Part shown: piece after piece, positions 1 to 64,000 of the stretch
Layout: each line of letters opens with the position of its first letter
Numbering within the stretch: position 1 is the stretch's first letter
NCBI GenBank assembly: GCA_035506275.1
Contig: DATJPT010000006.1
Location: 201,019 to 265,018, forward strand
Direction: 5' to 3'
DNA: 64,000 nucleotides
From: Bacteroidota bacterium
GTDB taxonomy: Bacteria; Bacteroidota; Ignavibacteria; UBA10030; UBA8401
The notes under the pieces: generated by a model
Database searches by the model: none
The model's input: only the letters and a program-made list of their open reading frames with translations
Told to the model about the DNA's origin: nothing
Made by a program: the position numbers and the translations under genes

Positions 1-581
1 AGGATTATCATTTGAAGCGCCGCAATTTTCTCTCTCATTTTTTTCCCGGTCAGCGTATAGGTTCCGTTGCCGGAAGAGGGGGAGCTCCCGATGATCCCCC
101 CTACCACAAAACCCCCCATACCGCCGATCACGAATCCGCTGACCAACGCGGGCGCGTGTCCCGCATCTGACGATGCGGGGGGAGAAATTCCAGGATCCTG
201 GCCATGAGCAGCCTCCGCAAAGAGCCCGCCAAGCGCACTGCCGCCGATTAGACCGAATATTGCCCCGGTCCAAAAATGTCCCTCAACATGTCTCTCGATC
301 ACGGCAATAGAGTCGACCGGAAGGATGAGCGCCCTTCCGGCCTTTGTCGCATAGAGGACCCCCTCGTGCAATGAGTCAAGCGTACCTGCAGCGATGACCT
401 CGTCGGAAAGAAGAGTCAACCGCCACGGATCCTGCTCTACCGTTCGGAACGAATCACGCACGGTCGAAAGATCTCGATAGGCCCCCCCCTCAAAAAAGCG
501 GTCGTGCTGCGCGATGACAGGCTGCGAACGGAAGAGACTCCATAGTCCAAAAAGGACGGCTACCACTGATTCTTTTTTCAT
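1..581 (-). CDS. Partial secreted glycine-rich hypothetical protein
   Basis: The frame is open for 193 codons from an ATG at 581 and runs off the left window edge, so the C-terminus is missing. A GGAGG sits 4 bases before the ATG and fixes the start. Residues 1 to about 25 form a signal peptide ending near VIAQ. The middle (about residues 40-95) is polar, with a segment reminiscent of a small beta domain. Two glycine-rich hydrophobic stretches follow (about 103-120 and 145-165, rich in GG and GxxxG), separated by a Pro/Ser linker. Such glycine-zipper-like stretches suggest membrane association in the envelope. I do not recognise a family. Confidence 0.7.
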   Translation of the reverse strand, partial: MKKESVVAVLFGLWSLFRSQPVIAQHDRFFEGGAYRDLSTVRDSFRTVEQDPWRLTLLSDEVIAAGTLDSLHEGVLYATKAGRALILPVDSIAVIERHVEGHFWTGAIFGLIGGSALGGLFAEAAHGQDPGISPPASSDAGHAPALVSGFVIGGMGGFVVGGIIGSSPSSGNGTYTLTGKKMREKIAALQMII

Positions 582-629
582 AACGCCTCCGTGAGGGATC
601 GTCGTGGATATAACCGATCATTTGCTTGC

Positions 630-1175
630 TTATTTTCTGATCGCATATCCGAAAATAATCGAGATCCTGTTGCCATCCGGGCTCGTCGCATAGACGAAGT
701 CGAGGGGTATGCTCACTCCGCCGTAGTTGAAACTTTTCCCGACCGCGACGACCAGCGAGGTATTTAATCCTTTGTTCCCGCCGATGAGCAGGTTGGGACC
801 CAGACCAAATTCGACGCCGCTCGGCATGCGGACACCCAGGGCCAGCGATGCGCTCGGAATGAGGGTTCCGTATTCGACGCCGGCAACAAGAGGCACGAAC
901 TGGACAACGAACGAGGGCCCCCCGCCGTCCGGAATGACCTGATACTCGAACTGCCAGCCGAACTGGCTGAGCGTTGAACCGATCTGTTTCTGTCGAAGCT
1001 CGCGCTCAAGCTCTCCGGTTCCCGGAACATACGTGATGCCGAGCCTCGGCCCGCCGAGATTCCGCTGGGCGAGTGTGACCTCGTCCCCCGATGTCGACTG
1101 TGCAAGGACCGTTGACGATTGCAGCGCGGCAACGATGAACGGGAGGGCGAATGTTAAGACATGATGCGTTTTCAT
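630..1175 (-). CDS. Secreted or outer-membrane hypothetical protein
   Basis: The protein has 181 residues. The ATG at 1175 is chosen over the upstream one at 1295 because GGAGG lies 6 bases before it and a signal peptide follows directly (residues 1-23, ending near VLAQ). The mature part is rich in alternating hydrophobic residues, glycine and aromatics (for example the stretches near LGVRMPSGVEFGLG and VSIPLDFVYAT), and ends in IIFGYAIRK. This is the usual look of a small outer-membrane beta-barrel. I know no precise family. The upstream region carries a three-unit direct repeat (1268-1300) also found before the large secreted gene at 6592, so the two may be co-regulated. Confidence 0.75.
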   Translation of the reverse strand: MKTHHVLTFALPFIVAALQSSTVLAQSTSGDEVTLAQRNLGGPRLGITYVPGTGELERELRQKQIGSTLSQFGWQFEYQVIPDGGGPSFVVQFVPLVAGVEYGTLIPSASLALGVRMPSGVEFGLGPNLLIGGNKGLNTSLVVAVGKSFNYGGVSIPLDFVYATSPDGNRISIIFGYAIRK

Positions 1176-1267
1176 ATGACCTCCATTGGCTTTGTGGATG
1201 ATCCGCAGAATCTTCTGCGATCTGGGTGTCAATGTAGTCAACGAATATCTCGCCGTTGTCTTGCAAG

Positions 1268-1300
1268 GGTCAAGAAATTGTAAAAGAATTGTCATGGCGA
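1268..1300 (-). promoter_or_regulatory. Three-unit direct repeat, 11-bp period (putative response-regulator site)
   Basis: On the plus strand, units start at 1268 (GGTCAAGAAAT), 1279 (TGTAAAAGAAT) and 1290 (TGTCATGGCGA), exactly 11 bases apart. The site lies 93 bp upstream of the secreted-protein ATG at 1175. It closely matches the site at 6710-6742. Helical-phase direct repeats are typical of OmpR/PhoB regulators. Assignment to the regulator at 6824-7504 is inference. Confidence 0.5.
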
Positions 1301-1373
1301 AGGGGCGCGCTTTTGGGTAGATCGCGCCCCGGCAAATGATGCTTCGTATCTCCCGGTAAACGAATGGAAACGC

Positions 1374-1949
1374 TTAGAACACTTCACCGACCGATATCCC
1401 GAACCAGGGAAGCACGTGGATTTTCAGAGACCGCCCTCCCCCGGCACCGAAAAATAATAGCGGACCTACCTTCACGCACATTCCGTCCTCCCGAGGGCGG
1501 TAACTATATCCAAACGCGAGAACTCCAAGCGTTCCAAATGTCATTACCCTATTTTTCAGTAATGAGAGCAGGTCAACCCCCGCGTCGATGAAGAACCGGT
1601 CTCGCACTCCGACAGGATACCAGCTTATGAAAACCGGTACGGTGACTGTGGCGGTATCGCCCGTCTCGCTGACGAGAGGCCTTTCATCACTCGGGGCGGA
1701 CAGTACGCGCGGAACAAACGACAAGCCGACCGTGAAACCGAGATTATCGGTCTCGAGGTGCTCGTAAGAGAAAGAGTATAAAAATCCTTTACCGCCAAGT
1801 TCAATCGAGAGCGCGTCCCTCGCGACAAATCTCGTCTGCCCGAAAATACTGCCATTCAGGCTCAAAAGAAGGAATGAACAACCCAATATGACTCGTGCTT
1901 CCTGCATTGATGAAAAACAAAATCCAGAAGGTATCTCAAAAATAGTCAC
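1374..1949 (-). CDS. Secreted hypothetical protein, barrel-like
   Basis: The protein has up to 191 residues. The outermost start is a GTG at 1949 with GGAAGG 5 bases before it. An internal ATG at 1907 gives a cleaner signal peptide (hydrophobic core ILGCSFLLLSL, cleavage near IFGQ) but has no visible ribosome site, so the start is undecided. The mature part alternates hydrophobic, glycine and aromatic residues (FLYSFSYEHL, GFTVGLSFVPR, VTVPVFISWYPVG) and ends in a phenylalanine (VGEVF). That fits a small outer-membrane beta-barrel ending in the aromatic residue such barrels favour. No family is recognised. The gene follows the large secreted gene with a gap of about 280 bp. Confidence 0.65.
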   Translation of the reverse strand: MTIFEIPSGFCFSSMQEARVILGCSFLLLSLNGSIFGQTRFVARDALSIELGGKGFLYSFSYEHLETDNLGFTVGLSFVPRVLSAPSDERPLVSETGDTATVTVPVFISWYPVGVRDRFFIDAGVDLLSLLKNRVMTFGTLGVLAFGYSYRPREDGMCVKVGPLLFFGAGGGRSLKIHVLPWFGISVGEVF

Positions 1950-2099
1950 TTCATCCTTCCCAACGGGATCCCTTTGGGAAGCTAGTCCCCTGAAGGTCGC
2001 CGGACAACAGAGACTCTTTGAGGGGACTCCTCTGGCAAAGCCATGCCTTAGGAAGAAGGGGTCAATCCCATTTCATTTTTGGGACAGCTTCTAATCATC
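1950..2099. other. Intergenic region with short GGGATCCC-centred inverted repeats
   Basis: No gene is seen. The stretch at about 1958-1979 alternates TCCC and GGGA blocks around GGGATCCC and can fold in more than one way. A related stretch (AACGGGATCCCTTTG) recurs near 49823, so this is probably a remnant of a dispersed repeat. Confidence 0.4.
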
Positions 2100-2228
2100 T
2101 CAGACGTTTGTTAAGTCTCCAGCAAATCCTTGCTCAATTAATAGACACCCCTTTTCCGTTTTCCGGAACATATGCTGGAGTTCACGTTTAATCGCTGCAT
2201 CCTTCCTGATGCGCCTTGCCTTTTTCAT
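2100..2228 (-). CDS. Possible 42-residue basic peptide
   Basis: A short frame whose ATG overlaps the TAA stop of the large secreted gene (TAATG arrangement), the usual geometry of translational coupling. The peptide is basic at its N-terminus (MKKARRIRKDAAIKRE) and ends in FAGDLTNV. No signal peptide, membrane segment or known motif is visible. It may simply be a chance frame in the 3' leader-out region of the large gene; only the start-stop overlap argues for it. Confidence 0.2.
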   Translation of the reverse strand: MKKARRIRKDAAIKRELQHMFRKTEKGCLLIEQGFAGDLTNV

Positions 2229-5200
2229 TATTTCAGTAAAAGCATCTTGCGCGTCTGGACAAACGAGCCGGTCCGAAGGGTATAGAAATAGACGCCGCTG
2301 GCGACAGAGCTCGCGTTCCACTGGACGGTATACTTTCCTGCGGGGCGCGTATCATCGACGAGCGATGCAACCTCCTGGCCGAGGACGTTATAGACTTTCA
2401 GCGTGATGTGTGCGCTTCCAGGGATCTCGAACTGGATAGATGTGCTCGGATTGAAGGGATTCGGGTAATTCTGCTCGAGCTTGAACTCCTGCGGGACGAG
2501 CTGACTGGTTGACTGCACGCCGGTAGGGTCGTTGAATTTGTTTTCCGAGTCGTACAGCGTTTGCGCACTTATCGCGGCGGCGGTCACTGCCGATGCCCCG
2601 TTTCCGGCAACAACGGCGATTGCAACAGTCACTGAATCACCGGGCTTGAGAGTAAACGGTCCGGCGCTCGTCAGCACGCGGTAGTCGCCTGCCAGATCAC
2701 ACACAGATGTACAGGTATCCTTCTTCATCGCTGTGTACCGTCCATCGTCTGTTATCGGATCATCCGGGTTCACCCACCATGTCATGCGGGCAGGCCTGCG
2801 ATCAAGCAAGCGCACCCCCATTGTCACTCCCTCCGGGGCCGTCGAATCGTACATGTAAATAAGGAAGTTGTTCTTGTCAATCCCGACCTTATCGTGTGCG
2901 CCGTATTGGGAGACATCGAAATCGAATGCCAATCCGATATAGGCATCGTTTATGTTCTGCTGAGAATACGGTCCGAAACCGGGCTCATAATAAATCGTGA
3001 ATTTGTGGATCGTGAAGTCGGACATTTTCGGCCCATAATTGTCCGAACGGACGACAAGATGCGAGATGTCGTCAAGCCGTTCATTGTCCATGTCCGTGAA
3101 ATACGTCCTGAGACCGCAGACTGAAGATCTTGTCAAGTGGGAAAAATTCGAGAGCGGGGTCCATGTGGTGAAATCAGGACCTTCGTAGGCTCCCCCCGAG
3201 ACGACGGTATCATTATCGATCAAGCCCCCCACCCAAAGATCCCCTTCGAATAAATAATTAGGACTGGAAAGATTCGGCCACCGTCCGCTCGGCTGGGTTG
3301 TATCGACCGTATTGTACCCGAACTGTCCGGTATTTGTGATCGTCATTCCGAGGTTCGATGTCACGAGCGAGGCGTACGGGCATCTCCGACGGAGGCTAAA
3401 ATTGGCAGCGGGATTCTGCGCATTGTCATTCACAATTATTTGTTCCGAACACTGCTGCAGCGGAACTCCCCCGGTACGTGAATAAAATTGCCCGGCGTAG
3501 CGATGTTCAGGGTCGGATGCCCGGAGGACATAGGTTCCGGACGGGAGTGCAAGAAAGTAAAAGCCTTCGTCGTCCGTTTCCGTGAATTCCTGGATACCGC
3601 CATCAACGCTCGCAGCGACAATTTTTATTCCTGCTATCCTTGCAATCGTTGAATCATCAATGGCCGTTCCAGAGATCCCCGCCCCCTCACTCAGATTGAA
3701 GTTAATGTTTCGCACCACGGACTCCGCAGAAACATGTATGCTGTCCGGGCTCTGCCACGAGTTCTTGTGGTTGTACCATTGTGTGGTGAAACCAGGCGCA
3801 TATGCACTTGCTAGGTATATTCCGGGCGAAAGACCTGGAACCGTGTAATTCCCCGTCAGGTTGGATGTGCCCATTTTGTAACACGAACCGTTCTGGATGC
3901 CGACATATGCCCCCGAAATCGCCCTTCCGTACGAATCTAGTACCTTCCCCATCACCGTTGACCCGAGCGGCATCTTGAAGTCGATGTTATTCCGAGTCTC
4001 CTCTATTCCCAGATCGATCGCCGTGGCAGAATCCCTTGTCGAGACGTTATTATACCACCAGTCTGCGTAGCCGTCTTTTTCCGCCTCGAGATAAATGTCC
4101 GTTGCGGGGGGAAGGCCTCCTACCTCATAGTGCCCGGTATCGTCGGTGACCGCATAAGCGATGAACGAACCGAGCTGGTTCGTTGCAAAAACCTCAGTGC
4201 CTGAAAGCAATTCATTCTTCCGGCTTTGCGTCGTTCCGGTAATCACTCCTCCGCGAACAAGGATGAAATTGATGTTACCGGTATTTTGGTCGGTCGTGAC
4301 GCTCACCGGCGTGGCATCGGCGAAGCTGCTAGCGCCGTTATACCACTGATCGAGATATGATGATGCGACGGCGGAGACGAAGTAGTGCCCGGTCATCAAC
4401 CCGGTGGCCTTGTAATAGCCCGAGTCATCAGAAAACGCAAACGATTGCCAGACGGACAAACTGTCGTAGACCACGACCTGGACGTTCGGTATCACCTTCC
4501 CCTGCCTATCGACAACACTTCCTGAAATACTTCCTCCGAGGGAGAGAGCAAAATCAATGTTCGGCGTGTTATACCCTTGCACGGTCTGGATGGGGGTCGC
4601 TGTTGCAAGAGTAGATGCCTGATGGTACCACTGACGAACGTACCCTTCGGCCTGAGTATAGGCAAAATACTTCCCGGTGTTCAATGGTCCGATAGTAAAT
4701 TTTCCAGATCCCCCGGACCACCCTGTCGAGACCTCAAGCCCTGCGCTGTCAAAGGCGATCACGTCTGCATCCAGGATCGGTCTTCCTCCATTATCGGTGA
4801 TCGTTCCAGAAAAACTCCCGCCACGGACCATCGGAAAATCTATTCGCTGAATGCCGCCGAAGATCGACGCGGAAGCTGATGCCCCGTAATAATAGCTTGA
4901 AGAAACATCAACCGAGTAAGAACCGTCGGAGAGGCTCATTTGATAATACCCGCTGTCGTTGGACACCGCGGTAACGTATGCTGACGATCCATACACCGAG
5001 ATCGATGCGCCCGAAACAGGGGCCTTCGTCTTCGAATCAGTGACAAAGCCGCGAATCCCACCCAGGACTTTTTTTACGACTAAATTGACATTGACGGCTC
5101 CGGCCTTGACAATCGGAGGGGTGGTCGTGAGTAGGTATCCTGGCGGGAGAGACGGAGTGACGATGTAGAGCTGCGACGAAGCTGTGTCGACTGGAATACT

Positions 5201-6592
5201 GTAGCTCCCGTTCGAAGAAGAAACGCTCGAATTTGGGAGCGTATCGCTTTGGGCACTGATCGGAACACCCCCTATGCCGGACTGACCGAGGGTGATGTTT
5301 CCCGAAATCGCGCCGGTCGCCTTGATGATCGAAATATCCTTGTTGATGGCGCCGCTCGCCTGAACCGGAACGGTGCATGAATTCTCCCCAAAATAATCGT
5401 TCGACCATTGAACTTCGACGTAGAGAGTCCATGTCCCTTTGCTCGCGCCGATTTTGTAGTATCCGTTCGAATCTGAATACGCGATCGTGGGGGGGGAACT
5501 CGGTGTGTTATTCATCTCGGCGACGATTGACGCCCTCGATACTGCCGCACCCGTTTGATCCCTTACGTATCCCTCGATAAGTGCCGGCGCAACCGTATAG
5601 ACAAGATTGACGACCGTCGTATCGCCCCAGAGGTTAATTACCCTATCATGAGGCGGAAGATATTCGCTTAAATTTCCCGTGAAGGCATCCGCGAATAAAT
5701 CTATGCCGGTGCTTTCCAGACCGGAAAAGTAGAGGGCGAATTTTCCGCTTGAATCGGTGAACGCAACTTGTTCATCAGCATCATACGCGATGATCGCAAC
5801 ATTTGGTGTTGCTGGAACCACTGTCCCGAGGAGAACAGACGAGCCCGTCGCCGGTTTGACGGTCAACGTTGCCGTCGCGACGGATTGATAATCATTCACT
5901 ACAACGATGAAATTTCCGATAGCCGGAAATTCACCGGTCTGAATCGTCGTTCTATAATTCCCTTGCGACGGGTCATAGTCGTTGTCATCGTTATCCATGA
6001 GAAGCATACGTTCCTGGATAAGAACATCCTGGGCGCTGAGCATTCCGTCGCCGTCGGCATCCAGATAAATGCTCATCGATGCCGAAATGGCGTTCGGCGA
6101 AAAACAAAACGTCAGCGTTATCGGGTCGCCGACATTGATGGTGTCATTTGCTACACCGTTGAGGAAGAGGCTGGAGGTCAGCACGCGCATTCCTGAACCT
6201 GCCTTGGCTGGATTGTGAACCTTCGGTGCTGTGAAGAATTTTGTCGGCCTCCCGAAAATAGTCACGCGCTTGCTTGTTTGAACGGCAGCAGCTTTTCGAG
6301 CTTTAGCTTTTTGCCGGGCCCTCACGGAAGCTTCATGGATTTTCTTCGCTAAAACACGTCCGCGGTGGATTTTCCTCAGGGTTTGAACCTGACGATCGAA
6401 TTTTTGGCTCGCCTCCCTGAGTGCCCTCAAACTGCTGTCGCGGGTTGACGTACGGGAAACGGTTCTACCGTTCGTGGTCATAACGGTATTTTTGCTGTTG
6501 TCTGCTTTCGAGCCAATCCGGCTGTTCCCGGCGGCGACGAATAAGAAAATGAATGCAGCCGACAATGAAAGAATCAAAGCACGTGTTTTCAT
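2228..6592 (-). CDS. Large type IX-secreted protein with about nine carboxypeptidase-regulatory-like repeats
   Basis: The protein has 1454 residues. Residues 1 to about 22 are a signal peptide. Residues about 55-115 are very basic and helical (many K, R, Q and A). A DADGDGMLSAQDV stretch near residue 178 looks like a calcium-binding dockerin-type loop. From about residue 250 to 1000 there are nine carboxypeptidase-regulatory-like (Ig/Cna-B-like) units, each starting with a form of ISGxVxD and containing DDSGYYxxxG. Four of the linkers carry a (Q/W)WYN motif. A unique region follows, then the type IX sorting domain: NYPNPFNPSTSIQF, VYNVLGQEV and a KMLLLK end. Export across the outer membrane by the type IX system is established for this tail type. 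Function is unknown; it may act in surface adhesion or glycan binding. A three-unit direct repeat lies 118 bp upstream. Confidence 0.9.
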   Translation of the reverse strand: MKTRALILSLSAAFIFLFVAAGNSRIGSKADNSKNTVMTTNGRTVSRTSTRDSSLRALREASQKFDRQVQTLRKIHRGRVLAKKIHEASVRARQKAKARKAAAVQTSKRVTIFGRPTKFFTAPKVHNPAKAGSGMRVLTSSLFLNGVANDTINVGDPITLTFCFSPNAISASMSIYLDADGDGMLSAQDVLIQERMLLMDNDDNDYDPSQGNYRTTIQTGEFPAIGNFIVVVNDYQSVATATLTVKPATGSSVLLGTVVPATPNVAIIAYDADEQVAFTDSSGKFALYFSGLESTGIDLFADAFTGNLSEYLPPHDRVINLWGDTTVVNLVYTVAPALIEGYVRDQTGAAVSRASIVAEMNNTPSSPPTIAYSDSNGYYKIGASKGTWTLYVEVQWSNDYFGENSCTVPVQASGAINKDISIIKATGAISGNITLGQSGIGGVPISAQSDTLPNSSVSSSNGSYSIPVDTASSQLYIVTPSLPPGYLLTTTPPIVKAGAVNVNLVVKKVLGGIRGFVTDSKTKAPVSGASISVYGSSAYVTAVSNDSGYYQMSLSDGSYSVDVSSSYYYGASASASIFGGIQRIDFPMVRGGSFSGTITDNGGRPILDADVIAFDSAGLEVSTGWSGGSGKFTIGPLNTGKYFAYTQAEGYVRQWYHQASTLATATPIQTVQGYNTPNIDFALSLGGSISGSVVDRQGKVIPNVQVVVYDSLSVWQSFAFSDDSGYYKATGLMTGHYFVSAVASSYLDQWYNGASSFADATPVSVTTDQNTGNINFILVRGGVITGTTQSRKNELLSGTEVFATNQLGSFIAYAVTDDTGHYEVGGLPPATDIYLEAEKDGYADWWYNNVSTRDSATAIDLGIEETRNNIDFKMPLGSTVMGKVLDSYGRAISGAYVGIQNGSCYKMGTSNLTGNYTVPGLSPGIYLASAYAPGFTTQWYNHKNSWQSPDSIHVSAESVVRNINFNLSEGAGISGTAIDDSTIARIAGIKIVAASVDGGIQEFTETDDEGFYFLALPSGTYVLRASDPEHRYAGQFYSRTGGVPLQQCSEQIIVNDNAQNPAANFSLRRRCPYASLVTSNLGMTITNTGQFGYNTVDTTQPSGRWPNLSSPNYLFEGDLWVGGLIDNDTVVSGGAYEGPDFTTWTPLSNFSHLTRSSVCGLRTYFTDMDNERLDDISHLVVRSDNYGPKMSDFTIHKFTIYYEPGFGPYSQQNINDAYIGLAFDFDVSQYGAHDKVGIDKNNFLIYMYDSTAPEGVTMGVRLLDRRPARMTWWVNPDDPITDDGRYTAMKKDTCTSVCDLAGDYRVLTSAGPFTLKPGDSVTVAIAVVAGNGASAVTAAAISAQTLYDSENKFNDPTGVQSTSQLVPQEFKLEQNYPNPFNPSTSIQFEIPGSAHITLKVYNVLGQEVASLVDDTRPAGKYTVQWNASSVASGVYFYTLRTGSFVQTRKMLLLK

Positions 6593-6709
6593 GATGGTCC
6601 TCCCGGAATGAGGAATGATGCGAGCCCCTCAAATTTCCCCGACAACACATGGCTTAGGATTATCTGGAGATCAATGTAATGGCCGTTTCGCTCCTTTTTG
6701 TCTCGAATC

Positions 6710-6742
6710 TGTCAAGGATTTGTAAAAGAAATGTCATAGCGG
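6710..6742 (-). promoter_or_regulatory. Three-unit direct repeat, 11-bp period (putative response-regulator site)
   Basis: On the plus strand, units start at 6710 (TGTCAAGGATT), 6721 (TGTAAAAGAAA) and 6732 (TGTCATAGCGG), 11 bases apart. The site lies 118 bp before the ATG of the large secreted gene (6592) and 82 bp beyond the stop of an OmpR-type regulator (6824). It is near-identical in units 2 and 3 to the site at 1268-1300. Confidence 0.55.
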
Positions 6743-6823
6743 ATGGGAGGTTCGTGCGAACATTCTCACGCCTTCCCGCCGCTGAAAGGGCACGGCAGAA
6801 AGGATGCACCGGTGATGCTCAGG

Positions 6824-7504
6824 CTACTTCACGAACTTGTAGCCCGCCGTATGAACGGTGAGGAGATGGATTGGTCTGGAGGGGGATGGTTCTATCTTCT
6901 TCCGTAAGGAGAGAATATAATTATCGACAGTGCGGGTCGTCGGCATTGCATCGTATCCCCAGACCTCATCGAGCAGCATGCTGCGTGAAATGACCTTTCC
7001 CTCACGTTCGACGAAAAACTTCAACAACTGAAATTCCTTTGCGCTCAGTTTCAGCTTCTTCTCCCCTTTCGTGGCTTCTTGTCTTTCAAAATCAGCGTGC
7101 ACGTCGCCGAATCGGACCTCCCGTACGGCAGACTGGATCCCGGATTGGCGGCGCAGCAGGGCTTTGATACGCGCGATGAATTCTCTGAGGCTGAACGGTT
7201 TTGTCATGTAATCATCGGCGCCGATTTCGAGTCCCAGCACTTTATCCGTCTCCCGCTTCTTATTCGTGAGCATCAGGATGGGCGTTTGGACCCCTTTACT
7301 CCGAAGATCGCGGCAAATGTCTTTCCCGTTTTTGCCGGGTAAAATCAGGTCTAACACGATGAGCGATATGCTCTCACTTTCCGCCATACGAAAACCCTTT
7401 TCTCCGTCCGTTGCAGAGAGAACCGAGAACCGCTCCTCTGTCAACGCATCGCTCAAGACCTGTTGAAGAGCCGTATCATCTTCTATGATCAGGATTGTTT
7501 TCAT
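6824..7504 (-). CDS. OmpR/PhoB-family response regulator
   Basis: The protein has 226 residues from the ATG at 7504. An upstream in-frame GTG at 7537 exists, but only the ATG has a G-rich ribosome site (GGGGA). The receiver domain (residues 1-120) has the acidic pair D9/D10, phospho-acceptor D52 (LIVLDLILPG), T80 and K102 (YMTKPF). The C-terminal winged-helix domain (about 130-226) shows KLKLSAKEFQLLKFF and TVDNYILSLRKKIE. It binds DNA when phosphorylated, typically at direct repeats one helical turn apart. It is followed on its own strand by the large secreted gene and preceded, 36 bases away, by its probable partner kinase. Candidate sites are 6710-6742 and 1268-1300. Confidence 0.93.
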   Translation of the reverse strand: MKTILIIEDDTALQQVLSDALTEERFSVLSATDGEKGFRMAESESISLIVLDLILPGKNGKDICRDLRSKGVQTPILMLTNKKRETDKVLGLEIGADDYMTKPFSLREFIARIKALLRRQSGIQSAVREVRFGDVHADFERQEATKGEKKLKLSAKEFQLLKFFVEREGKVISRSMLLDEVWGYDAMPTTRTVDNYILSLRKKIEPSPSRPIHLLTVHTAGYKFVK

Positions 7505-7540
7505 ACCATTTCCCCGTGTGATCGTTATTTGTCGCACCGA

Positions 7541-9994
7541 TCAGGAATGATCCAACGGAAACGAGAGCGTAAAAACGGATCCTTTTCCCAGTTCACTCTG
7601 AACGCTCACCTCTCCGCGGTGGACATCCATGATGTGTTTTACGAGCGACAGGCCGAGCCCAATCCCCTGGACAGGCCCGCTGTGCGCCGGGTCGCGATAG
7701 AATTTTTCAAACACTCTTGGCAGCGCCTCTTTGGAGATCCCGTCCCCCCGGTCTGTGATCCTGCATAACGCACGTCCTTTTTGTTTTCTCACTTCGACAA
7801 GGATCGTTCTCTTCCCCGACGAGTATTTGACAGCGTTAGTGAGCAAATTGACGATCGCTTCCCCAACCGCGTCGGCGTCGGCGCGGATGGTGAGCTTCTT
7901 GTTCGGCACGTGAACACTCACGCTGAATTTATTTGCTTTGAATTGATACTTCATGGCATCGACATTCTTCTTCACGACGGCGCATAGGTCGATCCCGCAA
8001 AACGTATATTCTTTGATGCCATTTTCAATGCGGGCCGAGTCGAGAAGATTGGTCACCATCCTCCCGAGCCTCTCGGCCTCGCCATGAATGACGTCGAGGT
8101 ACCTCGCTGCCTTCGCCCTTCGCAATCCCCGCCGCCGGAGAAGGCCGACGAGCATGTTGATCGACGTGAGCGGCGTACGGAACTCGTGCGACACGTAAGA
8201 GACGAACTCGGATTTCAGCGCGTTGAGTTCCTCACTCCTCTTTTTCGCCTCACGCTCCAGAACCAGCCGCTCCTGCAACAGCATGCGATCCAGCGTGTCG
8301 GCGGTTTGAGCGCACAGTGTCGCGACAAAGCCGATCTCGTTCTCATCGAACTTGTCGTTCGGCGAGCGGGGACGCACCCCGACGGCCCCGTAGACCTCGC
8401 CGCCTTCAGTTCTGATCGGCACGCATACCGCATAGCCCATTTCGGCCAGACACTGCGACTCGGACAGGTTTATTCCTGCGCCCGAAAAGGAGAGTGCGCC
8501 GGGTTTTGCCATCGTGCGCGACGTTCGCAGTGAAGCGGAGAAGCCGTCCGGCAGAGGCATTATTTCCCGCGCCGTCATTCCCGATCGAGCCTTCAGCAGA
8601 AGCTGGCCATTGTCCATCCCGTAGACGGCGACGGATTCTGCCGGAATGATCTTCCACACCGACGAGGCGAGCTTCCTGAACAATTCTTCGGTACTGATCA
8701 CGGCATGGAGTCCTTCGCTCATTTCCATGACCGCGGCACGAAAATTAGTGCGGGCAGCGAAGAGAGATTCATCGATGAATTGCTGAACTTTCTTTCGCAG
8801 CGGGTTCATGAGCCATGCCACAAGCAGCGAAACTCCGACCACGAACAAGTAATGTTCAAACACCTCCTTGCCGCCGATCAGCGAAACGAGGATCAGAACG
8901 GTCAGGACATAAGAGGCGGCAACGAAGACCGTCAGCACCGAGTAGACGACGCTGCGGTTGATCACAACGTCGATGTCGAACGACCGGTACTTCATGAACG
9001 ACACGGCAAAGGTAAACGGAACTACGAGAAAGAAGATCGTCGTGAATTCTTCGTCAATGAGGTACCGGGAAAAAAATATCTGAGGCAGGATGTAAAGGGC
9101 TAGGAACGGTACGGCAGCGACGATCAGTCCCCATAAGATCCACTTCAGACGCAATCGATCTTCGGACGTTTCGGACGTGGTGTAGGCGTGGACGATATTG
9201 ACAATCCCGCCGCCGATGTACAGTATCATCGCCACGTGGAAAATATTGTAGACCGACTGAAACGAATCAAAATGTTCGATCGAGCTAAGGCTCAGAGCCT
9301 TCAGATAGAAGTACGATGACGCCGTGCAGAGGAGCGCCGCCGGGACGAACGTCGCCGCCGCAATCAGGAGGACCGAGGTGTGTTTCCGCCGCGGATACAG
9401 GGCCGTAAAAAAGAAAAAGACTGGAACCCCGACCTCGTACGAGAATAGGAAGATGACCGGTCGGTAGACGGTCTCAACCGTATTCGGGAGGACCGCCCCC
9501 CATGTCAGCATAACGTCGGCAGCGAAGAAGACCATCACCCAATGGAGGACCCTCCCCACAAGCTCATGCCAGCCGTTCCATAAAATATAAATGCCGATCC
9601 CCCAAATGGCTATCCCCGCAAAGAGCGATATGACGATGAATCGCAGACTAGGGTAGTACGGTACGAGCGTGACAAAACAACTTCCGGTCTCGCCTCTGCG
9701 CTGATACTCAACGGGAGCTTTTTCTCCGATCGACGCGAGATCCCCAAGAAATTCCATTTCTTCCGGCGTCCGCACAAAATGGTCCCGAAAACGAACCAGC
9801 TTGTCCCCTTCGCACAATGCACCGCTGAGTGCCGCATCGGAAATTTGCCCGACGGTAAGCCGGTCGCCCCCGTCAACCACGCCAAAAGGGGTTGTCGCCC
9901 GCTGGAGGAGAGAAGGGATATGGAGAAGGGAAACGGCAAGGATCGAACAATCTATCGCAAAATACAACCAGATGCGGAAGGTGAACTTCTTCAT
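7541..9994 (-). CDS. Membrane sensor histidine kinase with PDZ-like, multi-TM and GAF domains
   Basis: The protein has 817 residues from the ATG at 9994, which has GGGG just upstream; another ATG at 10006 lacks one. TM1 is about residues 7-30. A PDZ-like periplasmic segment follows (about 36-113, with GDKLVRF). Seven or eight membrane helices occupy about 118-395, ending in MKYRSFDIDVVINRS, a stretch shared by 7TM/GAF kinases. A GAF domain covers about 425-570. The HisKA helix has phospho-H603 (VSHEFRTPLTS), and the ATPase domain shows NLLTNAVKYS, DRGDGIS and GIGLGLSLVKH. It probably autophosphorylates in response to an envelope or membrane signal and passes phosphate to the regulator at 6824-7504, which follows after 36 bases. 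Confidence 0.92.
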   Translation of the reverse strand: MKKFTFRIWLYFAIDCSILAVSLLHIPSLLQRATTPFGVVDGGDRLTVGQISDAALSGALCEGDKLVRFRDHFVRTPEEMEFLGDLASIGEKAPVEYQRRGETGSCFVTLVPYYPSLRFIVISLFAGIAIWGIGIYILWNGWHELVGRVLHWVMVFFAADVMLTWGAVLPNTVETVYRPVIFLFSYEVGVPVFFFFTALYPRRKHTSVLLIAAATFVPAALLCTASSYFYLKALSLSSIEHFDSFQSVYNIFHVAMILYIGGGIVNIVHAYTTSETSEDRLRLKWILWGLIVAAVPFLALYILPQIFFSRYLIDEEFTTIFFLVVPFTFAVSFMKYRSFDIDVVINRSVVYSVLTVFVAASYVLTVLILVSLIGGKEVFEHYLFVVGVSLLVAWLMNPLRKKVQQFIDESLFAARTNFRAAVMEMSEGLHAVISTEELFRKLASSVWKIIPAESVAVYGMDNGQLLLKARSGMTAREIMPLPDGFSASLRTSRTMAKPGALSFSGAGINLSESQCLAEMGYAVCVPIRTEGGEVYGAVGVRPRSPNDKFDENEIGFVATLCAQTADTLDRMLLQERLVLEREAKKRSEELNALKSEFVSYVSHEFRTPLTSINMLVGLLRRRGLRRAKAARYLDVIHGEAERLGRMVTNLLDSARIENGIKEYTFCGIDLCAVVKKNVDAMKYQFKANKFSVSVHVPNKKLTIRADADAVGEAIVNLLTNAVKYSSGKRTILVEVRKQKGRALCRITDRGDGISKEALPRVFEKFYRDPAHSGPVQGIGLGLSLVKHIMDVHRGEVSVQSELGKGSVFTLSFPLDHS

Positions 9995-10185
9995 GGTGCC
10001 CCGCAATGCGGTGGTGGGAAAGCTGGTGCAATAGTACCGAGGATAATCTTAAGAGTCAAGCAGGATGTCGCCGTCTGGCTCAACGAACCTTTGATCCAAA
10101 GGATTTCCCGGGCATCAGGAGAGAAAAAGCTCACCACCAACCGGAACCCGATTGGAGGAACAGGGAGATGAAAAAATCAGCGGGG

Positions 10186-10467
10186 CTACTTTTCCATCCC
10201 GATCGAGAACATTCCCTCGAGGTCGTGTTTCGAGTAAACGCGGAAGGCGATGAGGGTTTCGGATTTTTCTATCCCGGCGATCTTCCTGATGTGCTCGGTC
10301 ACCAGCTCGGCAAGACGGTCGTTGTCTTTCACCCGGATGATCACAGCCAGGTCGTAACGGCCAGCAACGGAATGAACCTCCGTGATGCCGTCGATGTCGG
10401 CGAGCTGCTCGGCTACGGGAGTGATCTTGTCCCGTGCGACAGTCAACAGCACGATTGCACTCACCAT
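10186..10467 (-). CDS. Stand-alone Lrp/AsnC ligand-binding (RAM) domain protein
   Basis: The protein has 93 residues. The sequence matches the C-terminal ligand-binding half of Lrp/AsnC regulators: VSAIVLLTV, the GITEVHSVAGRYDLAVIIRV core and GIEKSETLIAF. There is no helix-turn-helix domain. Such proteins form beta-sandwich dimers and higher rings that bind amino acids or other small molecules, and they may modulate full-length Lrp-type regulators. The gene lies 1 base after the stop of the acetyltransferase gene upstream, so the two are likely co-transcribed. The direct role here is unknown. Confidence 0.88.
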   Translation of the reverse strand: MVSAIVLLTVARDKITPVAEQLADIDGITEVHSVAGRYDLAVIIRVKDNDRLAELVTEHIRKIAGIEKSETLIAFRVYSKHDLEGMFSIGMEK

Positions 10468-10468
10468 G

Positions 10469-10936
10469 TTATGCCTCCTTCAAAAGTTTTTTATAGATAT
10501 CGTCGACATGTATTTCCATGTACCGATCCAGGTGCCGCGAAGGGTTCTTTGCCGGAGCGAACCCGAACTTCTGATACAGCCCGTGAGCATCACGGGTCAG
10601 CAGCGCGAAACGGCGAAGTCCCTGCAGGTCAGGATGTTTTATCACGCACGACATGAGCCAGGTCCCCAACCCCTTTCCGCGGTATTGCTCGAGCACATAG
10701 ACATCGCACAGATACGCATAGGTTGCCCGGTCTGAAATGACCCGCGCAAAACCGATCTGCGTTGCACCGTCGAACAGGCCGAAACAGAGCGAATGCTCGA
10801 CGGCCCGTTCTACAAGATCCCGCGGAATCCCTTCGGACCAGTAGGAATGCGTGAGAAAGTCATGGACCGCCGCAATATCCAGCTTGTCTGGATCGCACGA
10901 CACCGTAAACTGACCGCGATGTTCTTCTAACTCCAT
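10469..10936 (-). CDS. GNAT-family N-acetyltransferase
   Basis: The protein has 155 residues. The acetyl-CoA-binding motif A is clear (YVLEQYRGKGLGTWLM, about residues 85-100), preceded by the typical strand IGFARVISDRATYAYLCDV. The C-terminal stretch GLYQKFGF is motif B. The substrate cannot be told from sequence; relatives acetylate small amines or protein N-termini. The N-terminal half contains a WSEGIPRDLVERAV helix typical of this subgroup. It is the first gene of a likely pair with the RAM-domain protein. A 7-bp-unit array (10960-10987) lies just upstream of its start. Confidence 0.9.
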   Translation of the reverse strand: MELEEHRGQFTVSCDPDKLDIAAVHDFLTHSYWSEGIPRDLVERAVEHSLCFGLFDGATQIGFARVISDRATYAYLCDVYVLEQYRGKGLGTWLMSCVIKHPDLQGLRRFALLTRDAHGLYQKFGFAPAKNPSRHLDRYMEIHVDDIYKKLLKEA

Positions 10937-10959
10937 AGATCGAAAAAGAAGCGTCCCAA

Positions 10960-10987
10960 TTCTTAATTCCTAATTCATAATTCTTAA
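10960..10987. repeat. Heptad array, TTCTTAA type
   Basis: Four consecutive 7-base units at 10960, 10967, 10974 and 10981 (TTCTTAA, TTCCTAA, TTCATAA, TTCTTAA). It lies between the acetyltransferase start (10936) and the stop of the transglutaminase-like gene (10995). It is one of eight arrays in the window that share the 7-base period but not the sequence. Confidence 0.7.
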
Positions 10988-10994
10988 TCGTTCT

Positions 10995-11639
10995 TCACGG
11001 TCTGTACAGCCCCGCTCTGTTCACTCCCAGCATTCCCGCGTCGTAGGTTCGTTTGTCGACCGGCGCAAACGACCTGGCCATCGCGGGAGTGATAATTTTG
11101 TAAATGCGAATAGCGCCTAACTTATCTCCGATGACGTCAAGAGCTGCGTCCGAAGTCGGCCAATGTAAGTCGTCATAGGCGGACAGATCCAGCGGGCGCG
11201 TATACTGGCGAAGCGTTTTTTCGTACGCGACATTGTAGAACGATTCGAAGTACGACATCACAAGTTCCCGCAGCGACGCATAGACCGGCTCGCGGTACCG
11301 GAGTCCGGTAAAATTCGATTTCGCGATCGCGCCGAAGCGCCCGTTCTTCTTAAAAAGAGCGATCACATGGTCGTCATCGCGGACCGCGTCCATGTCGACA
11401 AGGAGCGGCGGGAAGCCGAGCCTCCGCAATGCCATCGCCGCAAAAACCGCTCCGTCGTAACAATGCGCCTTCCGGTCCCTGAGCACTGTTCGCGGCGAGC
11501 GGTACCGCGATTCGGAGCTGTACTCGAGCGTGTCGAGAATGCCTTGGATCTTGACGGGAGACGTCAGAGCCGAAAGGATCTTCAATTCGGTCTTCGTCCA
11601 CTCGGAACGCTCCTGAGCCTGCTCGATCTTTTTCCTCAT
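10995..11639 (-). CDS. Transglutaminase-like cysteine protein
   Basis: The protein has 214 residues. The motif KAHCYDGAVFAAMALRRLG (C60) followed by DDDHVIALF (H91) is the transglutaminase/papain-like fold signature, in which Cys and His form the catalytic dyad and an Asp/Asn completes it. No signal peptide is seen, so the protein is probably cytoplasmic. Related proteins include peptidases and bacterial transglutaminase-like enzymes of unknown substrate. Its start overlaps the stop of the DinB-like gene by 4 bases (ATGA), implying coupled translation. Activity is inferred; only the fold motif is visible. Confidence 0.75.
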   Translation of the reverse strand: MRKKIEQAQERSEWTKTELKILSALTSPVKIQGILDTLEYSSESRYRSPRTVLRDRKAHCYDGAVFAAMALRRLGFPPLLVDMDAVRDDDHVIALFKKNGRFGAIAKSNFTGLRYREPVYASLRELVMSYFESFYNVAYEKTLRQYTRPLDLSAYDDLHWPTSDAALDVIGDKLGAIRIYKIITPAMARSFAPVDKRTYDAGMLGVNRAGLYRP

Positions 11640-12076
11640 TGGAAAACCTGTTCGAGGTGGTGCTTCAGATGCCTCACGTAATCCTTGATGACAAATTCCA
11701 GCGTCTCAGGCTTGTCCTCGCCGATGATGCACTGATGGCTCAGCGCGCTCGCAGGAACAGCTGAGACGACGTGAAGAAGATGCAGGTTGTAGCTCTTCCA
11801 CAATTGGACAAGATTCTCCCACGGCTCCGATTGATACCGCTGGGACGAGACCCAGAATTGCTGCTCATATCCCGGAGTCCTCAGTTCAGCCGTCTGCTGT
11901 CCCCTCACAAACCGCTGGTGATTATTGGAGGCGGAATCGATGAGATGTCCCAGGATCTCCTTCGTCGACCATTTTTCCGCCCCGCGACGCTGAGCGCTCT
12001 CCGTTTCGGAAATTTTCATGAGCTTCGCCGAAAACTGCTGTATGACCGATCCGAATTCTTCGAGGGTCTCTTTCAT
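11636..12076 (-). CDS. DinB/YfiT-family four-helix protein
   Basis: The protein has 146 residues. The pattern matches DinB-like metal-binding four-helix bundles: WSTKEILGHLIDSASNNHQRFVRG in the second helix (broken here only for description; residues about 36-59) and a C-terminal KDYVRHLKHHLEQVF helix. The three histidines expected to bind metal are present in those two helices. Members are thiol-S-transferase-like or DNA-damage-associated enzymes; the substrate here is unknown. The gene sits 7 bases after the S9 peptidase stop and overlaps the next gene by 4 bases, so these three form one operon. Confidence 0.82.
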   Translation of the reverse strand: MKETLEEFGSVIQQFSAKLMKISETESAQRRGAEKWSTKEILGHLIDSASNNHQRFVRGQQTAELRTPGYEQQFWVSSQRYQSEPWENLVQLWKSYNLHLLHVVSAVPASALSHQCIIGEDKPETLEFVIKDYVRHLKHHLEQVFQ

Positions 12077-12083
12077 TCTCTCC

Positions 12084-14156
12084 TCACTTTGTATCGAACG
12101 CCTGGTTGCGAACCATTTTTACCATATCGTACGGTGCGGGGTCTCCGCCGAGATATTTATGGAACCAATCAAGGTGCGCGTTATAATAGAGCGGCATCGA
12201 CTTCACACCGTTCGGCCAGTGGCCGTCGTTGGGGAAAACGATCAGCCGTGAGGGCACATCCATTTTCTGGAGGTCGGTGAAAAACTCAAGACTTTGAGTG
12301 TACGGAACCCGGTAATCCTTCTCGCCCGTGATGACGAGACAGGGGGTCTTAAAATTTTTGACGAACTGGTTCGGGGACCACTTCGTGTACAGGTCCGAAT
12401 TCCACGGTGTACCACCAAGGTCCCATTGAGGGAACCAGAGCTCTTCCGTCGAGCCATGCATCGCCGGCAGGTCGTAAACCCCCATCATGCAGGCGATCGC
12501 CTTAAAGCGCGTCGTATGACCTTCAAGCCACATCATAAAATACCCTCCGTACGACCATCCCATCGCTCCCATGCGGTCTTTATCCACGTACGAAACTTTT
12601 TCCAGCGAGTCGGCTACCGCCATGACATCCTGGTACACAGCTCCGCCCCAGTCCTTGGAGATCTCGGCGGTGAATTCCTGTCCGTAGCCGGTCGAGCCAT
12701 GCGGATTGGGAAAAGCGACGATGTAACCACATCCGGGATACACCTGCCAATCCCCGCGGAAAGCGTCGGCCCACTGCGACTGCGGCCCGCCATGCACGTT
12801 GAGGATGAGCGGATATTTTTTCGCCGGGTCAAAATTATGCGGCTTCACGATGAACGTATGGATCTTTTTTCCCGTCGGCGATGCGATCCACATTTCTTCG
12901 GCCGGACGAATATCGACCGAATCTTCGATCGTTTTATTGAAGAACGTGATCCGATGAAGATTTTTCCCCTGCGTCGTCGCACGCCACATGTCGACCGGCT
13001 CGCCGACGGCGCGACGTACCACGGCGAGCGTTTTTCCGTCGGGGGCAACGTCGATGGCGTCGATGGATTTAACGTCGAGGACCTGGGATATTTCCTTCGA
13101 GCCCAGCTCGACTTTATAGAGCGGAGTGTGCCCTTGCACATCGGCAGTAAAATAGATGCTCTTCGAATCGGGCGCCCATGTTATCGAATTGACCCAGTTG
13201 TCGAACTTTTCGGTCAGCACCGTTCTCTCGCCGGTCTTCCTGTCGTAGAGCGCGATGCGGAAAAGGTCCGATTCGTACCCCGGGATCTTCTGCATCCGGT
13301 AGGCGATGTATTTTCCGTCCGGTGAATAACTCGGGTCACCGTCGAACGACTTGTTCTCAGCGGTGATGTTTTTCGGTTCGCCCCCGGTAGTCGGAACGAT
13401 GAACAAATCGGAGTTTGTCGTCTCCTCTTCATTCGGGTCATGGTTCGACGCGAAACAGACCTCTTTTCCGTCGGGGGAAACCGCGACACCGCCTCCACCA
13501 AGCGAGAAGGCCGGCGCGTCGTAGTCTCCCGGAGAAAGGTCGACGTATTTTTTAGCGTCGAGATCATACGCAAAAACGTGCGAACGTCTCCCGTCCTTCC
13601 ACGTCGTCCAATGGCGGTACAGCAGATGGTCGGCCATGTGCGCCTGGATCGGGCCGTCGCTCATGCTCTCGTCGATCTTCTTGTTGCAGTCGCCGTCGGC
13701 GCCGCATTCCGGAAAAACATCGCTCGTAAAGATGATGTGCCTGCCGTCGGAGGTCCACTCCGCGTCGCCAACTCCCGGAGCAAAATGCGTCAGCTGCATC
13801 GCTTCTCCTCCCTCCAGGGGAAGCAGCCACGCTTGCATTCCTTCGTGCCGGGCTGAAAGAAAAAGAATCGATTTTCCGTCTGGGGACCAGCGCGGGTGAA
13901 AACTCGACACGGCGTTATCGGTCAGCTTCCGCTGATTTTCGCCGCCCGCCTCCATGAGATAGATATTCGTCTTTCCTTTTCCTTCGGGTAGATTGTATTC
14001 GGTCACGCTGAAGGCGATGCTTTTTCCGTCCGGAGAGGTCTGAGGGTCGGCGACCCCTTTCAATTTATACAAGTCCTCGATCGCGAACGGTTTCTTCTGG
14101 CCGAAGGCCGAGGCGAGCAGGGCGACGGACAAGAACACGAACAATATTTTTTTCAT
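12084..14156 (-). CDS. S9-family prolyl-oligopeptidase-like peptidase, secreted
   Basis: The protein has 690 residues. A signal peptide covers residues 1 to about 19 (ends ASAFGQ). A beta-propeller of WD40-like PD40 repeats follows (about 30-420; repeated SPDGKSIAF, SPDGKYIAY). The alpha/beta-hydrolase domain carries S535 (GWSYGGYF), D614 (GEKDYRVP) and H646 (NDGHWP) in the order of dipeptidyl-peptidase/acylaminoacyl-peptidase enzymes. It likely trims peptides in the periplasm, using the propeller to exclude folded substrates. Length and domain order are normal for the family. It is the first gene of a probable operon with the DinB-like and transglutaminase-like genes. Confidence 0.94.
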   Translation of the reverse strand: MKKILFVFLSVALLASAFGQKKPFAIEDLYKLKGVADPQTSPDGKSIAFSVTEYNLPEGKGKTNIYLMEAGGENQRKLTDNAVSSFHPRWSPDGKSILFLSARHEGMQAWLLPLEGGEAMQLTHFAPGVGDAEWTSDGRHIIFTSDVFPECGADGDCNKKIDESMSDGPIQAHMADHLLYRHWTTWKDGRRSHVFAYDLDAKKYVDLSPGDYDAPAFSLGGGGVAVSPDGKEVCFASNHDPNEEETTNSDLFIVPTTGGEPKNITAENKSFDGDPSYSPDGKYIAYRMQKIPGYESDLFRIALYDRKTGERTVLTEKFDNWVNSITWAPDSKSIYFTADVQGHTPLYKVELGSKEISQVLDVKSIDAIDVAPDGKTLAVVRRAVGEPVDMWRATTQGKNLHRITFFNKTIEDSVDIRPAEEMWIASPTGKKIHTFIVKPHNFDPAKKYPLILNVHGGPQSQWADAFRGDWQVYPGCGYIVAFPNPHGSTGYGQEFTAEISKDWGGAVYQDVMAVADSLEKVSYVDKDRMGAMGWSYGGYFMMWLEGHTTRFKAIACMMGVYDLPAMHGSTEELWFPQWDLGGTPWNSDLYTKWSPNQFVKNFKTPCLVITGEKDYRVPYTQSLEFFTDLQKMDVPSRLIVFPNDGHWPNGVKSMPLYYNAHLDWFHKYLGGDPAPYDMVKMVRNQAFDTK

Positions 14157-14254
14157 CGGATGAAATCCTCGATTGGTGAGTAGGGTTCTCTGCGAGACTG
14201 TGATCGACCGGGTGAATGGAGAACAGCGTTTTCGAACGGGGTGTTATCGCGCGA

Positions 14255-14614
14255 TCATTTCTTCAGCACTGCTTCGATCGCCGCGACCAGCTGCTGGGTC
14301 GAAAATCCTTTGTCGAGATAGGTGATATTGGCTTCGGACTGCCATGCGCCGGCGCCCTGGGCCTGTGCGGTCATCATAATGACCGGGATGCGGGCCGTCA
14401 TCGGTTCCTGCATCAAACTTTCAACCATCATGAAACCGTTCATGTTATCCATGTTGACGTCGCTGAGGATGACGTCCGGACGGTATTTCGCCGCAAAGTC
14501 GAGTCCCACCATACCGTCTTCTGCTTCGAGGGTATTGTATCCCCTTACCTTCAGCGAAGCGGCCAGTGCTTTGCGAAACGCGGGTTCATCGTCCACGATG
14601 AGAACGGTTTTCAT
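14255..14614 (-). CDS. Stand-alone response-regulator receiver protein (CheY-like)
   Basis: The protein has 119 residues, a receiver domain only. Key residues are D8/D9 and phospho-acceptor D52 (VILSDVNMDN), a threonine in IMMTAQ and the lysine in YLDKGF. No output domain is present, so it must act through a partner. The next gene upstream (14771-15226) encodes an RsbRD-N-like domain, a fold linked to stress signalling, with 156 bases between them. Whether the two interact is unknown. Confidence 0.9.
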   Translation of the reverse strand: MKTVLIVDDEPAFRKALAASLKVRGYNTLEAEDGMVGLDFAAKYRPDVILSDVNMDNMNGFMMVESLMQEPMTARIPVIMMTAQAQGAGAWQSEANITYLDKGFSTQQLVAAIEAVLKK

Positions 14615-14770
14615 TCACTAACTCCTTTAATTTGATTGTCGAAAGTAACAAAAGCGGCCGAGAAAATCAACAACATGACATGTCTAAAAATCTGCCTTTC
14701 GTTCATCGAAAAACCACGAAGGAGAGGCCCTTGAAGATAAATCTCAAAAGCGCGATCGTCCGGATCGCCG

Positions 14771-15226
14771 TTACCCCTGCGTCCCGGAGAACAACGACTG
14801 CAGATTGAGGGAAGGGGTTTTCGTCTTGCTTGCGAGCGAGACATACGTCCGTGCGAGCGCATCCTTGCCCGCGCCGAGGACGGTGCTGATGAGGCCGAGC
14901 CCCTCGCCAAGGTCGCCGGGGGGAAGGTTCTTCAAGATGCGCACCCAGATCGTCTCTTCAAGGACGTTGAACGCCGTTTGAACCTCCGAGAGGTCGAACC
15001 CTGCTTCGAAGCGTTCGCGGGCTATCGTTTCGGCGTGAGCGATCATGGGGCCTAAATTTCTCTCTTTCACGGCGCGAGCCGTGAGCGTGTGCAGTGCTTT
15101 CAACCTCTGGTGGATGTGCGCTGCACCGGATTTTTCATAATGGGAGAGGTGAGCCCGCGCGATCGCGGCCTCGGCGTCCGATAGGATTTCGGTTGATTGA
15201 TCGTGAAGAAGTTGATGGAGTGTCAT
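14771..15226 (-). CDS. RsbRD N-terminal-domain-like protein
   Basis: The protein has 151 residues from the ATG at 15226; the frame extends to 15274 but the longer form adds an unlikely hydrophobic leader. It is all-helical: a long N-terminal helix (LLHDQSTEILSDAEAAI), KALHTLTARAVKERNLGPM, and the pattern ERFEAGFDLSEVQTAFNVLEE, which is typical of the RsbT co-antagonist RsbRD N-terminal domain. That domain is globin-like and senses signals in stressosome-type proteins, where it is normally fused to STAS. Here no STAS domain follows. The C-terminus is a short linker ending in SLFSGTQG. Confidence 0.65.
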   Translation of the reverse strand: MTLHQLLHDQSTEILSDAEAAIARAHLSHYEKSGAAHIHQRLKALHTLTARAVKERNLGPMIAHAETIARERFEAGFDLSEVQTAFNVLEETIWVRILKNLPPGDLGEGLGLISTVLGAGKDALARTYVSLASKTKTPSLNLQSLFSGTQG

Positions 15227-15328
15227 AACAGTCTCTAAAACAACTGAGTGTACCACAAAGGCGGGGAGGCACAAACCATCATGGCCGTTTCGTGTCGTCG
15301 CGTCTTTGCGGCTCGATGAATCGAACGT

Positions 15329-17014
15329 TTAATTGAAAGCATCCGTAACGCAGCCTTCCGATGCAGACGAAACCAATTTGCTGTATTTGTAGAGCATGCC
15401 GCTCTTTGCACGCAGCGGAGGGGCTTTCCATTTCTTAAGTCGCTGTGCGATCGTCTTCTTCGGCAGGTCGACCGTGATCGTGTTCTTCTCTCCGTCGATC
15501 GTGATGCCGTCCCCGTTCTTGACGATCGCGAGAACTCCGCCGACCTGTGCCTCCGGGGTAATGTGTCCGACCACGAAGCCGTGGGTGCCGCCGGAGAAAC
15601 GTCCGTCGGTGATCAGCGCAACGCTTTTGCCGAGCCCGGCCCCCATGATCGCCGAGGTTACGGTCAGCATCTCTCTCATCCCCGGCCCCCCTTTCGGCCC
15701 TTCATACCGGATGACTACAACGTCCCCCGGCTTGATCTTGTTTTTTTCCAGCGCGGCAAGGGTCTCCTCTTCCGAATTGAACACTCTGGCAGGACCGGAA
15801 AACCGCAACCCCTCCTTGCCGGTAATTTTAGCGACCGCTCCCTCTTTCGCAAGGTTGCCGTAGAGAATCTGAATGTGTCCCGTTTTCTTGATCGGATTGG
15901 AAAGAGGAAAAATAACTTTTTGTCCATCCTTCAGGCCGGGGAGATCTTCCAAATTTTCTGCCAGCGTTTTGCCGGTCACCGTAAGGCAATTCCCGTCGAG
16001 AAGCTTCTCTTTCAGCAGCATTTTTTGAAGCGCAGGGACCCCGCCGATCGTATGGACATCTTCCATCACGTATTTGCCGCTCGGCTTCAGGTCCGCGAGA
16101 TACGGCGTACGGTCGCTGATCGTCTGAAAATCATCGATCGTCAATTTCACTCCGACGGATTTTGCTATCGCGATGAGATGCATCACGGCGTTCGTCGAGC
16201 CCCCGAGCGCTATGACGACGGTGATCGCGTTGAGAAACGCCTTTCTCGTGATGATATCCCGCGGCTTGATGTCGTGTTCCAGCAAATTCAGGATCGCTTT
16301 GCCGGCTTTTCGGCACTCAAGAATTTTCTCTTCGCTCGAGGCGGGAGTCGAAGAGCTGTAGGGGAGTGTCATTCCCAGCGACTCAATGGCAGAGGCCATC
16401 GTGTTCGCGGTATACATTCCGCCGCACGCCCCCTGGCCGGGACACGCATGATGCAGCACGTCGTTCAATTCCTTTTCGCTCGCCTTCCCCGCGATGAATT
16501 GTCCGTAGCATTCGAACGCGGAGACGATGTCGAGCGTTTTGCCGTTGTGATGTCCTGCGCGGATCGTTCCGCCGTAGATCATGATGCTCGGACGGTTCAG
16601 CCGCCCCATCGCGATCACGGAGCCGGGGAGATTCTTGTCGCATCCCGGGAGAGAAATATTGGCGTCGTACCATTGCGCGCGCATCACCGCTTCGATGGAA
16701 TCGGCAATGATCTCGCGGGACGGGAGCGATGACTTCATTCCTTCCGTCCCCATGGCCATGCCGTCGCTGACGCCGATGGTATGAAAGATCAGCCCGACGA
16801 GGCCGGCCTCCTGCACTCCCTGCTTCACAATTTTAGCGAGGTCGTTCAAATGCATGTTGCAGTTATTCCCTTCCCAGCCCATGCTCGCGATGCCGACCTG
16901 CGCTTTTTTCATGTCATCGTCCGTCAAACCGATGCCGTACAACATGGCTTGCGAACCGGCCTGCGAACGCTTCTGCGTCAACTGAGAACTGTACTTATTG
17001 AGTCCGTTTCCCAT
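15329..17014 (-). CDS. ilvD: Dihydroxy-acid dehydratase
   Basis: The protein has 561 residues, full length for the family. It converts 2,3-dihydroxy-isovalerate or -methylvalerate to the 2-oxo acids in valine, isoleucine and leucine synthesis. The three cysteines expected to hold the iron-sulfur cluster are at C52 (NCNMHLND), C125 ([11 protein letters not shown]) and C197 ([16 protein letters not shown]). The stretch [20 protein letters not shown] is the other family signature. No other ilv or leu gene is near, so the pathway is scattered in this genome. The start has a typical basic N-terminus and is preceded by intergenic sequence with no obvious riboswitch. Confidence 0.96.
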
Positions 17015-17197
17015 CCTTGGTCAACTCCTGTCAGATGTTCTTCAAAATACCGCGGCGATGCGGATACAAAATATCGAAAGTATGCTTCAGCATCAAGTGG
17101 AACTCAGCAATTTGATTCCGCGGATTCATCCGGGCCGTCAAACGTTCTTCTTTCATGGATTGAACCGGTTTCCCGAAATCCAGTTCGCAAACCCACG

Positions 17198-17231
17198 GCT
17201 GAAGCCGTCGATCAGCTGAAGCCGTCGATCA
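17198..17231. repeat. Perfect 17-bp tandem duplication over the stop codon
   Basis: The unit GCTGAAGCCGTCGATCA occurs at 17198-17214 and again at 17215-17231. The second copy contains the TGA stop of the dienelactone-hydrolase gene (17229-17231). The first copy overlaps a palindrome ACGGCT-GA-AGCCGT (17195-17208). Confidence 0.75.
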
Positions 17232-18077
17232 TTGGAAATATTTTTTCAGGAATTCGATCACCCGCGGCCATGCTTTTTCCGCAGCGCGAAGGTTCGCGCC
17301 GTCGCGTTCTCCCTGGGCTCTCAAGAACCCGTGTCCCGCCCCGTCATACATTTCGTGCTCGAATGTTCTCCCCAGCTGCTTCAGCTCTGCGGCGGCGGGG
17401 CCGACGGTTGCTCCGACTCTGGCGTCATCTCCGCCGTACAAGCCGAGGACGGGGACCTTAAGGTTCCTCAGCTGCGCCGAATCGGGGGAAGTTCCGTAAA
17501 AGACGATCGCAGCTTTCAGATCCGGCCTGTTGCAGGCGTAGGCAAAGCTTTGCCCGCCCCCCCAGCAGAACCCGACGGTGGAACATTCACGTTTTGCAGA
17601 AGGGAGCCGTACAGCAAACGCGCGCACGTAATCCAACCGCTTAAACGCCTCCTCGGTCGAAAGATCACGGATCAGCATCACCACCGAATCGCGGCTCGAG
17701 ACCGAAGCGCTTCCTTTGCCGTTCGGTCCGAACCCCGAAATGAGGTCGGGGGCGACCGCAATGTAACCTTCTTTTGCAAACTGGTCGGCAACAGCGCGGA
17801 TCCAATCGGTAAGCCCGAAGATCTCATGAATGATCAGCACGACGGGGGCGTTGTCTTTCCGCTCGGGGTAAGAAACCCACGTCCGAATGGAGGTCTTTCC
17901 ATCATAATAAATGTCGATCCATTCGCCGTGCCTTGGCGACTTGTCCAGTGCCGCACGGGCATTTTCCTCCCCCGGCGGCACCGAGGTATCGGTCTGCGGG
18001 GATTTTTCCTGCCCGAAGAGGACCGAGGAAAAAACCAGAACGAAAAGGAAGAGGGGCAAAGCATCTATTTTCCGCAT
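17229..18077 (-). CDS. Dienelactone-hydrolase-family protein, secreted
   Basis: The protein has 282 residues from the ATG at 18077, preceded by GGATG; a longer frame to 18134 lacks a ribosome site. A signal peptide covers residues 1 to about 21 (ends VLFGQ). The alpha/beta-hydrolase core shows the cysteine nucleophile in GFCWGGG, an aspartate in GLYGGDDARVG and a histidine in GAGHGF: the Cys-Asp-His triad of dienelactone hydrolases. These open lactone or ester bonds; the true substrate here is unknown. The signal peptide suggests a periplasmic enzyme. The stop codon lies in a tandemly duplicated 17-bp unit. Confidence 0.9.
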   Translation of the reverse strand: MRKIDALPLFLFVLVFSSVLFGQEKSPQTDTSVPPGEENARAALDKSPRHGEWIDIYYDGKTSIRTWVSYPERKDNAPVVLIIHEIFGLTDWIRAVADQFAKEGYIAVAPDLISGFGPNGKGSASVSSRDSVVMLIRDLSTEEAFKRLDYVRAFAVRLPSAKRECSTVGFCWGGGQSFAYACNRPDLKAAIVFYGTSPDSAQLRNLKVPVLGLYGGDDARVGATVGPAAAELKQLGRTFEHEMYDGAGHGFLRAQGERDGANLRAAEKAWPRVIEFLKKYFQ

Positions 18078-18220
18078 AGCTGCATCCTTCAATTGATTTA
18101 TTTGCTGTCGAAGATCGTAATCAAGGCAAATCAATATAAACGAAAACGGCGGAGGTTGTCAAGTTCACGTGGAGCGAAGTGCTGTTGCAGTTCCACATTT
18201 GAAGCGTTTGGGTAAGGGTA

Positions 18221-18312
18221 CTCTCGTTCCCGATCTCCGATTGGGAACGGAGTGAATATCTTCCCGAAAAATACGTTACCGAAGCCGCTCGCAAACTGAG
18301 TTTGGGAGCGAG
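18221..18312. repeat. Two related stem-loops
   Basis: The first (18221-18252) pairs CTCTCGTTCCCGATC with GATTGGGAACGGAG around a TCC loop. The second (18288-18312) pairs CTCGCAAACT with AGTTTGGGAGCGAG. Both follow the same layout (CTCG, then a core, then its complement, then CGAG) and look like copies of one dispersed palindromic family. No gene is seen between 18078 and 18350. Confidence 0.6.
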
Positions 18313-18350
18313 AGGCAAACTGTAACACTACCTGGAGCGACCGGCGGCGG

Positions 18351-19007
18351 TCAGACGAGCTTTTTCCGGTCACGCAATTCAGTCATTCCCCGTTCGACTT
18401 CTTCACGCGGAAGATTTCCTGCGGACAGGTCGGCATCTGCTTTGTTTGACAGTCTTTGGTAAAAGGAGAGCCCTTCTTCGATGAATTCAGGTTCCTTCTC
18501 TATAATAGTGAACAGTGCATCCTCCGCCTTGCCGTATTCATGCACGAGTTCGTAGTAATGAAAAAGTTTCCTGTTGATATGAACAGGCAGGTCGATAAAT
18601 TTCAACCGCTCCGTCACACTGTTTACGGCTGCTTGATGGTCTGCGTCGAGAGGAACTCCGTCGATCATAACCGATTCGGTGAGAAGGCTCAACGATTTTA
18701 TTCCGGCTTCATTGCTCTCCTCTTTTTTCCCCTGGAGGTCAAGGATCTCTGCCTCTTCCTTTAAAAGCCTTCCTGCCAGATAACATTTCAGACCGCCGAA
18801 TTCCCTGACCATTGTCAGCATTTCGATGATCTGTCCATCGGAAAGATTCCGGAAAATGTCAAGGTCGATGCTGAGGAGTGTTTTTGACGCGGTCCGGATC
18901 TCCTGAAGTGCGCGCGGAAAATCTTTTTTCCCCCTGTAGAAAACTATATCGATCAGCGCCTGCACGAGCATTTGGATCATCCTCATGATGTAGTCGCGCT
19001 CGATCAT
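18351..19007 (-). CDS. DUF6483-like helical hypothetical protein
   Basis: The protein has 218 residues. The opening MIERDYIMRMIQMLVQAL resembles the start of DUF6483 proteins. The rest is helical and TPR-like in feel (NRKLFHYYELVHEYGKAEDALFTIIEK). There is no signal peptide, membrane segment or catalytic motif. I infer a cytoplasmic adaptor or scaffold of unknown role; the family call is from memory of the N-terminal pattern and needs a profile search. It stands alone, with 210-220 bases of palindrome-containing intergenic sequence on each side. Confidence 0.6.
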   Translation of the reverse strand: MIERDYIMRMIQMLVQALIDIVFYRGKKDFPRALQEIRTASKTLLSIDLDIFRNLSDGQIIEMLTMVREFGGLKCYLAGRLLKEEAEILDLQGKKEESNEAGIKSLSLLTESVMIDGVPLDADHQAAVNSVTERLKFIDLPVHINRKLFHYYELVHEYGKAEDALFTIIEKEPEFIEEGLSFYQRLSNKADADLSAGNLPREEVERGMTELRDRKKLV

Positions 19008-19122
19008 ACCGTTGACCTATCGTTGGAAAGAAGTGCAGGAAAGTTAGAAAGAATTGGAAACGGAAGCAACGAGGGGGGATCTTGTGTTCGTCGCACAAGA
19101 ATTTTTGCCTGACCGGCGAGCA

Positions 19123-19142
19123 GTCAGACAAGAATGTCTGAC
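19123..19142. repeat. Perfect palindrome GTCAGACA-AGAA-TGTCTGAC
   Basis: An 8-bp perfect inverted repeat with a 4-base loop, in the intergenic region between the DUF6483-like start (19007) and the DUF5916 stop (19227). It looks like one copy of a small dispersed palindromic family. No T-tract follows, so it is unlikely to be a terminator. Confidence 0.6.
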
Positions 19143-19226
19143 CTACGAACGCATTCTCTATTTCAGCACCTCCGGGAGCTGCGAGGGGAATGGCTTCATC
19201 ATCAGAAACCGTCCCCTCGCAGCGCA

Positions 19227-21890
19227 TCACACGCTGAACCAGTAAGAGAATTTCACAAGAAAAATATTATCGGCCACCGTGTCGAAAAGCCGGTTGACGG
19301 AATTTCCAAACTGGAAATCTCCGTCGTAGTTCGTCTGGTTGAACCGGCTTTGCGTCCAGACAAAATAGACGACCGAACCGGGGACAAATTCCCACCGCAG
19401 GACCGCGTTCCCCCGGAGGGATTTTGTATTGAAGTCGGGGTTGGCAAAGCTGATCGGCGCGGCCGGGCCCGGGCCGTCCGGGTCAACGGTGTAAGAAACT
19501 GACCCGTCCGCGGCTTTGGTTTCCGCGAGTGTCGATGAGCCGGTTCCGTACACCGCGAAATCAAACGAACGCGGACGGGCCAGTTCCTTGAAGTTTGTGT
19601 AATTGCCCGACGAAATGAGAGGCTGCAGGAAGAGCTGCAGGCTCAGCGTCGGCGTGAACGTCCAATCGACCCTGATGTTTGCCGACAATGTCTTCTGGTC
19701 GAGGTTCGCAAAGACATACCGCCCGCCGTACGTCGCCGCTGCCGTCGGGTCGGTCACCGACGTCACCCACTGCGCCGCTTCAAGATCGCGGTCGAGCGTC
19801 GGAGCGACGCTGACCGAGATGTTGGCCGCCGGCCTCCACGTTAGGCTCGCATATTCCTGCACGTCTCTCTGCCATCCGGATTGGTAGGTATACGCGCTGA
19901 CCTCCGCCTGAAAGGTCTTTCTGCTGTCCGAACTGGCATCGACGGAAACCTGGTATCCGGGGGGATTGAGCGTCAAGGGACCGCCTCGAGTCCTGAAATT
20001 GTTGAACGTCTGCGGATTGTAGGCGAGGTTCCAGTTAAAACTGTAATAATTAAGGAACTGGAGATTGCCGTACTCGAACGCTCCGCGCCATGTGACGGCC
20101 CCGCCGTAATCGAAATTTTGAAACACCGCTCCGCCGATCTCCGCATACCGGAACACTTTGCCCGGATCGCTCCATGAATATCCTCCGCCGGCGTGCATGT
20201 TGATGATATCGGAACGGGACTGGAATCCAAGATCGTCGACGTCGAAACTCGGGCTGAGGATGCCGATCGCCGAATTGGAAAAGAAATTCCCTTTGTTCTT
20301 GTTCAGCGATAACCGGAGTCCGTATCCGTTCATCGAATTGAGCGAGCTGTCGACCCCGAGGTACGGAGCGTCGGGGCGCTGGAAGTAATGCTGTGAATTG
20401 CTCTGGAGAGTGATCATGCGCTCCCGGTCGCCGGCAACACGGGACACGCCGGTCCATCCGCTCACGACCCATACTTTGTCAGCATCCAGAAAAGTCCACC
20501 CATCAACACCGAATACTTCGCTGTTGCTGTTCACGTCGTCGCGGACGCTCGTCTGCGAAAAATCCCTTGCCGCGATCGTCGAAATGAACCCGAGTCCCTG
20601 GTGCCCGTCGTTGAAATCTTTCTGCGCCCGCAAAATGCCGTAGTATGCAGCGGGCTCGACTTCCCAGCGGAAATTGTGTCCCCCGGTATCGACGTCGGCC
20701 ATCTCGCGCGATGTGACCGCCTGGATGCCGCCGATGTTCCATCCATCGATGACCTTGCCCGTGATCTTCGCCGCTCCGATGATATGTGTTCCTTCGGGGA
20801 CATCGGTGAAGTCGGCATTATCGGGGAGGCTTCCTTGCGGAGATCTGCCGATTCTCCGGCTGTAAAAAATGGTGGGGGACGGCCAGTTGAAGCTCCAATA
20901 ATTCCTCGACCCCCCCTGCCCAAAATTAAATACCGTCGCACCTTCGAGGAAGAACGGCCTCTTCTCGTCAAAGTACGTCTCAACATCGCTCAAGTTCACG
21001 ACGGCGGGGTCGACTTCGACCTGGCCGAAATCGGGGTTCACCGTGGCATTCAATGTTAAATTGTTTCCAAGCCCGACCTTGACGTCCGCTCCCACATTTT
21101 GCGAGTACCGCGAGCCGTCGTTGAACGGATCGCCAGTGGGAAAATGTGTGTAATCCCCTTTGCCGGTGATATACGGCAGCAGTTCAACGCGTCCGGGCGG
21201 GTTGATGTCCTCTAATCCAACCAGATCGGCGAACCGCGATACATAGCCGCTCTGGCTCCTCGGCGTGTAAACCAGGCAATCAGTCTCATGCCTGCGGCCT
21301 ATGTCTCGCTGAAAATTGATCCCCCAAATGAGATTTTTCTCATCCTTGAATCGAAGCTGCGAGAACGGGATGCGGATCTCAGCGGTCCACCCTTGATCAT
21401 CGATGTGCGTTTTCCCTTCCCATACGCCGTCCCAGGATAGGTCATTCCAGTCATCGTTGTACATGACTCCGTCGATGACAGAACCGCCAGCGCTCAACGC
21501 AAAGAGATTGCCCGTCCGCTGGTCATGATAACCGTCGATGAAAACGCCGACCCAATCGGCAACCGGGTATTGATCCCGGCGGCTGAGGATCGGCATGATA
21601 GAATCGGGCGAGGCGTCGTACATTCGCGCCCCGATGTAGATCGCGGCATCGTCGTACGCAACGCGCACCTCCGTCCGCTGCGTTCCGGGAGCTCCCTGGT
21701 CAGGATCGCTCTGTTTGAAATCGGTGAAGGCAAAGTCGTTATGCCAGACCGATTCCGAAAGGATCCCGTCGATGACGATCGGCTCCTGAAGCCGCACGGC
21801 ATGGACCTGAATTTTATGCACTGTCGTTGTATCCGCTGAATTCGCTTTCACGATAACGCAACAGAATAAAAGGCAGAGGAGTGGTTTCAT
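19227..21890 (-). CDS. DUF5916 outer-membrane protein with CBM9-like N-terminus
   Basis: The protein has 887 residues from the ATG at 21890; the frame extends to 22037 but a signal peptide starts only at 21890. After cleavage near residue 20, residues about 30-220 form a carbohydrate-binding family 9-like domain (PIVIDGILSESVW, FVGVFIDGY-like segments, GWTAEIRIPFSQLRF). The rest is the DUF5916 region: ELLPYITGKGDY, VGADVKVGLGNNLTLNATVNPDFGQVEVDP (residues about 290-325), DEKRPFFLEGATVF, then many amphipathic strands, ending SYWFSV. It is likely an outer-membrane beta-barrel that binds or passes glycans; that is inference. A long solo gene. Confidence 0.9.
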   Translation of the reverse strand: MKPLLCLLFCCVIVKANSADTTTVHKIQVHAVRLQEPIVIDGILSESVWHNDFAFTDFKQSDPDQGAPGTQRTEVRVAYDDAAIYIGARMYDASPDSIMPILSRRDQYPVADWVGVFIDGYHDQRTGNLFALSAGGSVIDGVMYNDDWNDLSWDGVWEGKTHIDDQGWTAEIRIPFSQLRFKDEKNLIWGINFQRDIGRRHETDCLVYTPRSQSGYVSRFADLVGLEDINPPGRVELLPYITGKGDYTHFPTGDPFNDGSRYSQNVGADVKVGLGNNLTLNATVNPDFGQVEVDPAVVNLSDVETYFDEKRPFFLEGATVFNFGQGGSRNYWSFNWPSPTIFYSRRIGRSPQGSLPDNADFTDVPEGTHIIGAAKITGKVIDGWNIGGIQAVTSREMADVDTGGHNFRWEVEPAAYYGILRAQKDFNDGHQGLGFISTIAARDFSQTSVRDDVNSNSEVFGVDGWTFLDADKVWVVSGWTGVSRVAGDRERMITLQSNSQHYFQRPDAPYLGVDSSLNSMNGYGLRLSLNKNKGNFFSNSAIGILSPSFDVDDLGFQSRSDIINMHAGGGYSWSDPGKVFRYAEIGGAVFQNFDYGGAVTWRGAFEYGNLQFLNYYSFNWNLAYNPQTFNNFRTRGGPLTLNPPGYQVSVDASSDSRKTFQAEVSAYTYQSGWQRDVQEYASLTWRPAANISVSVAPTLDRDLEAAQWVTSVTDPTAAATYGGRYVFANLDQKTLSANIRVDWTFTPTLSLQLFLQPLISSGNYTNFKELARPRSFDFAVYGTGSSTLAETKAADGSVSYTVDPDGPGPAAPISFANPDFNTKSLRGNAVLRWEFVPGSVVYFVWTQSRFNQTNYDGDFQFGNSVNRLFDTVADNIFLVKFSYWFSV

Positions 21891-22070
21891 GAGGAGCCTT
21901 TTGGGGTTTGACCGCGTATGCTCCGCATCTTGCGATGCGGAAAGAGAAGTACCCTTGAGAAAATAAACGGCGTGCGAAGAAAATTGTTTCAAAAAGTTAG
22001 ACTTGGCATCGCGGAAAAAAGATGGGGAGAAAAACAAATTGAAACTTTATAAGGAGGGGTTTTAAACAAA

Positions 22071-22098
22071 AGGCCGTCATCGTCCTGATGACGGCCTT
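22071..22098 (-). terminator. Rho-independent terminator of the DUF4097 operon
   Basis: A stem of AGGCCGTCATC and its exact complement around a short loop (22071-22098). On the minus strand it is followed by TTTTGTTT. It lies about 42 bases after the stop of the DUF4097 gene. Confidence 0.8.
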
Positions 22099-22139
22099 CG
22101 TTCTTCTGGGTTATCCCGCGTGAACTACCCCCCGGTCTT

Positions 22140-23237
22140 TTATTTCCCGAGCCTTCTGATCTCGATATTCCCGTTGGTTGTTTCGAGCGTGATCCGATCG
22201 CCGCCGCCGTTCAACTGATAGACGGCATGAATCTCCTGTTCATGTTTATCGGTGGTCTTCAACTCCTCCTTGAAATCGGAATGGATGTCGTATTCATCTT
22301 CATGGCGCATCCATCCGCCGCGAAGCCTGATCGTTGCATCGATCGTCGCTTTCGCCGTCGAAGGAACCGAGAGGACCACGTTCCCGCCGGATGAGCGGAG
22401 TTCGCTTGGACCTTTTCCGCTTGGAATCAATTCTGCCTCGACGTCGCCGCCGGCGGTCTTCGCGTCGATCGAACCGGTGATATTCTGGAGCCGGACATTG
22501 CCGCCGGCTGTTTTCGCTTCGACCGTGCCGCTGGCGCTGCTCAGGTCGATATCGCCGCCGGCCGTCCGGAGCGAAGCGTTTCCGGAAACTTTCCCTACCT
22601 TCACTTCTCCCCCCGACGTAGAGAGAATGGCGTCGCCGCCGACATCGCCTACTTCAACATCTCCTCCGGCCGTCGAAGCCTTCAGCGATTTTCCCACTTT
22701 CTCGACCCTGATCTCTCCGCCGGACGTTTTGACATCGGCCTCGCCGCTGACGGTGCCGAGCCAGATATCGCCGCCGGAGGTTTTCAGGTCCGTCGTTCCC
22801 TCAATATCGGCCGTCCGGATGTCCCCGCCGGACGTCGAGCCGGTCAACTTTCCCTTCATCGATCCGCGGACATCGATATTCCCTCCCGACGTGCGGACGT
22901 CGGCGTCGAACTGGGCGGGGAGGCTGATCTTGAACAGCACGTCGCCGGACCAATTCCACCGCGGGCGGTAATCAATGCGCACGGTGTTCCCGGACTGCGT
23001 CATCTTCACATAATCCATGTCCTCTTCGTCGATGCCGTCGACGACAACGTTGACCTCATCCTTGTCCCAGGTGTTCAGCTGGATGTCGCCGCCGCTGATG
23101 TTGACCTCGAGCTGCCCCCCTTTTGTGACGGTGAACGTCTTTGCTTCCTTACTTTCTTCGCCGCCGCGGACCGCGGCGTATGAATTCGCCGAGGCGAGAA
23201 TGAGCGCGCTCAGCGCTATGGTGAATAGTGTTTTCAT
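22140..23237 (-). CDS. DUF4097-family beta-helix-like putative adhesin
   Basis: The protein has 365 residues. A signal peptide covers residues 1-22. The body is a ladder of about eleven units, each with (S/A)GG(D/E/N)(I/V) at 16-21 residue spacing (for example SGGDIRT, SGGEIRV, AGGDVEV, AGGDIDL), the mark of DUF4097/DUF2807 right-handed beta-helices. It ends in EIRRLGK. It is the last gene of a cassette: ECF sigma factor, anti-sigma/HEAT protein, then this gene, which overlaps the anti-sigma gene by 4 bases. A strong terminator follows. Its role in envelope stress is inferred from this context. Confidence 0.9.
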   Translation of the reverse strand: MKTLFTIALSALILASANSYAAVRGGEESKEAKTFTVTKGGQLEVNISGGDIQLNTWDKDEVNVVVDGIDEEDMDYVKMTQSGNTVRIDYRPRWNWSGDVLFKISLPAQFDADVRTSGGNIDVRGSMKGKLTGSTSGGDIRTADIEGTTDLKTSGGDIWLGTVSGEADVKTSGGEIRVEKVGKSLKASTAGGDVEVGDVGGDAILSTSGGEVKVGKVSGNASLRTAGGDIDLSSASGTVEAKTAGGNVRLQNITGSIDAKTAGGDVEAELIPSGKGPSELRSSGGNVVLSVPSTAKATIDATIRLRGGWMRHEDEYDIHSDFKEELKTTDKHEQEIHAVYQLNGGGDRITLETTNGNIEIRRLGK

Positions 23238-24232
23238 CGGTGTTCAACCTCCTCCATGACGGTTCGCGCTTGACGGCGAACGTAGTTATTGTTGTCTGAT
23301 GCCATTTTCTTCTTGATGATGCCGAGAATGTCCGGATCAAAGCGATGCCCGTCCACGCTTGCCGCCGCGAGGCCGTTGATCGCCGCGATGCGCATCCCGG
23401 AGTTCTTGTCGTGCGTTAGAGTATAGACCAATGCCTGTTTGATGTCGTCGTCGAGCGGTTGCCTTAGCAGCACGCGCAGCGCCTCTTGCCGGACTCCGGG
23501 GTTCGCATCCCCTTTGAGCGCCGAGAGAAGCGCGGCTTTCACCTCCGGGTCAAGGTTCTTTTGCCCGGAGCTTTGCGATGAAATTGCATTGACCGTCTGA
23601 AGCCGCACACCCGGATTTTCTTCGTTCACGAGCGCGCGGGCGAGGACTTTCTGCACCTTTTCGTCATTGATGTTTCCGCGGACGTGCACCGGCGTCACGG
23701 CATCGAAGGTGAATTCGACAGAGCCGTCTTTTCCTCCGGCGTCGATCAGGTGAAGGTCGGACGTTCTGGTATTTCCCTGGGTGAATGACTCCGCGGCATT
23801 GCCGGACAGCACCGCCTGTTCGACGGCCGGCGTTTCGAGGGGAATCGCCTTCATTTCCATTTGCGGCCGGGAAAAGACCGCATAGCCGATGAGAATGCCG
23901 AGCGCAGCCATGGTGATTCCCCCAAAGGCAGTTTTATATTCCCGAACTAAAAGATCCCTGACCGCCTCGACGATCCCATCCCACACAGATCTCTTCAGCC
24001 GGTATTCGAGCAGGGACGAGTGTAATTGCCGGCGCGCTTCCTGGAGGAGCCGGCCCGACACTTCCACCGGCGGATTTCCGGCAATGACCGATCGAAATTT
24101 CCCGAGCTCTTTCAATTCAGCCCTGCACTCCGCGCATCCGCTCAGGTGTTCCTGGAGCAGCTCCTTCGCGTCGCCGTCCAGCTCATCGATCACCGACAGG
24201 TGAAGCCATTCCTTAAACTGTGCATGTCGCAT
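23234..24232 (-). CDS. Anti-sigma factor with zinc-finger, TM helix and HEAT repeats
   Basis: The protein has 332 residues. The N-terminus has the zinc-binding anti-sigma motif H29-x3-C33-x2-C36 (EHLSGCAEC). A membrane helix lies at about 104-122 (TMAALGILIGYAVF). The periplasmic part carries HEAT-like repeats at about 195-330 (NEENPGVRLQTVNAI, GDANPGVRQEALRVLL, DKNSGMRIAAINGLA, DNNNYVRRQARTVM). The N-terminal domain should hold the ECF sigma factor encoded 12 bases upstream, released on an envelope signal; the HEAT part may sense or bind a partner. Fusing HEAT repeats to a zinc-finger anti-sigma domain is less common. Confidence 0.88.
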   Translation of the reverse strand: MRHAQFKEWLHLSVIDELDGDAKELLQEHLSGCAECRAELKELGKFRSVIAGNPPVEVSGRLLQEARRQLHSSLLEYRLKRSVWDGIVEAVRDLLVREYKTAFGGITMAALGILIGYAVFSRPQMEMKAIPLETPAVEQAVLSGNAAESFTQGNTRTSDLHLIDAGGKDGSVEFTFDAVTPVHVRGNINDEKVQKVLARALVNEENPGVRLQTVNAISSQSSGQKNLDPEVKAALLSALKGDANPGVRQEALRVLLRQPLDDDIKQALVYTLTHDKNSGMRIAAINGLAAASVDGHRFDPDILGIIKKKMASDNNNYVRRQARTVMEEVEHR

Positions 24233-24244
24233 CGTGTTGTCCCT

Positions 24245-24823
24245 TCATTCAAAAACATCTTTCAGCCTCTCTCTCATCCGCTGGGTTGCCGTGAAGAGAT
24301 GTTTTTTCACCGTCCCTTCAGTGCACTGCATCACCACGGCAATCTCCCTCAACTTCAACCCCTGATAATGCTTCAGCGTAAAGACCATTTTTTGCTGCGG
24401 CGAAAGAGCATCCATCGCATCCTGCACGTGCCCGGATATTTCACCGTCTATGACGCGCTGGTCCGGGAGCGGATCGCCGGACACTGCTATATTCGCCGGG
24501 TGCGGCTCTCCTTCATTCTCCTCGCGGTCGTCGTCCAGGGACACATGCGCCTGCTTTTTCCTTCTCGACCGGTGCGTCAGGCAGACGTTCGTCGTGATCC
24601 GGTAGAGCCACGTCGCGAACTCGCTCTGCATTTTGAACCGGCGCAGCCCCTGGTAGACGCGAAGGAAGACCTCCTGGTAGATGTCCTTCGCGTCGTCGGA
24701 GTTCCGGACAAAGCGGGCGGCAATGGTCAGCACCTCTTTGTCGTACCGGAACACGAGCTGCTCGAAGGAGGAAAAATCGCCGCGCTGTGCTTTTTGAATA
24801 AGTTCGATATCGTCTGGCGCCAT
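24245..24823 (-). CDS. ECF-type RNA polymerase sigma factor
   Basis: The protein has 192 residues. Region 2 is clear (FEQLVFRYDKEVLTIAARFV, then DDAKDIYQEVFLRVYQGL and FATWLYRITTNVCL), and region 4 is LSPQQKMVFTLKHYQGLKLR followed by EIAVVMQCTEGTVKKHLF (residues about 135-175). It is an RpoE-like sigma that directs polymerase to its own promoters when freed from the anti-sigma factor encoded next (gap 12 bases). Regions 1 and 3 are absent, as expected. It is the first gene of the three-gene cassette and may regulate it. Confidence 0.95.
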   Translation of the reverse strand: MAPDDIELIQKAQRGDFSSFEQLVFRYDKEVLTIAARFVRNSDDAKDIYQEVFLRVYQGLRRFKMQSEFATWLYRITTNVCLTHRSRRKKQAHVSLDDDREENEGEPHPANIAVSGDPLPDQRVIDGEISGHVQDAMDALSPQQKMVFTLKHYQGLKLREIAVVMQCTEGTVKKHLFTATQRMRERLKDVFE

Positions 24824-24893
24824 AGGGTATCGTGCTTATGAAGTTAGACTGCGGGATGAAAAAATAGTTGGGGGCGCAGAGAGGCCGCGGGCG

Positions 24894-25118
24894 CTAAAAA
24901 ATGCTCCGAAGGAGGAGCAAAAAGCCGAAGATCGCCAGCGGGATGCCGATCGGGGCTGCAACCATGGTAACGGAGAGCGTAATCCCGATGACCATGAATG
25001 CCAGCCCGGCAACGGCGGCAATAATGCGTCCGGTCAGCCTCATCACGAAACTGAAGAGGGACCAGAGGAGGGCAAAGGGGAGCAATAACAGTGGTGTCTT
25101 TTTGTGCTGGGCATTCAT
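24894..25118 (-). CDS. Small membrane protein, two TM helices
   Basis: The protein has 74 residues from the ATG at 25118, preceded by AAAGGA about 9 bases away; an in-frame ATG at 25157 would add an unlikely N-terminus. Two hydrophobic segments are visible (about residues 12-40 and 43-72), with GLAFMVIGITLSVTMV, then APIGIPLAIFGFLLLL. No family is recognised with confidence; it is reminiscent of PGPGW-type transmembrane proteins. It lies upstream of the ECF sigma gene with 70 bases between them, so co-transcription is possible. Confidence 0.65.
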   Translation of the reverse strand: MNAQHKKTPLLLLPFALLWSLFSFVMRLTGRIIAAVAGLAFMVIGITLSVTMVAAPIGIPLAIFGFLLLLRSIF

Positions 25119-25217
25119 GACAGTTTCCTTTCCGTGTGGGGAAAAATGTAAAGACAATTCGAGTGGAGTGCAACAAAAAACAGTGATGGCTCTCTTGGCT
25201 TGACCAGCGCGAAACCA

Positions 25218-25312
25218 AGGGGTTCACCCTGAGCGAAGCCGCGACGATCTCTTTCTCGAAAAGGAGTCCTGTGGGGAAAGGATGAGCCGTCGCGGCGGAG
25301 TCGAAGGGCCGA
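25218..25312. repeat. Dispersed CCCTGAGC/GTCGAAGGG repeat with internal palindromic insert
   Basis: The ends read TTCACCCTGAGCGAAG and GGAGTCGAAGGGC, the same ends as the repeats near 49762, 49973 and 62408. About 56 bases lie between them, bounded by inverted CGCGACG and CGTCGCG, as if a palindrome-ended piece had been inserted. Confidence 0.5.
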
Positions 25313-25368
25313 GTGTGTCCTGCACCCCTCACGCCGGACATCTCTTCAAAAGACCCCACAAACAAAAA

Positions 25369-25402
25369 AGCGGAGCGCCCAAAAGATCGGGGCGCTCCGC
25401 TT
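25369..25402 (-). terminator. Rho-independent terminator
   Basis: A perfect 11-12-bp stem (GCGGAGCGCCC with its complement), loop AAAAGATC on the plus strand. On the minus strand a run of six T follows. It lies 27 bases after the stop of the secreted gene at 25429. Confidence 0.9.
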
Positions 25403-25428
25403 CCGGACGGACACGGAGGTCGGGTTTA

Positions 25429-25839
25429 TTAGTCCGTCCGCGAGCTGTAGATTCTTTGGTGAAGCTGTGTCTCGACCGACTCGAAGAACTCTTTTTCGGA
25501 GTACACGTTCACGCTGCCGGCAAACCATGCCGGGTTGTCGAACACATTCGAGGCGAGGTATGCTTTGTAACGGACCGAAGGGGTCCCGGCATGAACCATC
25601 AGGCTGTCGACCACTTCCCGTGCTTCTCCCACCGTGCAGCCGGGGTAGAGGATGCCGATTTGAGCCATCTGCTTGATCGCCGATTCGGTCAATCCCTGAT
25701 TCTCGGACCGCAAGGCGATGACCAGATTCACCATTGCTTTATTGACTTTGTGTTCCGATGTGGAAAGAGCTTGTGCCATAGCTCCTGTGTAGGCTGCCGC
25801 CGTCAATATCGCTGCTGCTATCATTGTGTGCTTTTTCAT
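25429..25839 (-). CDS. Small secreted helical hypothetical protein
   Basis: The protein has 136 residues from the ATG at 25839, preceded by GGAGGAAG; the longer frame to 25959 has no ribosome site. A signal peptide covers residues 1-23 (ends GAMAQ). The mature part is helical (VNLVIALRSENQGLTESAI, GCTVGEAREVVDSLMVHAG). No known family. It stands alone, ends in a strong terminator and has the three-unit direct repeat at 25934-25963 about 95 bp upstream, suggesting tight regulation by a two-component system. Confidence 0.8.
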   Translation of the reverse strand: MKKHTMIAAAILTAAAYTGAMAQALSTSEHKVNKAMVNLVIALRSENQGLTESAIKQMAQIGILYPGCTVGEAREVVDSLMVHAGTPSVRYKAYLASNVFDNPAWFAGSVNVYSEKEFFESVETQLHQRIYSSRTD

Positions 25840-25933
25840 GACTTCCTCCGTTGTAAGATGTGGTGTTCGTTGTGGATCGATTTCTTTTTTCAACTCTATG
25901 AACGATGCCGCACAGTAAAAGATGTCTCGGATG

Positions 25934-25963
25934 CGTAAAGAGTTGTCACGAATTGTCACGGGA
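25934..25963 (-). promoter_or_regulatory. Three-unit direct repeat, 10-bp period (putative response-regulator site)
   Basis: On the plus strand, units start at 25934 (CGTAAAGAGT), 25944 (TGTCACGAAT) and 25954 (TGTCACGGGA), 10 bases apart. The site lies 95 bp before the ATG at 25839. Its unit types match those of the site at 27727-27756. Confidence 0.55.
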
Positions 25964-26144
25964 TAAAACTCAACGTGCAGCCGTCAAGGATCGACGAGCC
26001 GCACGCAAAGAAGGAAAACAACAAACCGAAGCGACGCTGCTGCACCTCTGCGAGTCGCAGCTTCATCGAGCGGCCGCCCGCAGCCGCCTTTCTGCGGAAA
26101 ACGCGACCGTCATGATCCGCGACTGGTTATGCAGTGGTCCTCAG

Positions 26145-26537
26145 TTAAAAGGTGGACTGATAGTATAAGCTTTCATCTCCCCTCATCACCGTCCCCACCA
26201 CAACAACACTAGAACTGCTCGCCTTGAGATCCGGCTGACCGCCGACCTTCTTTGATCTTATTAAATCAACGACCAGATCTCCACCTCCCGACATCTTGAC
26301 AATTGTTGCATTGACATAATTCGACTCAACGGTAATCTCGTATGGAGTTTGTTGTATCGTATTGTCAAGCCTTACTTTGTCTGTCTTGAAAAATATCGAC
26401 GCGACAAAAGCTACTGAGTTCTCGCTGCTCGATGTCACACGAAGTGTCAGCTTCTGAGGCTCATTGTAGCCGGTTTGCGTAAAGGAGGTGTTTGCGACGC
26501 ACAATGAAACTGCAAATATAACAAGACAGTATCTCAT
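26145..26537 (-). CDS. Secreted hypothetical protein, beta-rich
   Basis: The protein has 130 residues. A signal peptide covers residues 1-20 (ends TSFTQ). The rest looks like a small beta-sandwich (LTLRVTSSSENSVAFVASIF, ATIVKMSGGGDLVVDLI, SSSVVVVGTVMRGDESLYYQ). No family is recognised. The gene is visibly more AT-rich than its neighbours, which may hint at a different origin. It lies between two other secreted-protein genes. Confidence 0.7.
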   Translation of the reverse strand: MRYCLVIFAVSLCVANTSFTQTGYNEPQKLTLRVTSSSENSVAFVASIFFKTDKVRLDNTIQQTPYEITVESNYVNATIVKMSGGGDLVVDLIRSKKVGGQPDLKASSSSVVVVGTVMRGDESLYYQSTF

Positions 26538-26613
26538 ATCTACCTCACGGGTTGAACTGCGTTCGTAAATTTATGATTGAAGGAATTTGCCGCTCTTTGG
26601 CAAATTCGGGCCG

Positions 26614-27666
26614 TTATCGAAAGATGTCGAAGATATTCCAATGCCAGTTGTCGTTCCAATCATTATTGTTGTTCTCGTTATCGGTGTGTTTCCGCTCCCA
26701 CCGGCGGTAATGCTCTCGCGTCGTAAAGCCGACCGGCCCATCGTAAATTCCGCCGTGGAGGAAATGGTCGAACACCCGGACCGCCAGAACATTTTCGCCG
26801 CCGAATTTGATGAGGTCCGACGGCACGGTATAGGCGCGGAATTTTTTGTACTCCCATCCTTGAACATGTCTGGTCCCCGTGCGGCCAACCCGCTCGCCGT
26901 TCAAATACGTTTCATCGACATCGTCGACCTTTCCGACCAGCAGCACAAGATCCTGATCTTTGAATCTCTCCGGCATCGTAAAGCGGACGCGGTACCAGCC
27001 GTATCCGTCGTAATCTTTCAGCCCTTGCGTGTCCCAGTACGCGGGCACGATCACTTCGGGCCAATCTGAATCGTCGTACGACGGCTTTGCCCAGTCGTCG
27101 TCATCCCCTTTTTCGAGCCTCCAGGTTCCCTCGATCGGGATATCGGGATAAAGATAATCCTTCATCTCGAACACGCCGGGCTTCCCCTGATTCATGCCGC
27201 CGTTCAGCTGGTCGTCGTAGACGCGCACAGCAATGACGTTTTCCCCCGAAAAATTCAAATATCCTTTCGGGACGATGAATTTCTGATCGACGTTGTAGGC
27301 CGTGATATAATGCGGGGGAAACGAGCCGGTGAAACTCACAAAACGTCCGTTCAGGTACACTTCGCTGACGTCGTCGATGCAGCCGAGATGGATATAGACC
27401 GGTTTGTCGCGCTCGTCGGGAGAAATGCGGAAGCGTCTCCTGTACCAGGCGTAGCCGTCGTATCCGGGATAGCCTTCATCCTCCCAATTTGCCGGAACGA
27501 AGATCTCATCCCATTTGCTGTCGTCGTACTCCGGCTTCGCCCATTTCTGATTGTCCCCCAGTTTGAACTTCCATTGCCCGCGAAAATCGACAAGCATCTT
27601 CCAGTCCTGCGCATCGCTGCGGTCGATCATCAGAAGCGCAAATACTATGAAGGTCCAGTATCGCAT
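26614..27666 (-). CDS. Secreted protein with two galactose-binding-like (GH2 N-terminal-type) domains
   Basis: The protein has 350 residues. A signal peptide covers residues 1-19. Two copies of the sugar-binding jelly-roll seen at the N-terminus of family 2 glycosidases are visible: first at about 25-165 (WKFKLGD, FVPANWEDEGYPGYDGYAWY, VYLNGRFVSFTG, NVIAVRVYDD), second at about 175-320 (WRLEKGD, IVPAYWDTQGLKDYDGYGWY, TYLNGERVGRTG, NVLAVRVFDH). No catalytic domain follows. The tail is short and rich in Asn, Asp and Trp (NENNNNDWNDNWHWN). It probably binds carbohydrate; an enzyme role is not supported. A three-unit direct repeat lies 61 bp upstream. Confidence 0.82.
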   Translation of the reverse strand: MRYWTFIVFALLMIDRSDAQDWKMLVDFRGQWKFKLGDNQKWAKPEYDDSKWDEIFVPANWEDEGYPGYDGYAWYRRRFRISPDERDKPVYIHLGCIDDVSEVYLNGRFVSFTGSFPPHYITAYNVDQKFIVPKGYLNFSGENVIAVRVYDDQLNGGMNQGKPGVFEMKDYLYPDIPIEGTWRLEKGDDDDWAKPSYDDSDWPEVIVPAYWDTQGLKDYDGYGWYRVRFTMPERFKDQDLVLLVGKVDDVDETYLNGERVGRTGTRHVQGWEYKKFRAYTVPSDLIKFGGENVLAVRVFDHFLHGGIYDGPVGFTTREHYRRWERKHTDNENNNNDWNDNWHWNIFDIFR

Positions 27667-27726
27667 ATATCCTCCTTGTTAACTCCTGAAAGCTATTATG
27701 AAGAGAGATGAGATGTGTCGCAGGGA

Positions 27727-27756
27727 AGTAAAGAGATGTAAAAAGTTGTCACGGAG
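27727..27756 (-). promoter_or_regulatory. Three-unit direct repeat, 10-bp period (putative response-regulator site)
   Basis: On the plus strand, units start at 27727 (AGTAAAGAGA), 27737 (TGTAAAAAGT) and 27747 (TGTCACGGAG), 10 bases apart. The site lies 61 bp before the ATG at 27666 and 123 bases beyond the stop of the OmpR-type regulator at 27879. Confidence 0.55.
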
Positions 27757-27762
27757 GAGTAT

Positions 27763-27853
27763 CAGTAGGCAGTAGGAGGTAGGCAGTAGGCAGTAGGCAG
27801 TAAGCAGTACTCAGAGTGCTTACTCTTTACTCCTTACTCCTTACTCTTTGCTC
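27763..27853. repeat. Heptad array with inverted halves, 13 units
   Basis: Thirteen 7-base units in register from 27763. The first half is CAGTAGG-type (CAGTAGG four times with variants CAGTAAG and CAGTACT); the second half is CTTACTC-type, roughly its complement. GTAAGC and GCTTAC pair across the centre, so the array can fold as a hairpin. It lies between the secreted protein (start 27666) and the response regulator (stop 27879). Confidence 0.75.
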
Positions 27854-27878
27854 CTTGGCGCGGTGTAGGCTACGATCC

Positions 27879-28559
27879 CTACGGAAGCAATTTATAGCCG
27901 GTGCCGTGGATGGTGATGATATGGCGGGGTTTGGATGAGGATGGCTCGATTTTCTGCCGTAATTTTGCGATAAAATTGTCGACGGTGCGGGAGCTGATCG
28001 ATTCGTCATATCCCCAAACGTTCGTGAGCAGGGCGTCGCGTGTGACCGCCTGGTTCTGGTGCTGCCAGAGAAACCGGAGAATTTCAAATTCCTTCGATGT
28101 CATCTCGACGGCTTTCCCTCTTTTTGTTGCTTCGTACGTCGAGAAGTCGAGCTCAAGGTTTCCGATCTTTGTTTTCCCCGGCAGTTCCGATCCCCCCTCT
28201 TTTCTCCTGAGCACCGCCTTAATGCGCGCAAGCAATTCGCGAAGGCTGAACGGCTTGGTGATATAATCGTCGGCCCCTAGCTCCAAACCGAGCACCTTGT
28301 CGACCTCTTCCCCTTTCGCCGTCAGCATCACGATCGGCACGCGCACCCCCTTTTCCCGCGCCCGCTTGCAGACATCGAAGCCGGACATTTCGGGGAGCAT
28401 GACATCAAGAAGAACCAGGTCATACGTATGATTCAGAATTCTTTTTAATCCCTCTTTGCCCCCGCCGGCAATGTCCACCTTATACCCCTCGAATTCCAGA
28501 TTGTCTCTCAACCCTTTCTGCATCTCGGGTTCGTCTTCAACAAGCAAAATTGCCGTCAT
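27879..28559 (-). CDS. OmpR/PhoB-family response regulator
   Basis: The protein has 226 residues. The receiver domain has D9 and phospho-acceptor D52 (LVLLDVMLPEMSG), with T and K in VMLTAKG and YITKPF. The winged-helix output domain (about 130-226) has FSTYEATKRGKAVEMTSKEF and TVDNFIAKLRQKIE. Its start overlaps the kinase stop by 4 bases (ATGA), so the two form one translation unit. It is a close paralogue of the regulator at 6824-7504. The gene that follows on the same strand, a secreted sugar-binding protein, has a candidate binding site at 27727-27756. Confidence 0.95.
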   Translation of the reverse strand: MTAILLVEDEPEMQKGLRDNLEFEGYKVDIAGGGKEGLKRILNHTYDLVLLDVMLPEMSGFDVCKRAREKGVRVPIVMLTAKGEEVDKVLGLELGADDYITKPFSLRELLARIKAVLRRKEGGSELPGKTKIGNLELDFSTYEATKRGKAVEMTSKEFEILRFLWQHQNQAVTRDALLTNVWGYDESISSRTVDNFIAKLRQKIEPSSSKPRHIITIHGTGYKLLP

Positions 28560-30202
28560 GATCTTCGCGCCTGCTTTCGTTCACGTTGGATGGCCGATGA
28601 ATTTCCTTCGTCTATAACTTTTCTGATCGGGAGCAGAAGGCGAAAAACGCTCCCTTCTCCCGGAGCGCTGCTCAGTTCGACGGAACCGCTATGGGCTCTC
28701 ATGATATGGTCCACCAGCGCCAGGCCGAGGCCGCTCCCTTTGGTCGTATGGACCAACCCTGTCGACACGCGGTAAAATTTCTCGAAAATCTTCGCGTGAT
28801 GTTCAGGGGCGATGCCGATCCCGTGGTCCTGCACTTCGACGAACGCGGACGATTCGGAGGTGCCGGTCGCGATCCGGATGTACCGCCGATCGCCGCTGTA
28901 CTTCATCGCGTTATCGACAATGTTGTGAAGGGCTTCTTCGATCGCCTCTTCGTCGCCGAGGACCGCCGGCACGTGCTCTGCAAGTTCAAGGACGACCTTG
29001 AACCGCTGCTTTCTGAGCTGCGGCGCATAGAACCCGATGACCTTCGACGTCAGCCCGTTCAGGTCGAGTTCGCGGAGCTGATAATTTCTCTTGCCCGCCT
29101 CCATCCGGGAAAAATTCAGGAGGTTGTTCACGAGATGCGTCAGACGCTCGGACTCCTGGATGATCGTGCGATAGTACTCGTGCTTCTTCTTTTCGGTCTT
29201 GATCCGCTTCAGTTCGAGCGTTTCGGCGAACATCCGGATGAGCGACAAGGGCGTCCGCAGCTCGTGCGAGACGTTCGACACAAAATCGGATTTCAACTGG
29301 ATGAGCTGCATTTCACGGCGAAGGGTCCGGTAGATCAGGAAAACCCCGGCGAGGAGGACAATATCCAGTATGATAATGATCGTCATATTCCGGTAGAACC
29401 GGGATTCGACGAGCTCGTCGATCGTTCTCCCCTTCAGCCGGATACCGAGCGTGTAATCAGGAAACAGCCAGAGAGGTTTCTCCTGCTTGATCTCGTCCCG
29501 CAGCACCGGCGAGGTTGCGTCCGCGACTTTTCCCGTCTTCCGGTTGATCGCCGCAAGGACAAATTCGTCCCCCGCCGCTTCGCCGAGTTTTCTCAGGAGA
29601 ATGTCGTGGATGAAGCTTCGTTCATCGAGGACGATCCCGACGATACGCGGCACGGCGGCGTAATCCTTCGTGATGAACGCCAGAACGACGGGGACCTCTT
29701 TTTCAAGCGAATCGTTGAACGCAAGGGGTTCGATCTTCCTGTACTCGACGCGCTGAAAATCGATCAACCGACCGATCTTATCCCTGTTCTTCCGGAGCTG
29801 CGCGCGAAGCGTGGTCTCGTTAAACCGGGGAAGGCGGGTGCGCGCTTCGCCCGATTCGACGAGGATGATGCCGGCGAACGAGGTGTCGCAATTGAAGACC
29901 GCCTGAACGGTCCCGTGCTGCCTGATAAAATCGTGCAGCGATTGGACGAACTCGACGGCGGAGCGCGATCTCCGGTCCGAGACGATGTTCTGCAGCGTTC
30001 CGGCCCACGACGAGACGGCGTCCCACGCATATTGATTGACGGAAAAGAGGATGACGTCGAGCTGCTGGCGGTACATTGCCCCGAACATCTCCTCGCTGCT
30101 GCTGAGCGAGCTGATCTCGTAGCCGGAATAGAACAGGGCCGGAAGAAGAACGATGACCAGAAGGATCAGCGAGACTTTTTTTAGCGAAGAGAACGAGTTC
30201 AC
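28556..30202 (-). CDS. Sensor histidine kinase with extracytoplasmic domain
   Basis: The protein has 548 residues. TM1 is about 10-27, TM2 about 273-292, enclosing a sensor domain of about 245 residues with no recognised fold (contains FNCDTSFAGIILVESGEART). The HisKA helix has H313 (VSHELRTPLSLIRMF), and the ATPase domain shows NIVDNAMKYS, DHGIGIAPEH and GSGLGLALVDH. It phosphorylates the response regulator at 27879-28559, with which it overlaps by 4 bases. Domain architecture is standard for an envelope-sensing kinase. The start is an ATG with no strong ribosome site seen. Confidence 0.93.
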   Translation of the reverse strand: MNSFSSLKKVSLILLVIVLLPALFYSGYEISSLSSSEEMFGAMYRQQLDVILFSVNQYAWDAVSSWAGTLQNIVSDRRSRSAVEFVQSLHDFIRQHGTVQAVFNCDTSFAGIILVESGEARTRLPRFNETTLRAQLRKNRDKIGRLIDFQRVEYRKIEPLAFNDSLEKEVPVVLAFITKDYAAVPRIVGIVLDERSFIHDILLRKLGEAAGDEFVLAAINRKTGKVADATSPVLRDEIKQEKPLWLFPDYTLGIRLKGRTIDELVESRFYRNMTIIIILDIVLLAGVFLIYRTLRREMQLIQLKSDFVSNVSHELRTPLSLIRMFAETLELKRIKTEKKKHEYYRTIIQESERLTHLVNNLLNFSRMEAGKRNYQLRELDLNGLTSKVIGFYAPQLRKQRFKVVLELAEHVPAVLGDEEAIEEALHNIVDNAMKYSGDRRYIRIATGTSESSAFVEVQDHGIGIAPEHHAKIFEKFYRVSTGLVHTTKGSGLGLALVDHIMRAHSGSVELSSAPGEGSVFRLLLPIRKVIDEGNSSAIQRERKQARRS

Positions 30203-30274
30203 TGCCGTTCGAAGAGTATTGATGAGATTCGGCGCCGTGGGGTAACGGCGGCGGCGCTCACGAAGATGAAGCGG

Positions 30275-31285
30275 TTATCCCGGGTTGACCACGAACTGCG
30301 GCGTCTTGCGCTCAAAGGCCGCGATGTTATCGACCGTTGTCTGCAAAATGCGCTCGACCGCTTCGACGCTGTCGAACGCCATGTGGGGAGTGAGAATGAC
30401 ATTTTCCATTTTGAGCAAAATGTTCTTTTGGAGGAGCGCCTGCAGTTTCTCGACCGGGACGTTCTTTGTCAGCATCTGGTTTTCGTCCTTCACCAGCTCT
30501 TCTCCTTCGAACACGTCGAGCCCGGCGCCGGCGAAGATCCCCGAATTGAGCGCGTAGTGGAGCGCCTGCGTTTCGATCAGGTCTCCGCGTGCGGTGTTGA
30601 TGAACAACGCCCCTTTCTTGATGAGGCGAACGTTCTTCATGTTGATGAGGTGATGCGTCGCCGAGTTCGACGGAACGTGGAGCGAAACGATGTCCGACCG
30701 CGAAAGAAGCTCCTCCAGCGGGGCATACGTAAAGTCGAGCGTCTCCGCGAGGAAGTGATTCGGCTTCAGGTCGTACGCGAGGACGTTCAGGCCGAATCCT
30801 TTCGCCATCCTGATGACGTGCAGACCGATGCTCCCCGCGCCGATCACGCCGAGCGTTTTCCCCTTCAAATCGAACCCGCGCAATCCTTCCAGCGAAAAAT
30901 CATTCCGCAAGGTCCGCATGTATGCTTTGTGGATATTGCGGGAAAGCGACAGGATGAGCGCGAAGGTGTGTTCGGCGACGGTGTTCTCGCCGTAATACGG
31001 AACGTTGCAGACCGTGATCCCCTGCTTCTTTGCCGCATGAATGTCGATGTGGTTGAAGCCGGTGCTCCGTGTGGCGATCAGCTGAAGATTTTTCAGACTC
31101 TTCATCAGGTCTTTTTTGACGAGGGAATAGATGAACACCGAAAGGACGTCCGCCTTGGAGAATTTTCCCGCCGGGACCTCGTGAACGGGGTCGGGGAAAA
31201 ACTGCAGGGAAATATTTTTTCCGATCCTCTTCCGGAGGAATTGCTCTTCCGATCTCGTCGTCTCAAAAAAGGCGATGTTCTTCAT
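30275..31285 (-). CDS. D-isomer-specific 2-hydroxyacid dehydrogenase (D-lactate dehydrogenase-like)
   Basis: The protein has 336 residues. It oxidises or reduces D-2-hydroxyacids with NAD(H). The NAD-binding motif is LGVIGAGSIGLHVIRMAKG (about 150-168). The catalytic arginine is in NTARGDLIET, the glutamate in GLDVFEGEE and the histidine in LTPHMAFDS, matching the D-lactate-dehydrogenase subgroup; E. coli LdhA-like enzymes are similar in length. The gene follows the sigma-54-type activator by a single base and is likely its target or operon partner. The substrate is inferred from the subgroup only. Confidence 0.9.
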   Translation of the reverse strand: MKNIAFFETTRSEEQFLRKRIGKNISLQFFPDPVHEVPAGKFSKADVLSVFIYSLVKKDLMKSLKNLQLIATRSTGFNHIDIHAAKKQGITVCNVPYYGENTVAEHTFALILSLSRNIHKAYMRTLRNDFSLEGLRGFDLKGKTLGVIGAGSIGLHVIRMAKGFGLNVLAYDLKPNHFLAETLDFTYAPLEELLSRSDIVSLHVPSNSATHHLINMKNVRLIKKGALFINTARGDLIETQALHYALNSGIFAGAGLDVFEGEELVKDENQMLTKNVPVEKLQALLQKNILLKMENVILTPHMAFDSVEAVERILQTTVDNIAAFERKTPQFVVNPG

Positions 31286-31286
31286 G

Positions 31287-32678
31287 CTACTCGTCCTTCG
31301 ACGATGATGAATGCTTGACGGGCAGTTTCAGTTCCTCCATCTTCCGGTAAAGGGACGAGAGGCTGATGCCGAGCTCGCGCGCTGCCAGTTCCTTGTTGAA
31401 GTCATGATGCTGCAGCGTTTCCTCGATGAAGCGCCGCTCGAAGCCGCGCGTCGCGTCCTTGAGGGTCGAACTTTCGCCGGAAAGTCCGGCGTCGCCGGCG
31501 GTCGAAAGCTTCTGCATGTTGTCGGGAAGATGGACAACGTCCACGTACTCGTTCTCGCAAAAGATCATAGCGCGCTCGATGACATTCTGCAGTTCCCGAA
31601 CCTCCCCCTTCCACTGATAGTGCATCAGGACGTTCATCGCCTGGTTCGTGACTCCCTTGATGTTCTTTCCCATCTGTCCCCGGTACGTGTTGACGAAATG
31701 TCCGACGAGGAGAGGGATGTCGTCCACGCGCTCGACCAGCGAGGGGAGGTGGATCTCGACGACGTTCAACCGGTAGAAAAGGTCCTCGCGGAACTTGTTG
31801 TTCGCCACTTCTTCGCGGAGATTCCTGTTCGTCGAAGCGATGATCCTGACATTGAACTTGAACGCGTCGTTGGAACCGACGGGGAAGATCTCCCTCTGCT
31901 CGATTGCGCGGAGAAGCTTCACCTGCAGATGGAGGGGCATCTCGCTGATCTCGTCGAGCAGCAGCGTCCCTCCGTCCGCGACCTTGAACACACCGTCCTT
32001 ATCCGCCACGGCCCCGGTGAACGAGCCTTTTTTATGCCCGAAGAGCTCGCTTTCGACGAGGGTTTCGACGATCGCGCCGCAGTTGATCGCCGCAAAGCGC
32101 TTCGCCGCCCGCTTGCTGTTGAAATGGATTGCCCGCGCGACGAGTTCCTTCCCCGTTCCGCTTTTCCCCGTGATGAGCACGGTCCCCTCGCTCGCGGCGA
32201 CCTTCTCGATCGTCTGGAACACCTTCTTCATCGCCGGACTCTGGCCGATGATATTGTGGAAATCGTACTGACGGTTCAATTCCTTTCGCAGCAGCGTGTT
32301 CTCGAGGGACAGGCTCCGGTGCTGGAGAAGCTTCCGTACGCGGAAGATCAGGTCGTCGAATTCGATCGGCTTCAGGACGTAGTCGTAGGCTCCCTTGCGG
32401 AGGGCCTCGATCGCCGTCTCGATAGAGCCGTAGGCAGTGATGATGATGACGAAGGTCTGGGGCGACCGGAGTGAGATTTTCTCCAGCAATTCGGTCCCCC
32501 GCATCTCCGGCATCTCGATGTCGGTGATGACAATGTCGTAGGACGCGCTCATGATCTTTTCGAGCGCCTGAACGCCGTTACGTGCTTCGTCGACTTCGTA
32601 CCCCTCCTTGCGGAGGATGAACGTCAGCGAGTCGCGGATAATTTCTTCATCGTCGACCACGAGTAATCGTTCAGACAT
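31287..32678 (-). CDS. Sigma-54-dependent response regulator (NtrC family)
   Basis: The protein has 463 residues. The receiver domain has D9/D10 and phospho-acceptor D53 (DIVITDIEMPEMRG). The AAA+ domain has Walker A GKSGTGKE (171-178), Walker B LLLDE (239-243) and the sigma-54-contact loop GSFTGA (218-223) instead of the more usual GAFTGA. The C-terminus is a Fis-type helix-turn-helix (LAARELGISLSSLYRKMEE). It activates sigma-54 promoters when phosphorylated. It overlaps the PAS kinase gene by 8 bases and precedes the dehydrogenase by 1 base: one signalling operon. Confidence 0.96.
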   Translation of the reverse strand: MSERLLVVDDEEIIRDSLTFILRKEGYEVDEARNGVQALEKIMSASYDIVITDIEMPEMRGTELLEKISLRSPQTFVIIITAYGSIETAIEALRKGAYDYVLKPIEFDDLIFRVRKLLQHRSLSLENTLLRKELNRQYDFHNIIGQSPAMKKVFQTIEKVAASEGTVLITGKSGTGKELVARAIHFNSKRAAKRFAAINCGAIVETLVESELFGHKKGSFTGAVADKDGVFKVADGGTLLLDEISEMPLHLQVKLLRAIEQREIFPVGSNDAFKFNVRIIASTNRNLREEVANNKFREDLFYRLNVVEIHLPSLVERVDDIPLLVGHFVNTYRGQMGKNIKGVTNQAMNVLMHYQWKGEVRELQNVIERAMIFCENEYVDVVHLPDNMQKLSTAGDAGLSGESSTLKDATRGFERRFIEETLQHHDFNKELAARELGISLSSLYRKMEELKLPVKHSSSSKDE

Positions 32679-34089
32679 TTGGCGTTCCTTTCAATGGCAA
32701 GATAACCGTAAATGTGCTCCCTCTTCCTTCTTTGCTTTCGACGCGGATATCCCCTCCGAAATTTTTCACGATCCCGTAACTCACCCACAATCCAAGTCCG
32801 GTTCCCTTCCCCACCTCTTTGGTCGTATAGAACGGGTCGAAGATCTTTGCAAAATCTCCTTCGGGGATCCCCTTCCCCGTATCCTCGATCACGACTTCGA
32901 TGTTCTCGGGGGCGACGCGGCTCGAGATGCGGATCGTTCCGGGATTCCCTTCGCACGCATCGACGGCGTTCATCGCGATGTTGAGAAAGACCTGCACAAG
33001 CTGGTCGTGAACGACGGAGACCTGGGGGAGATTCTCATCGAGCTCGATCACGAAGGTGATGTCGTGGACCTTCTTGCCGTACTGCACGATGTTGACCGCG
33101 TCGCGGATGATCGTATTGACGTCCGCCTGCTTGACCTCGTACGCCGACGGCCGGGAGAAATCGACAAGCTCCCTGATGATCTTCGCAATGCGGTTCACCT
33201 GGTTCTTCACCAACTCGAGCTTCTCCTGGGCAAAGTGGTCCTTCGTCGTTCGTTGGATCACCTGCACGATCGAGGAGATGGAGGTGAGCGGGTTTCCCAC
33301 TTCGTGGGCGATGCCGGCGGCAAGCGTTCCGAATGTTTCCATTTTCTGCGAGCGGACGAGCTGCTGCTCGAGTAATTTCTGTTCCGTGATGTCGCGATGG
33401 GCTCCCAAAAAACCGACGACCGTTCCCCGCTGGTCGATGATCGGGGAAATGACAAGCTCCGTATGGAACAGCTCGCCGTCCTTTCGCCGGTTCTGGATCT
33501 GGCCCACCCACTCCTTCCCCTTCAGAATATTATTCCACATCTCCTGCCAATATTTCGGGTCCAGCTTGCCGCTGTTGAGGATGTTCGGATTTTTCCCCAG
33601 CAGCTCCTCTTTTGAATACCCGCTGACCCGTTCAAAAGCCGGGTTCACGAAAATGATCTTCCCCTGCGCATCGGTGATCTGGATCGGGCTCATCGTATGC
33701 TGCATGACCTCCGAGAACCTCAGAAGATCGAGCTCCTTCTTTTCCTGTTCCGTGATGTCTTTTGCGATGAGCACAAGAACGTCGGCGGAATCGGAATTGA
33801 GCCTTTTGATCGTCAACTCCACATCCATCGGACGTTTGCCGTCGTAACTGAATTGAGAGCGGAGGTAGAGGTCGGTACGGATCTTTTTCAGCGCGGTCCC
33901 CAGTTCCTCTTTTTGGGGTCCCTTCAACAGATCAAAAATGGACTCCGCAGGCTGAGCGCCTTTCCCCTTAAAGAACTGGTTGGCGGCGCTCAGGTTGAAA
34001 TCGAGAATGGTCCCCTTTTTATCGAGAATAAAAATGAGTTCCGGCAGAAGGTCAAAGACACGGCCGTATTCTGAGTGCATTCTCTCCAT
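32671..34089 (-). CDS. Cytoplasmic PAS-domain sensor histidine kinase
   Basis: The protein has 472 residues with no membrane segments. Two PAS domains are visible (about 8-115, with VFDLLPELIFILDKKGTILDF split over 11-31; and about 128-240, with ITDAQGKIIFVNPAFERVSG), each followed by the PAC-like VIAKDITEQE and GAHRDITEQK. HisKA H262 (GIAHEVGNPLTS) and an ATPase domain with NAVDACEG, EDTGKGIPEG and GTGLGLWVSYGIV follow. It likely senses a cytoplasmic cue, perhaps redox or a small ligand, and drives the sigma-54 activator encoded next. Confidence 0.93.
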   Translation of the reverse strand: MERMHSEYGRVFDLLPELIFILDKKGTILDFNLSAANQFFKGKGAQPAESIFDLLKGPQKEELGTALKKIRTDLYLRSQFSYDGKRPMDVELTIKRLNSDSADVLVLIAKDITEQEKKELDLLRFSEVMQHTMSPIQITDAQGKIIFVNPAFERVSGYSKEELLGKNPNILNSGKLDPKYWQEMWNNILKGKEWVGQIQNRRKDGELFHTELVISPIIDQRGTVVGFLGAHRDITEQKLLEQQLVRSQKMETFGTLAAGIAHEVGNPLTSISSIVQVIQRTTKDHFAQEKLELVKNQVNRIAKIIRELVDFSRPSAYEVKQADVNTIIRDAVNIVQYGKKVHDITFVIELDENLPQVSVVHDQLVQVFLNIAMNAVDACEGNPGTIRISSRVAPENIEVVIEDTGKGIPEGDFAKIFDPFYTTKEVGKGTGLGLWVSYGIVKNFGGDIRVESKEGRGSTFTVILPLKGTPNV

Positions 34090-34218
34090 CGATAAACTTC
34101 AGTTGTTTTGCGGCTGCTCGGCATGCCGCTTTCAAATGGCGTGGAATCGGCGTTTACCCTGAATAGTAACACTTTTTCGGACAAGAAAAAAATGCTTTTC
34201 GGGAATTTCGGAGTAAAA

Positions 34219-34302
34219 GTGATTACGCAGATGACGCAGATTTTGCGCAGATTGCAGATTGCGCGGATTGCAGATTCTAAAGATTGCCGATTCCAAAGAT
34301 TG
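34219..34302. repeat. GCAGATT-type dispersed repeat, copy 1
   Basis: Begins GTGATTACGCAGATGACGCA and continues with irregular GCAGATT/GCGGATT units to about 34302. A second copy begins GTGATTACGCAGATAGCGCA at 45074. Each lies in the upstream region of a minus-strand gene (130 and 60 bases before the starts at 34089 and 45015). Confidence 0.65.
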
Positions 34303-34404
34303 TCCCGAGCAGAATCCCCCCACCGCTCGAAATTTCGACGAGGTGGGGACCGGAATGACCAGGACCCGGCTTCAGTTTGCGCCATTCCGGCAGGGAATCA
34401 ATAA

Positions 34405-34432
34405 GCATTAAAAACTGATCGATTCAATCAGT
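34405..34432 (-). terminator. Possible weak terminator
   Basis: ACTGAT (34414-34419) pairs with ATCAGT (34427-34432) around a 7-base loop; on the minus strand five T follow. It lies about 40 bases after the stop of the DoxX gene at 34473. The stem is short. Confidence 0.35.
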
Positions 34433-34472
34433 CCACGACTCTCTGATCAGGGGTCCCTATTTTTTTTTCAAT

Positions 34473-34877
34473 CTAAGAGAGAGGGGACAATTTCCACCGC
34501 CCGTATGCGACAAAGAGAGCGAATAAGAACAAGGCTCCCGTCATCGGAAGAACGAAGAATTCCCCTTCCGCAATATGATAAATATTTGCCATTACCATGA
34601 TCAAGCAGAGTCCGGCAGCGGCAAGGGCCGTCAGCTGCGGCCGTATCTTGAGGGCCGCGGGGAGAATCAAGCCGATCGCGCCGAGGAGCTCGGATATGCC
34701 GATGAACCGGACCAGCGCCTCCGGCATCCGGGGGGCCCAAAAGATCTGCGCCCCTATTTCGGAAATCGGCTTGAAGGTTTTTAAGAAACCTGCGTTTACA
34801 TAAACCAGAGCCAGCAAAATTTGGAATATCCAAAGAACGACATTCAGCGCTGGACGATTTTTTTGAACCTGGTCCAT
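34473..34877 (-). CDS. DoxX-family membrane protein
   Basis: The protein has 134 residues. Four membrane helices are visible (about 11-29, 60-80, 82-100, 108-128). The stretch LALVYVNAGFLKTFKP and RFIGISELLGAIGLILPAALKI match the DoxX/DoxD-like family. Related proteins in Bacillus (CatD, MhqP) accompany dioxygenases in quinone detoxification and may act as membrane oxidoreductases. It is the last gene of the detoxification-like cluster that starts with the MarR gene at 38542. Role inferred from context. Confidence 0.85.
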   Translation of the reverse strand: MDQVQKNRPALNVVLWIFQILLALVYVNAGFLKTFKPISEIGAQIFWAPRMPEALVRFIGISELLGAIGLILPAALKIRPQLTALAAAGLCLIMVMANIYHIAEGEFFVLPMTGALFLFALFVAYGRWKLSPLS

Positions 34878-34948
34878 ATTACTCTCCGGGAAAATTTTCA
34901 GATGACGTGTGAACGACGGGAGCCGACAACAACAAGCCGGTCACATGA

Positions 34949-35533
34949 TCACTGCTTCACGAATTCCAAATTGAACGTCAGATTCACCATCGATCCGGCC
35001 ACAAGCCCGCCGCTCTCAATAGTGCGGTCCCACTTCAGCCCGTAATCGAACCGGTTAACGGCAAGGGTCGCCTTCCAGCCGGAGCGGGCTCCTTTGGAGG
35101 ACTTGATGACGCCGTTGAGAACCGCATCGATCGTCACCGCTTTCGTGCTGTCCCGGATCGTCAGGTATCCTTTGATCTTATAGTGCCCATCGCTTACTTT
35201 CTCGAGCGAGGTGCTCTGGAATTTGATCGTCGGGAATTTTTCCGCGTTGAAAAAATCGTCCGTCTTCAGATGGTTGTCGCGCATTTCGTTGCGGGTATCG
35301 ATGCTCTTGACACCGATCGTCGCGGAGATCGCTGCATCGCTGAAGTCGTCCTTCGACGAAAGAAGCGATACGTTAAAATCTTTGAAAGTGCCGGTGACTT
35401 CAGAGATCACCATATGCTGGATGCTGAAGCTGATATTGGAATGGGATTGGTCGAGCGACCACGTTCCGGATTTGGCAAACGCCGAGACTGCGGCAACAGT
35501 GAGTGCGAAGAAAACGACAAAGCTCTTTTTCAA
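34949..35533 (-). CDS. YceI-family secreted lipocalin-like protein
   Basis: The protein has 194 residues. A signal peptide covers residues 1-20 (ends SAFAK). The mature sequence shows the YceI pattern: WSLDQSHSNISFSIQHMVIS, GVKSIDTRNEMRDNHLKTDD, FFNAEKFPTIKFQSTSL, YLTIRDSTKAVTIDAVLNG. YceI proteins are beta-barrel lipocalin-like carriers that bind polyisoprenoids, quinone-like lipids included, in the periplasm. Its place between a CatE-like dioxygenase and a DoxX protein fits a role in handling quinones. 30 bases separate it from the second dioxygenase part. Confidence 0.93.
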   Translation of the reverse strand: MKKSFVVFFALTVAAVSAFAKSGTWSLDQSHSNISFSIQHMVISEVTGTFKDFNVSLLSSKDDFSDAAISATIGVKSIDTRNEMRDNHLKTDDFFNAEKFPTIKFQSTSLEKVSDGHYKIKGYLTIRDSTKAVTIDAVLNGVIKSSKGARSGWKATLAVNRFDYGLKWDRTIESGGLVAGSMVNLTFNLEFVKQ

Positions 35534-35563
35534 AGTACGGCCTTTCTTTTGGATGATGGATGG

Positions 35564-36052
35564 TTACTGTTTATTTTCGGAACTGAAGAACTCGATGTCC
35601 AGCGCATCCGGACTCTTGATGCGGAGCACCTCCGTTTGAAGCGCTTCGTGATCCTTCAGTTCAAACTGAGCCCCTTGCTTTTCAAACCTTTCCGCCAACT
35701 CCCGGACCGATCGCCCGGAGGGGAGAGCAATCCCAACGCTCAGCAATCCGGCAGCGTCGTCCGGCGGCGGCGGAACACCGCGGCCTGCCCAGACATTCGC
35801 GCCGATGTGGTGATGATACCCGCCGGCGGACAAGAACAGGGCTCCCGGGTACGACCGCTGCGTTACGTCGAAACCGAGAAGAACATTGTAGAACTGGTCC
35901 GCTGTCTGCAAGTCTGAAACATGCAAATGAACATGGCCGATGTCGGTCTTCGAATCGATCGGGTCGGTGTCCGCATCCTCATCCCGAAGCTCTTTTACTA
36001 GTGACTCGAGGTTGAGGGGGAGCGTTGCCATCTGGATCTGGTTGCCCTTCAC
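35564..36052 (-). CDS. C-terminal half of a CatE-like ring-cleavage dioxygenase
   Basis: The protein has 162 residues, starting with a GTG at 36052 that overlaps the stop of the preceding part by 4 bases. It carries the second VOC half of CatE/YfiE dioxygenases: IQMATLPLNLESL, then IGHVHLHVSDLQTADQFYN (about residues 38-56) and ALFLSAGGYHHHIGANVW. Two of the metal ligands would be here (H in GHVHLH and E in DIEFF). CatE normally is one chain of about 285-300 residues. Reading one more C in the run of four C at about 36064-36067 would join both parts in frame as RPRVQWEVKGNQIQ. Either the gene is broken, the assembly has a base missing, or the two halves work as a complex. Confidence 0.8.
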   Translation of the reverse strand: MKGNQIQMATLPLNLESLVKELRDEDADTDPIDSKTDIGHVHLHVSDLQTADQFYNVLLGFDVTQRSYPGALFLSAGGYHHHIGANVWAGRGVPPPPDDAAGLLSVGIALPSGRSVRELAERFEKQGAQFELKDHEALQTEVLRIKSPDALDIEFFSSENKQ

Positions 36053-36531
36053 CTCCCATTGAACGCGGGGCGGTCCACATACAACTCCACGCCATTACCA
36101 TCGGGATCGGCGAGGTAGATCGCTTCGCTGACCAGGTGGTCGGAAAAGCCCTGGAATTCGGTGTTATGATGGTAGAACCGCCGAAAGACCTTCGCCAATT
36201 CGCGCCGGCTGGGATAGCGGATCGCGACGTGGTACAGCCCAGACGTACGGGGGGGCTTCGGCCGCGCACCTTGGCGCTCCGTCAACAAGATATGGTACGG
36301 AGCTCTTCCCGACGCCGAGAGGACAATAGTCGTCCCAAGGTCGATCGCCTTCTTCATTCCCAATAAGGAGCTGTAAAATTCCAGCGACCGATCCAGGTTC
36401 GCCACCTGCAAACTGACGTATCCGATGTGAGTCTGAGCGGGAAGACGAAGATCGTTCACAGGGTCGCCTTTCGTATCATTAAGAACAGCGGTTCGGTTTG
36501 TCATTTGGTTTGTTTCTTTCATTCGAGACAC
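36049..36531 (-). CDS. N-terminal half of a CatE-like ring-cleavage dioxygenase
   Basis: The protein has 160 residues with a VOC fold: IGYVSLQVANLDRSLEFYSS, SGRAPYHILLTE, SGLYHVAIRYPSRRELAKVF and the hallmark EAIYLADPDGNGVELYVDRP. In CatE the sequence continues directly into the second half, whereas here it stops after five more residues (AFNGR). CatE of Bacillus opens the ring of catechol and substituted quinols using a metal. The gene follows a repeat-rich intergenic region and stands in a MarR/nitroreductase/DoxX/YceI cluster, which fits quinone detoxification. In-frame ATG at 36531 and a second at 36504 are both possible starts. Confidence 0.82.
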   Translation of the reverse strand: MSRMKETNQMTNRTAVLNDTKGDPVNDLRLPAQTHIGYVSLQVANLDRSLEFYSSLLGMKKAIDLGTTIVLSASGRAPYHILLTERQGARPKPPRTSGLYHVAIRYPSRRELAKVFRRFYHHNTEFQGFSDHLVSEAIYLADPDGNGVELYVDRPAFNGR

Positions 36532-36600
36532 GTCTGCGGAACGAAAAGTTCCTTGACGCGCTGGACAAATTTGTAAAGGTATCGAAAAAATTCTTCACGA

Positions 36601-36798
36601 TGTCATTCTGAAGGAACCCATCCAGATCATTGCCCTTCTAAGCGGGACGAATGCCGCTCCGAAGCATCCCTTCGGGAGAATCCATGATACTGCAGCCTGG
36701 CGACCCTCAGGCTTTTCTGACGGCGCTTCCTAGTGTTACGGCAGTGCAGAGTCATAGATCCTTCGTCGTCGCGGAGAACGCTCCTCCTCAGGATGACA
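36601..36798. mobile_element. MITE-like element with inverted ends
   Basis: The left end TGTCATTCTGA (36601-36611) is matched by the right end TCAGGATGACA (36788-36798), 10 of 11 positions as an inverted repeat. The 198-bp interior has no gene and a few hairpins (for example CATCCCTTCGGGAGA near 36665). The right 45 bases recur, with an insert, at 45145-45214. It fills most of the gap between the CatE-like gene and the DoxX gene. Confidence 0.5.
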
Positions 36799-36900
36799 TG
36801 TACTCACATTCCGTTCGAGTCTTCTGGATAGTTGTCATTCAACGCGCTCTGCAACATGTTTATACGCGTCAAGCGTGAAAACCGTCTTTTCAGCCAGCTC

Positions 36901-37332
36901 CTAGTATATCAGCGTATCGACACTGTAGATGCCGCCGCCGAGAAGAACAAGGACGAGCGAGATCACCGCCAGCGTCAGCGTGTACTCGTATCCCGTCCCT
37001 TTTCCATCCCCTTTACCGCTCATAAAGAACCCGCTCGGAAGATGAACCTTCAGCGTAGCCACAAGCATCATGATGAAGATACCGAGGGCTGCGAACTTTG
37101 TGAACAAGCCCAAGAGAAGTGCGACGCCGCCGAGGAACTCGACGAACGGTCCGAGGTACGCGAGCGGTGCGGGAACATGCACGACGTTCTTGAAATAGCC
37201 GACCGTGCCGGCAATGCCGTATCCGCCGAACCAGCCGAATACTTTTTGAGCGCCGTGGGCAAAAAAGACGACGCCGAGAATCACCCGCAGCAAGAAGAGG
37301 CCGACCGATATGTGATCGAATGTGAAGTTCAT
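36901..37332 (-). CDS. DoxX-family membrane protein
   Basis: The protein has 143 residues from the ATG at 37332, which has AGGAG 8 bases upstream; the frame reaches 37434, inside the nitroreductase gene, with no ribosome site. Four membrane helices are visible, with GLFLLRVILGVVFFAHGAQK and the FGWFGGYGIAG motif of DoxX. In Bacillus, MhqP and CatD are DoxX proteins in quinone-stress operons. The gene follows the nitroreductase by 19 bases, so they share a transcript. Confidence 0.9.
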   Translation of the reverse strand: MNFTFDHISVGLFLLRVILGVVFFAHGAQKVFGWFGGYGIAGTVGYFKNVVHVPAPLAYLGPFVEFLGGVALLLGLFTKFAALGIFIMMLVATLKVHLPSGFFMSGKGDGKGTGYEYTLTLAVISLVLVLLGGGIYSVDTLIY

Positions 37333-37351
37333 GGTATTACTCCTTTGAATG

Positions 37352-38023
37352 TTAATTGTTGATTGATTGATGGAATTCTTTTTGTTCGACTGCCAATGCC
37401 GGCGAAGGCTTCCCCCAGATCTCTCCGAAGACAAACTCCGTCAGCGGCTTGCGGACTCTGGGCATCATCTCACGTTCCTGCAGATGACGGGGCAATGATT
37501 CTGTCTCCCCTTGATATCCGACCGCGATGACCGCTGCCGGTTCGAACTCCGCCGGGATATTGAACGTTGCTTTCGCCTCTTCGGCATGAAATCCTCCCAT
37601 GACATGGGAGGCGAGCCCCAGCGCCGAGGCCTGCAACAGAAGGTTCTGGGTCGCGGAGCCGACGTCGTAGAGAGCGAACCTGTTGGTCTTGCCGCTGGAC
37701 GCGTCGTTGACCTGTGCGGCCGAGAGAATAAGGAGGGGAGCTTTTTCAGCCCACACTTTATTCCCCTCGAAGAGCAGGTTTGCCATTCGGCGATGTTCCT
37801 CCGGCCGCTCTTTCGAGGCAACGATAAAGCGCCATGGCTGCGTGTTGCTGGCAGAAGGAGCCCACCGCGCGGCGTCGAGCAAGCTTCGCAGTTTTTCCGG
37901 CTCGACAGGTCTGTCGGCAAATGCACGGGGACTTTTCCGCGCCATCAGCAGCGGATGCACGGGGAACTGAAATTGTTCCGCATTCAGAGAGCGAATTAGT
38001 AATTCTTGAGTTTGCGTTTCCAT
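37352..38023 (-). CDS. Nitroreductase-family flavoprotein
   Basis: The protein has 223 residues. The FMN-binding pattern is clear: RKSPRAFADRPVEPEKLRSL, AARWAPSASNTQPWRFIVAS and the C-terminal YDVGSATQNLLLQASALGLAS with GGFHAEEA. Such enzymes reduce nitro compounds or quinones with NAD(P)H. MhqN of Bacillus is the analogous enzyme in the MhqR quinone regulon. The gene is preceded by a TTCAAATTTGAA palindrome (38053-38064) and by the MarR gene 60 bases away, so control by MarR is likely. Confidence 0.93.
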   Translation of the reverse strand: METQTQELLIRSLNAEQFQFPVHPLLMARKSPRAFADRPVEPEKLRSLLDAARWAPSASNTQPWRFIVASKERPEEHRRMANLLFEGNKVWAEKAPLLILSAAQVNDASSGKTNRFALYDVGSATQNLLLQASALGLASHVMGGFHAEEAKATFNIPAEFEPAAVIAVGYQGETESLPRHLQEREMMPRVRKPLTEFVFGEIWGKPSPALAVEQKEFHQSINN

Positions 38024-38052
38024 AGAAGTTTAATATGTTCTAATCTATAATA

Positions 38053-38064
38053 TTCAAATTTGAA
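38053..38064 (-). promoter_or_regulatory. Putative MarR operator at the nitroreductase promoter
   Basis: Perfect 12-bp palindrome TTCAAATTTGAA, 30 bases before the nitroreductase start. The 10-mer ATTCAAATTT recurs in the region before the MarR gene (38566-38575). Confidence 0.6.
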
Positions 38065-38083
38065 ATATAAGCCCAAAAAAAAT

Positions 38084-38542
38084 TTAGAACTTTTCCTGCA
38101 GGGCCATGCCCAGCTTCTTCAGCAGCGCCGAGAGCTCCATCTGCTCGTTCTCATCCAGCACCGACGCCATTTTCGTGACGAACTGCGCGTGCTTCGCAAA
38201 GATCTCGTTGAACATCTTTTCCCCCTTCGCGGTAAGCTGGACAGTGATCGCACGCCGGTCTTCGGGGACGGGCACGCGCTCTACCAGCCCGTCTTTTTCC
38301 AGGTTATCGATCACCACGGTGATGTTTCCACCGCTCGTCAGCAGCTTTGAACAGAAGCTTCCCATCTTCATCGGGCCGAGATGGCCGAGCGTCTCGATCA
38401 CCGAGAATTGCGGGGGCGTCAGACCGTACGTCTGGATATCCGAGGCGGTCAGCCTGCCAAATATCGAGCTTGCCCGGGCCAGCTTCACCCAAAGACTGAG
38501 GGCTAAATCAGCCTTTTTCCCGTATTTTCTCGTCGTTTTCAA
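38084..38542 (-). CDS. MarR-family transcriptional regulator
   Basis: The protein has 152 residues with a TTG start at 38542 and no clear ribosome site. The winged helix-turn-helix is typical: LTPPQFSVIETLGHLGPMKM, LLTSGGNITVVIDNLEKDGL and VERVPVPEDRRAITVQLTAKG. MarR dimers usually repress target genes and release on binding aromatic or oxidising compounds. Palindromes TTTGAATTCAAA (38552-38563) before its own start and TTCAAATTTGAA before the nitroreductase suggest it controls itself and the cluster that follows, as MhqR does in Bacillus. Confidence 0.94.
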   Translation of the reverse strand: MKTTRKYGKKADLALSLWVKLARASSIFGRLTASDIQTYGLTPPQFSVIETLGHLGPMKMGSFCSKLLTSGGNITVVIDNLEKDGLVERVPVPEDRRAITVQLTAKGEKMFNEIFAKHAQFVTKMASVLDENEQMELSALLKKLGMALQEKF

Positions 38543-38551
38543 GATATTTAT

Positions 38552-38578
38552 TTTGAATTCAAACTATTCAAATTTAAT
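38552..38578 (-). promoter_or_regulatory. Putative MarR autoregulatory operators
   Basis: A perfect palindrome TTTGAATTCAAA at 38552-38563, followed after a short spacer by a near-palindrome TTCAAATTTAAT (38567-38578), matching 10 of 12 positions of the nitroreductase-side palindrome. It lies 10 bases before the MarR start codon. Confidence 0.6.
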
Positions 38579-38621
38579 ACATGTTATCGCTTTTGTCAAG
38601 TACTTTTTTGAAAATATTTTT

Positions 38622-39911
38622 CTACGCGATCAGAGCTTCTTTTTCCAGCACCGTGCAGGCAATGCGGGGATCGCACTCAGCCAATATCGTCTGGAGTCTC
38701 CCGGCATCGCCGTAAAAGACCATGCAGAGATTGCGGTCGTCAAAGAGCTCGTCAATGACTTTGCGGGTCGTCGTTTCCGTGACAGCATCGATGCGGTTGT
38801 TATACTCATCCCGGCTGAGAATCGGGATCCCGTAGCGGTCCTTCCCCACCCTGCTTGCCAGCTTGAATTTCAGGTCGAGCTGATACGAGTAGCGGCTCTT
38901 GAAGGTCGAGTTCCGCTGACGCAGCCGCTCCTGGAATCCGGGATCCTCGGAAAAAACCCGCAGGAGCCGGAGCAATTCGGAGATCAACTCTTTTGATGTC
39001 TCAAGCGACGGGTCGGCGTAGGCTCCGATCCGTCCCGGGCGCGTAGTGGCGGGAACGACAAAGGCGTAAGCGCCGTAGCACCATCCTTTCTTGTTGCGGA
39101 GCTCGTCGAAAAGGAACCCTTCGAAGCTGCCGAGCGCGTCGATGATGAGGTTGAGGTCGAACCGCCGGTCGTCGGTCGCACCGATCCCCTTTTGCGTCCA
39201 GATCAGCCGGTCGTTCTTTGCCTCCGCCGAATGTACGATGACTGCCTGCCGTCCGACGGTCTCCCTGAAATCTGCCTCCGGTTTCAGCGTAAAGCCGTCC
39301 GCCCTCCTCCCCGAAACAAAACGCGCTGTCTCCCGCTCGATCTCATCGTACGTCAGATCGGAGATCGAGGTGAAGTACAGTACCGAAACGCTTCGGACCT
39401 TTGCGTAGAAATCAATGATATCATCCCGACTGACGTTCGCGATCCCCGCTCTCGAGCCGATCCGTCCGATGCTCTTTCCGTCATAAAGAACAAACTGATT
39501 CGCCGCCGAGAGGACGCGCTCGGGATCCTGGAGAGCTGCCTCAAGCTGATTGAGCTCCGTTTTTTTCAGCAGGTCGAGTTCATGCTGCGGAAAATCTGCT
39601 TCGCGGAAGATCGATGCGACATTTTCCAGAACGGCTTTTAAGTTCTTTGTGAAGCACGAGACCGCAACAACGAAATCCGTCTCGGACACCGAAGCATTCA
39701 CTTCTGCGCCAAGCAGTTCGAATTTCCGCGCAATGGCTTCCCGGCTCATTCCGGGTGTTCCCCGGAAAAGCATTTTCGCTGTCATCCGCGCAAGCCCCGT
39801 TTTCGCGCCAGCTTCCTGCTGAATCCCGGCGCCGTGAAACACGAGGGTAAGATGCGTCATCGGTACGCGCGGGTCCCGTTCAAAGTAGAGATGGTGATCA
39901 GCGACAGGCAT
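38622..39911 (-). CDS. M16-family peptidase homologue without zinc motif
   Basis: The protein has 429 residues. The fold and order match M16 peptidases (HLTLVFHGAGIQQEAGAKTG, ARMTAKMLFRGTPGMSREAI, ...GFLFDELRNKKGWCYGAYAF with the conserved R/Y pair), but the zinc motif HxxEH is absent at the expected place (LARMTAKMLF). It therefore is the inactive partner subunit that pairs with an active M16 peptidase, encoded 6 bases upstream (39918-41216). Complexes of this kind degrade small peptides in the cytoplasm or periplasm. No signal peptide is visible. Confidence 0.9.
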   Translation of the reverse strand: MPVADHHLYFERDPRVPMTHLTLVFHGAGIQQEAGAKTGLARMTAKMLFRGTPGMSREAIARKFELLGAEVNASVSETDFVVAVSCFTKNLKAVLENVASIFREADFPQHELDLLKKTELNQLEAALQDPERVLSAANQFVLYDGKSIGRIGSRAGIANVSRDDIIDFYAKVRSVSVLYFTSISDLTYDEIERETARFVSGRRADGFTLKPEADFRETVGRQAVIVHSAEAKNDRLIWTQKGIGATDDRRFDLNLIIDALGSFEGFLFDELRNKKGWCYGAYAFVVPATTRPGRIGAYADPSLETSKELISELLRLLRVFSEDPGFQERLRQRNSTFKSRYSYQLDLKFKLASRVGKDRYGIPILSRDEYNNRIDAVTETTTRKVIDELFDDRNLCMVFYGDAGRLQTILAECDPRIACTVLEKEALIA

Positions 39912-39917
39912 GCGGGG

Positions 39918-41216
39918 CTACACTTTCTGTTCCGGAATAAGTTGTACCGTTGTCGATTTTCCCTCCAGAAGATATTTCGCCGCCACGCGTTGAATATCGT
40001 TCTTGTCGACGGCCTCGATGCGCTTCATTGCTTTTATCTGAAACGACAGGTCTCCGGTATTGATGAAACCGTCGCCGAGAAGCCGGGCGAGTTGCGCCGG
40101 CACGGTTACGGCACGGTACATCTCGCGCTGCAAATTATTTCTCACGATCTGCATCTGCTCGTCGCTGATTTTCCCTTCCGCGAACTCGCTCACACACGAA
40201 AGAAAGGTCTGGTCGACCGATTCGAACGGCTCGCCGTCGGCGCATTGCACGTACAGCTCAAACGTCCCCATATCGTGCGACACGTACACGTCGGAAAACA
40301 CTTCCGTCGCCTTCGCCGTGTTGAGGAGCCGTTCGTTCAGCACGGCCGATTTCCCGGAGGTCAGGAGCTTGCCGACCACAGCCAGCGCCGGATAATCGGG
40401 ATGGAGCATGTCCGGGACATGCCACGATTTCGCAAGAAGCCGCCGCGTCGCTTTCGGGTGAGTGATGACGGTCGAACGGGGTTCCCGCTGAACCGGCTCA
40501 GCCGTCACATCGCGCTTGTCCGGAACCGCCGGTTTCAGCGGGCCGTATTTTTCATCGACAATGCGGACAACGGATTCGGGTTCGACGTCCCCCGCAATAA
40601 TGATCAGCGAATTGTTGGGAGAATAATTATTTGCGTAGAATTTCCGGGCTTCGTCAACGGAAAAGCTCTTGATCGTCTCAATTTCTCCGATCGTCGAGTA
40701 ACGGTAATTGTGTTCCGTGTACGCCAGGGAGTACATCGTTTCCCACAGGAGCCGGTTCGGGTCGTCGAGGCCGCGATTCTTCTCCGTGAGGACCGCCCCT
40801 TTTTCCGTTTCAAACATCTCGGCATCGACGACAAGGTTCGCCATCCGGTCGGATTCCAGGTCGGCCGCGAGTTCGACCTTATCGCTGGGGAAGGTGAAAA
40901 AGTAGACGGTCTGGTCGCGGGATGTGTAGGCGTTGATGCCGGTCCCGCCGTTGTTGTTCACGATCCGCTCAAATTCTCCCATCGGCCGTGAGGCCGTTTT
41001 GCGGAACATCATGTGCTCGAACAGGTGGGCGAGCCCCTGCCTGCCGGCAGGCTCATCTGCCGAGCCGACCTTGAACCAGGTTTGATAGGTGAAGATCGGC
41101 GTCGTTTTGTCGACCACAACGGCGATCTGCAATCCGTTTGCAAGCCGGTATTGCTGAACTGCAAGATTTCCCAAGAGGGGGATGTCTTCGCGCCTGAGAT
41201 GCTGGATGGAATTCAC
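39918..41216 (-). CDS. M16-family zinc peptidase
   Basis: The protein has 432 residues from a GTG at 41216 overlapping the methyltransferase stop by 4 bases (GTGA); a longer frame to 41510 only reads through the methyltransferase gene. The zinc motif HLFEHMMF (HxxEH) is at about residue 57, with the downstream glutamate near ADLESDRMAN. The later pattern WHVPDMLHPDYPALAVVGKLL is typical. It is the catalytic partner of the inactive M16 subunit encoded next. It probably degrades peptides; substrates are unknown. The coupling to a methyltransferase gene is odd. Confidence 0.92.
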   Translation of the reverse strand: MNSIQHLRREDIPLLGNLAVQQYRLANGLQIAVVVDKTTPIFTYQTWFKVGSADEPAGRQGLAHLFEHMMFRKTASRPMGEFERIVNNNGGTGINAYTSRDQTVYFFTFPSDKVELAADLESDRMANLVVDAEMFETEKGAVLTEKNRGLDDPNRLLWETMYSLAYTEHNYRYSTIGEIETIKSFSVDEARKFYANNYSPNNSLIIIAGDVEPESVVRIVDEKYGPLKPAVPDKRDVTAEPVQREPRSTVITHPKATRRLLAKSWHVPDMLHPDYPALAVVGKLLTSGKSAVLNERLLNTAKATEVFSDVYVSHDMGTFELYVQCADGEPFESVDQTFLSCVSEFAEGKISDEQMQIVRNNLQREMYRAVTVPAQLARLLGDGFINTGDLSFQIKAMKRIEAVDKNDIQRVAAKYLLEGKSTTVQLIPEQKV

Positions 41217-42793
41217 TTCGCGCTTTCCCCTTGAGATGGTGAATTCGATGGAAAAGCGGGGGCCGGGACCCGTTGCTTTCCGGTCAGGCTCAGAAGGCCG
41301 CTGATCCTTCCGGGCTGCGCCCAATTGCATGTCCCCTCCATTTGCTGCGAGGATAGATAACGCTGAACCGCAGGGTGGCGAAGCCGGGTGCAAATGTCCG
41401 CGGCACTGAGCCGGTCGTCCGTCGGGATGTACGCGTGGAGCGCCTGGTTTCCCTGCCATCTTCCGGAAAAGATCTTGGGACGATAGGTCTTTCTGCCGAA
41501 CGCTTCCCACATGATCTTATGCCGCAAAAAAGAATACCTGCCGACTCCGAGGAGCGCCCACCAGCAGCCTTTCGAAATCCATGAATTGATGAGCGTTCCT
41601 TTTCGATTTTCAAGAACCGATTTCTGCGACAACAAATAGGCATGAAGCGTTGGTTCTTTCTCAATGTCTGCAGCGCCGAGCGGTTTTCCCGTCTGTTCAT
41701 GATACGGCAAAAGAATAAACCGGTGCGGAACTGGCTCGGTCTCTTCGAAGTTGTCCTTCGCCGCAAGGGGGAAGAGATATTTCGACGGAAGGGGAATCCC
41801 TTTCTTCGAAGCGCTGCTCGCCAATACGACATCCCCGTCCATCGGAGCAAGCGAATCGAAGATGAAGACGCTGTTTGCACCGCAGGTATTCACCCCCTGC
41901 CTCGGCTTCGATTCTGAAGGAACTTCGATCCTGGAAAATGATTCCATGGCGGGGGCTCTCTTCGGTTGAACGCTGAGCGGATCATTCGCATTCCCGGCAG
42001 GCCGGGCAAAATATTTTTTCCAGCGCTCCGATTCGAAGAGAAAGTAAGGGATGGGGAATAATTGTTCCGCATCCCGGCGGAAAACTGCCAGTCCGTATCT
42101 CGTTCCGACTCCGTCGAAGACAGGATGATGCTTAAAGTCGTACACCTGTTCAACCGCAAAGCGTATTTCCCCGAGCTTGTAGTTTCTAAATGTGCTATGC
42201 GCCCCGCCGTTCAGGAGAATGGAAAGAGGCAGGAAGAAGTATGCTCTCCCGTTTTCCGCAAGGTTCTCCGTCAGACTTTTTGCAATGACGAGCGCCGCGA
42301 TGTCGATCCGCGATCCCCCCAGCAGCACGTCTTTCCCATTTTCCACCAGATGGTAGCGCCGGAAATACGGCTTGAGAAATTCCTTGTAGGAAGAAGGGAG
42401 GTCGCAAAAATTCTGCCACGGAGGGTTTCCGACAATGACATCCGCTTTTATTTTCTTTCCGGAAGAGATGTAGTCTTCGCAGGAAAAATTTTTCCGGGGA
42501 AAATCAATGCCGTAAACGCTGCGCATCTTTCGGAAGAAGTTCTCGACGAAATCCTTTTCTCTTTCGACCCCCGTCAGCCGTGACGTCATCTCCTCCGTCA
42601 CCCGCATGCCGCGGTCAACGGCAATTGCGATGAACGCCTCAAGAAAATTCCCTTCGCCTGCCGTCGGGTCGAACACTACTCCCCCTTCCAGCCATTGCCC
42701 GAAGAGACGATTCTTTTCAACAACCCACTTCGCCCATGCGAGCGGAGTGAAAAAAGCGCCTATGCGAGTTGTGTGTGCGGCGGCCGGAGACAT
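41213..42793 (-). CDS. N6-adenine DNA methyltransferase-like protein
   Basis: The protein has 526 residues. The AdoMet motif is VVFDPTAGEGNFL (about 39-51) and the catalytic motif NPPW is at 123-126 (VGNPPWQNF), the (N/D)PP(Y/F/W) signature of adenine-N6 methylases. The rest is a large unrecognised region with aromatic and basic residues (GCWWALLGVGRYSFLRHK, RHPAVQRYL), perhaps for target recognition, as in type IIG-like enzymes, but no nuclease motif was seen. It likely modifies DNA; the target site is unknown. A 7-bp-unit array lies just upstream of its ATG. It is translationally coupled to an M16 peptidase. Confidence 0.8.
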   Translation of the reverse strand: MSPAAAHTTRIGAFFTPLAWAKWVVEKNRLFGQWLEGGVVFDPTAGEGNFLEAFIAIAVDRGMRVTEEMTSRLTGVEREKDFVENFFRKMRSVYGIDFPRKNFSCEDYISSGKKIKADVIVGNPPWQNFCDLPSSYKEFLKPYFRRYHLVENGKDVLLGGSRIDIAALVIAKSLTENLAENGRAYFFLPLSILLNGGAHSTFRNYKLGEIRFAVEQVYDFKHHPVFDGVGTRYGLAVFRRDAEQLFPIPYFLFESERWKKYFARPAGNANDPLSVQPKRAPAMESFSRIEVPSESKPRQGVNTCGANSVFIFDSLAPMDGDVVLASSASKKGIPLPSKYLFPLAAKDNFEETEPVPHRFILLPYHEQTGKPLGAADIEKEPTLHAYLLSQKSVLENRKGTLINSWISKGCWWALLGVGRYSFLRHKIMWEAFGRKTYRPKIFSGRWQGNQALHAYIPTDDRLSAADICTRLRHPAVQRYLSSQQMEGTCNWAQPGRISGLLSLTGKQRVPAPAFPSNSPSQGESAK

Positions 42794-42800
42794 GGGGAAT

Positions 42801-42835
42801 CAAAAATAAAAAATGAAAGAGGAAAAATAAAAAAG
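42801..42835. repeat. Heptad array, A-rich
   Basis: Five 7-base units from 42801 (CAAAAAT, AAAAAAT, GAAAGAG, GAAAAAT, AAAAAAG). It begins 8 bases upstream of the methyltransferase ATG (42793), where a ribosome site would normally lie. Confidence 0.65.
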
Positions 42836-42903
42836 ATTCGCGGACGGTAAAAACTCCCGATCGATACTTGCTTCTTCTTCATTCTCTGTTCACCGTTCGC
42901 TCC

Positions 42904-42938
42904 TTACTGCTCACTGCTTACTGACCACTGCTTACAGC
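42904..42938. repeat. Heptad array, TTACTGC type
   Basis: Five 7-base units from 42904 (TTACTGC, TCACTGC, TTACTGA, CCACTGC, TTACAGC). The TAA stop of the M28 peptidase (42932-42934) lies inside the last unit. Confidence 0.7.
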
Positions 42939-44329
42939 CCTTCCTCCGCGATCTCGTAGGCAAAGATCGCGATCGCAACGGCGCCGAGCTCGAGTTCGCG
43001 CGGATTCACCTTGTCAATCGTATCCTTATCCGAATGATGGTAGTCGAAGTAGCGCTGGGTTTCCGGCTCCAACCCGATCATCGGAACGCCGAATTCTGCC
43101 AGCGGCGAGATATCCGCACCGCCGCCCCCCTTGAGAATGCGGTCCGCGCCGATCTCGGCGAGAGCGGGAGAGAGTTTTTTCAATTTTTCGAACTTCACAG
43201 AATCCGTCGATATGCCGAACCCGAGCGGAGCAAACCCCCCGGCATCCGTTTCGATGGCGGCGATGTCCCTTTCTCCGGCGGGACGTTTTGCGGCAGCATA
43301 TGCTTTCCCGCCGCGCAAGCCGTTTTCCTCATTCATAAAGAGAACGCAGCGGATGGTCCGCTTCGGCTTCAAGCCGAGTTCTTTCAGGAGCCGGAGCGCT
43401 TCCATCGACTGTACGGCTCCCGCCCCGTCGTCGTGCGCCCCCTGTCCTTTATCCCAGCTGTCGAGATGTCCGCCGACGACGATCACTTCCCCCGGCTTCT
43501 CCGTCCCCCGAATTTCACCGATGACGTTTGCCGATTCGACGTCGGGAAGAGTTTCACAGCTCAGGGTCATACTGACGCGGACATCTTTCCCCGACCTCAG
43601 CAATTCGCTCAGCATATTCGCCCCCGCAGTGCTGACCGCCGCGGCAGGGATCTTCGGAACGCCGTCGACGTAATACATTGCCCCCGTGTGGGGAACATCG
43701 TCGATCGCCAGAGACATCGAACGAACGAGAACAGCGCTCGCACCGACTTTCGCCCCTTCAATAGCTCCTTGGCCGCGCTGGTCGACGGCGCCGCCGTAGG
43801 CCGCCATCGTCGAAAATTTTGTTGGATCCATGGGGCGATTATAAAAGACGATCTTCCCTTTGGCTTTCTCCCCCAGATTCTTTGCCTCTTCAAGCGAGTG
43901 GACTTCGATGATGCCGGCTGAAATTCCTTCCTTCGGTGTCCCGACGCTGCCGCCGAGGGCGCAGATCGCAAGGGGCGTTTCTTTGCCCGCATCGATGATC
44001 GATGCGCGTTCTTCGCTCCCCCTTACCCAATGCGGTACCATGACCGGCTGAAGATGGACGGAGTCGAACATGCACTGCTGCATCGTCTTTTTACCCCACT
44101 CGACAGCCCTGGCCGCCTGCGGCGAGCCGCTCAGACGATTGCCGATCGTTCCGGTCAGTTCCGAGAGCATCGAAAATGCGCGAAGCTCGGTAAGTCCTTT
44201 CGCCATCAAAGCGGATGCCGCATCGGCATACGGAGATGCGGGCGCCGGCTGTGGATAAAGGATCGACGATGGAAAAAGAAAAAGGAGTAGAAAGAACGGG
44301 GCAAAAAAACGTCCGAAAGAAAAGTTCAA
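42932..44329 (-). CDS. Secreted M28-family peptidase with PA domain
   Basis: The protein has 465 residues from a TTG at 44329 that has AAGGAGG 5 bases upstream; an ATG at 44368 gives 13 more residues with no ribosome site. A signal peptide follows (FFLLLFLFPSS). Residues about 95-220 form a protease-associated domain. The M28 zinc residues are visible in VGGHLDSWDKGQGAHDDGAG, MNEENGLRGGKAY and near DTDAGGFAPLGF. It is close to carboxypeptidase Q/glutamate-carboxypeptidase-like enzymes that release C-terminal or dipeptide residues. The stop codon lies in a 7-bp-unit array. Confidence 0.9.
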   Translation of the reverse strand: MNFSFGRFFAPFFLLLFLFPSSILYPQPAPASPYADAASALMAKGLTELRAFSMLSELTGTIGNRLSGSPQAARAVEWGKKTMQQCMFDSVHLQPVMVPHWVRGSEERASIIDAGKETPLAICALGGSVGTPKEGISAGIIEVHSLEEAKNLGEKAKGKIVFYNRPMDPTKFSTMAAYGGAVDQRGQGAIEGAKVGASAVLVRSMSLAIDDVPHTGAMYYVDGVPKIPAAAVSTAGANMLSELLRSGKDVRVSMTLSCETLPDVESANVIGEIRGTEKPGEVIVVGGHLDSWDKGQGAHDDGAGAVQSMEALRLLKELGLKPKRTIRCVLFMNEENGLRGGKAYAAAKRPAGERDIAAIETDAGGFAPLGFGISTDSVKFEKLKKLSPALAEIGADRILKGGGGADISPLAEFGVPMIGLEPETQRYFDYHHSDKDTIDKVNPRELELGAVAIAIFAYEIAEEGL

Positions 44330-44517
44330 AACGGCCTCCTTGGATTGGTTGGTGATCCTATATTCCATTTCTTAGTTCTCAGTAAGTGGCGGCAGGAATG
44401 AGTCGCATTTTCGTTTCTCCCAACAAATCGGCATCGTTGATATTCCCTGCTGGATAGTCATGGATGCCTCTCCCGACGTTCTTTGTCTGGAGAAGGATGA
44501 CAGGACCGGGGCCTCCT

Positions 44518-45015
44518 TCACTTCTTCGCGGCTAACGCCTTCTTCAATTTCTTGTATGTCGATTGCATCGACTCGGAGACCAGTTTCGTGTCCGCGAGGG
44601 TGGGCATGAAGTTCGTATCGCCGTTCCACCGCGGGACAAGGTGGAAATGAATATGCTGGTCGATGCCGGCGCCGGCAACGCGCCCGAGGTTTGCGCCGAA
44701 ATTAAATCCTTGCGGCTTCATCGTCTTGTTGAGCGCCTCGATCAACCGCGCCGCGGCGGTCATGACGTCGGCGTGTTCTTCCGCCGAAAGGCGGCCGAAG
44801 TCCGACGTATGCGTGTACGGCACGACCATCACATGACCGCTGTTGTACGGATACAGGTTCATCATCACGAAGCAATATTTCCGGCGGAGCAGGATAAGGC
44901 GGCGTGGATCGTTCTTGTCTTTTGCCGCAGCGCAGAAGAGGCATCCTTCGTCGTTCGGCTTTTTGGAAAACGATCCGATATACTCCGACCGCCATGGAGA
45001 GAAAAGGCGTTCCAT
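44518..45015 (-). CDS. HIT-family protein
   Basis: The protein has 165 residues from the ATG at 45015 (AAAGGAG just before it); the frame up to 45189 reads through a repeat and is not used. The HIT motif HIHFHLVPRW (HxHxHxx) lies near residue 120. The N-terminal CLFCAAAKDKN with a CxxC pair is typical of the HIT/FHIT-like AP4A hydrolase or phosphorylase subgroup, as is NLYPYNSGHVMVVPY. It hydrolyses or transfers nucleotidyl groups; substrate not known. The GCAGATT-type repeat lies 60 bases upstream. Confidence 0.93.
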   Translation of the reverse strand: MERLFSPWRSEYIGSFSKKPNDEGCLFCAAAKDKNDPRRLILLRRKYCFVMMNLYPYNSGHVMVVPYTHTSDFGRLSAEEHADVMTAAARLIEALNKTMKPQGFNFGANLGRVAGAGIDQHIHFHLVPRWNGDTNFMPTLADTKLVSESMQSTYKKLKKALAAKK

Positions 45016-45073
45016 GTTCTCCTTTCTGATATTGGCTGAAGGAATATATGGAGGATCGGGGAGTGAAGCAACG

Positions 45074-45135
45074 GTGATTACGCAGATAGCGCAGATTTTG
45101 CGCAGATTCCAGATGACGCAGATTACAGATGACGT
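45074..45135. repeat. GCAGATT-type dispersed repeat, copy 2
   Basis: Matches copy 1 at 34219 over the first 45 or so bases with a few changes, then diverges. In both places the repeat runs toward the start of a minus-strand gene. Confidence 0.65.
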
Positions 45136-45144
45136 AGTGCATTG

Positions 45145-45214
45145 TCGTAGATCCTTCCAACGGAATGCTTTCGGCATTCGTCGTCGCAAAGGACGCTCCT
45201 CCTCAGGATGACAC
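45145..45214. repeat. Repeat arm with inserted GAATGC-TTTCG-GCATTC hairpin
   Basis: The flanks TAGATCCTTC and CGTCGTCGC match 36755-36775 of the 36601 element. Between them about 21 bases have been gained, forming a hairpin with the stem GAATGC/GCATTC. The right end CCTCAGGATGACA is shared. Confidence 0.6.
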
Positions 45215-45400
45215 GGACCCGGCCTTAGTCATTGTCATTCTGAACGGAGCGAAGCGGAGTGAAGCGGAGTGAAGAATCTATGTCACCACGGCACAGTGAT
45301 ACGCAAGTTCTTCTGATGATGGATCCTACCGTGACGGTAGTGCATTGTCATGGATCCGGCCTCTGTCATTGTCCCATCCTGATCCAAACTGCTTCAATAA

Positions 45401-45430
45401 AAAAGCCTCCGCTGTTCACGGAGGCTTTTC
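45401..45430 (-). terminator. Rho-independent terminator of the NHL-repeat gene
   Basis: A stem GCCTCCG with CGGAGGC and loop of 7; on the minus strand TTTTTT follows. It lies 25 bases after the stop of the gene at 45455. Confidence 0.88.
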
Positions 45431-45454
45431 GATGCACATGTTGTGCCGGTCGGA

Positions 45455-47257
45455 TCACTTCAACAGCATCATCTTTTTTATCTGCGTGGTGTTGCCGCTT
45501 TTCAATTGGTAATAATAAATTCCGCTTGATAATTTCGACGCGTCGAAGGTAAAGGTCTGAGTATCTCCGCCGTTGAACTCGCCGTCCGCCAGCGTGGCAA
45601 CTTCCTGCCCGAGAAGGTTGAAGACCTTCAACGAGGCATGGCCGCTCGTGCCGAGGACGAACGAAATCTTCGTCGACGGGTTGAACGGGTTCGGATAGTT
45701 GTTGTCGAGGAAGATCGTACTCGGCGTTAAGCCGACCGTTGCCTGAATGGCCTGATGATAGACAAAGTTTCCGTTATGGTCGATCTGTTTCAAACGGTAC
45801 GAATACGTTCCGACCCGCACAGAGCCATCGGTGTACGAATAATTCTGCGGCGTGTTGGTCGTTCCGTGTCCCTGCACAAAGGCGACCTTCGCCCAGCCGC
45901 TCGAGGAGTTCCGCTGGATCTCAAAACCGGAGTTATTAATCTCGGTCGCGGTCTTCCAGGAGAGGTTGACAGCTCCGTTCCGAACTTCGGCCGTAAAAGT
46001 GGTGAGTTCAACGGGCAAACTACCAGTCGGAGACGTAAAGCGGATCACGCGGTTATTGCCAGCATCTGCAACCCATAATTGTCCGATGGCGTTCTCAACA
46101 TTAATTCCCCAGGTTCCACCCAAAGTGGCGTTAGTTGTACTATATGGAGCAGAAGAGTTAAGGTCTGTTTGTCCCAGAACATGCGAGGCTGCAGCCCCAT
46201 TTGACAAACTTGACGCGTTGTCAAAAATAACGATCCTGCTGTATCCGTCACCTCCCGGACCGTACCCGTCAGAAACGTACAAAGTCCCATTTCCATCCAC
46301 TGCAACGGCAACTGGATTCTGCAGAAGAGTGCTGCTTGTACCCCCTGTACTGGTCAATGAATCCGGCTCTCCGAGTACGGAAGCTGCAGCAGGAAAGTTT
46401 CCGCTCGATGCAGCGTTCGCGAATCGCATAATGCGGCTGTTGCCGCAGTCGGCAACGTAGAGCGACCCGTCGGGACCGACTGCAACACCGTAAGGAGTGT
46501 TCATTCCCCTGTTACCAGTCACGGGCGAGCCTCCTATGGCGTCAGTATTGGCGGTGCTAGACGTAAAATCTGGCTGGCCAAAAACGGCGCTTGCCTGAGC
46601 TCCACTCCCTCCGTTCGCCGCGTTGTCAAACCTCAGCACGCGATTGTTAGTTGCGTCGGCAACATATAAATTGCCAGCATTATCTACAGCTATCCCGCCA
46701 ACGTAAGACATTCCAGTCCTCGATAAATGGGAAGTTCCGCCGGTATAACTAGACTGTCCCAGGACTCCGTCCGCGTTCGCTCCGCTGCTGATGCTGGAAG
46801 CATTGTTAAACCAGAGGACCCTGCTGTTCCCCGCGTCTGCAATCCATAGTCTCCCTGCGTTATCGACAAAAACCCCCGTGGGATCGTTCAACGCATTTCG
46901 AGCGGCGCTACCTCCTGACCAAGAGGTTAATGTCGAAAAGCCGATCACGGCCTCGGCTGCGCTTGTATCAGGAATATTATTCGTTGTTGTCGTATCCGAA
47001 TAGCGGACAACCCGATTGTTGCTCGCATCCGCTACAAATACTTTTCCTGTCAACGGGGCCACCGCAACGCTGTATGGGGCGCACAATCCAACCGCGGTAG
47101 TATTCGAGGGTCCAGTCTGGCCCGCCGAAGCGAGAGTGAAGTTTGTCTGTCCATACACCAAATCTGCCGCCTGCCCGTCGTTAAACTGCGCGTTGGCCGA
47201 AATGCCCGCAAAAAGAAGGGCCGCAAAAAGAAGTAGTAAAGTTCTCATAGTGGTCAT
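45455..47257 (-). CDS. Type IX-secreted NHL-repeat protein
   Basis: The protein has 600 residues. A signal peptide covers residues 1-23. An NHL beta-propeller follows (about 30-410): repeated VDNAGNLYVADATNNRVLRF, VAVGPDGSLYVADCGNSRIM and similar units. A short Ig/fibronectin-like segment (about 415-510, with PVELTTFTAEVRNGAVNLSW) precedes the type IX sorting domain: NYPNPFNPSTKISF, VFNLLGQEV and a final KMMLLK. It should be exported to the cell surface. NHL propellers bind protein or glycan partners; the target is unknown. A strong terminator follows. Confidence 0.92.
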   Translation of the reverse strand: MTTMRTLLLLFAALLFAGISANAQFNDGQAADLVYGQTNFTLASAGQTGPSNTTAVGLCAPYSVAVAPLTGKVFVADASNNRVVRYSDTTTTNNIPDTSAAEAVIGFSTLTSWSGGSAARNALNDPTGVFVDNAGRLWIADAGNSRVLWFNNASSISSGANADGVLGQSSYTGGTSHLSRTGMSYVGGIAVDNAGNLYVADATNNRVLRFDNAANGGSGAQASAVFGQPDFTSSTANTDAIGGSPVTGNRGMNTPYGVAVGPDGSLYVADCGNSRIMRFANAASSGNFPAAASVLGEPDSLTSTGGTSSTLLQNPVAVAVDGNGTLYVSDGYGPGGDGYSRIVIFDNASSLSNGAAASHVLGQTDLNSSAPYSTTNATLGGTWGINVENAIGQLWVADAGNNRVIRFTSPTGSLPVELTTFTAEVRNGAVNLSWKTATEINNSGFEIQRNSSSGWAKVAFVQGHGTTNTPQNYSYTDGSVRVGTYSYRLKQIDHNGNFVYHQAIQATVGLTPSTIFLDNNYPNPFNPSTKISFVLGTSGHASLKVFNLLGQEVATLADGEFNGGDTQTFTFDASKLSSGIYYYQLKSGNTTQIKKMMLLK

Positions 47258-47413
47258 CGATAAATGTGTGGGTTTGGTGAGTTTAAGCTCCTGATAATCC
47301 GGGCAAAAGCCGATTTCGGTGGTGCGAGATGAAACTTTCTACGAATAAATTAGAGAATGGAGAGGGGATTGTCAAGGGCGGTTCAGGGAGGTGTGACGGC
47401 GGACAGACTTTTA

Positions 47414-47497
47414 CAGTGAACAGTAAACAGTTAGCAATTAACAATTAACAGCTAACAATGAACATTATTCTTAATTTTTGATTCTTAATTTTTCCTT
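47414..47497. repeat. Heptad array running into the recD2 coding end
   Basis: Twelve 7-base units from 47414, CAGTGAA and CAATTAA types turning into CTTAATT and TTTGATT. The TAA stop of recD2 (47471-47473) and its last eight or so codons (encoding KLRIKN at the end) fall within the array. Confidence 0.72.
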
Positions 47498-49624
47498 TAA
47501 CATTGTGTTGCGGCTGCGGACCTCGTCGTTGCGGACGGCGATGGCGAGGGCCTTCATTTCGCCGACCAGGATCAGCAGCTCGCGGGCGCGGGTCACCGCC
47601 GTATAGACGAGGTTGCGCTGCAGCATAATATAGTGGGAGGTGGAAAGCGGGACGATCACCCCCTTGAATTCGTTTCCCTGGCTCTTGTGGATCGTCATCG
47701 CGTAGGCGAGCGTGAGCTCGTCCAGCTGCTCGAACGTGTACTCCACTTTCTTCCCGTAAAAATCGACGATGAGAATGCCGTCGTTCTTGTCAGCCCCGGC
47801 GATGCGCCCAAGGTCGCCGTTGAAAATGTCCTTGTCGTAGTTGTTCTTTGTCTGCATCACCTTATCCCCCAGAAGGAATTTCCGTTCGCTCCCCTGCCAG
47901 CAGACCTTCGCATGTCCGTTCACGGCGCGCTGGAGTTCCTTGTTGAGTTCGCGGACCCCCGCCGCCCCGTTGTGCATCGGAGAAAGAACCTGAATGTCGC
48001 TGAACGGGTCGTACTGATAATTTTGCGGAAGGATCGTTGAACAGAGGCGGACGATCGTCTCCTGCATATGCTCGGGGGATGTCTCTTCGAGGAGTTTGAA
48101 ATCGGGGGAGAAGTCCGGCATTTCTCCGGCATCGATCCTGTGCGAGTTGGAGATGATCGTGCTCTCCTCCGATTGGCGGAAGATGGTATCGAGGCGGACG
48201 GTGCCGATCGTTTTCGAATCGATCAGGTCGCGCAAAACCTGGCCGGGACCGACCGAGGGGAGCTGGTCGACGTCGCCGACGAGGACGAGCTGTGTCTCCG
48301 GCTTCACGGCGTCGAGGAGCGCGGCAAAAAGCTCGATGTCCACCATCGACACTTCGTCGACGATCAGCATATCGCATTCGAGCGGAGCATCGGCGGCGCG
48401 GCGGAAGATGCCGGATTGCGGTTCGTATTCGAGCAGGCGGTGGATCGTTTTCGCCTCGCGGTCCGACAATTCCGAAAGGCGTTTCGCCGCACGGCCGGTC
48501 GGCGCACAGAGGAGGTAATTGACGCCGAGTTCATCCGCGAGCTCGATGATGCCGTTGACGCACAATGTTTTTCCCGTTCCCGGTCCGCCGGTGAGGATCG
48601 TGATCGGTTTCTGGATGGAGTGGAGGATCGCGTCCCGCTGTTTTCCGTCGAACTCGATGCGGTGGCGTTTCTCGATGATCGACAGCGATGCGAGGAGCTT
48701 TCGTTCGGCAAACGGCTTCGGTCCTTTGCGCAGAAGCTGTCCGATCTTCTCGGCCGCTTCCATTTCCGCCTGGTGAAGGGGAAAGGGAAAGAGACGATCC
48801 CCTTCGGCGACGAGAAATCCGTTGCGGATGCTTTCGTCCACGGCACGCTCGACCTTTGCCTCGTCGACCATCAGGAGTTCCGCCGAACGGCGGGCAAGCT
48901 CTTCCCTCGGGAGGTAGCAGTGCCCTGCCGCGCGGCAGGCATCGTTCAGCACGAAGCGTATGCCGGCTTCGAGGCGGTACATGCTTTCGGGCTGGACGCC
49001 GACCTTCTGTGCGATCGCATCGGCGATCTGGAAGCCGATTCCCTGCACGTCCTGAATGAGCTGGTACGGATTGTTTTTCACGACGCCTGCCGCCCCTTTG
49101 CCGTATGCTTTGAAGATCCTGACCGACTGGCTCGTGCTGATGTTGTACGATTTCAGGTACGTCATCACGTCCTGCATTTCCCGAAGCGACGATGCTGACT
49201 CGACGATCTTGTCGAGCTTTTTTCTCCCGACGCCCTCAACCTCCAGAAGCCGCTCGGGGGTCTTGTTGAGGATGTCGAGCGTCTTGAAGCCGAATTTTTT
49301 GACGATGCGCGAGGCGAGCGCCGGCCCGACGCCGTAGATGAGGCCGGAGGCCAGGTATTCTTCGACGCCGTGAAGCGTCGTCGGTTCCTTCACCTCGTAG
49401 GTTTCAAACTGGAATTGTCTCCCGTATTTCGGATGCGTCGTCCATGCGCCCGACAGCGCATACTCATCCCCTTCGCGCGGCTCGATCATATAGCCGACGA
49501 CGGAGACGCTTCCGTCGGAGGTTTTCAGCAGCCCGATGAGGTACCCGTTCTCGTTGTTCGTGAAGATGATCTTGTGAAGGGTTCCCCTGAGCGTATGTTG
49601 TTGGCGTGTTGTCGGAGCTGGCAT
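47471..49624 (-). CDS. recD2: RecD2-type SF1B DNA helicase
   Basis: The protein has 717 residues. The N-terminus has a helix-hairpin-helix-containing region (about 85-215, LIYGVGPALASRIVKKFG and LLEVEGVGRKKLDKIV). The helicase core has Walker A GGPGTGKT (346-352 region), Walker B LIVDEVSMVD, QLVLVGDVDQLPSVGPG and, near the C-terminus, LAYAMTIHKSQGNEFKGV and VYTAVTRARELLILVG. RecD2 enzymes unwind DNA 5'-3' and act in repair without RecBC. No RecB or RecC gene is near. The C-terminal residues derive from a 7-bp-unit array. Confidence 0.95.
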   Translation of the reverse strand: MPAPTTRQQHTLRGTLHKIIFTNNENGYLIGLLKTSDGSVSVVGYMIEPREGDEYALSGAWTTHPKYGRQFQFETYEVKEPTTLHGVEEYLASGLIYGVGPALASRIVKKFGFKTLDILNKTPERLLEVEGVGRKKLDKIVESASSLREMQDVMTYLKSYNISTSQSVRIFKAYGKGAAGVVKNNPYQLIQDVQGIGFQIADAIAQKVGVQPESMYRLEAGIRFVLNDACRAAGHCYLPREELARRSAELLMVDEAKVERAVDESIRNGFLVAEGDRLFPFPLHQAEMEAAEKIGQLLRKGPKPFAERKLLASLSIIEKRHRIEFDGKQRDAILHSIQKPITILTGGPGTGKTLCVNGIIELADELGVNYLLCAPTGRAAKRLSELSDREAKTIHRLLEYEPQSGIFRRAADAPLECDMLIVDEVSMVDIELFAALLDAVKPETQLVLVGDVDQLPSVGPGQVLRDLIDSKTIGTVRLDTIFRQSEESTIISNSHRIDAGEMPDFSPDFKLLEETSPEHMQETIVRLCSTILPQNYQYDPFSDIQVLSPMHNGAAGVRELNKELQRAVNGHAKVCWQGSERKFLLGDKVMQTKNNYDKDIFNGDLGRIAGADKNDGILIVDFYGKKVEYTFEQLDELTLAYAMTIHKSQGNEFKGVIVPLSTSHYIMLQRNLVYTAVTRARELLILVGEMKALAIAVRNDEVRSRNTMLKEKLRIKN

Positions 49625-49669
49625 AGTGTGAGTTGTTCCCCCCTGGTGATAAAAAATTGTGCAAACCGT

Positions 49670-49942
49670 CCTTCGTCTCGCGGCGCTCCGCGAGTCTCGC
49701 TCAGGATGTCCTTCGACTCGTGCTGCTTCGCAGCACTCGCTCAGGATTAACAGGCAAATTGTTCACCCTGAGCAAGTGACCCCGACGAAGTCGGGGGAAC
49801 GCGTCGAAGGGCACCCTGTCGCAACGGGATCCCTTTGAGACGCAATCCCTTCGGGAAAGGTTGTCCTTCATCTCGCCTCGCTTCGCGAGTCTGGCTCAGG
49901 ATGTCGTTCGTCTCGCCTCGCTTCGCGAGGCTCGCTCAGGAT
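49670..49942. repeat. Four copies of a CTCG...CTCGCTCAGGATG hairpin unit
   Basis: Copies lie near 49675-49703, 49711-49746, 49869-49902 and 49909-49942. The outer sequence is constant (TTCG-CTCG and CTCGCTCAGGATG) while the inner palindrome differs: GTGCTGC-TTC-GCAGCAC in one and GCCTCGC-TTC-GCGAGGC in another. A further copy is at about 62345, with GTGCC and GGCAC as stem. Confidence 0.7.
49762..49813. repeat. CCCTGAGC/GTCGAAGGG repeat with one palindromic insert
   Basis: Reads TTCACCCTGAGCAAGTGA, then CCCCGACGAAGTCGGGGG, then AACGCGTCGAAGGGCAC. The middle is a perfect palindrome with a GAA loop. The plain form without insert is seen at 62408-62437. Confidence 0.65.
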
Positions 49943-49972
49943 GAACAGATTCTTTAATTATAATAAATGCTT

Positions 49973-50047
49973 GTTCACCCTGTCCCCAAAGGACCCCTTC
50001 GGGGAGCAAGTGACCCCGACGAGGTCGGGGGAACGCGTCGAAGGGCA
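49973..50047. repeat. CCCTGAGC/GTCGAAGGG repeat with two palindromic inserts
   Basis: As the copy at 49762, with a GAGGTC form of the CCCCGAC palindrome, but a second palindrome with CCCC-TTC-GGGG stem (about 49982-50004) breaks the CCCTG-AGCAAG stretch. Each insert is flanked by sequence that is continuous in the other copy. Confidence 0.65.
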
Positions 50048-50089
50048 CTTGCTCATCATAAAAGTGATTCTTTCTAGAGCGGAAAAGAA

Positions 50090-51130
50090 TCAGATTCTCG
50101 CCTTCACCGCGTTGAACACTTCGCTGACCGACAGCAGCTTCATGCATTCCATATATTCTTCGCCGGCCCGGTTGCAGACATTGAGGTGGCACGGATGGCA
50201 CGGCACGTCTTTTCGGAGAGGGAGATTTTTTGCCGAGCCTCCGGGGAACGCGGGGGTATACGGAAACCAGATATTTTCCTCGCCGGGACCAAAGATGCCG
50301 ATCGTCGGCGTACCGACCGCGGCGGCGATATGCATCGGGCCGGAATCATTTGCGACGTACGCCGAGCAGAGGGAGAGGATCGCGGCCAGCTGCCGAAGCG
50401 GAAGAACTGGCAGCGTAAGCACCCCTCCGACCACACCGCTCCCCACCGCATGAACCGTTTGTCCGTCCTGCGGGCCTCGTGTCACAATAACCTGCGCATG
50501 GAGCTTTGCGGTGAGAAGGTCGGCCAGGTCCGCAAACCGTTCCGCCGGCCAGAGTTTCGCGGGCCAGGTGCCGCCGGGGTGGAGAGCGATGAGCGGCCTT
50601 GAAAAATCGATCCCCTGCCATTCAAGGTACCGTTTCGATTCCTTTCTCTCGTCCTCGGTCAGGAAGATCTCGGGGGCGAAATATTTCGGCTCAATGCCGG
50701 CCGCTTTCAACGACTGGTAATGGAATTCGACCGCGGATTTCGGCGTCCCGTCGTCCTTGATGCGGACGGTGTACAGCTTTCCCCTGCCTGGGAGATCTCC
50801 GCCAACCCTCACCGACGCCCGTGTCGCGTACGAAAGAAGGGCGCTCCGCGGATTGCAAAAAAGGTCCACGACGAGGTCGAACCGTTTTCTGTTGAGCCGG
50901 TAGAAGAGCTGCAGCTGCTGGAACCCGGCATTCCTGCTGAGGTCGATCGTGAATAGTTCGTCGAGGTACGGGTTATGCTCAAGGAGCGAAACGCCGTTCT
51001 TTTCTCCGAGGTACGCGATGTACGCATTGGGGAACGCATCCCGCACGGTATGAATCAACGGCGTCGTCAGGACGATGTCTCCGATGAACTTTAAGCGCGT
51101 GAGGAGGATGCGGTCGTAGTGAACGGACAT
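50090..51130 (-). CDS. Family 9 glycosyltransferase (heptosyltransferase-like)
   Basis: The protein has 346 residues. Family 9 signatures are present: ILLTRLKFIGDIVLTTPLI at the N-terminus, HPGGTWPAKLWPAERFADLA in the middle, and NDSGPMHIAAAVGTPTIGIF near 270-290. Such enzymes add heptose or other sugars to the lipopolysaccharide core from ADP-sugar donors. The C-terminal CHPCHLNVCNRAGEEYMECM stretch is cysteine-rich, also common in the family. A 7-bp-unit array sits directly before its ATG (51130). It follows the GWxTD gene after 129 bases. Confidence 0.92.
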   Translation of the reverse strand: MSVHYDRILLTRLKFIGDIVLTTPLIHTVRDAFPNAYIAYLGEKNGVSLLEHNPYLDELFTIDLSRNAGFQQLQLFYRLNRKRFDLVVDLFCNPRSALLSYATRASVRVGGDLPGRGKLYTVRIKDDGTPKSAVEFHYQSLKAAGIEPKYFAPEIFLTEDERKESKRYLEWQGIDFSRPLIALHPGGTWPAKLWPAERFADLADLLTAKLHAQVIVTRGPQDGQTVHAVGSGVVGGVLTLPVLPLRQLAAILSLCSAYVANDSGPMHIAAAVGTPTIGIFGPGEENIWFPYTPAFPGGSAKNLPLRKDVPCHPCHLNVCNRAGEEYMECMKLLSVSEVFNAVKARI

Positions 51131-51172
51131 GAAAAGATGAAAGGTGAAAAAGTAAAAATGAAAAATAGAAAG
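51131..51172. repeat. Heptad array, TGAAAAA type
   Basis: Six 7-base units from 51131 (GAAAAGA, TGAAAGG, TGAAAAA, GTAAAAA, TGAAAAA, TAGAAAG). It directly adjoins the glycosyltransferase start codon (51128-51130), so no ribosome site is visible there. Confidence 0.65.
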
Positions 51173-51259
51173 TGCATCGTCGACTTGAGCAATACCTTCT
51201 GAGCGTCGTCCTGAGCGTGTCCGCTTCTCAGAATGGCAGGATCGGAACTTGAGTCCTTG

Positions 51260-52690
51260 CTATCTTCTCCAGCGGTTGACAAATTCCCCCCATATAAGAC
51301 CGCTCACCGAAAACGGAGGAATTTCATAATACCGTTCGCCGGTGTTTGCGTAGTTCTGCCGGAATGGGATGACGAAGTTCCGACTCCCCCCCAGGTCGTA
51401 ATACCAGAGTTCATTCAGTCCCCCCTGACAATCGACATAGTCGGGGGGGCCGCAGACAATATATGAAATTCCCATCGGAGTTTTCCATCCTTCCATGCAG
51501 GAAGAAAAGAGCTGGTTCGCTTCGGCGATGCGGTTGTAAAATTCTCTCCGCCGGACGCCGCCGCCGTGGTCCTCCCAAAACTGCACGATCCGCCGCGACC
51601 GCTCCTCGGGCGTCTTCCCGGCGCGGATGCTGTCGATCTCCGGCGGCCAGGCAATATACGAGAGAGCGGCAAGTTCCTCCTCCTCGCCGTACAGCCACGG
51701 AAAGGCCGGAGCATAGACCGAAAACTTCTTCGCGGTGACGCTGCTGTCGGCGGCTCCGTTCCGCGAAAGAAAAACCTTCCGCGTGAGCGTCGTCGTCCCT
51801 CTCATCAACCGCGGAAAACTCTGGAATACCTGGAGAGTGCCGTCGGCGGGGGAGACGAACACCGAATCGGACCGGTAGTAGACCGAATCGGGAGGATTCA
51901 CGCACTCGGCAAACCGGACATAGTACGGGGGGACGAGCGATACATGTTTTGTGTCCGGAGTATCCCGCATTGCAACGAACGAATACAAGACCGACAGATG
52001 AATCGAGTCGCCGCGGCGCACGTTGTAGAGCTCCTGGAACATGCCGATCGAATCTTTGATGAACGAAAGTCCGGAAGGGAAAATCGGCTTGAGCGAGATT
52101 TTCCCCTGCTCCGACGTGGCTTTTTCGAACAGCAAATAATCGCTCGCAGAGAATTCGTCCTTCGAAAAATTCGCCACTTCGACCTTTTGTCTGCGGCGAA
52201 AGATCTGGTGCGACCAGTCGTCCTCGACGACAATCTCGAGCGTGTAATCGCCCGCCGGCGCGTAGAACATCTTCAGAAATCCGTCGTAGAGCGATGAGAC
52301 CGATTCGGCGTAGGTTTGCGCGATCACCGTCCTGTCGACGTCGTTGGCACGTGCGATCGCACCGTCGGCGTCACGAAGGACGAACGAAACGGTATACGTC
52401 GCCTTGAACACATCGACGTCCTTTTCAAAATGAATGCGGGTATAGGGGATCCGAAAATAGACATCGAGCCGGTTCCCCTCCTTCGTGCTGACGTTGAGCG
52501 TAAACGATTCGCCGGCCGGCTGCGCATGCTGCGACGCCCTCGTCGTATAATAGCATCCGCCGGAAGTGTTCACGCTCGATGAGCATCCCCACAGGAGTGC
52601 CAACGCAGCGGCCGCAGCCGGAATTGCGAAACCCCGCAGCAGGACCTTCAGTCGAGCGCCGCCGAGACCCAGTCGCATCGTTCTATCCAT
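51260..52690 (-). CDS. GWxTD-domain lipoprotein
   Basis: The protein has about 476 residues from an ATG at 52690 (another ATG at 52678 is possible; the frame reaches 52744). The N-terminus is a lipoprotein signal peptide with lipobox LLWGC. The C-terminal GWxTD domain is clear: the pattern EERSRRIVQFWE, then EFYNRIAEANQLFSSC and GWKTPMGISYIVCGPPDYVD. The first half is beta-rich with several Ig-like strands. GWxTD proteins are surface or periplasmic and of unknown function, often in gliding or secretion contexts in Bacteroidota. It overlaps the membrane gluzincin gene by about 43 bases, so expression is coupled. Confidence 0.88.
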   Translation of the reverse strand: MDRTMRLGLGGARLKVLLRGFAIPAAAAALALLWGCSSSVNTSGGCYYTTRASQHAQPAGESFTLNVSTKEGNRLDVYFRIPYTRIHFEKDVDVFKATYTVSFVLRDADGAIARANDVDRTVIAQTYAESVSSLYDGFLKMFYAPAGDYTLEIVVEDDWSHQIFRRRQKVEVANFSKDEFSASDYLLFEKATSEQGKISLKPIFPSGLSFIKDSIGMFQELYNVRRGDSIHLSVLYSFVAMRDTPDTKHVSLVPPYYVRFAECVNPPDSVYYRSDSVFVSPADGTLQVFQSFPRLMRGTTTLTRKVFLSRNGAADSSVTAKKFSVYAPAFPWLYGEEEELAALSYIAWPPEIDSIRAGKTPEERSRRIVQFWEDHGGGVRRREFYNRIAEANQLFSSCMEGWKTPMGISYIVCGPPDYVDCQGGLNELWYYDLGGSRNFVIPFRQNYANTGERYYEIPPFSVSGLIWGEFVNRWRR

Positions 52691-54927
52691 TCTCCGATCT
52701 GTTGTGCCGTCGCCGGAGATTGTGTGAAATTTTGAGCTTCCCAAAACATGGCCTTTGATCTTTCAAATTCTCCCGCCCGGTAGTATGCCTCTCCGCCGTT
52801 CATCAAAGCGCAAAACGACAGCACCGGGTCCGATAGCCGCGAAGACACCGCGCGGAACGAGGCGCCCGCTTCATGAAAATGCTTTGTGCGGAACTGTTCT
52901 GCGGCCAGAAGATACTGCGCCGCAGTGCGCGAGTCGCTGAAACCGAGGAGGTTTTTCAGGAGAAGCGTACGCGAAGAGTCCGCCGCCGGGCCGTAAAAAA
53001 AATCCCGCAGTGCCGTGTTCAGTCTCGGTTCCCGGACGATGAGGCACCGAACGGCGGCCGCTTCCGAGAACGCGGTGCTGTAATTCAATCCCTCAACGTG
53101 CCGGTACACCTGCAAAGCTTCCGGAACGTCTCCCGTGAACCAGTATGCGTCGCCGAGCAGCAGCAGGACTCCCGGATTGAACCGAAGCATCGAGCGGCTG
53201 TCCAGCGCGCCGTAGGCGTCGATGACATCGCGGAATTTCCTCTGTCCGATGAGCGATTGAAACAATCCGCGGAGCGCGAAGGCCGTCTGCGCGTCATCGA
53301 AGGAGGCGGAAAACTCGACCTCGGCTTCGGCAAAATTTTTCACGCGGATCGCCTGCACGGCATTCGAATTTCTCTCGGCGGTCACCCGTGCGCAGGTCTT
53401 CCGGAAGATCGATTGCTGCGCGAACAGCGTGCGTATCGTTTCGCGGGGAAGAGCCGAGGCGTTGACGGTCCGCAGAAACGCCTCCCAATCGGAGATGAGC
53501 AGGTCGAGAGGAACGCCGTAAACGTCGACAAAGCGTCCGGAGGGAAAGACCTCCTTGAACCGTTTTATGCCGAACCGGTCGATCAGGTATTTAGAGAACG
53601 AAGCGGCCACGACATACGCGTACGAACCCTGCTGCAGGGCAAAACCGGTGTAGGTGAAGAGGGCGGCCGGGTCGCCGAGCAGTTTTTCGCGCTGCATGGC
53701 GGCGGCATACTCGTGCGGCGAAAATTCCTGCCAGTTCCAGTCGATCGCCGTGGCGAGGCCTTCGTTGAGCCCCATCCGGTCGCTCGCGCCGATGACGGGA
53801 AGGCCGATGTTCGCCGCAAGGACGTGCACCAGCTCGTGGCGGAATGTCTCCTCGAACGAATCGAGCGTGATATGGATCTCCCTCCGCCACGGTTTCGCGA
53901 TGTTGGTCGTTGCCGTACCGATAAATCGCCTTTTGGCCTCGCCGTTCGGGTAGAGGTAAACGGAGATCTTCTCGCCGGGCCGGAGCGGTTCGTCCATGCG
54001 CGAGACATCGACGGCATAGTGGTACTCCGCCTCGGCCTTGAGATACTGAAGATCATTCACCGAAAGAGCATTGTTCGGATAGTAGAGGATAAAATGAGGG
54101 GTTGCTGCCATCCCCCCAAGCTCCGACTGAATTTCGGAAGCCGAGAATTCAAAACCGAGCGCACCCCGTTCAAGATGTCCCCACGCCAGAAGGAGAAGAC
54201 AGGCGAGCGCGGCGCCGTAGAGGAATCCATCCCCTTTTCTCACCCTGAATGCCTGGACGTTCTCGTGCCACCGGTAATCCGGCCAGAACATTTTGACGGA
54301 AAGGAAGAATACAACGATGCAGAAAAGCGATGCGATGAGAGTGAATTCCCGGTACAGCACGATGGAAGAAACGTCGTTCAAGGTTTCGTCGTACGTGATG
54401 CCCGGAAAATATCCCAACACGAAATTGTACGCAAAGAGCTGCGGCTCGGTGTACGTGATGACGACGATCTGAGAAAGGATCGCGAGGACGATGAAGAGAA
54501 AGACCGTGCGCGCGCGCTGAAAAAGAACAGCGATCGGCAGGGCCAGCGAAACCCCGAACACCATGGCGCAGCACGGAAGGAGCGCATAGTATTCCAGGCC
54601 GTGGATGAAAGAGCAGTTCTTCACCACGAGCGCGTTCGCCGAAATAACGGCGAGCGGAATAAGGAGAAGCACCCCGTTGACCAAAAAGTAATGAGCGAGC
54701 ACCAGAAGAAATTTCCTCCGTGAGATCGCCTGATGCATGTGGACCTTCAGGAAACCGATCGTCAAGAGGCCGCTGAAGACGGCGGCGGGGATCGTCATGA
54801 CCGCGGAAAATTCGTAGCCCAGGTAATTAAAGAGAGGGACCTGCGTGAGCGCCCCCGCGATCAGAAAATAAAGAACGGCGGCATTCCTGACGGAAGGGAG
54901 ACGGAAATATGCGAGGAAAATTTTCAT
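52648..54927 (-). CDS. Membrane-anchored gluzincin (HExxH) with multi-TM N-terminus and TPR-like C-terminus
   Basis: The protein has 759 residues. Residues 1-250 hold about seven membrane helices. Residues about 275-470 form a peptidase-MA-like (M1-clan) domain with the zinc motif HELVH (364-368) and the third ligand in NEGLATA (E389), the gluzincin pattern. Residues about 520-750 are helical and TPR-like (VQAIRVKNFAEAEVEF, GDAYWFTGDVPEALQVY, GGEAYYRAGEFERSKAMF). The active site should face the periplasm. The substrate is unknown. Its 3' end overlaps the GWxTD lipoprotein gene, suggesting a joint function at the envelope. Confidence 0.83.
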   Translation of the reverse strand: MKIFLAYFRLPSVRNAAVLYFLIAGALTQVPLFNYLGYEFSAVMTIPAAVFSGLLTIGFLKVHMHQAISRRKFLLVLAHYFLVNGVLLLIPLAVISANALVVKNCSFIHGLEYYALLPCCAMVFGVSLALPIAVLFQRARTVFLFIVLAILSQIVVITYTEPQLFAYNFVLGYFPGITYDETLNDVSSIVLYREFTLIASLFCIVVFFLSVKMFWPDYRWHENVQAFRVRKGDGFLYGAALACLLLLAWGHLERGALGFEFSASEIQSELGGMAATPHFILYYPNNALSVNDLQYLKAEAEYHYAVDVSRMDEPLRPGEKISVYLYPNGEAKRRFIGTATTNIAKPWRREIHITLDSFEETFRHELVHVLAANIGLPVIGASDRMGLNEGLATAIDWNWQEFSPHEYAAAMQREKLLGDPAALFTYTGFALQQGSYAYVVAASFSKYLIDRFGIKRFKEVFPSGRFVDVYGVPLDLLISDWEAFLRTVNASALPRETIRTLFAQQSIFRKTCARVTAERNSNAVQAIRVKNFAEAEVEFSASFDDAQTAFALRGLFQSLIGQRKFRDVIDAYGALDSRSMLRFNPGVLLLLGDAYWFTGDVPEALQVYRHVEGLNYSTAFSEAAAVRCLIVREPRLNTALRDFFYGPAADSSRTLLLKNLLGFSDSRTAAQYLLAAEQFRTKHFHEAGASFRAVSSRLSDPVLSFCALMNGGEAYYRAGEFERSKAMFWEAQNFTQSPATAQQIGEWIERCDWVSAALD

Positions 54928-55125
54928 GGAGGAAAAATTCCGACTGCAGCGCGAGTTGTCAACTGGTGTTCGGGCGATTCGGAAAGCCGCCCAGCAAGAC
55001 AGACACAGCCTCCGTCCCTCTCATAGCGAGCGGACCGGAGCGAAGTTCCCAAAGGAGTGCCTTTCAAAAAGGGACCCCCTCAGGACAGGATGACAGGAAC
55101 CGAGATAGTATCCGACTCCATCCTG
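54928..55125. other. Intergenic sequence with dispersed-repeat remnants
   Basis: No gene is seen between the gluzincin start and the 7-bp-unit array at 55126. A CCCTCAGGACAGGATGACAGG remnant of the SCAGGATGACA-type repeat lies at about 55076-55098. Confidence 0.4.
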
Positions 55126-55174
55126 CTTACTGCTGACTGATTACTGTCTTCTGTCTCCTTACTTCTGTCTTCTC
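55126..55174. repeat. Heptad array, CTTACTG type
   Basis: Seven 7-base units from 55126 (CTTACTG, CTGACTG, ATTACTG, TCTTCTG, TCTCCTT, ACTTCTG, TCTTCTC). The TGA stop of the ferredoxin gene (55173-55175) overlaps the last unit. Confidence 0.72.
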
Positions 55175-55613
55175 AAATTATTTTGATCATATCCAGAAAC
55201 ATCGCCAGAAAGAAGATGCCGAAGAGAAGGATGAAGACTGCGGAGATGCCCGACTTGATCATCATCTCCTTCGTCCGCTCCTTGTCGATGGCGACTTTGG
55301 GATAGGTCTTCACCGTCATATCCCCCATGACCGACGTCTGGCAGGAGAGGCGGATATTTTTTTCGATCCGGCGCGCGTAGAACGGCGTGCTGCTGATAAG
55401 CGTCTGCTCCTCGTCTTCCCTTCGTGCCGAGGCCCCTTTTCCATCGACGACTTCCACACGGCACGTGCCGCACAATTCAAAACCCCGGCAATTGATGATC
55501 TTGGCAAAACCGATATACGGCGAGACGCCGTTATTCAGCAACGCACGGCGGAGGTTTGCACCGACCGGAACTTCGATCGTCTTGTTTTCATTTGCAAGCG
55601 TAATGACTGGCAT
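55173..55613 (-). CDS. Plant-type 2Fe-2S ferredoxin with C-terminal TM helix
   Basis: The protein has 146 residues. The cluster cysteines are C42, C48, C51 and C91 (NCRGFELCGTCRVEV and RLSCQT), the C-x5-C-x2-C...C pattern of plant-type ferredoxins. A membrane helix lies at about 123-143 near the C-terminus, so the domain is tethered to the inner membrane. It is an electron carrier for a membrane oxidoreductase not encoded nearby. It is divergent from the plus-strand efflux operon. A 7-bp-unit array overlaps its stop codon. Confidence 0.88.
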   Translation of the reverse strand: MPVITLANENKTIEVPVGANLRRALLNNGVSPYIGFAKIINCRGFELCGTCRVEVVDGKGASARREDEEQTLISSTPFYARRIEKNIRLSCQTSVMGDMTVKTYPKVAIDKERTKEMMIKSGISAVFILLFGIFFLAMFLDMIKII

Positions 55614-56409
55614 GCGGCAATGACTCCAAATTTGTTGGGGGAGGCTGTGTGGTTGATAACAAGAAAATATTGAAAAAAGCGGAGGGAATCAAGAAAAAGG
55701 CGCCGATGCAGCGTTCCTCGTCGAGTCAAGATCACGGCAAGGAACCATTGGCTCAAATTCCAGTCTAATACCAGGACAATCCGACGGTGTCTAAGAAGTA
55801 TAGGCGGCCGGTATGAGACGCCGGAAAGGCATCAATTTCGGCGTGCAAATGTCCTCAGTATTTCGTATGTTATTGTTGCCGGCAGTTACCCCGCTGAACA
55901 GAAAAAAAGTCTTCAACGTTCAATAGTGGTTCATGGACAGCAGGAAGATCACGTCAGTATTATTTTTTGTCATAGCGGCTTCGCTATTGCAATGGGGATC
56001 TCTGTCCGGAAAGCCGATCGTTTCTTCCCCCTCTCAATTCCGCAGCGCACTTTACCAGTGCAGCAAACCGGCAGAAGGCCGTTTCAACGGCAAAGCCTTG
56101 AATTCTGTCGAAGTTCAGCGCGAGCTGACGTTCAGGACTCACAGAGGTTTGCAGGAAGACAACGACAAGATCTTTGCATACCTCATCATCTCCCTCGGAG
56201 TCTATTCTCCCGCTCGATGCAGCGTTGTCTCGACCGTCACGACGTTGTTCATCTCCCAGTATCATTCCAGTCTCCCTTCCTTACGGGCGCCCCCTTCGTT
56301 GTCGTAAACTCAGTTGTTCCTTGGTTCCATTCCGATCAAAATGAATTAAACCCTAATTTAATTCAGATTGAGGTCAGCATACATTAACTCCTTCATAGCG
56401 GATCACTCT
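55614..56409. other. Divergent intergenic region before the efflux operon
   Basis: About 800 bases between the ferredoxin start and the TolC start. Apart from one weak frame (55933-56307) nothing clear is seen: no recognised operator, riboswitch or repeat. It must contain promoters for both directions. Confidence 0.45.
55933..56307 (+). CDS. Possible small secreted hypothetical protein
   Basis: A 124-residue plus-strand frame starting with a plausible signal peptide (hydrophobic core VLFFVIAASLLQWG, residues 9-22). The rest is polar with two cysteines and no recognised motif, and the C-terminal part looks random (SSLPSLRAPPSLS). There is no ribosome site. It could be real but degenerate, or a chance frame. 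Confidence 0.3.
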   Translation: MDSRKITSVLFFVIAASLLQWGSLSGKPIVSSPSQFRSALYQCSKPAEGRFNGKALNSVEVQRELTFRTHRGLQEDNDKIFAYLIISLGVYSPARCSVVSTVTTLFISQYHSSLPSLRAPPSLS

Positions 56410-57795
56410 ATGTCCAAGTTAGTCTTGATGGCTTTTGCTGTTATGACAACTGCCGCAGCAGTGGGGCAAACAAAGGCCGTCATCAGTCTTAAAGGGGCGT
56501 TGAACACGGCGCTGGTGAATTATCCGGAGCTCAAATCGAAACGGTATCTCGTCGCGAGCGCCGAAGCGACGGTGACCGACGCCGAACATCAGGAACTCCC
56601 GGCGTTTTTCTTCAGCGACCAGGTCGACCTCGGCACCGACAACGGCGTCGGCGGTTCGTACTTCCCGATGGGAATCATCCCATCCACCTCAGGCGGAATT
56701 CGCACCGACAACATCACGAGCACATTCTCCGGCAACCTCGGCGTTGCCTACCTTCAGCACGAGCTCTATAATTTCGGCTTGAACGGGGCGCGGATCGACG
56801 CGGCAAGGTCTCTCGTCGATTTCAGCAACGCGGATTACCAGGAATCGACGTACCTGCTGCAGTACCACGTCGCCCAGCTCTATTTCGAACTGCTCCGGTA
56901 CCGGCTGCTGGTCAACGTGCAGCAAAAGAACATCGACCGTTACAGCGTGCTCTATAATTATATCAAAGCTTTCACGAAGAGCGGCATCAAACCGGGGGTC
57001 GATTCGTCGATCGCGAACGCCGAAGTCTCGCGGGCCCGGATCGAATACGTGCAATCGTCCGAAGCATACCGGAAGCTGAAACAGGAGTTTCTCTACTATA
57101 CCGGGTACAAGGTCGCGGATTTCGACATCGATACGACGCTCTACGGACTTCCCGAGGAGCGTCTCGGCCGTATGCAGCAAAGCGTCGCCGGCGAATCGGT
57201 GGACAACGGAAATCCGGTGCTGGCCTTCTACAACAACCGGTGGGAATATTCCCTGTCGCAGGAAAACCTGATCTCGAAAAGCTATCTCCCGAAATTGTAT
57301 CTGGTCGGGAGCGCATGGATGCGCGGCTCGAGCATTTCCCCGAAGGACGTCTTCGGCAGCTTGTCGACGGGCCTGGACTACAGCCGCTACAATTACATGG
57401 CGGGCATCGCGTTGACGTACAACATCGTCGACCTTCTGCACCAGAGCGACCGGACGACGATCCAGCACCTGCAGACCGAATCGATGCAGCAGGATGCGGT
57501 GCAGCAAAGAACCGAACTTGAGCATCAGCTCCAGCAGGCGGACATCGCGATCCAGGCAGTGATGGAGAGGGAGCGGGAAATTCCCCGCCTGCTGAGCGCG
57601 GCGCAGAATGTGTTCGCGCAAAAATCGGCGCAGTACAACGCGGGCATCGCGAACATCACCGAGCTGGAAGAGGCCTCGTACCTCCTTTACAAAGCCGAGA
57701 TCGACGAGGTGGAGCTCTTGCCCGATCTGTTGAACACGCTTTTGAACAAAGCGGTCACCAACAACACCCTTAACGCGTTTCTTACAAATTTCTGA
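56410..57795 (+). CDS. TolC-family outer-membrane efflux protein
   Basis: The protein has 461 residues from the ATG at 56410 (GGAT 9 bases before); the frame goes up to 56368. A signal peptide covers residues 1-20. The long helices and the pair of repeated halves are typical for TolC: LKGALNTALVNYPELKSKRY and later QRTELEHQLQQADIAIQ, AQKSAQYNAGIANITELEEA. It forms the trimeric outer-membrane channel of the RND pump. It starts the three-gene plus-strand operon (TolC, permease, adaptor), 10 bases before the permease. Confidence 0.93.
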   Translation: MSKLVLMAFAVMTTAAAVGQTKAVISLKGALNTALVNYPELKSKRYLVASAEATVTDAEHQELPAFFFSDQVDLGTDNGVGGSYFPMGIIPSTSGGIRTDNITSTFSGNLGVAYLQHELYNFGLNGARIDAARSLVDFSNADYQESTYLLQYHVAQLYFELLRYRLLVNVQQKNIDRYSVLYNYIKAFTKSGIKPGVDSSIANAEVSRARIEYVQSSEAYRKLKQEFLYYTGYKVADFDIDTTLYGLPEERLGRMQQSVAGESVDNGNPVLAFYNNRWEYSLSQENLISKSYLPKLYLVGSAWMRGSSISPKDVFGSLSTGLDYSRYNYMAGIALTYNIVDLLHQSDRTTIQHLQTESMQQDAVQQRTELEHQLQQADIAIQAVMEREREIPRLLSAAQNVFAQKSAQYNAGIANITELEEASYLLYKAEIDEVELLPDLLNTLLNKAVTNNTLNAFLTNF

Positions 57796-57804
57796 GCAAG
57801 GACC

Positions 57805-60800
57805 ATGGTAGACTTCGCACTGAAACGGCCGATCACGATCATCGTCATTTTCCTGGGAATTATTTTATTCTCGATCGTCGCGATCTTCACGATCCCGATC
57901 GACATCTTTCCCAAACTCAACTCTCCCACCATTTACGTCATCGAGCCGTACGGCGGAATGTCGGCGCAGCAGATGGAGGGATTCTTTGCCACGCGCATGC
58001 AGGATCAGTTCCTCTATATCACCGGAGTGAAGAACATCCAGAGCCGGAACATTCAGGGGCTGACGATCCTGCAGCTGACGTTCTATGAGAACACCGATAT
58101 GGCGGAAGCCTCCGCTCAGGTAGCGCTGCAGGTGAGCCGAGCGATGAACTTTTTCCCGCCGGGGGCGGTCCCTCCGCAAGTGATCCGGTTCGACGCCTCG
58201 TCCCTTCCGGTCGGAGAACTCGTCTTCAGCAGCCAGACCCGCGCGCTGAAGGATATTTACGACCTGGCGATGACCCGCATCCGGCCGATGTTCGCCACCG
58301 TTCCGGGGCTTTCGGCCCCCCCGCCGATGGGGGCCAACGCGCGGACGCTCCTGATGAACATCGATCCGGAGAAGATCCGCAGCTACAACGTGACCCCCGA
58401 CGAGGTCGTGCAGGCGATCGTCAAGAATAATGTCATCACCCCTTCGGGAAACGTCCGCATCGGCAACACGATGTACATTACGACCAATAACTCGCTGGAA
58501 CAGACTGTCGAAGATTTCAAGAAGATCCCGATCGTCACGAACGGCGCCTCCACGGTCTTTATGAGCGACGTTGCGACGGTCTCGGACGCCGCCGACATCA
58601 CCGTAGGCTACGCCCTCGTGAACGACAAACGGTCGGTGTACATTCCGGTAGTGAAAACGGCCGACGCATCGACAATGGACGTGGTGAACGGATTGAAGGC
58701 GCGGCTCCCGGAAATGAGGGACCTGATGCCGAAGGACGTCAGCATTTCGTACGAATTCGACCAATCGGTCTTCGTCATCAACGCGGTGAAGAGCCTCGTC
58801 ACCGAGGGGGCCATGGGGGCGCTGCTCACCGGCCTGATGGTGCTCCTCTTCCTGCGCGATTGGCGGAGCTGCCTTATCGTTGTGACGACCATTCCGGTCT
58901 CTGTCATCAGCGCCGTGATGTTCCTGAAATTGGCGGGACAGACCATCAACCTGATGACGCTCAGCGGACTTTCCCTGGCGATCGGAATTCTCGTCGACCA
59001 GGCCACGGTCACCATAGAAAATATCCATCAGCATCTGGAGATGGGAAAGGATAAAAAACTCGCCATCTATGATGCCTGCAGGGAAATTTCCTTCCCCCTC
59101 CTGCTGATCCTCCTGTGCATTCTCGCGGTATTCGCCCCTTCGTTTGTCATGAACGGCGTTCCAAAAGCAATGTTCCTTCCCCTCTCGCTGTCGATCGGCT
59201 TTGCCATGATCATCTCGTTCCTCGCGGCGCAGATGCTCGTCCCGGTGCTGACGAACTGGATCTTGAAAACGGAGCGGTATACTCATACGCACGGAAAGGG
59301 GCACGCCCACGCCGGCCTCGCGCTGGACAACACGGAGGTCGGAGAGATCGACTCGCATCTTAACTACGAGGAGAAGCATCCCGACGAAAACGATTTCTTC
59401 CAGAAACTGAAAACGGGTTTTCTGAAACAGGTCGAGAAGCTTTTCCCGAAAAGGAAGATGTGGGTGACAGCATATTTCGCCGCCACCATCGTCGCCGCCG
59501 GCACGTGCTTTACCATCATCGGAAAAGACATGCTCCCCAAGGTCAACTCCGGCCAGTTCCAGCTGCGCATACGCGAGCCGGACGGCACGAGGCTCGAGCG
59601 GACCGAAGACGCGGTGCACCGGATCCTCGCGATCATCGATTCGACGGTGGACGGGCACATCGGCATCAGTTCCGCGTATGTCGGCCTGATCCCGTCAAGC
59701 TTCGGAACGAGCAACCTGTACGTTTTCAACAGCGGAACGCATGAGGCCGTGCTGCAGGTTGCGCTGGATGAAGACTACAAGGTGAACCTGGACGACTTGA
59801 AAGAGCGGCTGCGGTACGCGATCAACAAAGACCTCCCCGGCATCAAGCTGAGCTTCGAGCCGATCGAGCTGACGGAAAAGATCATGAGCCAGGGGGCGTC
59901 GACTCCGATCGAGGTGCGTGTGGCGGGAAAAAATATGGGGGATATTGAAACGTACGCCGGCCGGCTTCGCCGGAAACTGTCCGACGTCCCGTATCTCCGC
60001 GACGTCCAGATCCAGCAGCCGCTGAAGTTCCCGGTCATCAACGTCACCTTCGACCGGCTGAAGATCGCCCAGATGGGACTGAACCTCTACGATGTCGCGC
60101 ATTCGGTGACGGATGCGACGTCGTCCAGCCGCTTCACCGAAAAAAATCTCTGGTTGGACGTCAACAATTCCTACACTTACCAGACCCAGGGGGAGGTTCC
60201 CGAGTACATGATGGACGACATGAGCCAGATCAAGTCCATCCCGCTTGTGAAGGGGATGAACCGGCCGATCCTCTCCGATGTGGCGACATTCTCCATCGAC
60301 ACGATCGCGGGGGAATACGACCGGTCGGGTCCGCGGCGATTCGTCACGGTGAGCGCCAACATCAATAGAAAGGATGTCGGGACGGCGACGGCGGCCGTTG
60401 AAGGAGCGATCGGCCAGCTCGGCGAACTTCCTCCGGGAATGAAAATCGAGATCCGCGGCATGTCGAGCCTGCTGACGGAGACCTTTTCAAGCCTGCAGAG
60501 CGGATTGGTGGTCGCCGTCGTGACCATCCTTCTTCTGCTGGCGGCCAATTATCAGTCGTTCAAGCTTTCGCTCGTCGTCCTCGCGACCGTGCCGGCAGTG
60601 CTGTTCGGCTCGCTCATCGCGCTGCTGCTCACCGGGTCGACGCTGAACCTTCAATCGTACATGGGAATCATCATGGCGATCGGCGTCTCGGTGGCGAATG
60701 CCATCCTTATCGTCACGAACGCCGAAGAGCTGCGTTTGAAATACCGGGATGTCGTAAGAGCGTCGCAGGTGGCCGCCGGCGTCCGGCTGCGTCCGATCCT

Positions 60801-61035
60801 CATGACCGGCATCGCGATGATCGCGGGCATGATCCCGATGGCATCGGGGTTCGGCGAAGCGGGGGACCAGACCGCCCCGCTCGGCCGAGCGGTCATCGGC
60901 GGGTTGGCGGCATCAATGGCCGCCGCGCTCTATTTTGTTCCGTTGGTCTATTCACTCGTTCAGGCAAAAGCGTCGTATGAAGACCCGTCGCTCTTGCCGG
61001 ATCAATCAATTACATTAGAAAGTTCACACGCATGA
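57805..61035 (+). CDS. RND efflux permease
   Basis: The protein has 1076 residues, normal for the family. The first TM helix is at about 7-29; the two periplasmic halves and the 12-TM layout are recognisable, with the family stretch GLSLAIGILVDQATVTIENI in the TM4 region (about 390-410) carrying an aspartate expected to take part in proton relay, and GVSVANAILIVTN in the second half. A cytoplasmic loop after TM6 (about 490-530) contains a histidine-rich run RYTHTHGKGHAHAGL that is unusual for drug exporters and could bind metal. It likely exports a drug or metal across both membranes. The adaptor gene overlaps by 4 bases. Confidence 0.94.
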   Translation: MVDFALKRPITIIVIFLGIILFSIVAIFTIPIDIFPKLNSPTIYVIEPYGGMSAQQMEGFFATRMQDQFLYITGVKNIQSRNIQGLTILQLTFYENTDMAEASAQVALQVSRAMNFFPPGAVPPQVIRFDASSLPVGELVFSSQTRALKDIYDLAMTRIRPMFATVPGLSAPPPMGANARTLLMNIDPEKIRSYNVTPDEVVQAIVKNNVITPSGNVRIGNTMYITTNNSLEQTVEDFKKIPIVTNGASTVFMSDVATVSDAADITVGYALVNDKRSVYIPVVKTADASTMDVVNGLKARLPEMRDLMPKDVSISYEFDQSVFVINAVKSLVTEGAMGALLTGLMVLLFLRDWRSCLIVVTTIPVSVISAVMFLKLAGQTINLMTLSGLSLAIGILVDQATVTIENIHQHLEMGKDKKLAIYDACREISFPLLLILLCILAVFAPSFVMNGVPKAMFLPLSLSIGFAMIISFLAAQMLVPVLTNWILKTERYTHTHGKGHAHAGLALDNTEVGEIDSHLNYEEKHPDENDFFQKLKTGFLKQVEKLFPKRKMWVTAYFAATIVAAGTCFTIIGKDMLPKVNSGQFQLRIREPDGTRLERTEDAVHRILAIIDSTVDGHIGISSAYVGLIPSSFGTSNLYVFNSGTHEAVLQVALDEDYKVNLDDLKERLRYAINKDLPGIKLSFEPIELTEKIMSQGASTPIEVRVAGKNMGDIETYAGRLRRKLSDVPYLRDVQIQQPLKFPVINVTFDRLKIAQMGLNLYDVAHSVTDATSSSRFTEKNLWLDVNNSYTYQTQGEVPEYMMDDMSQIKSIPLVKGMNRPILSDVATFSIDTIAGEYDRSGPRRFVTVSANINRKDVGTATAAVEGAIGQLGELPPGMKIEIRGMSSLLTETFSSLQSGLVVAVVTILLLLAANYQSFKLSLVVLATVPAVLFGSLIALLLTGSTLNLQSYMGIIMAIGVSVANAILIVTNAEELRLKYRDVVRASQVAAGVRLRPILMTGIAMIAGMIPMASGFGEAGDQTAPLGRAVIGGLAASMAAALYFVPLVYSLVQAKASYEDPSLLPDQSITLESSHA

Positions 61036-62132
61036 AAACCGCATTGTATCTTCCCGTCACGGCCATCCTTCTCGCCGCTGCCTCATTTTCCTGCAGCAAA
61101 AGCGAGGGGGCCGCAGCGGATAAAAAAACCGCATCGATCGATTCGACGACCCATCCCCTGTACGTTATCAAAGCGCAGGCAGTGAAGAACGTTCTCCGTC
61201 TGCCTGCGCAATTCAGCGCGTATGAGGCCGTGAGCATCTTTCCGAAAGTGAACGGCTACATCAAAAAAATGAACGTTGACATCGGGTCGGTCGTCAAGGA
61301 GGGGGAGATCATCATGGAGATGGAAGCCCCGGAGATCGAGGAGAACGAACTTGCGGCCCATGAACGATTCCTGAAGGCAGAGGCGGCGTACGACGCAAGC
61401 AAAGACAGCTACGACCGGCTCCTCCGCGCCTCGAAAACCGCGGGAGCCGTCTCGCCGAACGACCTTGAGACGGCGCATTCGACGATGCTCTCGGACAAAG
61501 CGCTCTGCAACAGCGAGAACGCGAGCTGGAAGGCGACCGAAACGCTGAAAGACTATTTGATCGTGCGAGCTCCGTTCGACGGGACGATCACGCAGCGCAA
61601 CATCCATCCCGGCGCGCTGGTGACGGTCGGAACAAAAACGGACGGTGTGCCGATGCTGGAGCTGCAGCAAATCTCGCGGCTCCGGCTGCAGGTGAAAGTT
61701 CCCGAAACGTACGCGACGCAGCTGAACGCAGACCAGGAAGTATCCTTCACGGTCGAAGCGCTGCCGGGACGGCTCTTCACCGGAAAGATCGCCCGTCAGG
61801 CGAATTCGCTGGACGAAAAATACCGGAGCGAAGCGGTGGAGATCGACGTCATGAACCCGGAGAAATTATTCATGCCGGGGATGTATGCGGAGATCCTGCT
61901 TCCCGTGGCGGGGCACACGAACGCGCTCGTGGTGCCGCAGTCAGCGGTGGTCACGTCAACCGAAAAAAAGTATGTCGTCAAAGTGAGCGGACATCTCGCC
62001 AGGATCGTCGACGTGACCACCGGAAATGAGAACGACGGAATGATCGAAGTGTTCGGCACCCTCAGCGCGAACGACAGCGTGATCGCCGCAGCCGGCGACA
62101 ACATCAAGCAGGGGGAGTACATCAATTATTAA
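61032..62132 (+). CDS. RND efflux periplasmic adaptor (lipoprotein)
   Basis: The protein has 366 residues. The signal peptide ends at a lipobox cysteine, C21 (ASFSCSKSEG). The membrane-fusion layout is clear: VSIFPKVNGYIKKMNVDIGS (lipoyl half), a helical hairpin at about 105-170, then LIVRAPFDGTITQRNIHPGA and the barrel and membrane-proximal domains (LQVKVPETYATQL, VKVSGHLARIVDVTTG). It links the permease to TolC. It overlaps the permease stop by 4 bases (ATGA). Gene order TolC-permease-adaptor differs from the usual adaptor-permease-TolC. Confidence 0.94.
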   Translation: MKTALYLPVTAILLAAASFSCSKSEGAAADKKTASIDSTTHPLYVIKAQAVKNVLRLPAQFSAYEAVSIFPKVNGYIKKMNVDIGSVVKEGEIIMEMEAPEIEENELAAHERFLKAEAAYDASKDSYDRLLRASKTAGAVSPNDLETAHSTMLSDKALCNSENASWKATETLKDYLIVRAPFDGTITQRNIHPGALVTVGTKTDGVPMLELQQISRLRLQVKVPETYATQLNADQEVSFTVEALPGRLFTGKIARQANSLDEKYRSEAVEIDVMNPEKLFMPGMYAEILLPVAGHTNALVVPQSAVVTSTEKKYVVKVSGHLARIVDVTTGNENDGMIEVFGTLSANDSVIAAAGDNIKQGEYINY

Positions 62133-62446
62133 GAGACCGGTTCACCGTTTCTGTCATTCCGGGACGTAAGCCAGGCCGAAGATCCTTTTCGGCCGTGGGA
62201 GAGTTGGAAACTCGCCCCACGGAGAAGACGTTGAAACCGCTTGGCACCCCCGATTTTTCCGTCCGTACATACTCCCATAGCGACGGTGACGTGCTGTGAA
62301 TCCTTCAGCCAGAGGCATCTCCATGGGGCAGGTTTTCCTTTGCCTCGTGCCGCCTCATGGCACTCGCTCAGGATGAAAAGACTTTATGGGGGGTAATAGA
62401 AGAGTTTTCAACCTGAGCGAACGCGTCGAAGGGCCGGGGGGAATAC
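62133..62446. other. Intergenic region with dispersed repeats
   Basis: No gene is seen. It includes a TGTCATTCCGGGA-like repeat start near 62153, a GTGCC-stem copy of the CTCGCTCAGGATG hairpin at about 62345-62375 and a plain CCTGAGCGAACGCGTCGAAG repeat at 62408-62437. No obvious terminator for the efflux operon is visible. Confidence 0.5.
62408..62437. repeat. CCCTGAGC/GTCGAAGGG repeat, plain form
   Basis: Reads CAACCTGAGCGAACGCGTCG and then AAGGGC. It lacks the palindromic inserts of the copies at 49762 and 49973 and so shows the uninterrupted state. Confidence 0.55.
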
Positions 62447-63112
62447 CTACTCGATATCTTGCGCGTGGTGTTTTACGATCTTTGCATCGACGAGATAGAC
62501 CACATCCTCCGAGATGTTCGTTGCATGGTCGGCGAGGCGCTCGAGATGACGCGACAGGACGATGATATGAGCCGCCGGTTCGATGATCTCAGGATGGGAC
62601 TTCATCTCCGAAACGAGGAAGTTGAAAATATTTTTGTTGAGGTTGTCGACAAGGTCGTCCTTCGGAAGGATCTCGCGAGCGAGGTCCGGATCGTTATTCA
62701 CGAACGAATCGATCGCATGCTTCACCATTTCCCGCGCGATGCTCGACATTTCGATGACGCGGGATCTCCGCAGCAGTTCAAGGTTGTATTGAAGCGATAT
62801 CGCCCGCTCGGCGATGTTGACCGCAATGTCCCCCATCCGTTCCAGTTCATGGTTGATCTTCAGCGCCGCCATGATCAGCCTCAGGTCTGTGGCAACCGGC
62901 TGCGTGAGCGCGAAGATCCGTTCGCACTGCGCATCGATGAGGTTGTCGAACCCGTCGACCTTGCCGTCGCGATCCATCACCAGCCGCGCCCGTTCGACGT
63001 TCGATTCAAGCAGGGCCGTCGTTGCGAGGTCGATCTGTTCGTCCACAAGACTTCCCATCTTGATGATATTCGTGCGAAGTTGGTCGAGCTCTATTTCAAA
63101 ATGTCGGGGCAT
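62447..63112 (-). CDS. phoU: Phosphate transport system regulator PhoU
   Basis: The protein has 221 residues. It is all-helical with the two PhoU repeats; MDRDGKVDGFDNLIDAQCER and RMGDIAVNIAERAISLQYN (about 91-109) are typical, as is the C-terminal SRHLERLADHATNISEDVVY. PhoU tempers phosphate uptake and signals to the phosphate two-component system. It follows pstB on the same strand, with a 7-bp-unit array between. The usual order pstB-phoU is preserved. No regulator gene for phosphate is adjacent. Confidence 0.95.
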   Translation of the reverse strand: MPRHFEIELDQLRTNIIKMGSLVDEQIDLATTALLESNVERARLVMDRDGKVDGFDNLIDAQCERIFALTQPVATDLRLIMAALKINHELERMGDIAVNIAERAISLQYNLELLRRSRVIEMSSIAREMVKHAIDSFVNNDPDLAREILPKDDLVDNLNKNIFNFLVSEMKSHPEIIEPAAHIIVLSRHLERLADHATNISEDVVYLVDAKIVKHHAQDIE

Positions 63113-63119
63113 GAGGGAT

Positions 63120-63168
63120 AAAGTAAAAGTTAAAAATGAAAAGGAAAAAATTAAAATTACAAATTTAG
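63120..63168. repeat. Heptad array, A-rich
   Basis: Seven 7-base units from 63120 (AAAGTAA, AAGTTAA, AAATGAA, AAGGAAA, AAATTAA, AATTACA, AATTTAG). It lies between the pstB stop (63188) and the phoU start (63112), starting 7 bases before phoU. Confidence 0.68.
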
Positions 63169-63187
63169 GATCTGGTAATAAGAATGA

Positions 63188-63937
63188 CTATCCGAAACGG
63201 CCGGTGATGTAATCTTCGGTCTGTTTTTTCTGAGGTGAGGTGAATAACCGCTCCGTCTCGCCGAACTCGATGAGCTGGCCGAGGTAGAAGAACGCGGTCT
63301 CGTCGCTCACGCGGGCGGCCTGCTGCATGTTGTGCGTGACGATCACGATCGTGTACGTCTTTTTCAATTCCTGGATCAGCTCTTCGATCTTTGCCGTCGC
63401 GATCGGGTCCAGGGCGCTGGCCGGCTCGTCCATCAGAATGACCTCCGGGTCCACGGCGAGAGCCCGGGCGATGCAAAGCCGCTGCTGCTGTCCTCCGGAC
63501 AAGCTGATCCCGGACCTGTCGAGAATGTCTTTCACTTCATCGAAGAGAGCCGCCTGGCGGAGGCTGCGTTCGACCGTTTCTGCGAGTGAATTCTTCCTTA
63601 CCATCCCGTTCAGCCGCAATCCCGCCGCAACGTTGTCAAAAATGGACATTGTCGGAAAAGGGTTCGGCTTCTGGAAGACCATCCCGACCCTTCGGCGCAG
63701 AACCACCGGGTCATACTCGTCGATATTTTCCCCGTCCAGCATAATGGAGCCTTTGCGCGAACCGCCGGCAACTTCGTGCATCCTGTTCAGGCACCGGAGG
63801 AACGTAGATTTGCCGCATCCCGACGGGCCGATGATCGCGACCACCGCGTTCTGGCGCACGTCGAGCGATATCCCGTGCAGCACTTTGCTCTTGCCAAAGA
63901 ACGCTTCCACGTTGACAGCGGAAACTTTTACGTTCAT
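63188..63937 (-). CDS. pstB: Phosphate ABC transporter ATP-binding protein PstB
   Basis: The protein has 249 residues from the ATG at 63937. Walker A is GPSGCGKST (37-45), the ABC signature is LSGGQQQRL and Walker B is VILMDEPAS. PstB powers high-affinity phosphate import with PstA and PstC. Upstream to the window edge the same frame stays open (21 codons, no stop), so an N-terminally extended form starting beyond the window is possible; a second frame there ends in TGA overlapping the ATG and could instead be the end of pstA. Confidence 0.92.
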
Positions 63938-64000
63938 AGTTTTTTCCGGTTCACGTTTGCTTCCGATGACGAGCGGCGCCTGTGTGACCTTTTCGTCAAT

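Follow-up and report, generated by a model that had tools for sequence, protein, structure and literature searches.

Direct-repeat arrays with 10-bp and 11-bp steps at the loci of two sister OmpR/PhoB-family response regulators

Genes of the regulator loci

The window, a stretch of 64,000 nucleotides from a Bacteroidota bacterium, carries two OmpR/PhoB-family response regulators, R1 and R2, each accompanied by a histidine kinase. R2 is the neighbour of two genes for secreted-looking products.

6824..7504, minus strand: R1, sister OmpR/PhoB-family response regulator, candidate reader of the 11-bp class of arrays
7541..10006, minus strand: HK1, GAF-containing histidine kinase, putative partner of R1
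25429..25839, minus strand: target 1, small secreted protein of 136 amino acids with no Pfam match; its family is kept behind the 10-bp arrays of relatives
26145..26537, minus strand: small open reading frame (ORF) whose start resembles a signal peptide, 76 bp downstream of target 2
26614..27666, minus strand: target 2, secreted protein of 350 amino acids with two beta-galactosidase-type jelly-roll domains
27879..28559, minus strand: R2, OmpR/PhoB-family response regulator, candidate reader of the 10-bp class of arrays
28556..30202, minus strand: HK2, histidine kinase overlapping R2, its putative partner

Both regulators consist of a receiver domain (PF00072) and a Trans_reg_C winged helix (PF00486), each above its cut-off. 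Scores against the NCBIfam equivalogs fall short for PhoB (TIGR02154: R2 215.2 and R1 203.6 versus 296.2 bits), WalR/YycF (NF040534: 230.9 and 194.0 versus 340 bits), CpxR (NF008199: 163.0 and 157.7 versus 341 bits) and OmpR (NF007005: 194.6 and 187.6 versus 331 bits). In a tree of 135 response regulators, R1 and R2 define sister clades, each well supported, within a joint clade (99/92), in agreement with an initial annotation of this DNA that had called them paralogous. The two clades have R191, T192, D194, N195, L200 and R201 of the recognition helix in common and differ there at F/Y196 and K/S199; further fixed differences between the clades in the DNA-binding domain lie at positions 142, 153, 154, 189, 214, 219 and 224. 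The closer solved relatives of R2 include Mycobacterium tuberculosis PhoP. HK1 has GAF, HisKA and HATPase domains, preceded by a 435-residue N-terminal part with no Pfam match that looks, by eye, PDZ-like and then membrane-spanning.

The small ORF at 26145..26537 may be co-transcribed with target 2. Just beyond target 1, at 22140-24823, an ECF sigma factor, a zinc-finger and HEAT-repeat protein (likely the anti-sigma factor) and a repetitive secreted protein stand in a row. The interval between the R2 stop codon and the nearest array holds minisatellite-like GGCAGTA units followed by CTTACTC units (27768-27870), a run that occurs nowhere else in the window; a structured fold of the repeat stretch 27757-27878 was considered and rejected, its z-score of 0.13 being no better than that of shuffles. 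The phoU and pst transport genes at 62447-64000 (and in L272) continue past the end of the window, and a PhoB-like regulator and a kinase follow about 10 kb beyond.

Repeat arrays and promoter anatomy

Two positions of the window, 25935 and 27728, and no others match the pattern GTMAM-N5-GTMAM-N5-GTMAM, against a chance expectation of 0 (0 in 100 dinucleotide-preserving shuffles); among steps of 6 to 17 bp, 10 bp is the only one at which these words form a triple in the window. These two copies, both beside R2, are also the only exact 10-bp triples of the 3.7-Mb genome; matches with one mismatch are, genome-wide, not above a reversed-pattern control. The arrays, operators A and B, and the elements that accompany them are as follows.

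25934..25959, minus strand: operator A, words 25934-25939, 25944-25949 and 25954-25959 at exact 10-bp steps; sense strand GTGACAATTCGTGACAACTCTTTACG
25923..25926, minus strand: conserved GACA, one 11-bp step downstream of operator A
27727..27752, minus strand: operator B, words 27727-27732, 27737-27742 and 27747-27752 at exact 10-bp steps; sense strand GTGACAACTTTTTACATCTCTTTACT
27716..27719, minus strand: conserved GACA, one 11-bp step downstream of operator B
27690..27695, minus strand: putative -7 promoter element TAGCTT, exactly 31 nt downstream of operator B

The initial annotation had described two triples spaced exactly 10 bp, 95 and 61 bp from the ATG of genes for secreted proteins, with the regulator at 27879-28559 as neighbour, and all of this is correct. 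It had also built both triples of the same words, which holds for B (GTAAA-GTAAA-GTCAC); A reads GTAAA-GTCAC-GTCAC and lacks TGTAAAAAGT. These words are written on the strand opposite to the target genes, and the gene-sense reading is GTGACA / TTTACA / TTTAC. Its unit of three words at 10 bp stands as far as it goes, the array being longer by the conserved GACA, 11 bp further toward the gene. Both operators are kept at the orthologous promoters of relatives. Although the words are short, the shuffles, the copy number of two per genome and this conservation refute an origin of the arrays by chance or as a dispersed repeat family, to which we give almost no weight.

Read in the gene sense, the R2 operator is GTGACA-N4-TTTACA-N4-YTGACN-N7-GACA-TCTTT, then, as a promoter element 31 nt downstream, GTAnnnT. 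Of 42 R2-type sites, for which as many as two mismatches were allowed, 30 have GACA at +7 from the last word. TAnnTT stands at +31 in 17 of the 42 and at any other offset in one at most, and T at +31 and A at +32 are each found in 33. Site A has no good TAnnTT at +31. The conserved GACA may be a fourth regulator word or an upstream (-33) promoter element; a search for GACA as a general promoter element in a small sample of 17 promoters gave no signal. The step from the last word to GACA is a conserved 11 bp, one per array, so a 10-bp step throughout the whole array is rejected, and, should GACA be a word, an 11-bp step may be acceptable to R2.

The 11-bp class is equally real, with arrays at 1269 and 6711 against an expectation of 0.02, both in the neighbourhood of R1.

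1268..1295, minus strand: 11-bp array GTCAA/GTAAA/GTCAT, upstream of the gene at 630-1175
1231-1236: TACATT, 31 nt downstream of the array at 1268..1295
6699..6737, minus strand: 11-bp array of three exact words and one degenerate word, upstream of the gene at 2228-6592
6673-6678: TACATT, accompanying the array at 6699..6737

At R1 sites the corresponding promoter element lies at +20 or +31, that is, one 11-bp word apart. Taken with the R2 anatomy, this places the promoter-nearest words 20 and 31 nt from the -7 element in both classes; the distal words diverge, at 41 and 51 nt for R2 versus 42 and 53 nt for R1. The arrays consist of head-to-tail direct repeats about one helical turn apart, as in OmpR/PhoB-family operators, and a promoter element follows them closely at a set distance downstream, the architecture of class II activators.

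Spacing segregates with the regulator locus

Orthologues of R1 and R2 were sought in 80 related genomes, and in the loci examined the spacing segregates completely with the regulator locus. The 1.5-kb flanks of R2 orthologues hold 14 exact triples, all at 10 bp, and those of R1 orthologues hold 6, all at 11 bp; these flanks have no exact triple at any other step from 8 to 14 bp. With one mismatch allowed, the R2 loci (431 kb) contain 20 triples at 10 bp and 0 at 11, and the R1 loci (303 kb) contain 15 at 11 bp and 0 at 10. An unguided pass over the 250 nt preceding each ORF, in which some ORF windows share a promoter, returned 31 strong arrays at 10 bp and 0 at 11 for R2 loci, 20 at 11 bp and 0 at 10 for R1 loci, and 0 to 1 arrays for each of the other steps. 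Free mixing of the two spacings in relatives, which the initial annotation had named as the outcome that would overturn its proposal, is not seen.

A tally of spacing classes against regulators had been suggested along with it, and in it the 10-bp class follows the presence of R2. Counted per genome, by pattern searches and in stretches around the matches, and irrespective of kinship, strict 10-bp sites are present in 20 of 35 genomes with R2 and in 1 of 45 without (Fisher 1.5e-8), and the 10-bp sites come from about 16 genera belonging to four families. The single case is G009, which has a 10-bp site and no detected R2 orthologue; an apparent further exception, G072, was resolved: next to its site lies an R2 orthologue that a frameshift has split. 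Two genomes of one genus (G050 and G070; loci L244 and L245) keep R2 and both targets and show no clear 10-bp array. Counts of the 11-bp class follow R1 in their turn: of the 25 R1-bearing genomes 12 have strict sites, as against none of the 21 with R2 only, and such sites are also present in 5 of 34 with neither regulator. Because five genomes thus carry strict 11-bp arrays with no detected R1, this class is not exclusive to R1, and another regulator may share it.

The genes behind the arrays differ between the classes. Relatives' 10-bp arrays precede the same two families as here, the small secreted protein and the jelly-roll secreted protein. Members of the small-protein family also lie behind 10-bp sites on other contigs, found by pattern alone, in four genomes (G009, G011, G017 and G018), and in G072 the small-protein promoter has its 10-bp array beside the split R2. 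The 11-bp arrays precede the outer-membrane-like family of the gene at 630-1175 (L249, L251), a large type IX secreted protein and 5'-nucleotidases. With two unrelated families at 10 bp and several unrelated genes at 11 bp, the spacing follows the regulator and not one gene family. Five loci (L253, L282, L284, L287 and L288) have 11-bp TGTCA arrays before 5'-nucleotidase genes, some in genomes with no detected R1, hinting at a link to phosphate scavenging or at a further regulator that uses the 11-bp class.

A Marinoscillum regulator, the nearest outgroup relative of R2, falls on the R2 side of the tree (100/93), and its locus has two 10-bp arrays (L007, 7893 and 8442), 0 at 11 bp, and a jelly-roll target. 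Since this strain combines an R2 relative, 10-bp arrays and a jelly-roll target, the R2 system probably reaches beyond the order of the window.

Spacing, words and known systems

Our preferred interpretation, which we consider likely, is that the 10-bp arrays are the operators of R2 and the 11-bp arrays those of R1, with the step between words as the main feature that separates the two regulons; binding, activation and insulation by spacing are what we infer from the arrangement of the DNA. Phosphorylated R2 would line up head to tail along a single face of the DNA, with each TGT(A/C)A word taking one winged-helix domain. Placed immediately upstream of the RNA polymerase site and in contact with it, R2 would activate the two promoters, of the small secreted protein and of the jelly-roll secreted protein, in the class II manner, and R1 would do likewise from the 11-bp arrays at its own targets. 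The step of 10 or 11 bp would be set by the packing of neighbouring DNA-binding domains.

The step is assigned this role because the words themselves are nearly the same: pooled single words of R1 and R2 diverge by 0.27 bits of 7.4, as the initial annotation had anticipated in speaking of almost identical recognition words. The three words taken without their spacing nevertheless classify 92% of R2 sites and 68% of R1 sites correctly, above shuffled labels, and at this balanced accuracy of about 80% word content does contribute. Judged only by their words, the two core R1 sites here look R2-like, which makes spacing the clearest difference in this genome.

It is accordingly conceivable, though in our judgement unlikely, that the arrays are R2 and R1 operators at which it is mainly words, flanks and kinase-regulator pairing that discriminate, and that the step is a historical packing difference with no insulating role. 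The accuracy reached from words alone and the recognition-helix differences at 196 and 199 speak for this, as does the fact that CpxR (PMC9600279) and PmrA (PMC3973317) are described with both spacings. The small divergence and the R2-like scores of the two R1 core sites speak against it, and segregation is complete by spacing and incomplete by words. Repression at the 10-bp arrays, with bound R2 blocking RNA polymerase at the adjoining promoter, seems to us improbable. GACA overlaps the position of the upstream promoter element, and the E. coli pho box is oriented relative to its gene in the reverse of the words here, both of which would suit a repressor; the three core words, however, stop 31 nt before the -7 element, where class II activators usually sit. 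Less credible still, and hardly to be expected, is that the arrays belong to another regulator, such as the PhoB-like one at G000:C6:276436 or a one-component factor, and are neighbours of R2 only by accident. The 10-bp site of G009 would fit that explanation, R2 being a reader predicted from sequence; the joint occurrence of 10-bp sites and R2 (20 of 35 genomes with it, 1 of 45 without), the adjacency to R2 across several families and in Marinoscillum, and the absence of any 10- or 11-bp (TGTCA) triple from this genome's pst/PhoU/PhoB-like region all argue against it.

Returning to the step as the main separating feature, we also entertain a stronger form, in which the sister regulators would be insulated purely by the 1-bp difference in step, fixed soon after the duplication and held since; we regard this two-way spacing code as possible, at slightly below an even chance. 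A split in step length could keep two look-alike signalling pathways from mixing. The separation of promoters between near-identical response regulators is usually credited to kinase specificity or to changes in the recognition helix. In the natural pair R1 and R2 the words hardly differ, and across an order of bacteria the loci examined show no exception to the segregation of the step. What half-site spacing contributes can thereby be tested directly, and a design rule for separating synthetic two-component circuits could follow.

Among known systems, M. tuberculosis PhoP is a direct precedent (PMC4832192): an OmpR/PhoB-family regulator with tandem direct repeats and strict spacing, for which a spacer shorter by 1 bp costs about 20-fold in affinity, and binding improves when two repeats become three or four. 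It differs in its 7-bp motif with a 4-bp spacer (an 11-bp step) and in its word, and is not known from that paper to have been compared with a sister regulator. The PhoB box of Pseudomonas aeruginosa and E. coli, GTCA(C/T)-N6-GTCA(C/T), has nearly the word and exactly the 11-bp step of the R1 class (PMC8041468), but R1 and R2 score below the PhoB family cut-off and the pst region of this genome has no such triple. The E. coli CpxR box is GTAAA-N5-6-GTAAA, and operator B literally holds GTAAA-N5-GTAAA at a 10-bp step; CpxR, however, is described with both 5- and 6-bp gaps (PMC9600279), and R2 lies far below its family cut-off. PmrA likewise binds boxes with 4- or 5-bp gaps (PMC3973317), and since CpxR and PmrA are each described with both spacings, spacing need not be exclusive. 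E. coli OmpR, as cited in PMC7380067, binds 20-bp sites of two tandem 10-bp half-sites, an arrangement like that of the 10-bp class; R2 differs in scoring below the OmpR family cut-off and in having targets unrelated to porins.

E. coli NarL and NarP (cited in PMC7380067) resemble R1 and R2 as related response regulators with a heptamer word in common and different accepted arrangements. They belong to the NarL family and use inverted 7-2-7 sites, and according to that source NarP is restricted whereas NarL accepts many arrangements, so that they show no two-way split by step length. In the open-licence literature we found no pair of sister response regulators told apart by spacing, and none in the OmpR family with a two-way 10/11 split. 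The direct-repeat rule of nuclear receptors has one half-site word, with the receptor chosen by spacing; those receptors are eukaryotic, act as heterodimers and are proteins unrelated to R1 and R2. By analogy, and with a confidence that stops just short of the midpoint, the two-way spacing code might be a bacterial counterpart of that rule.
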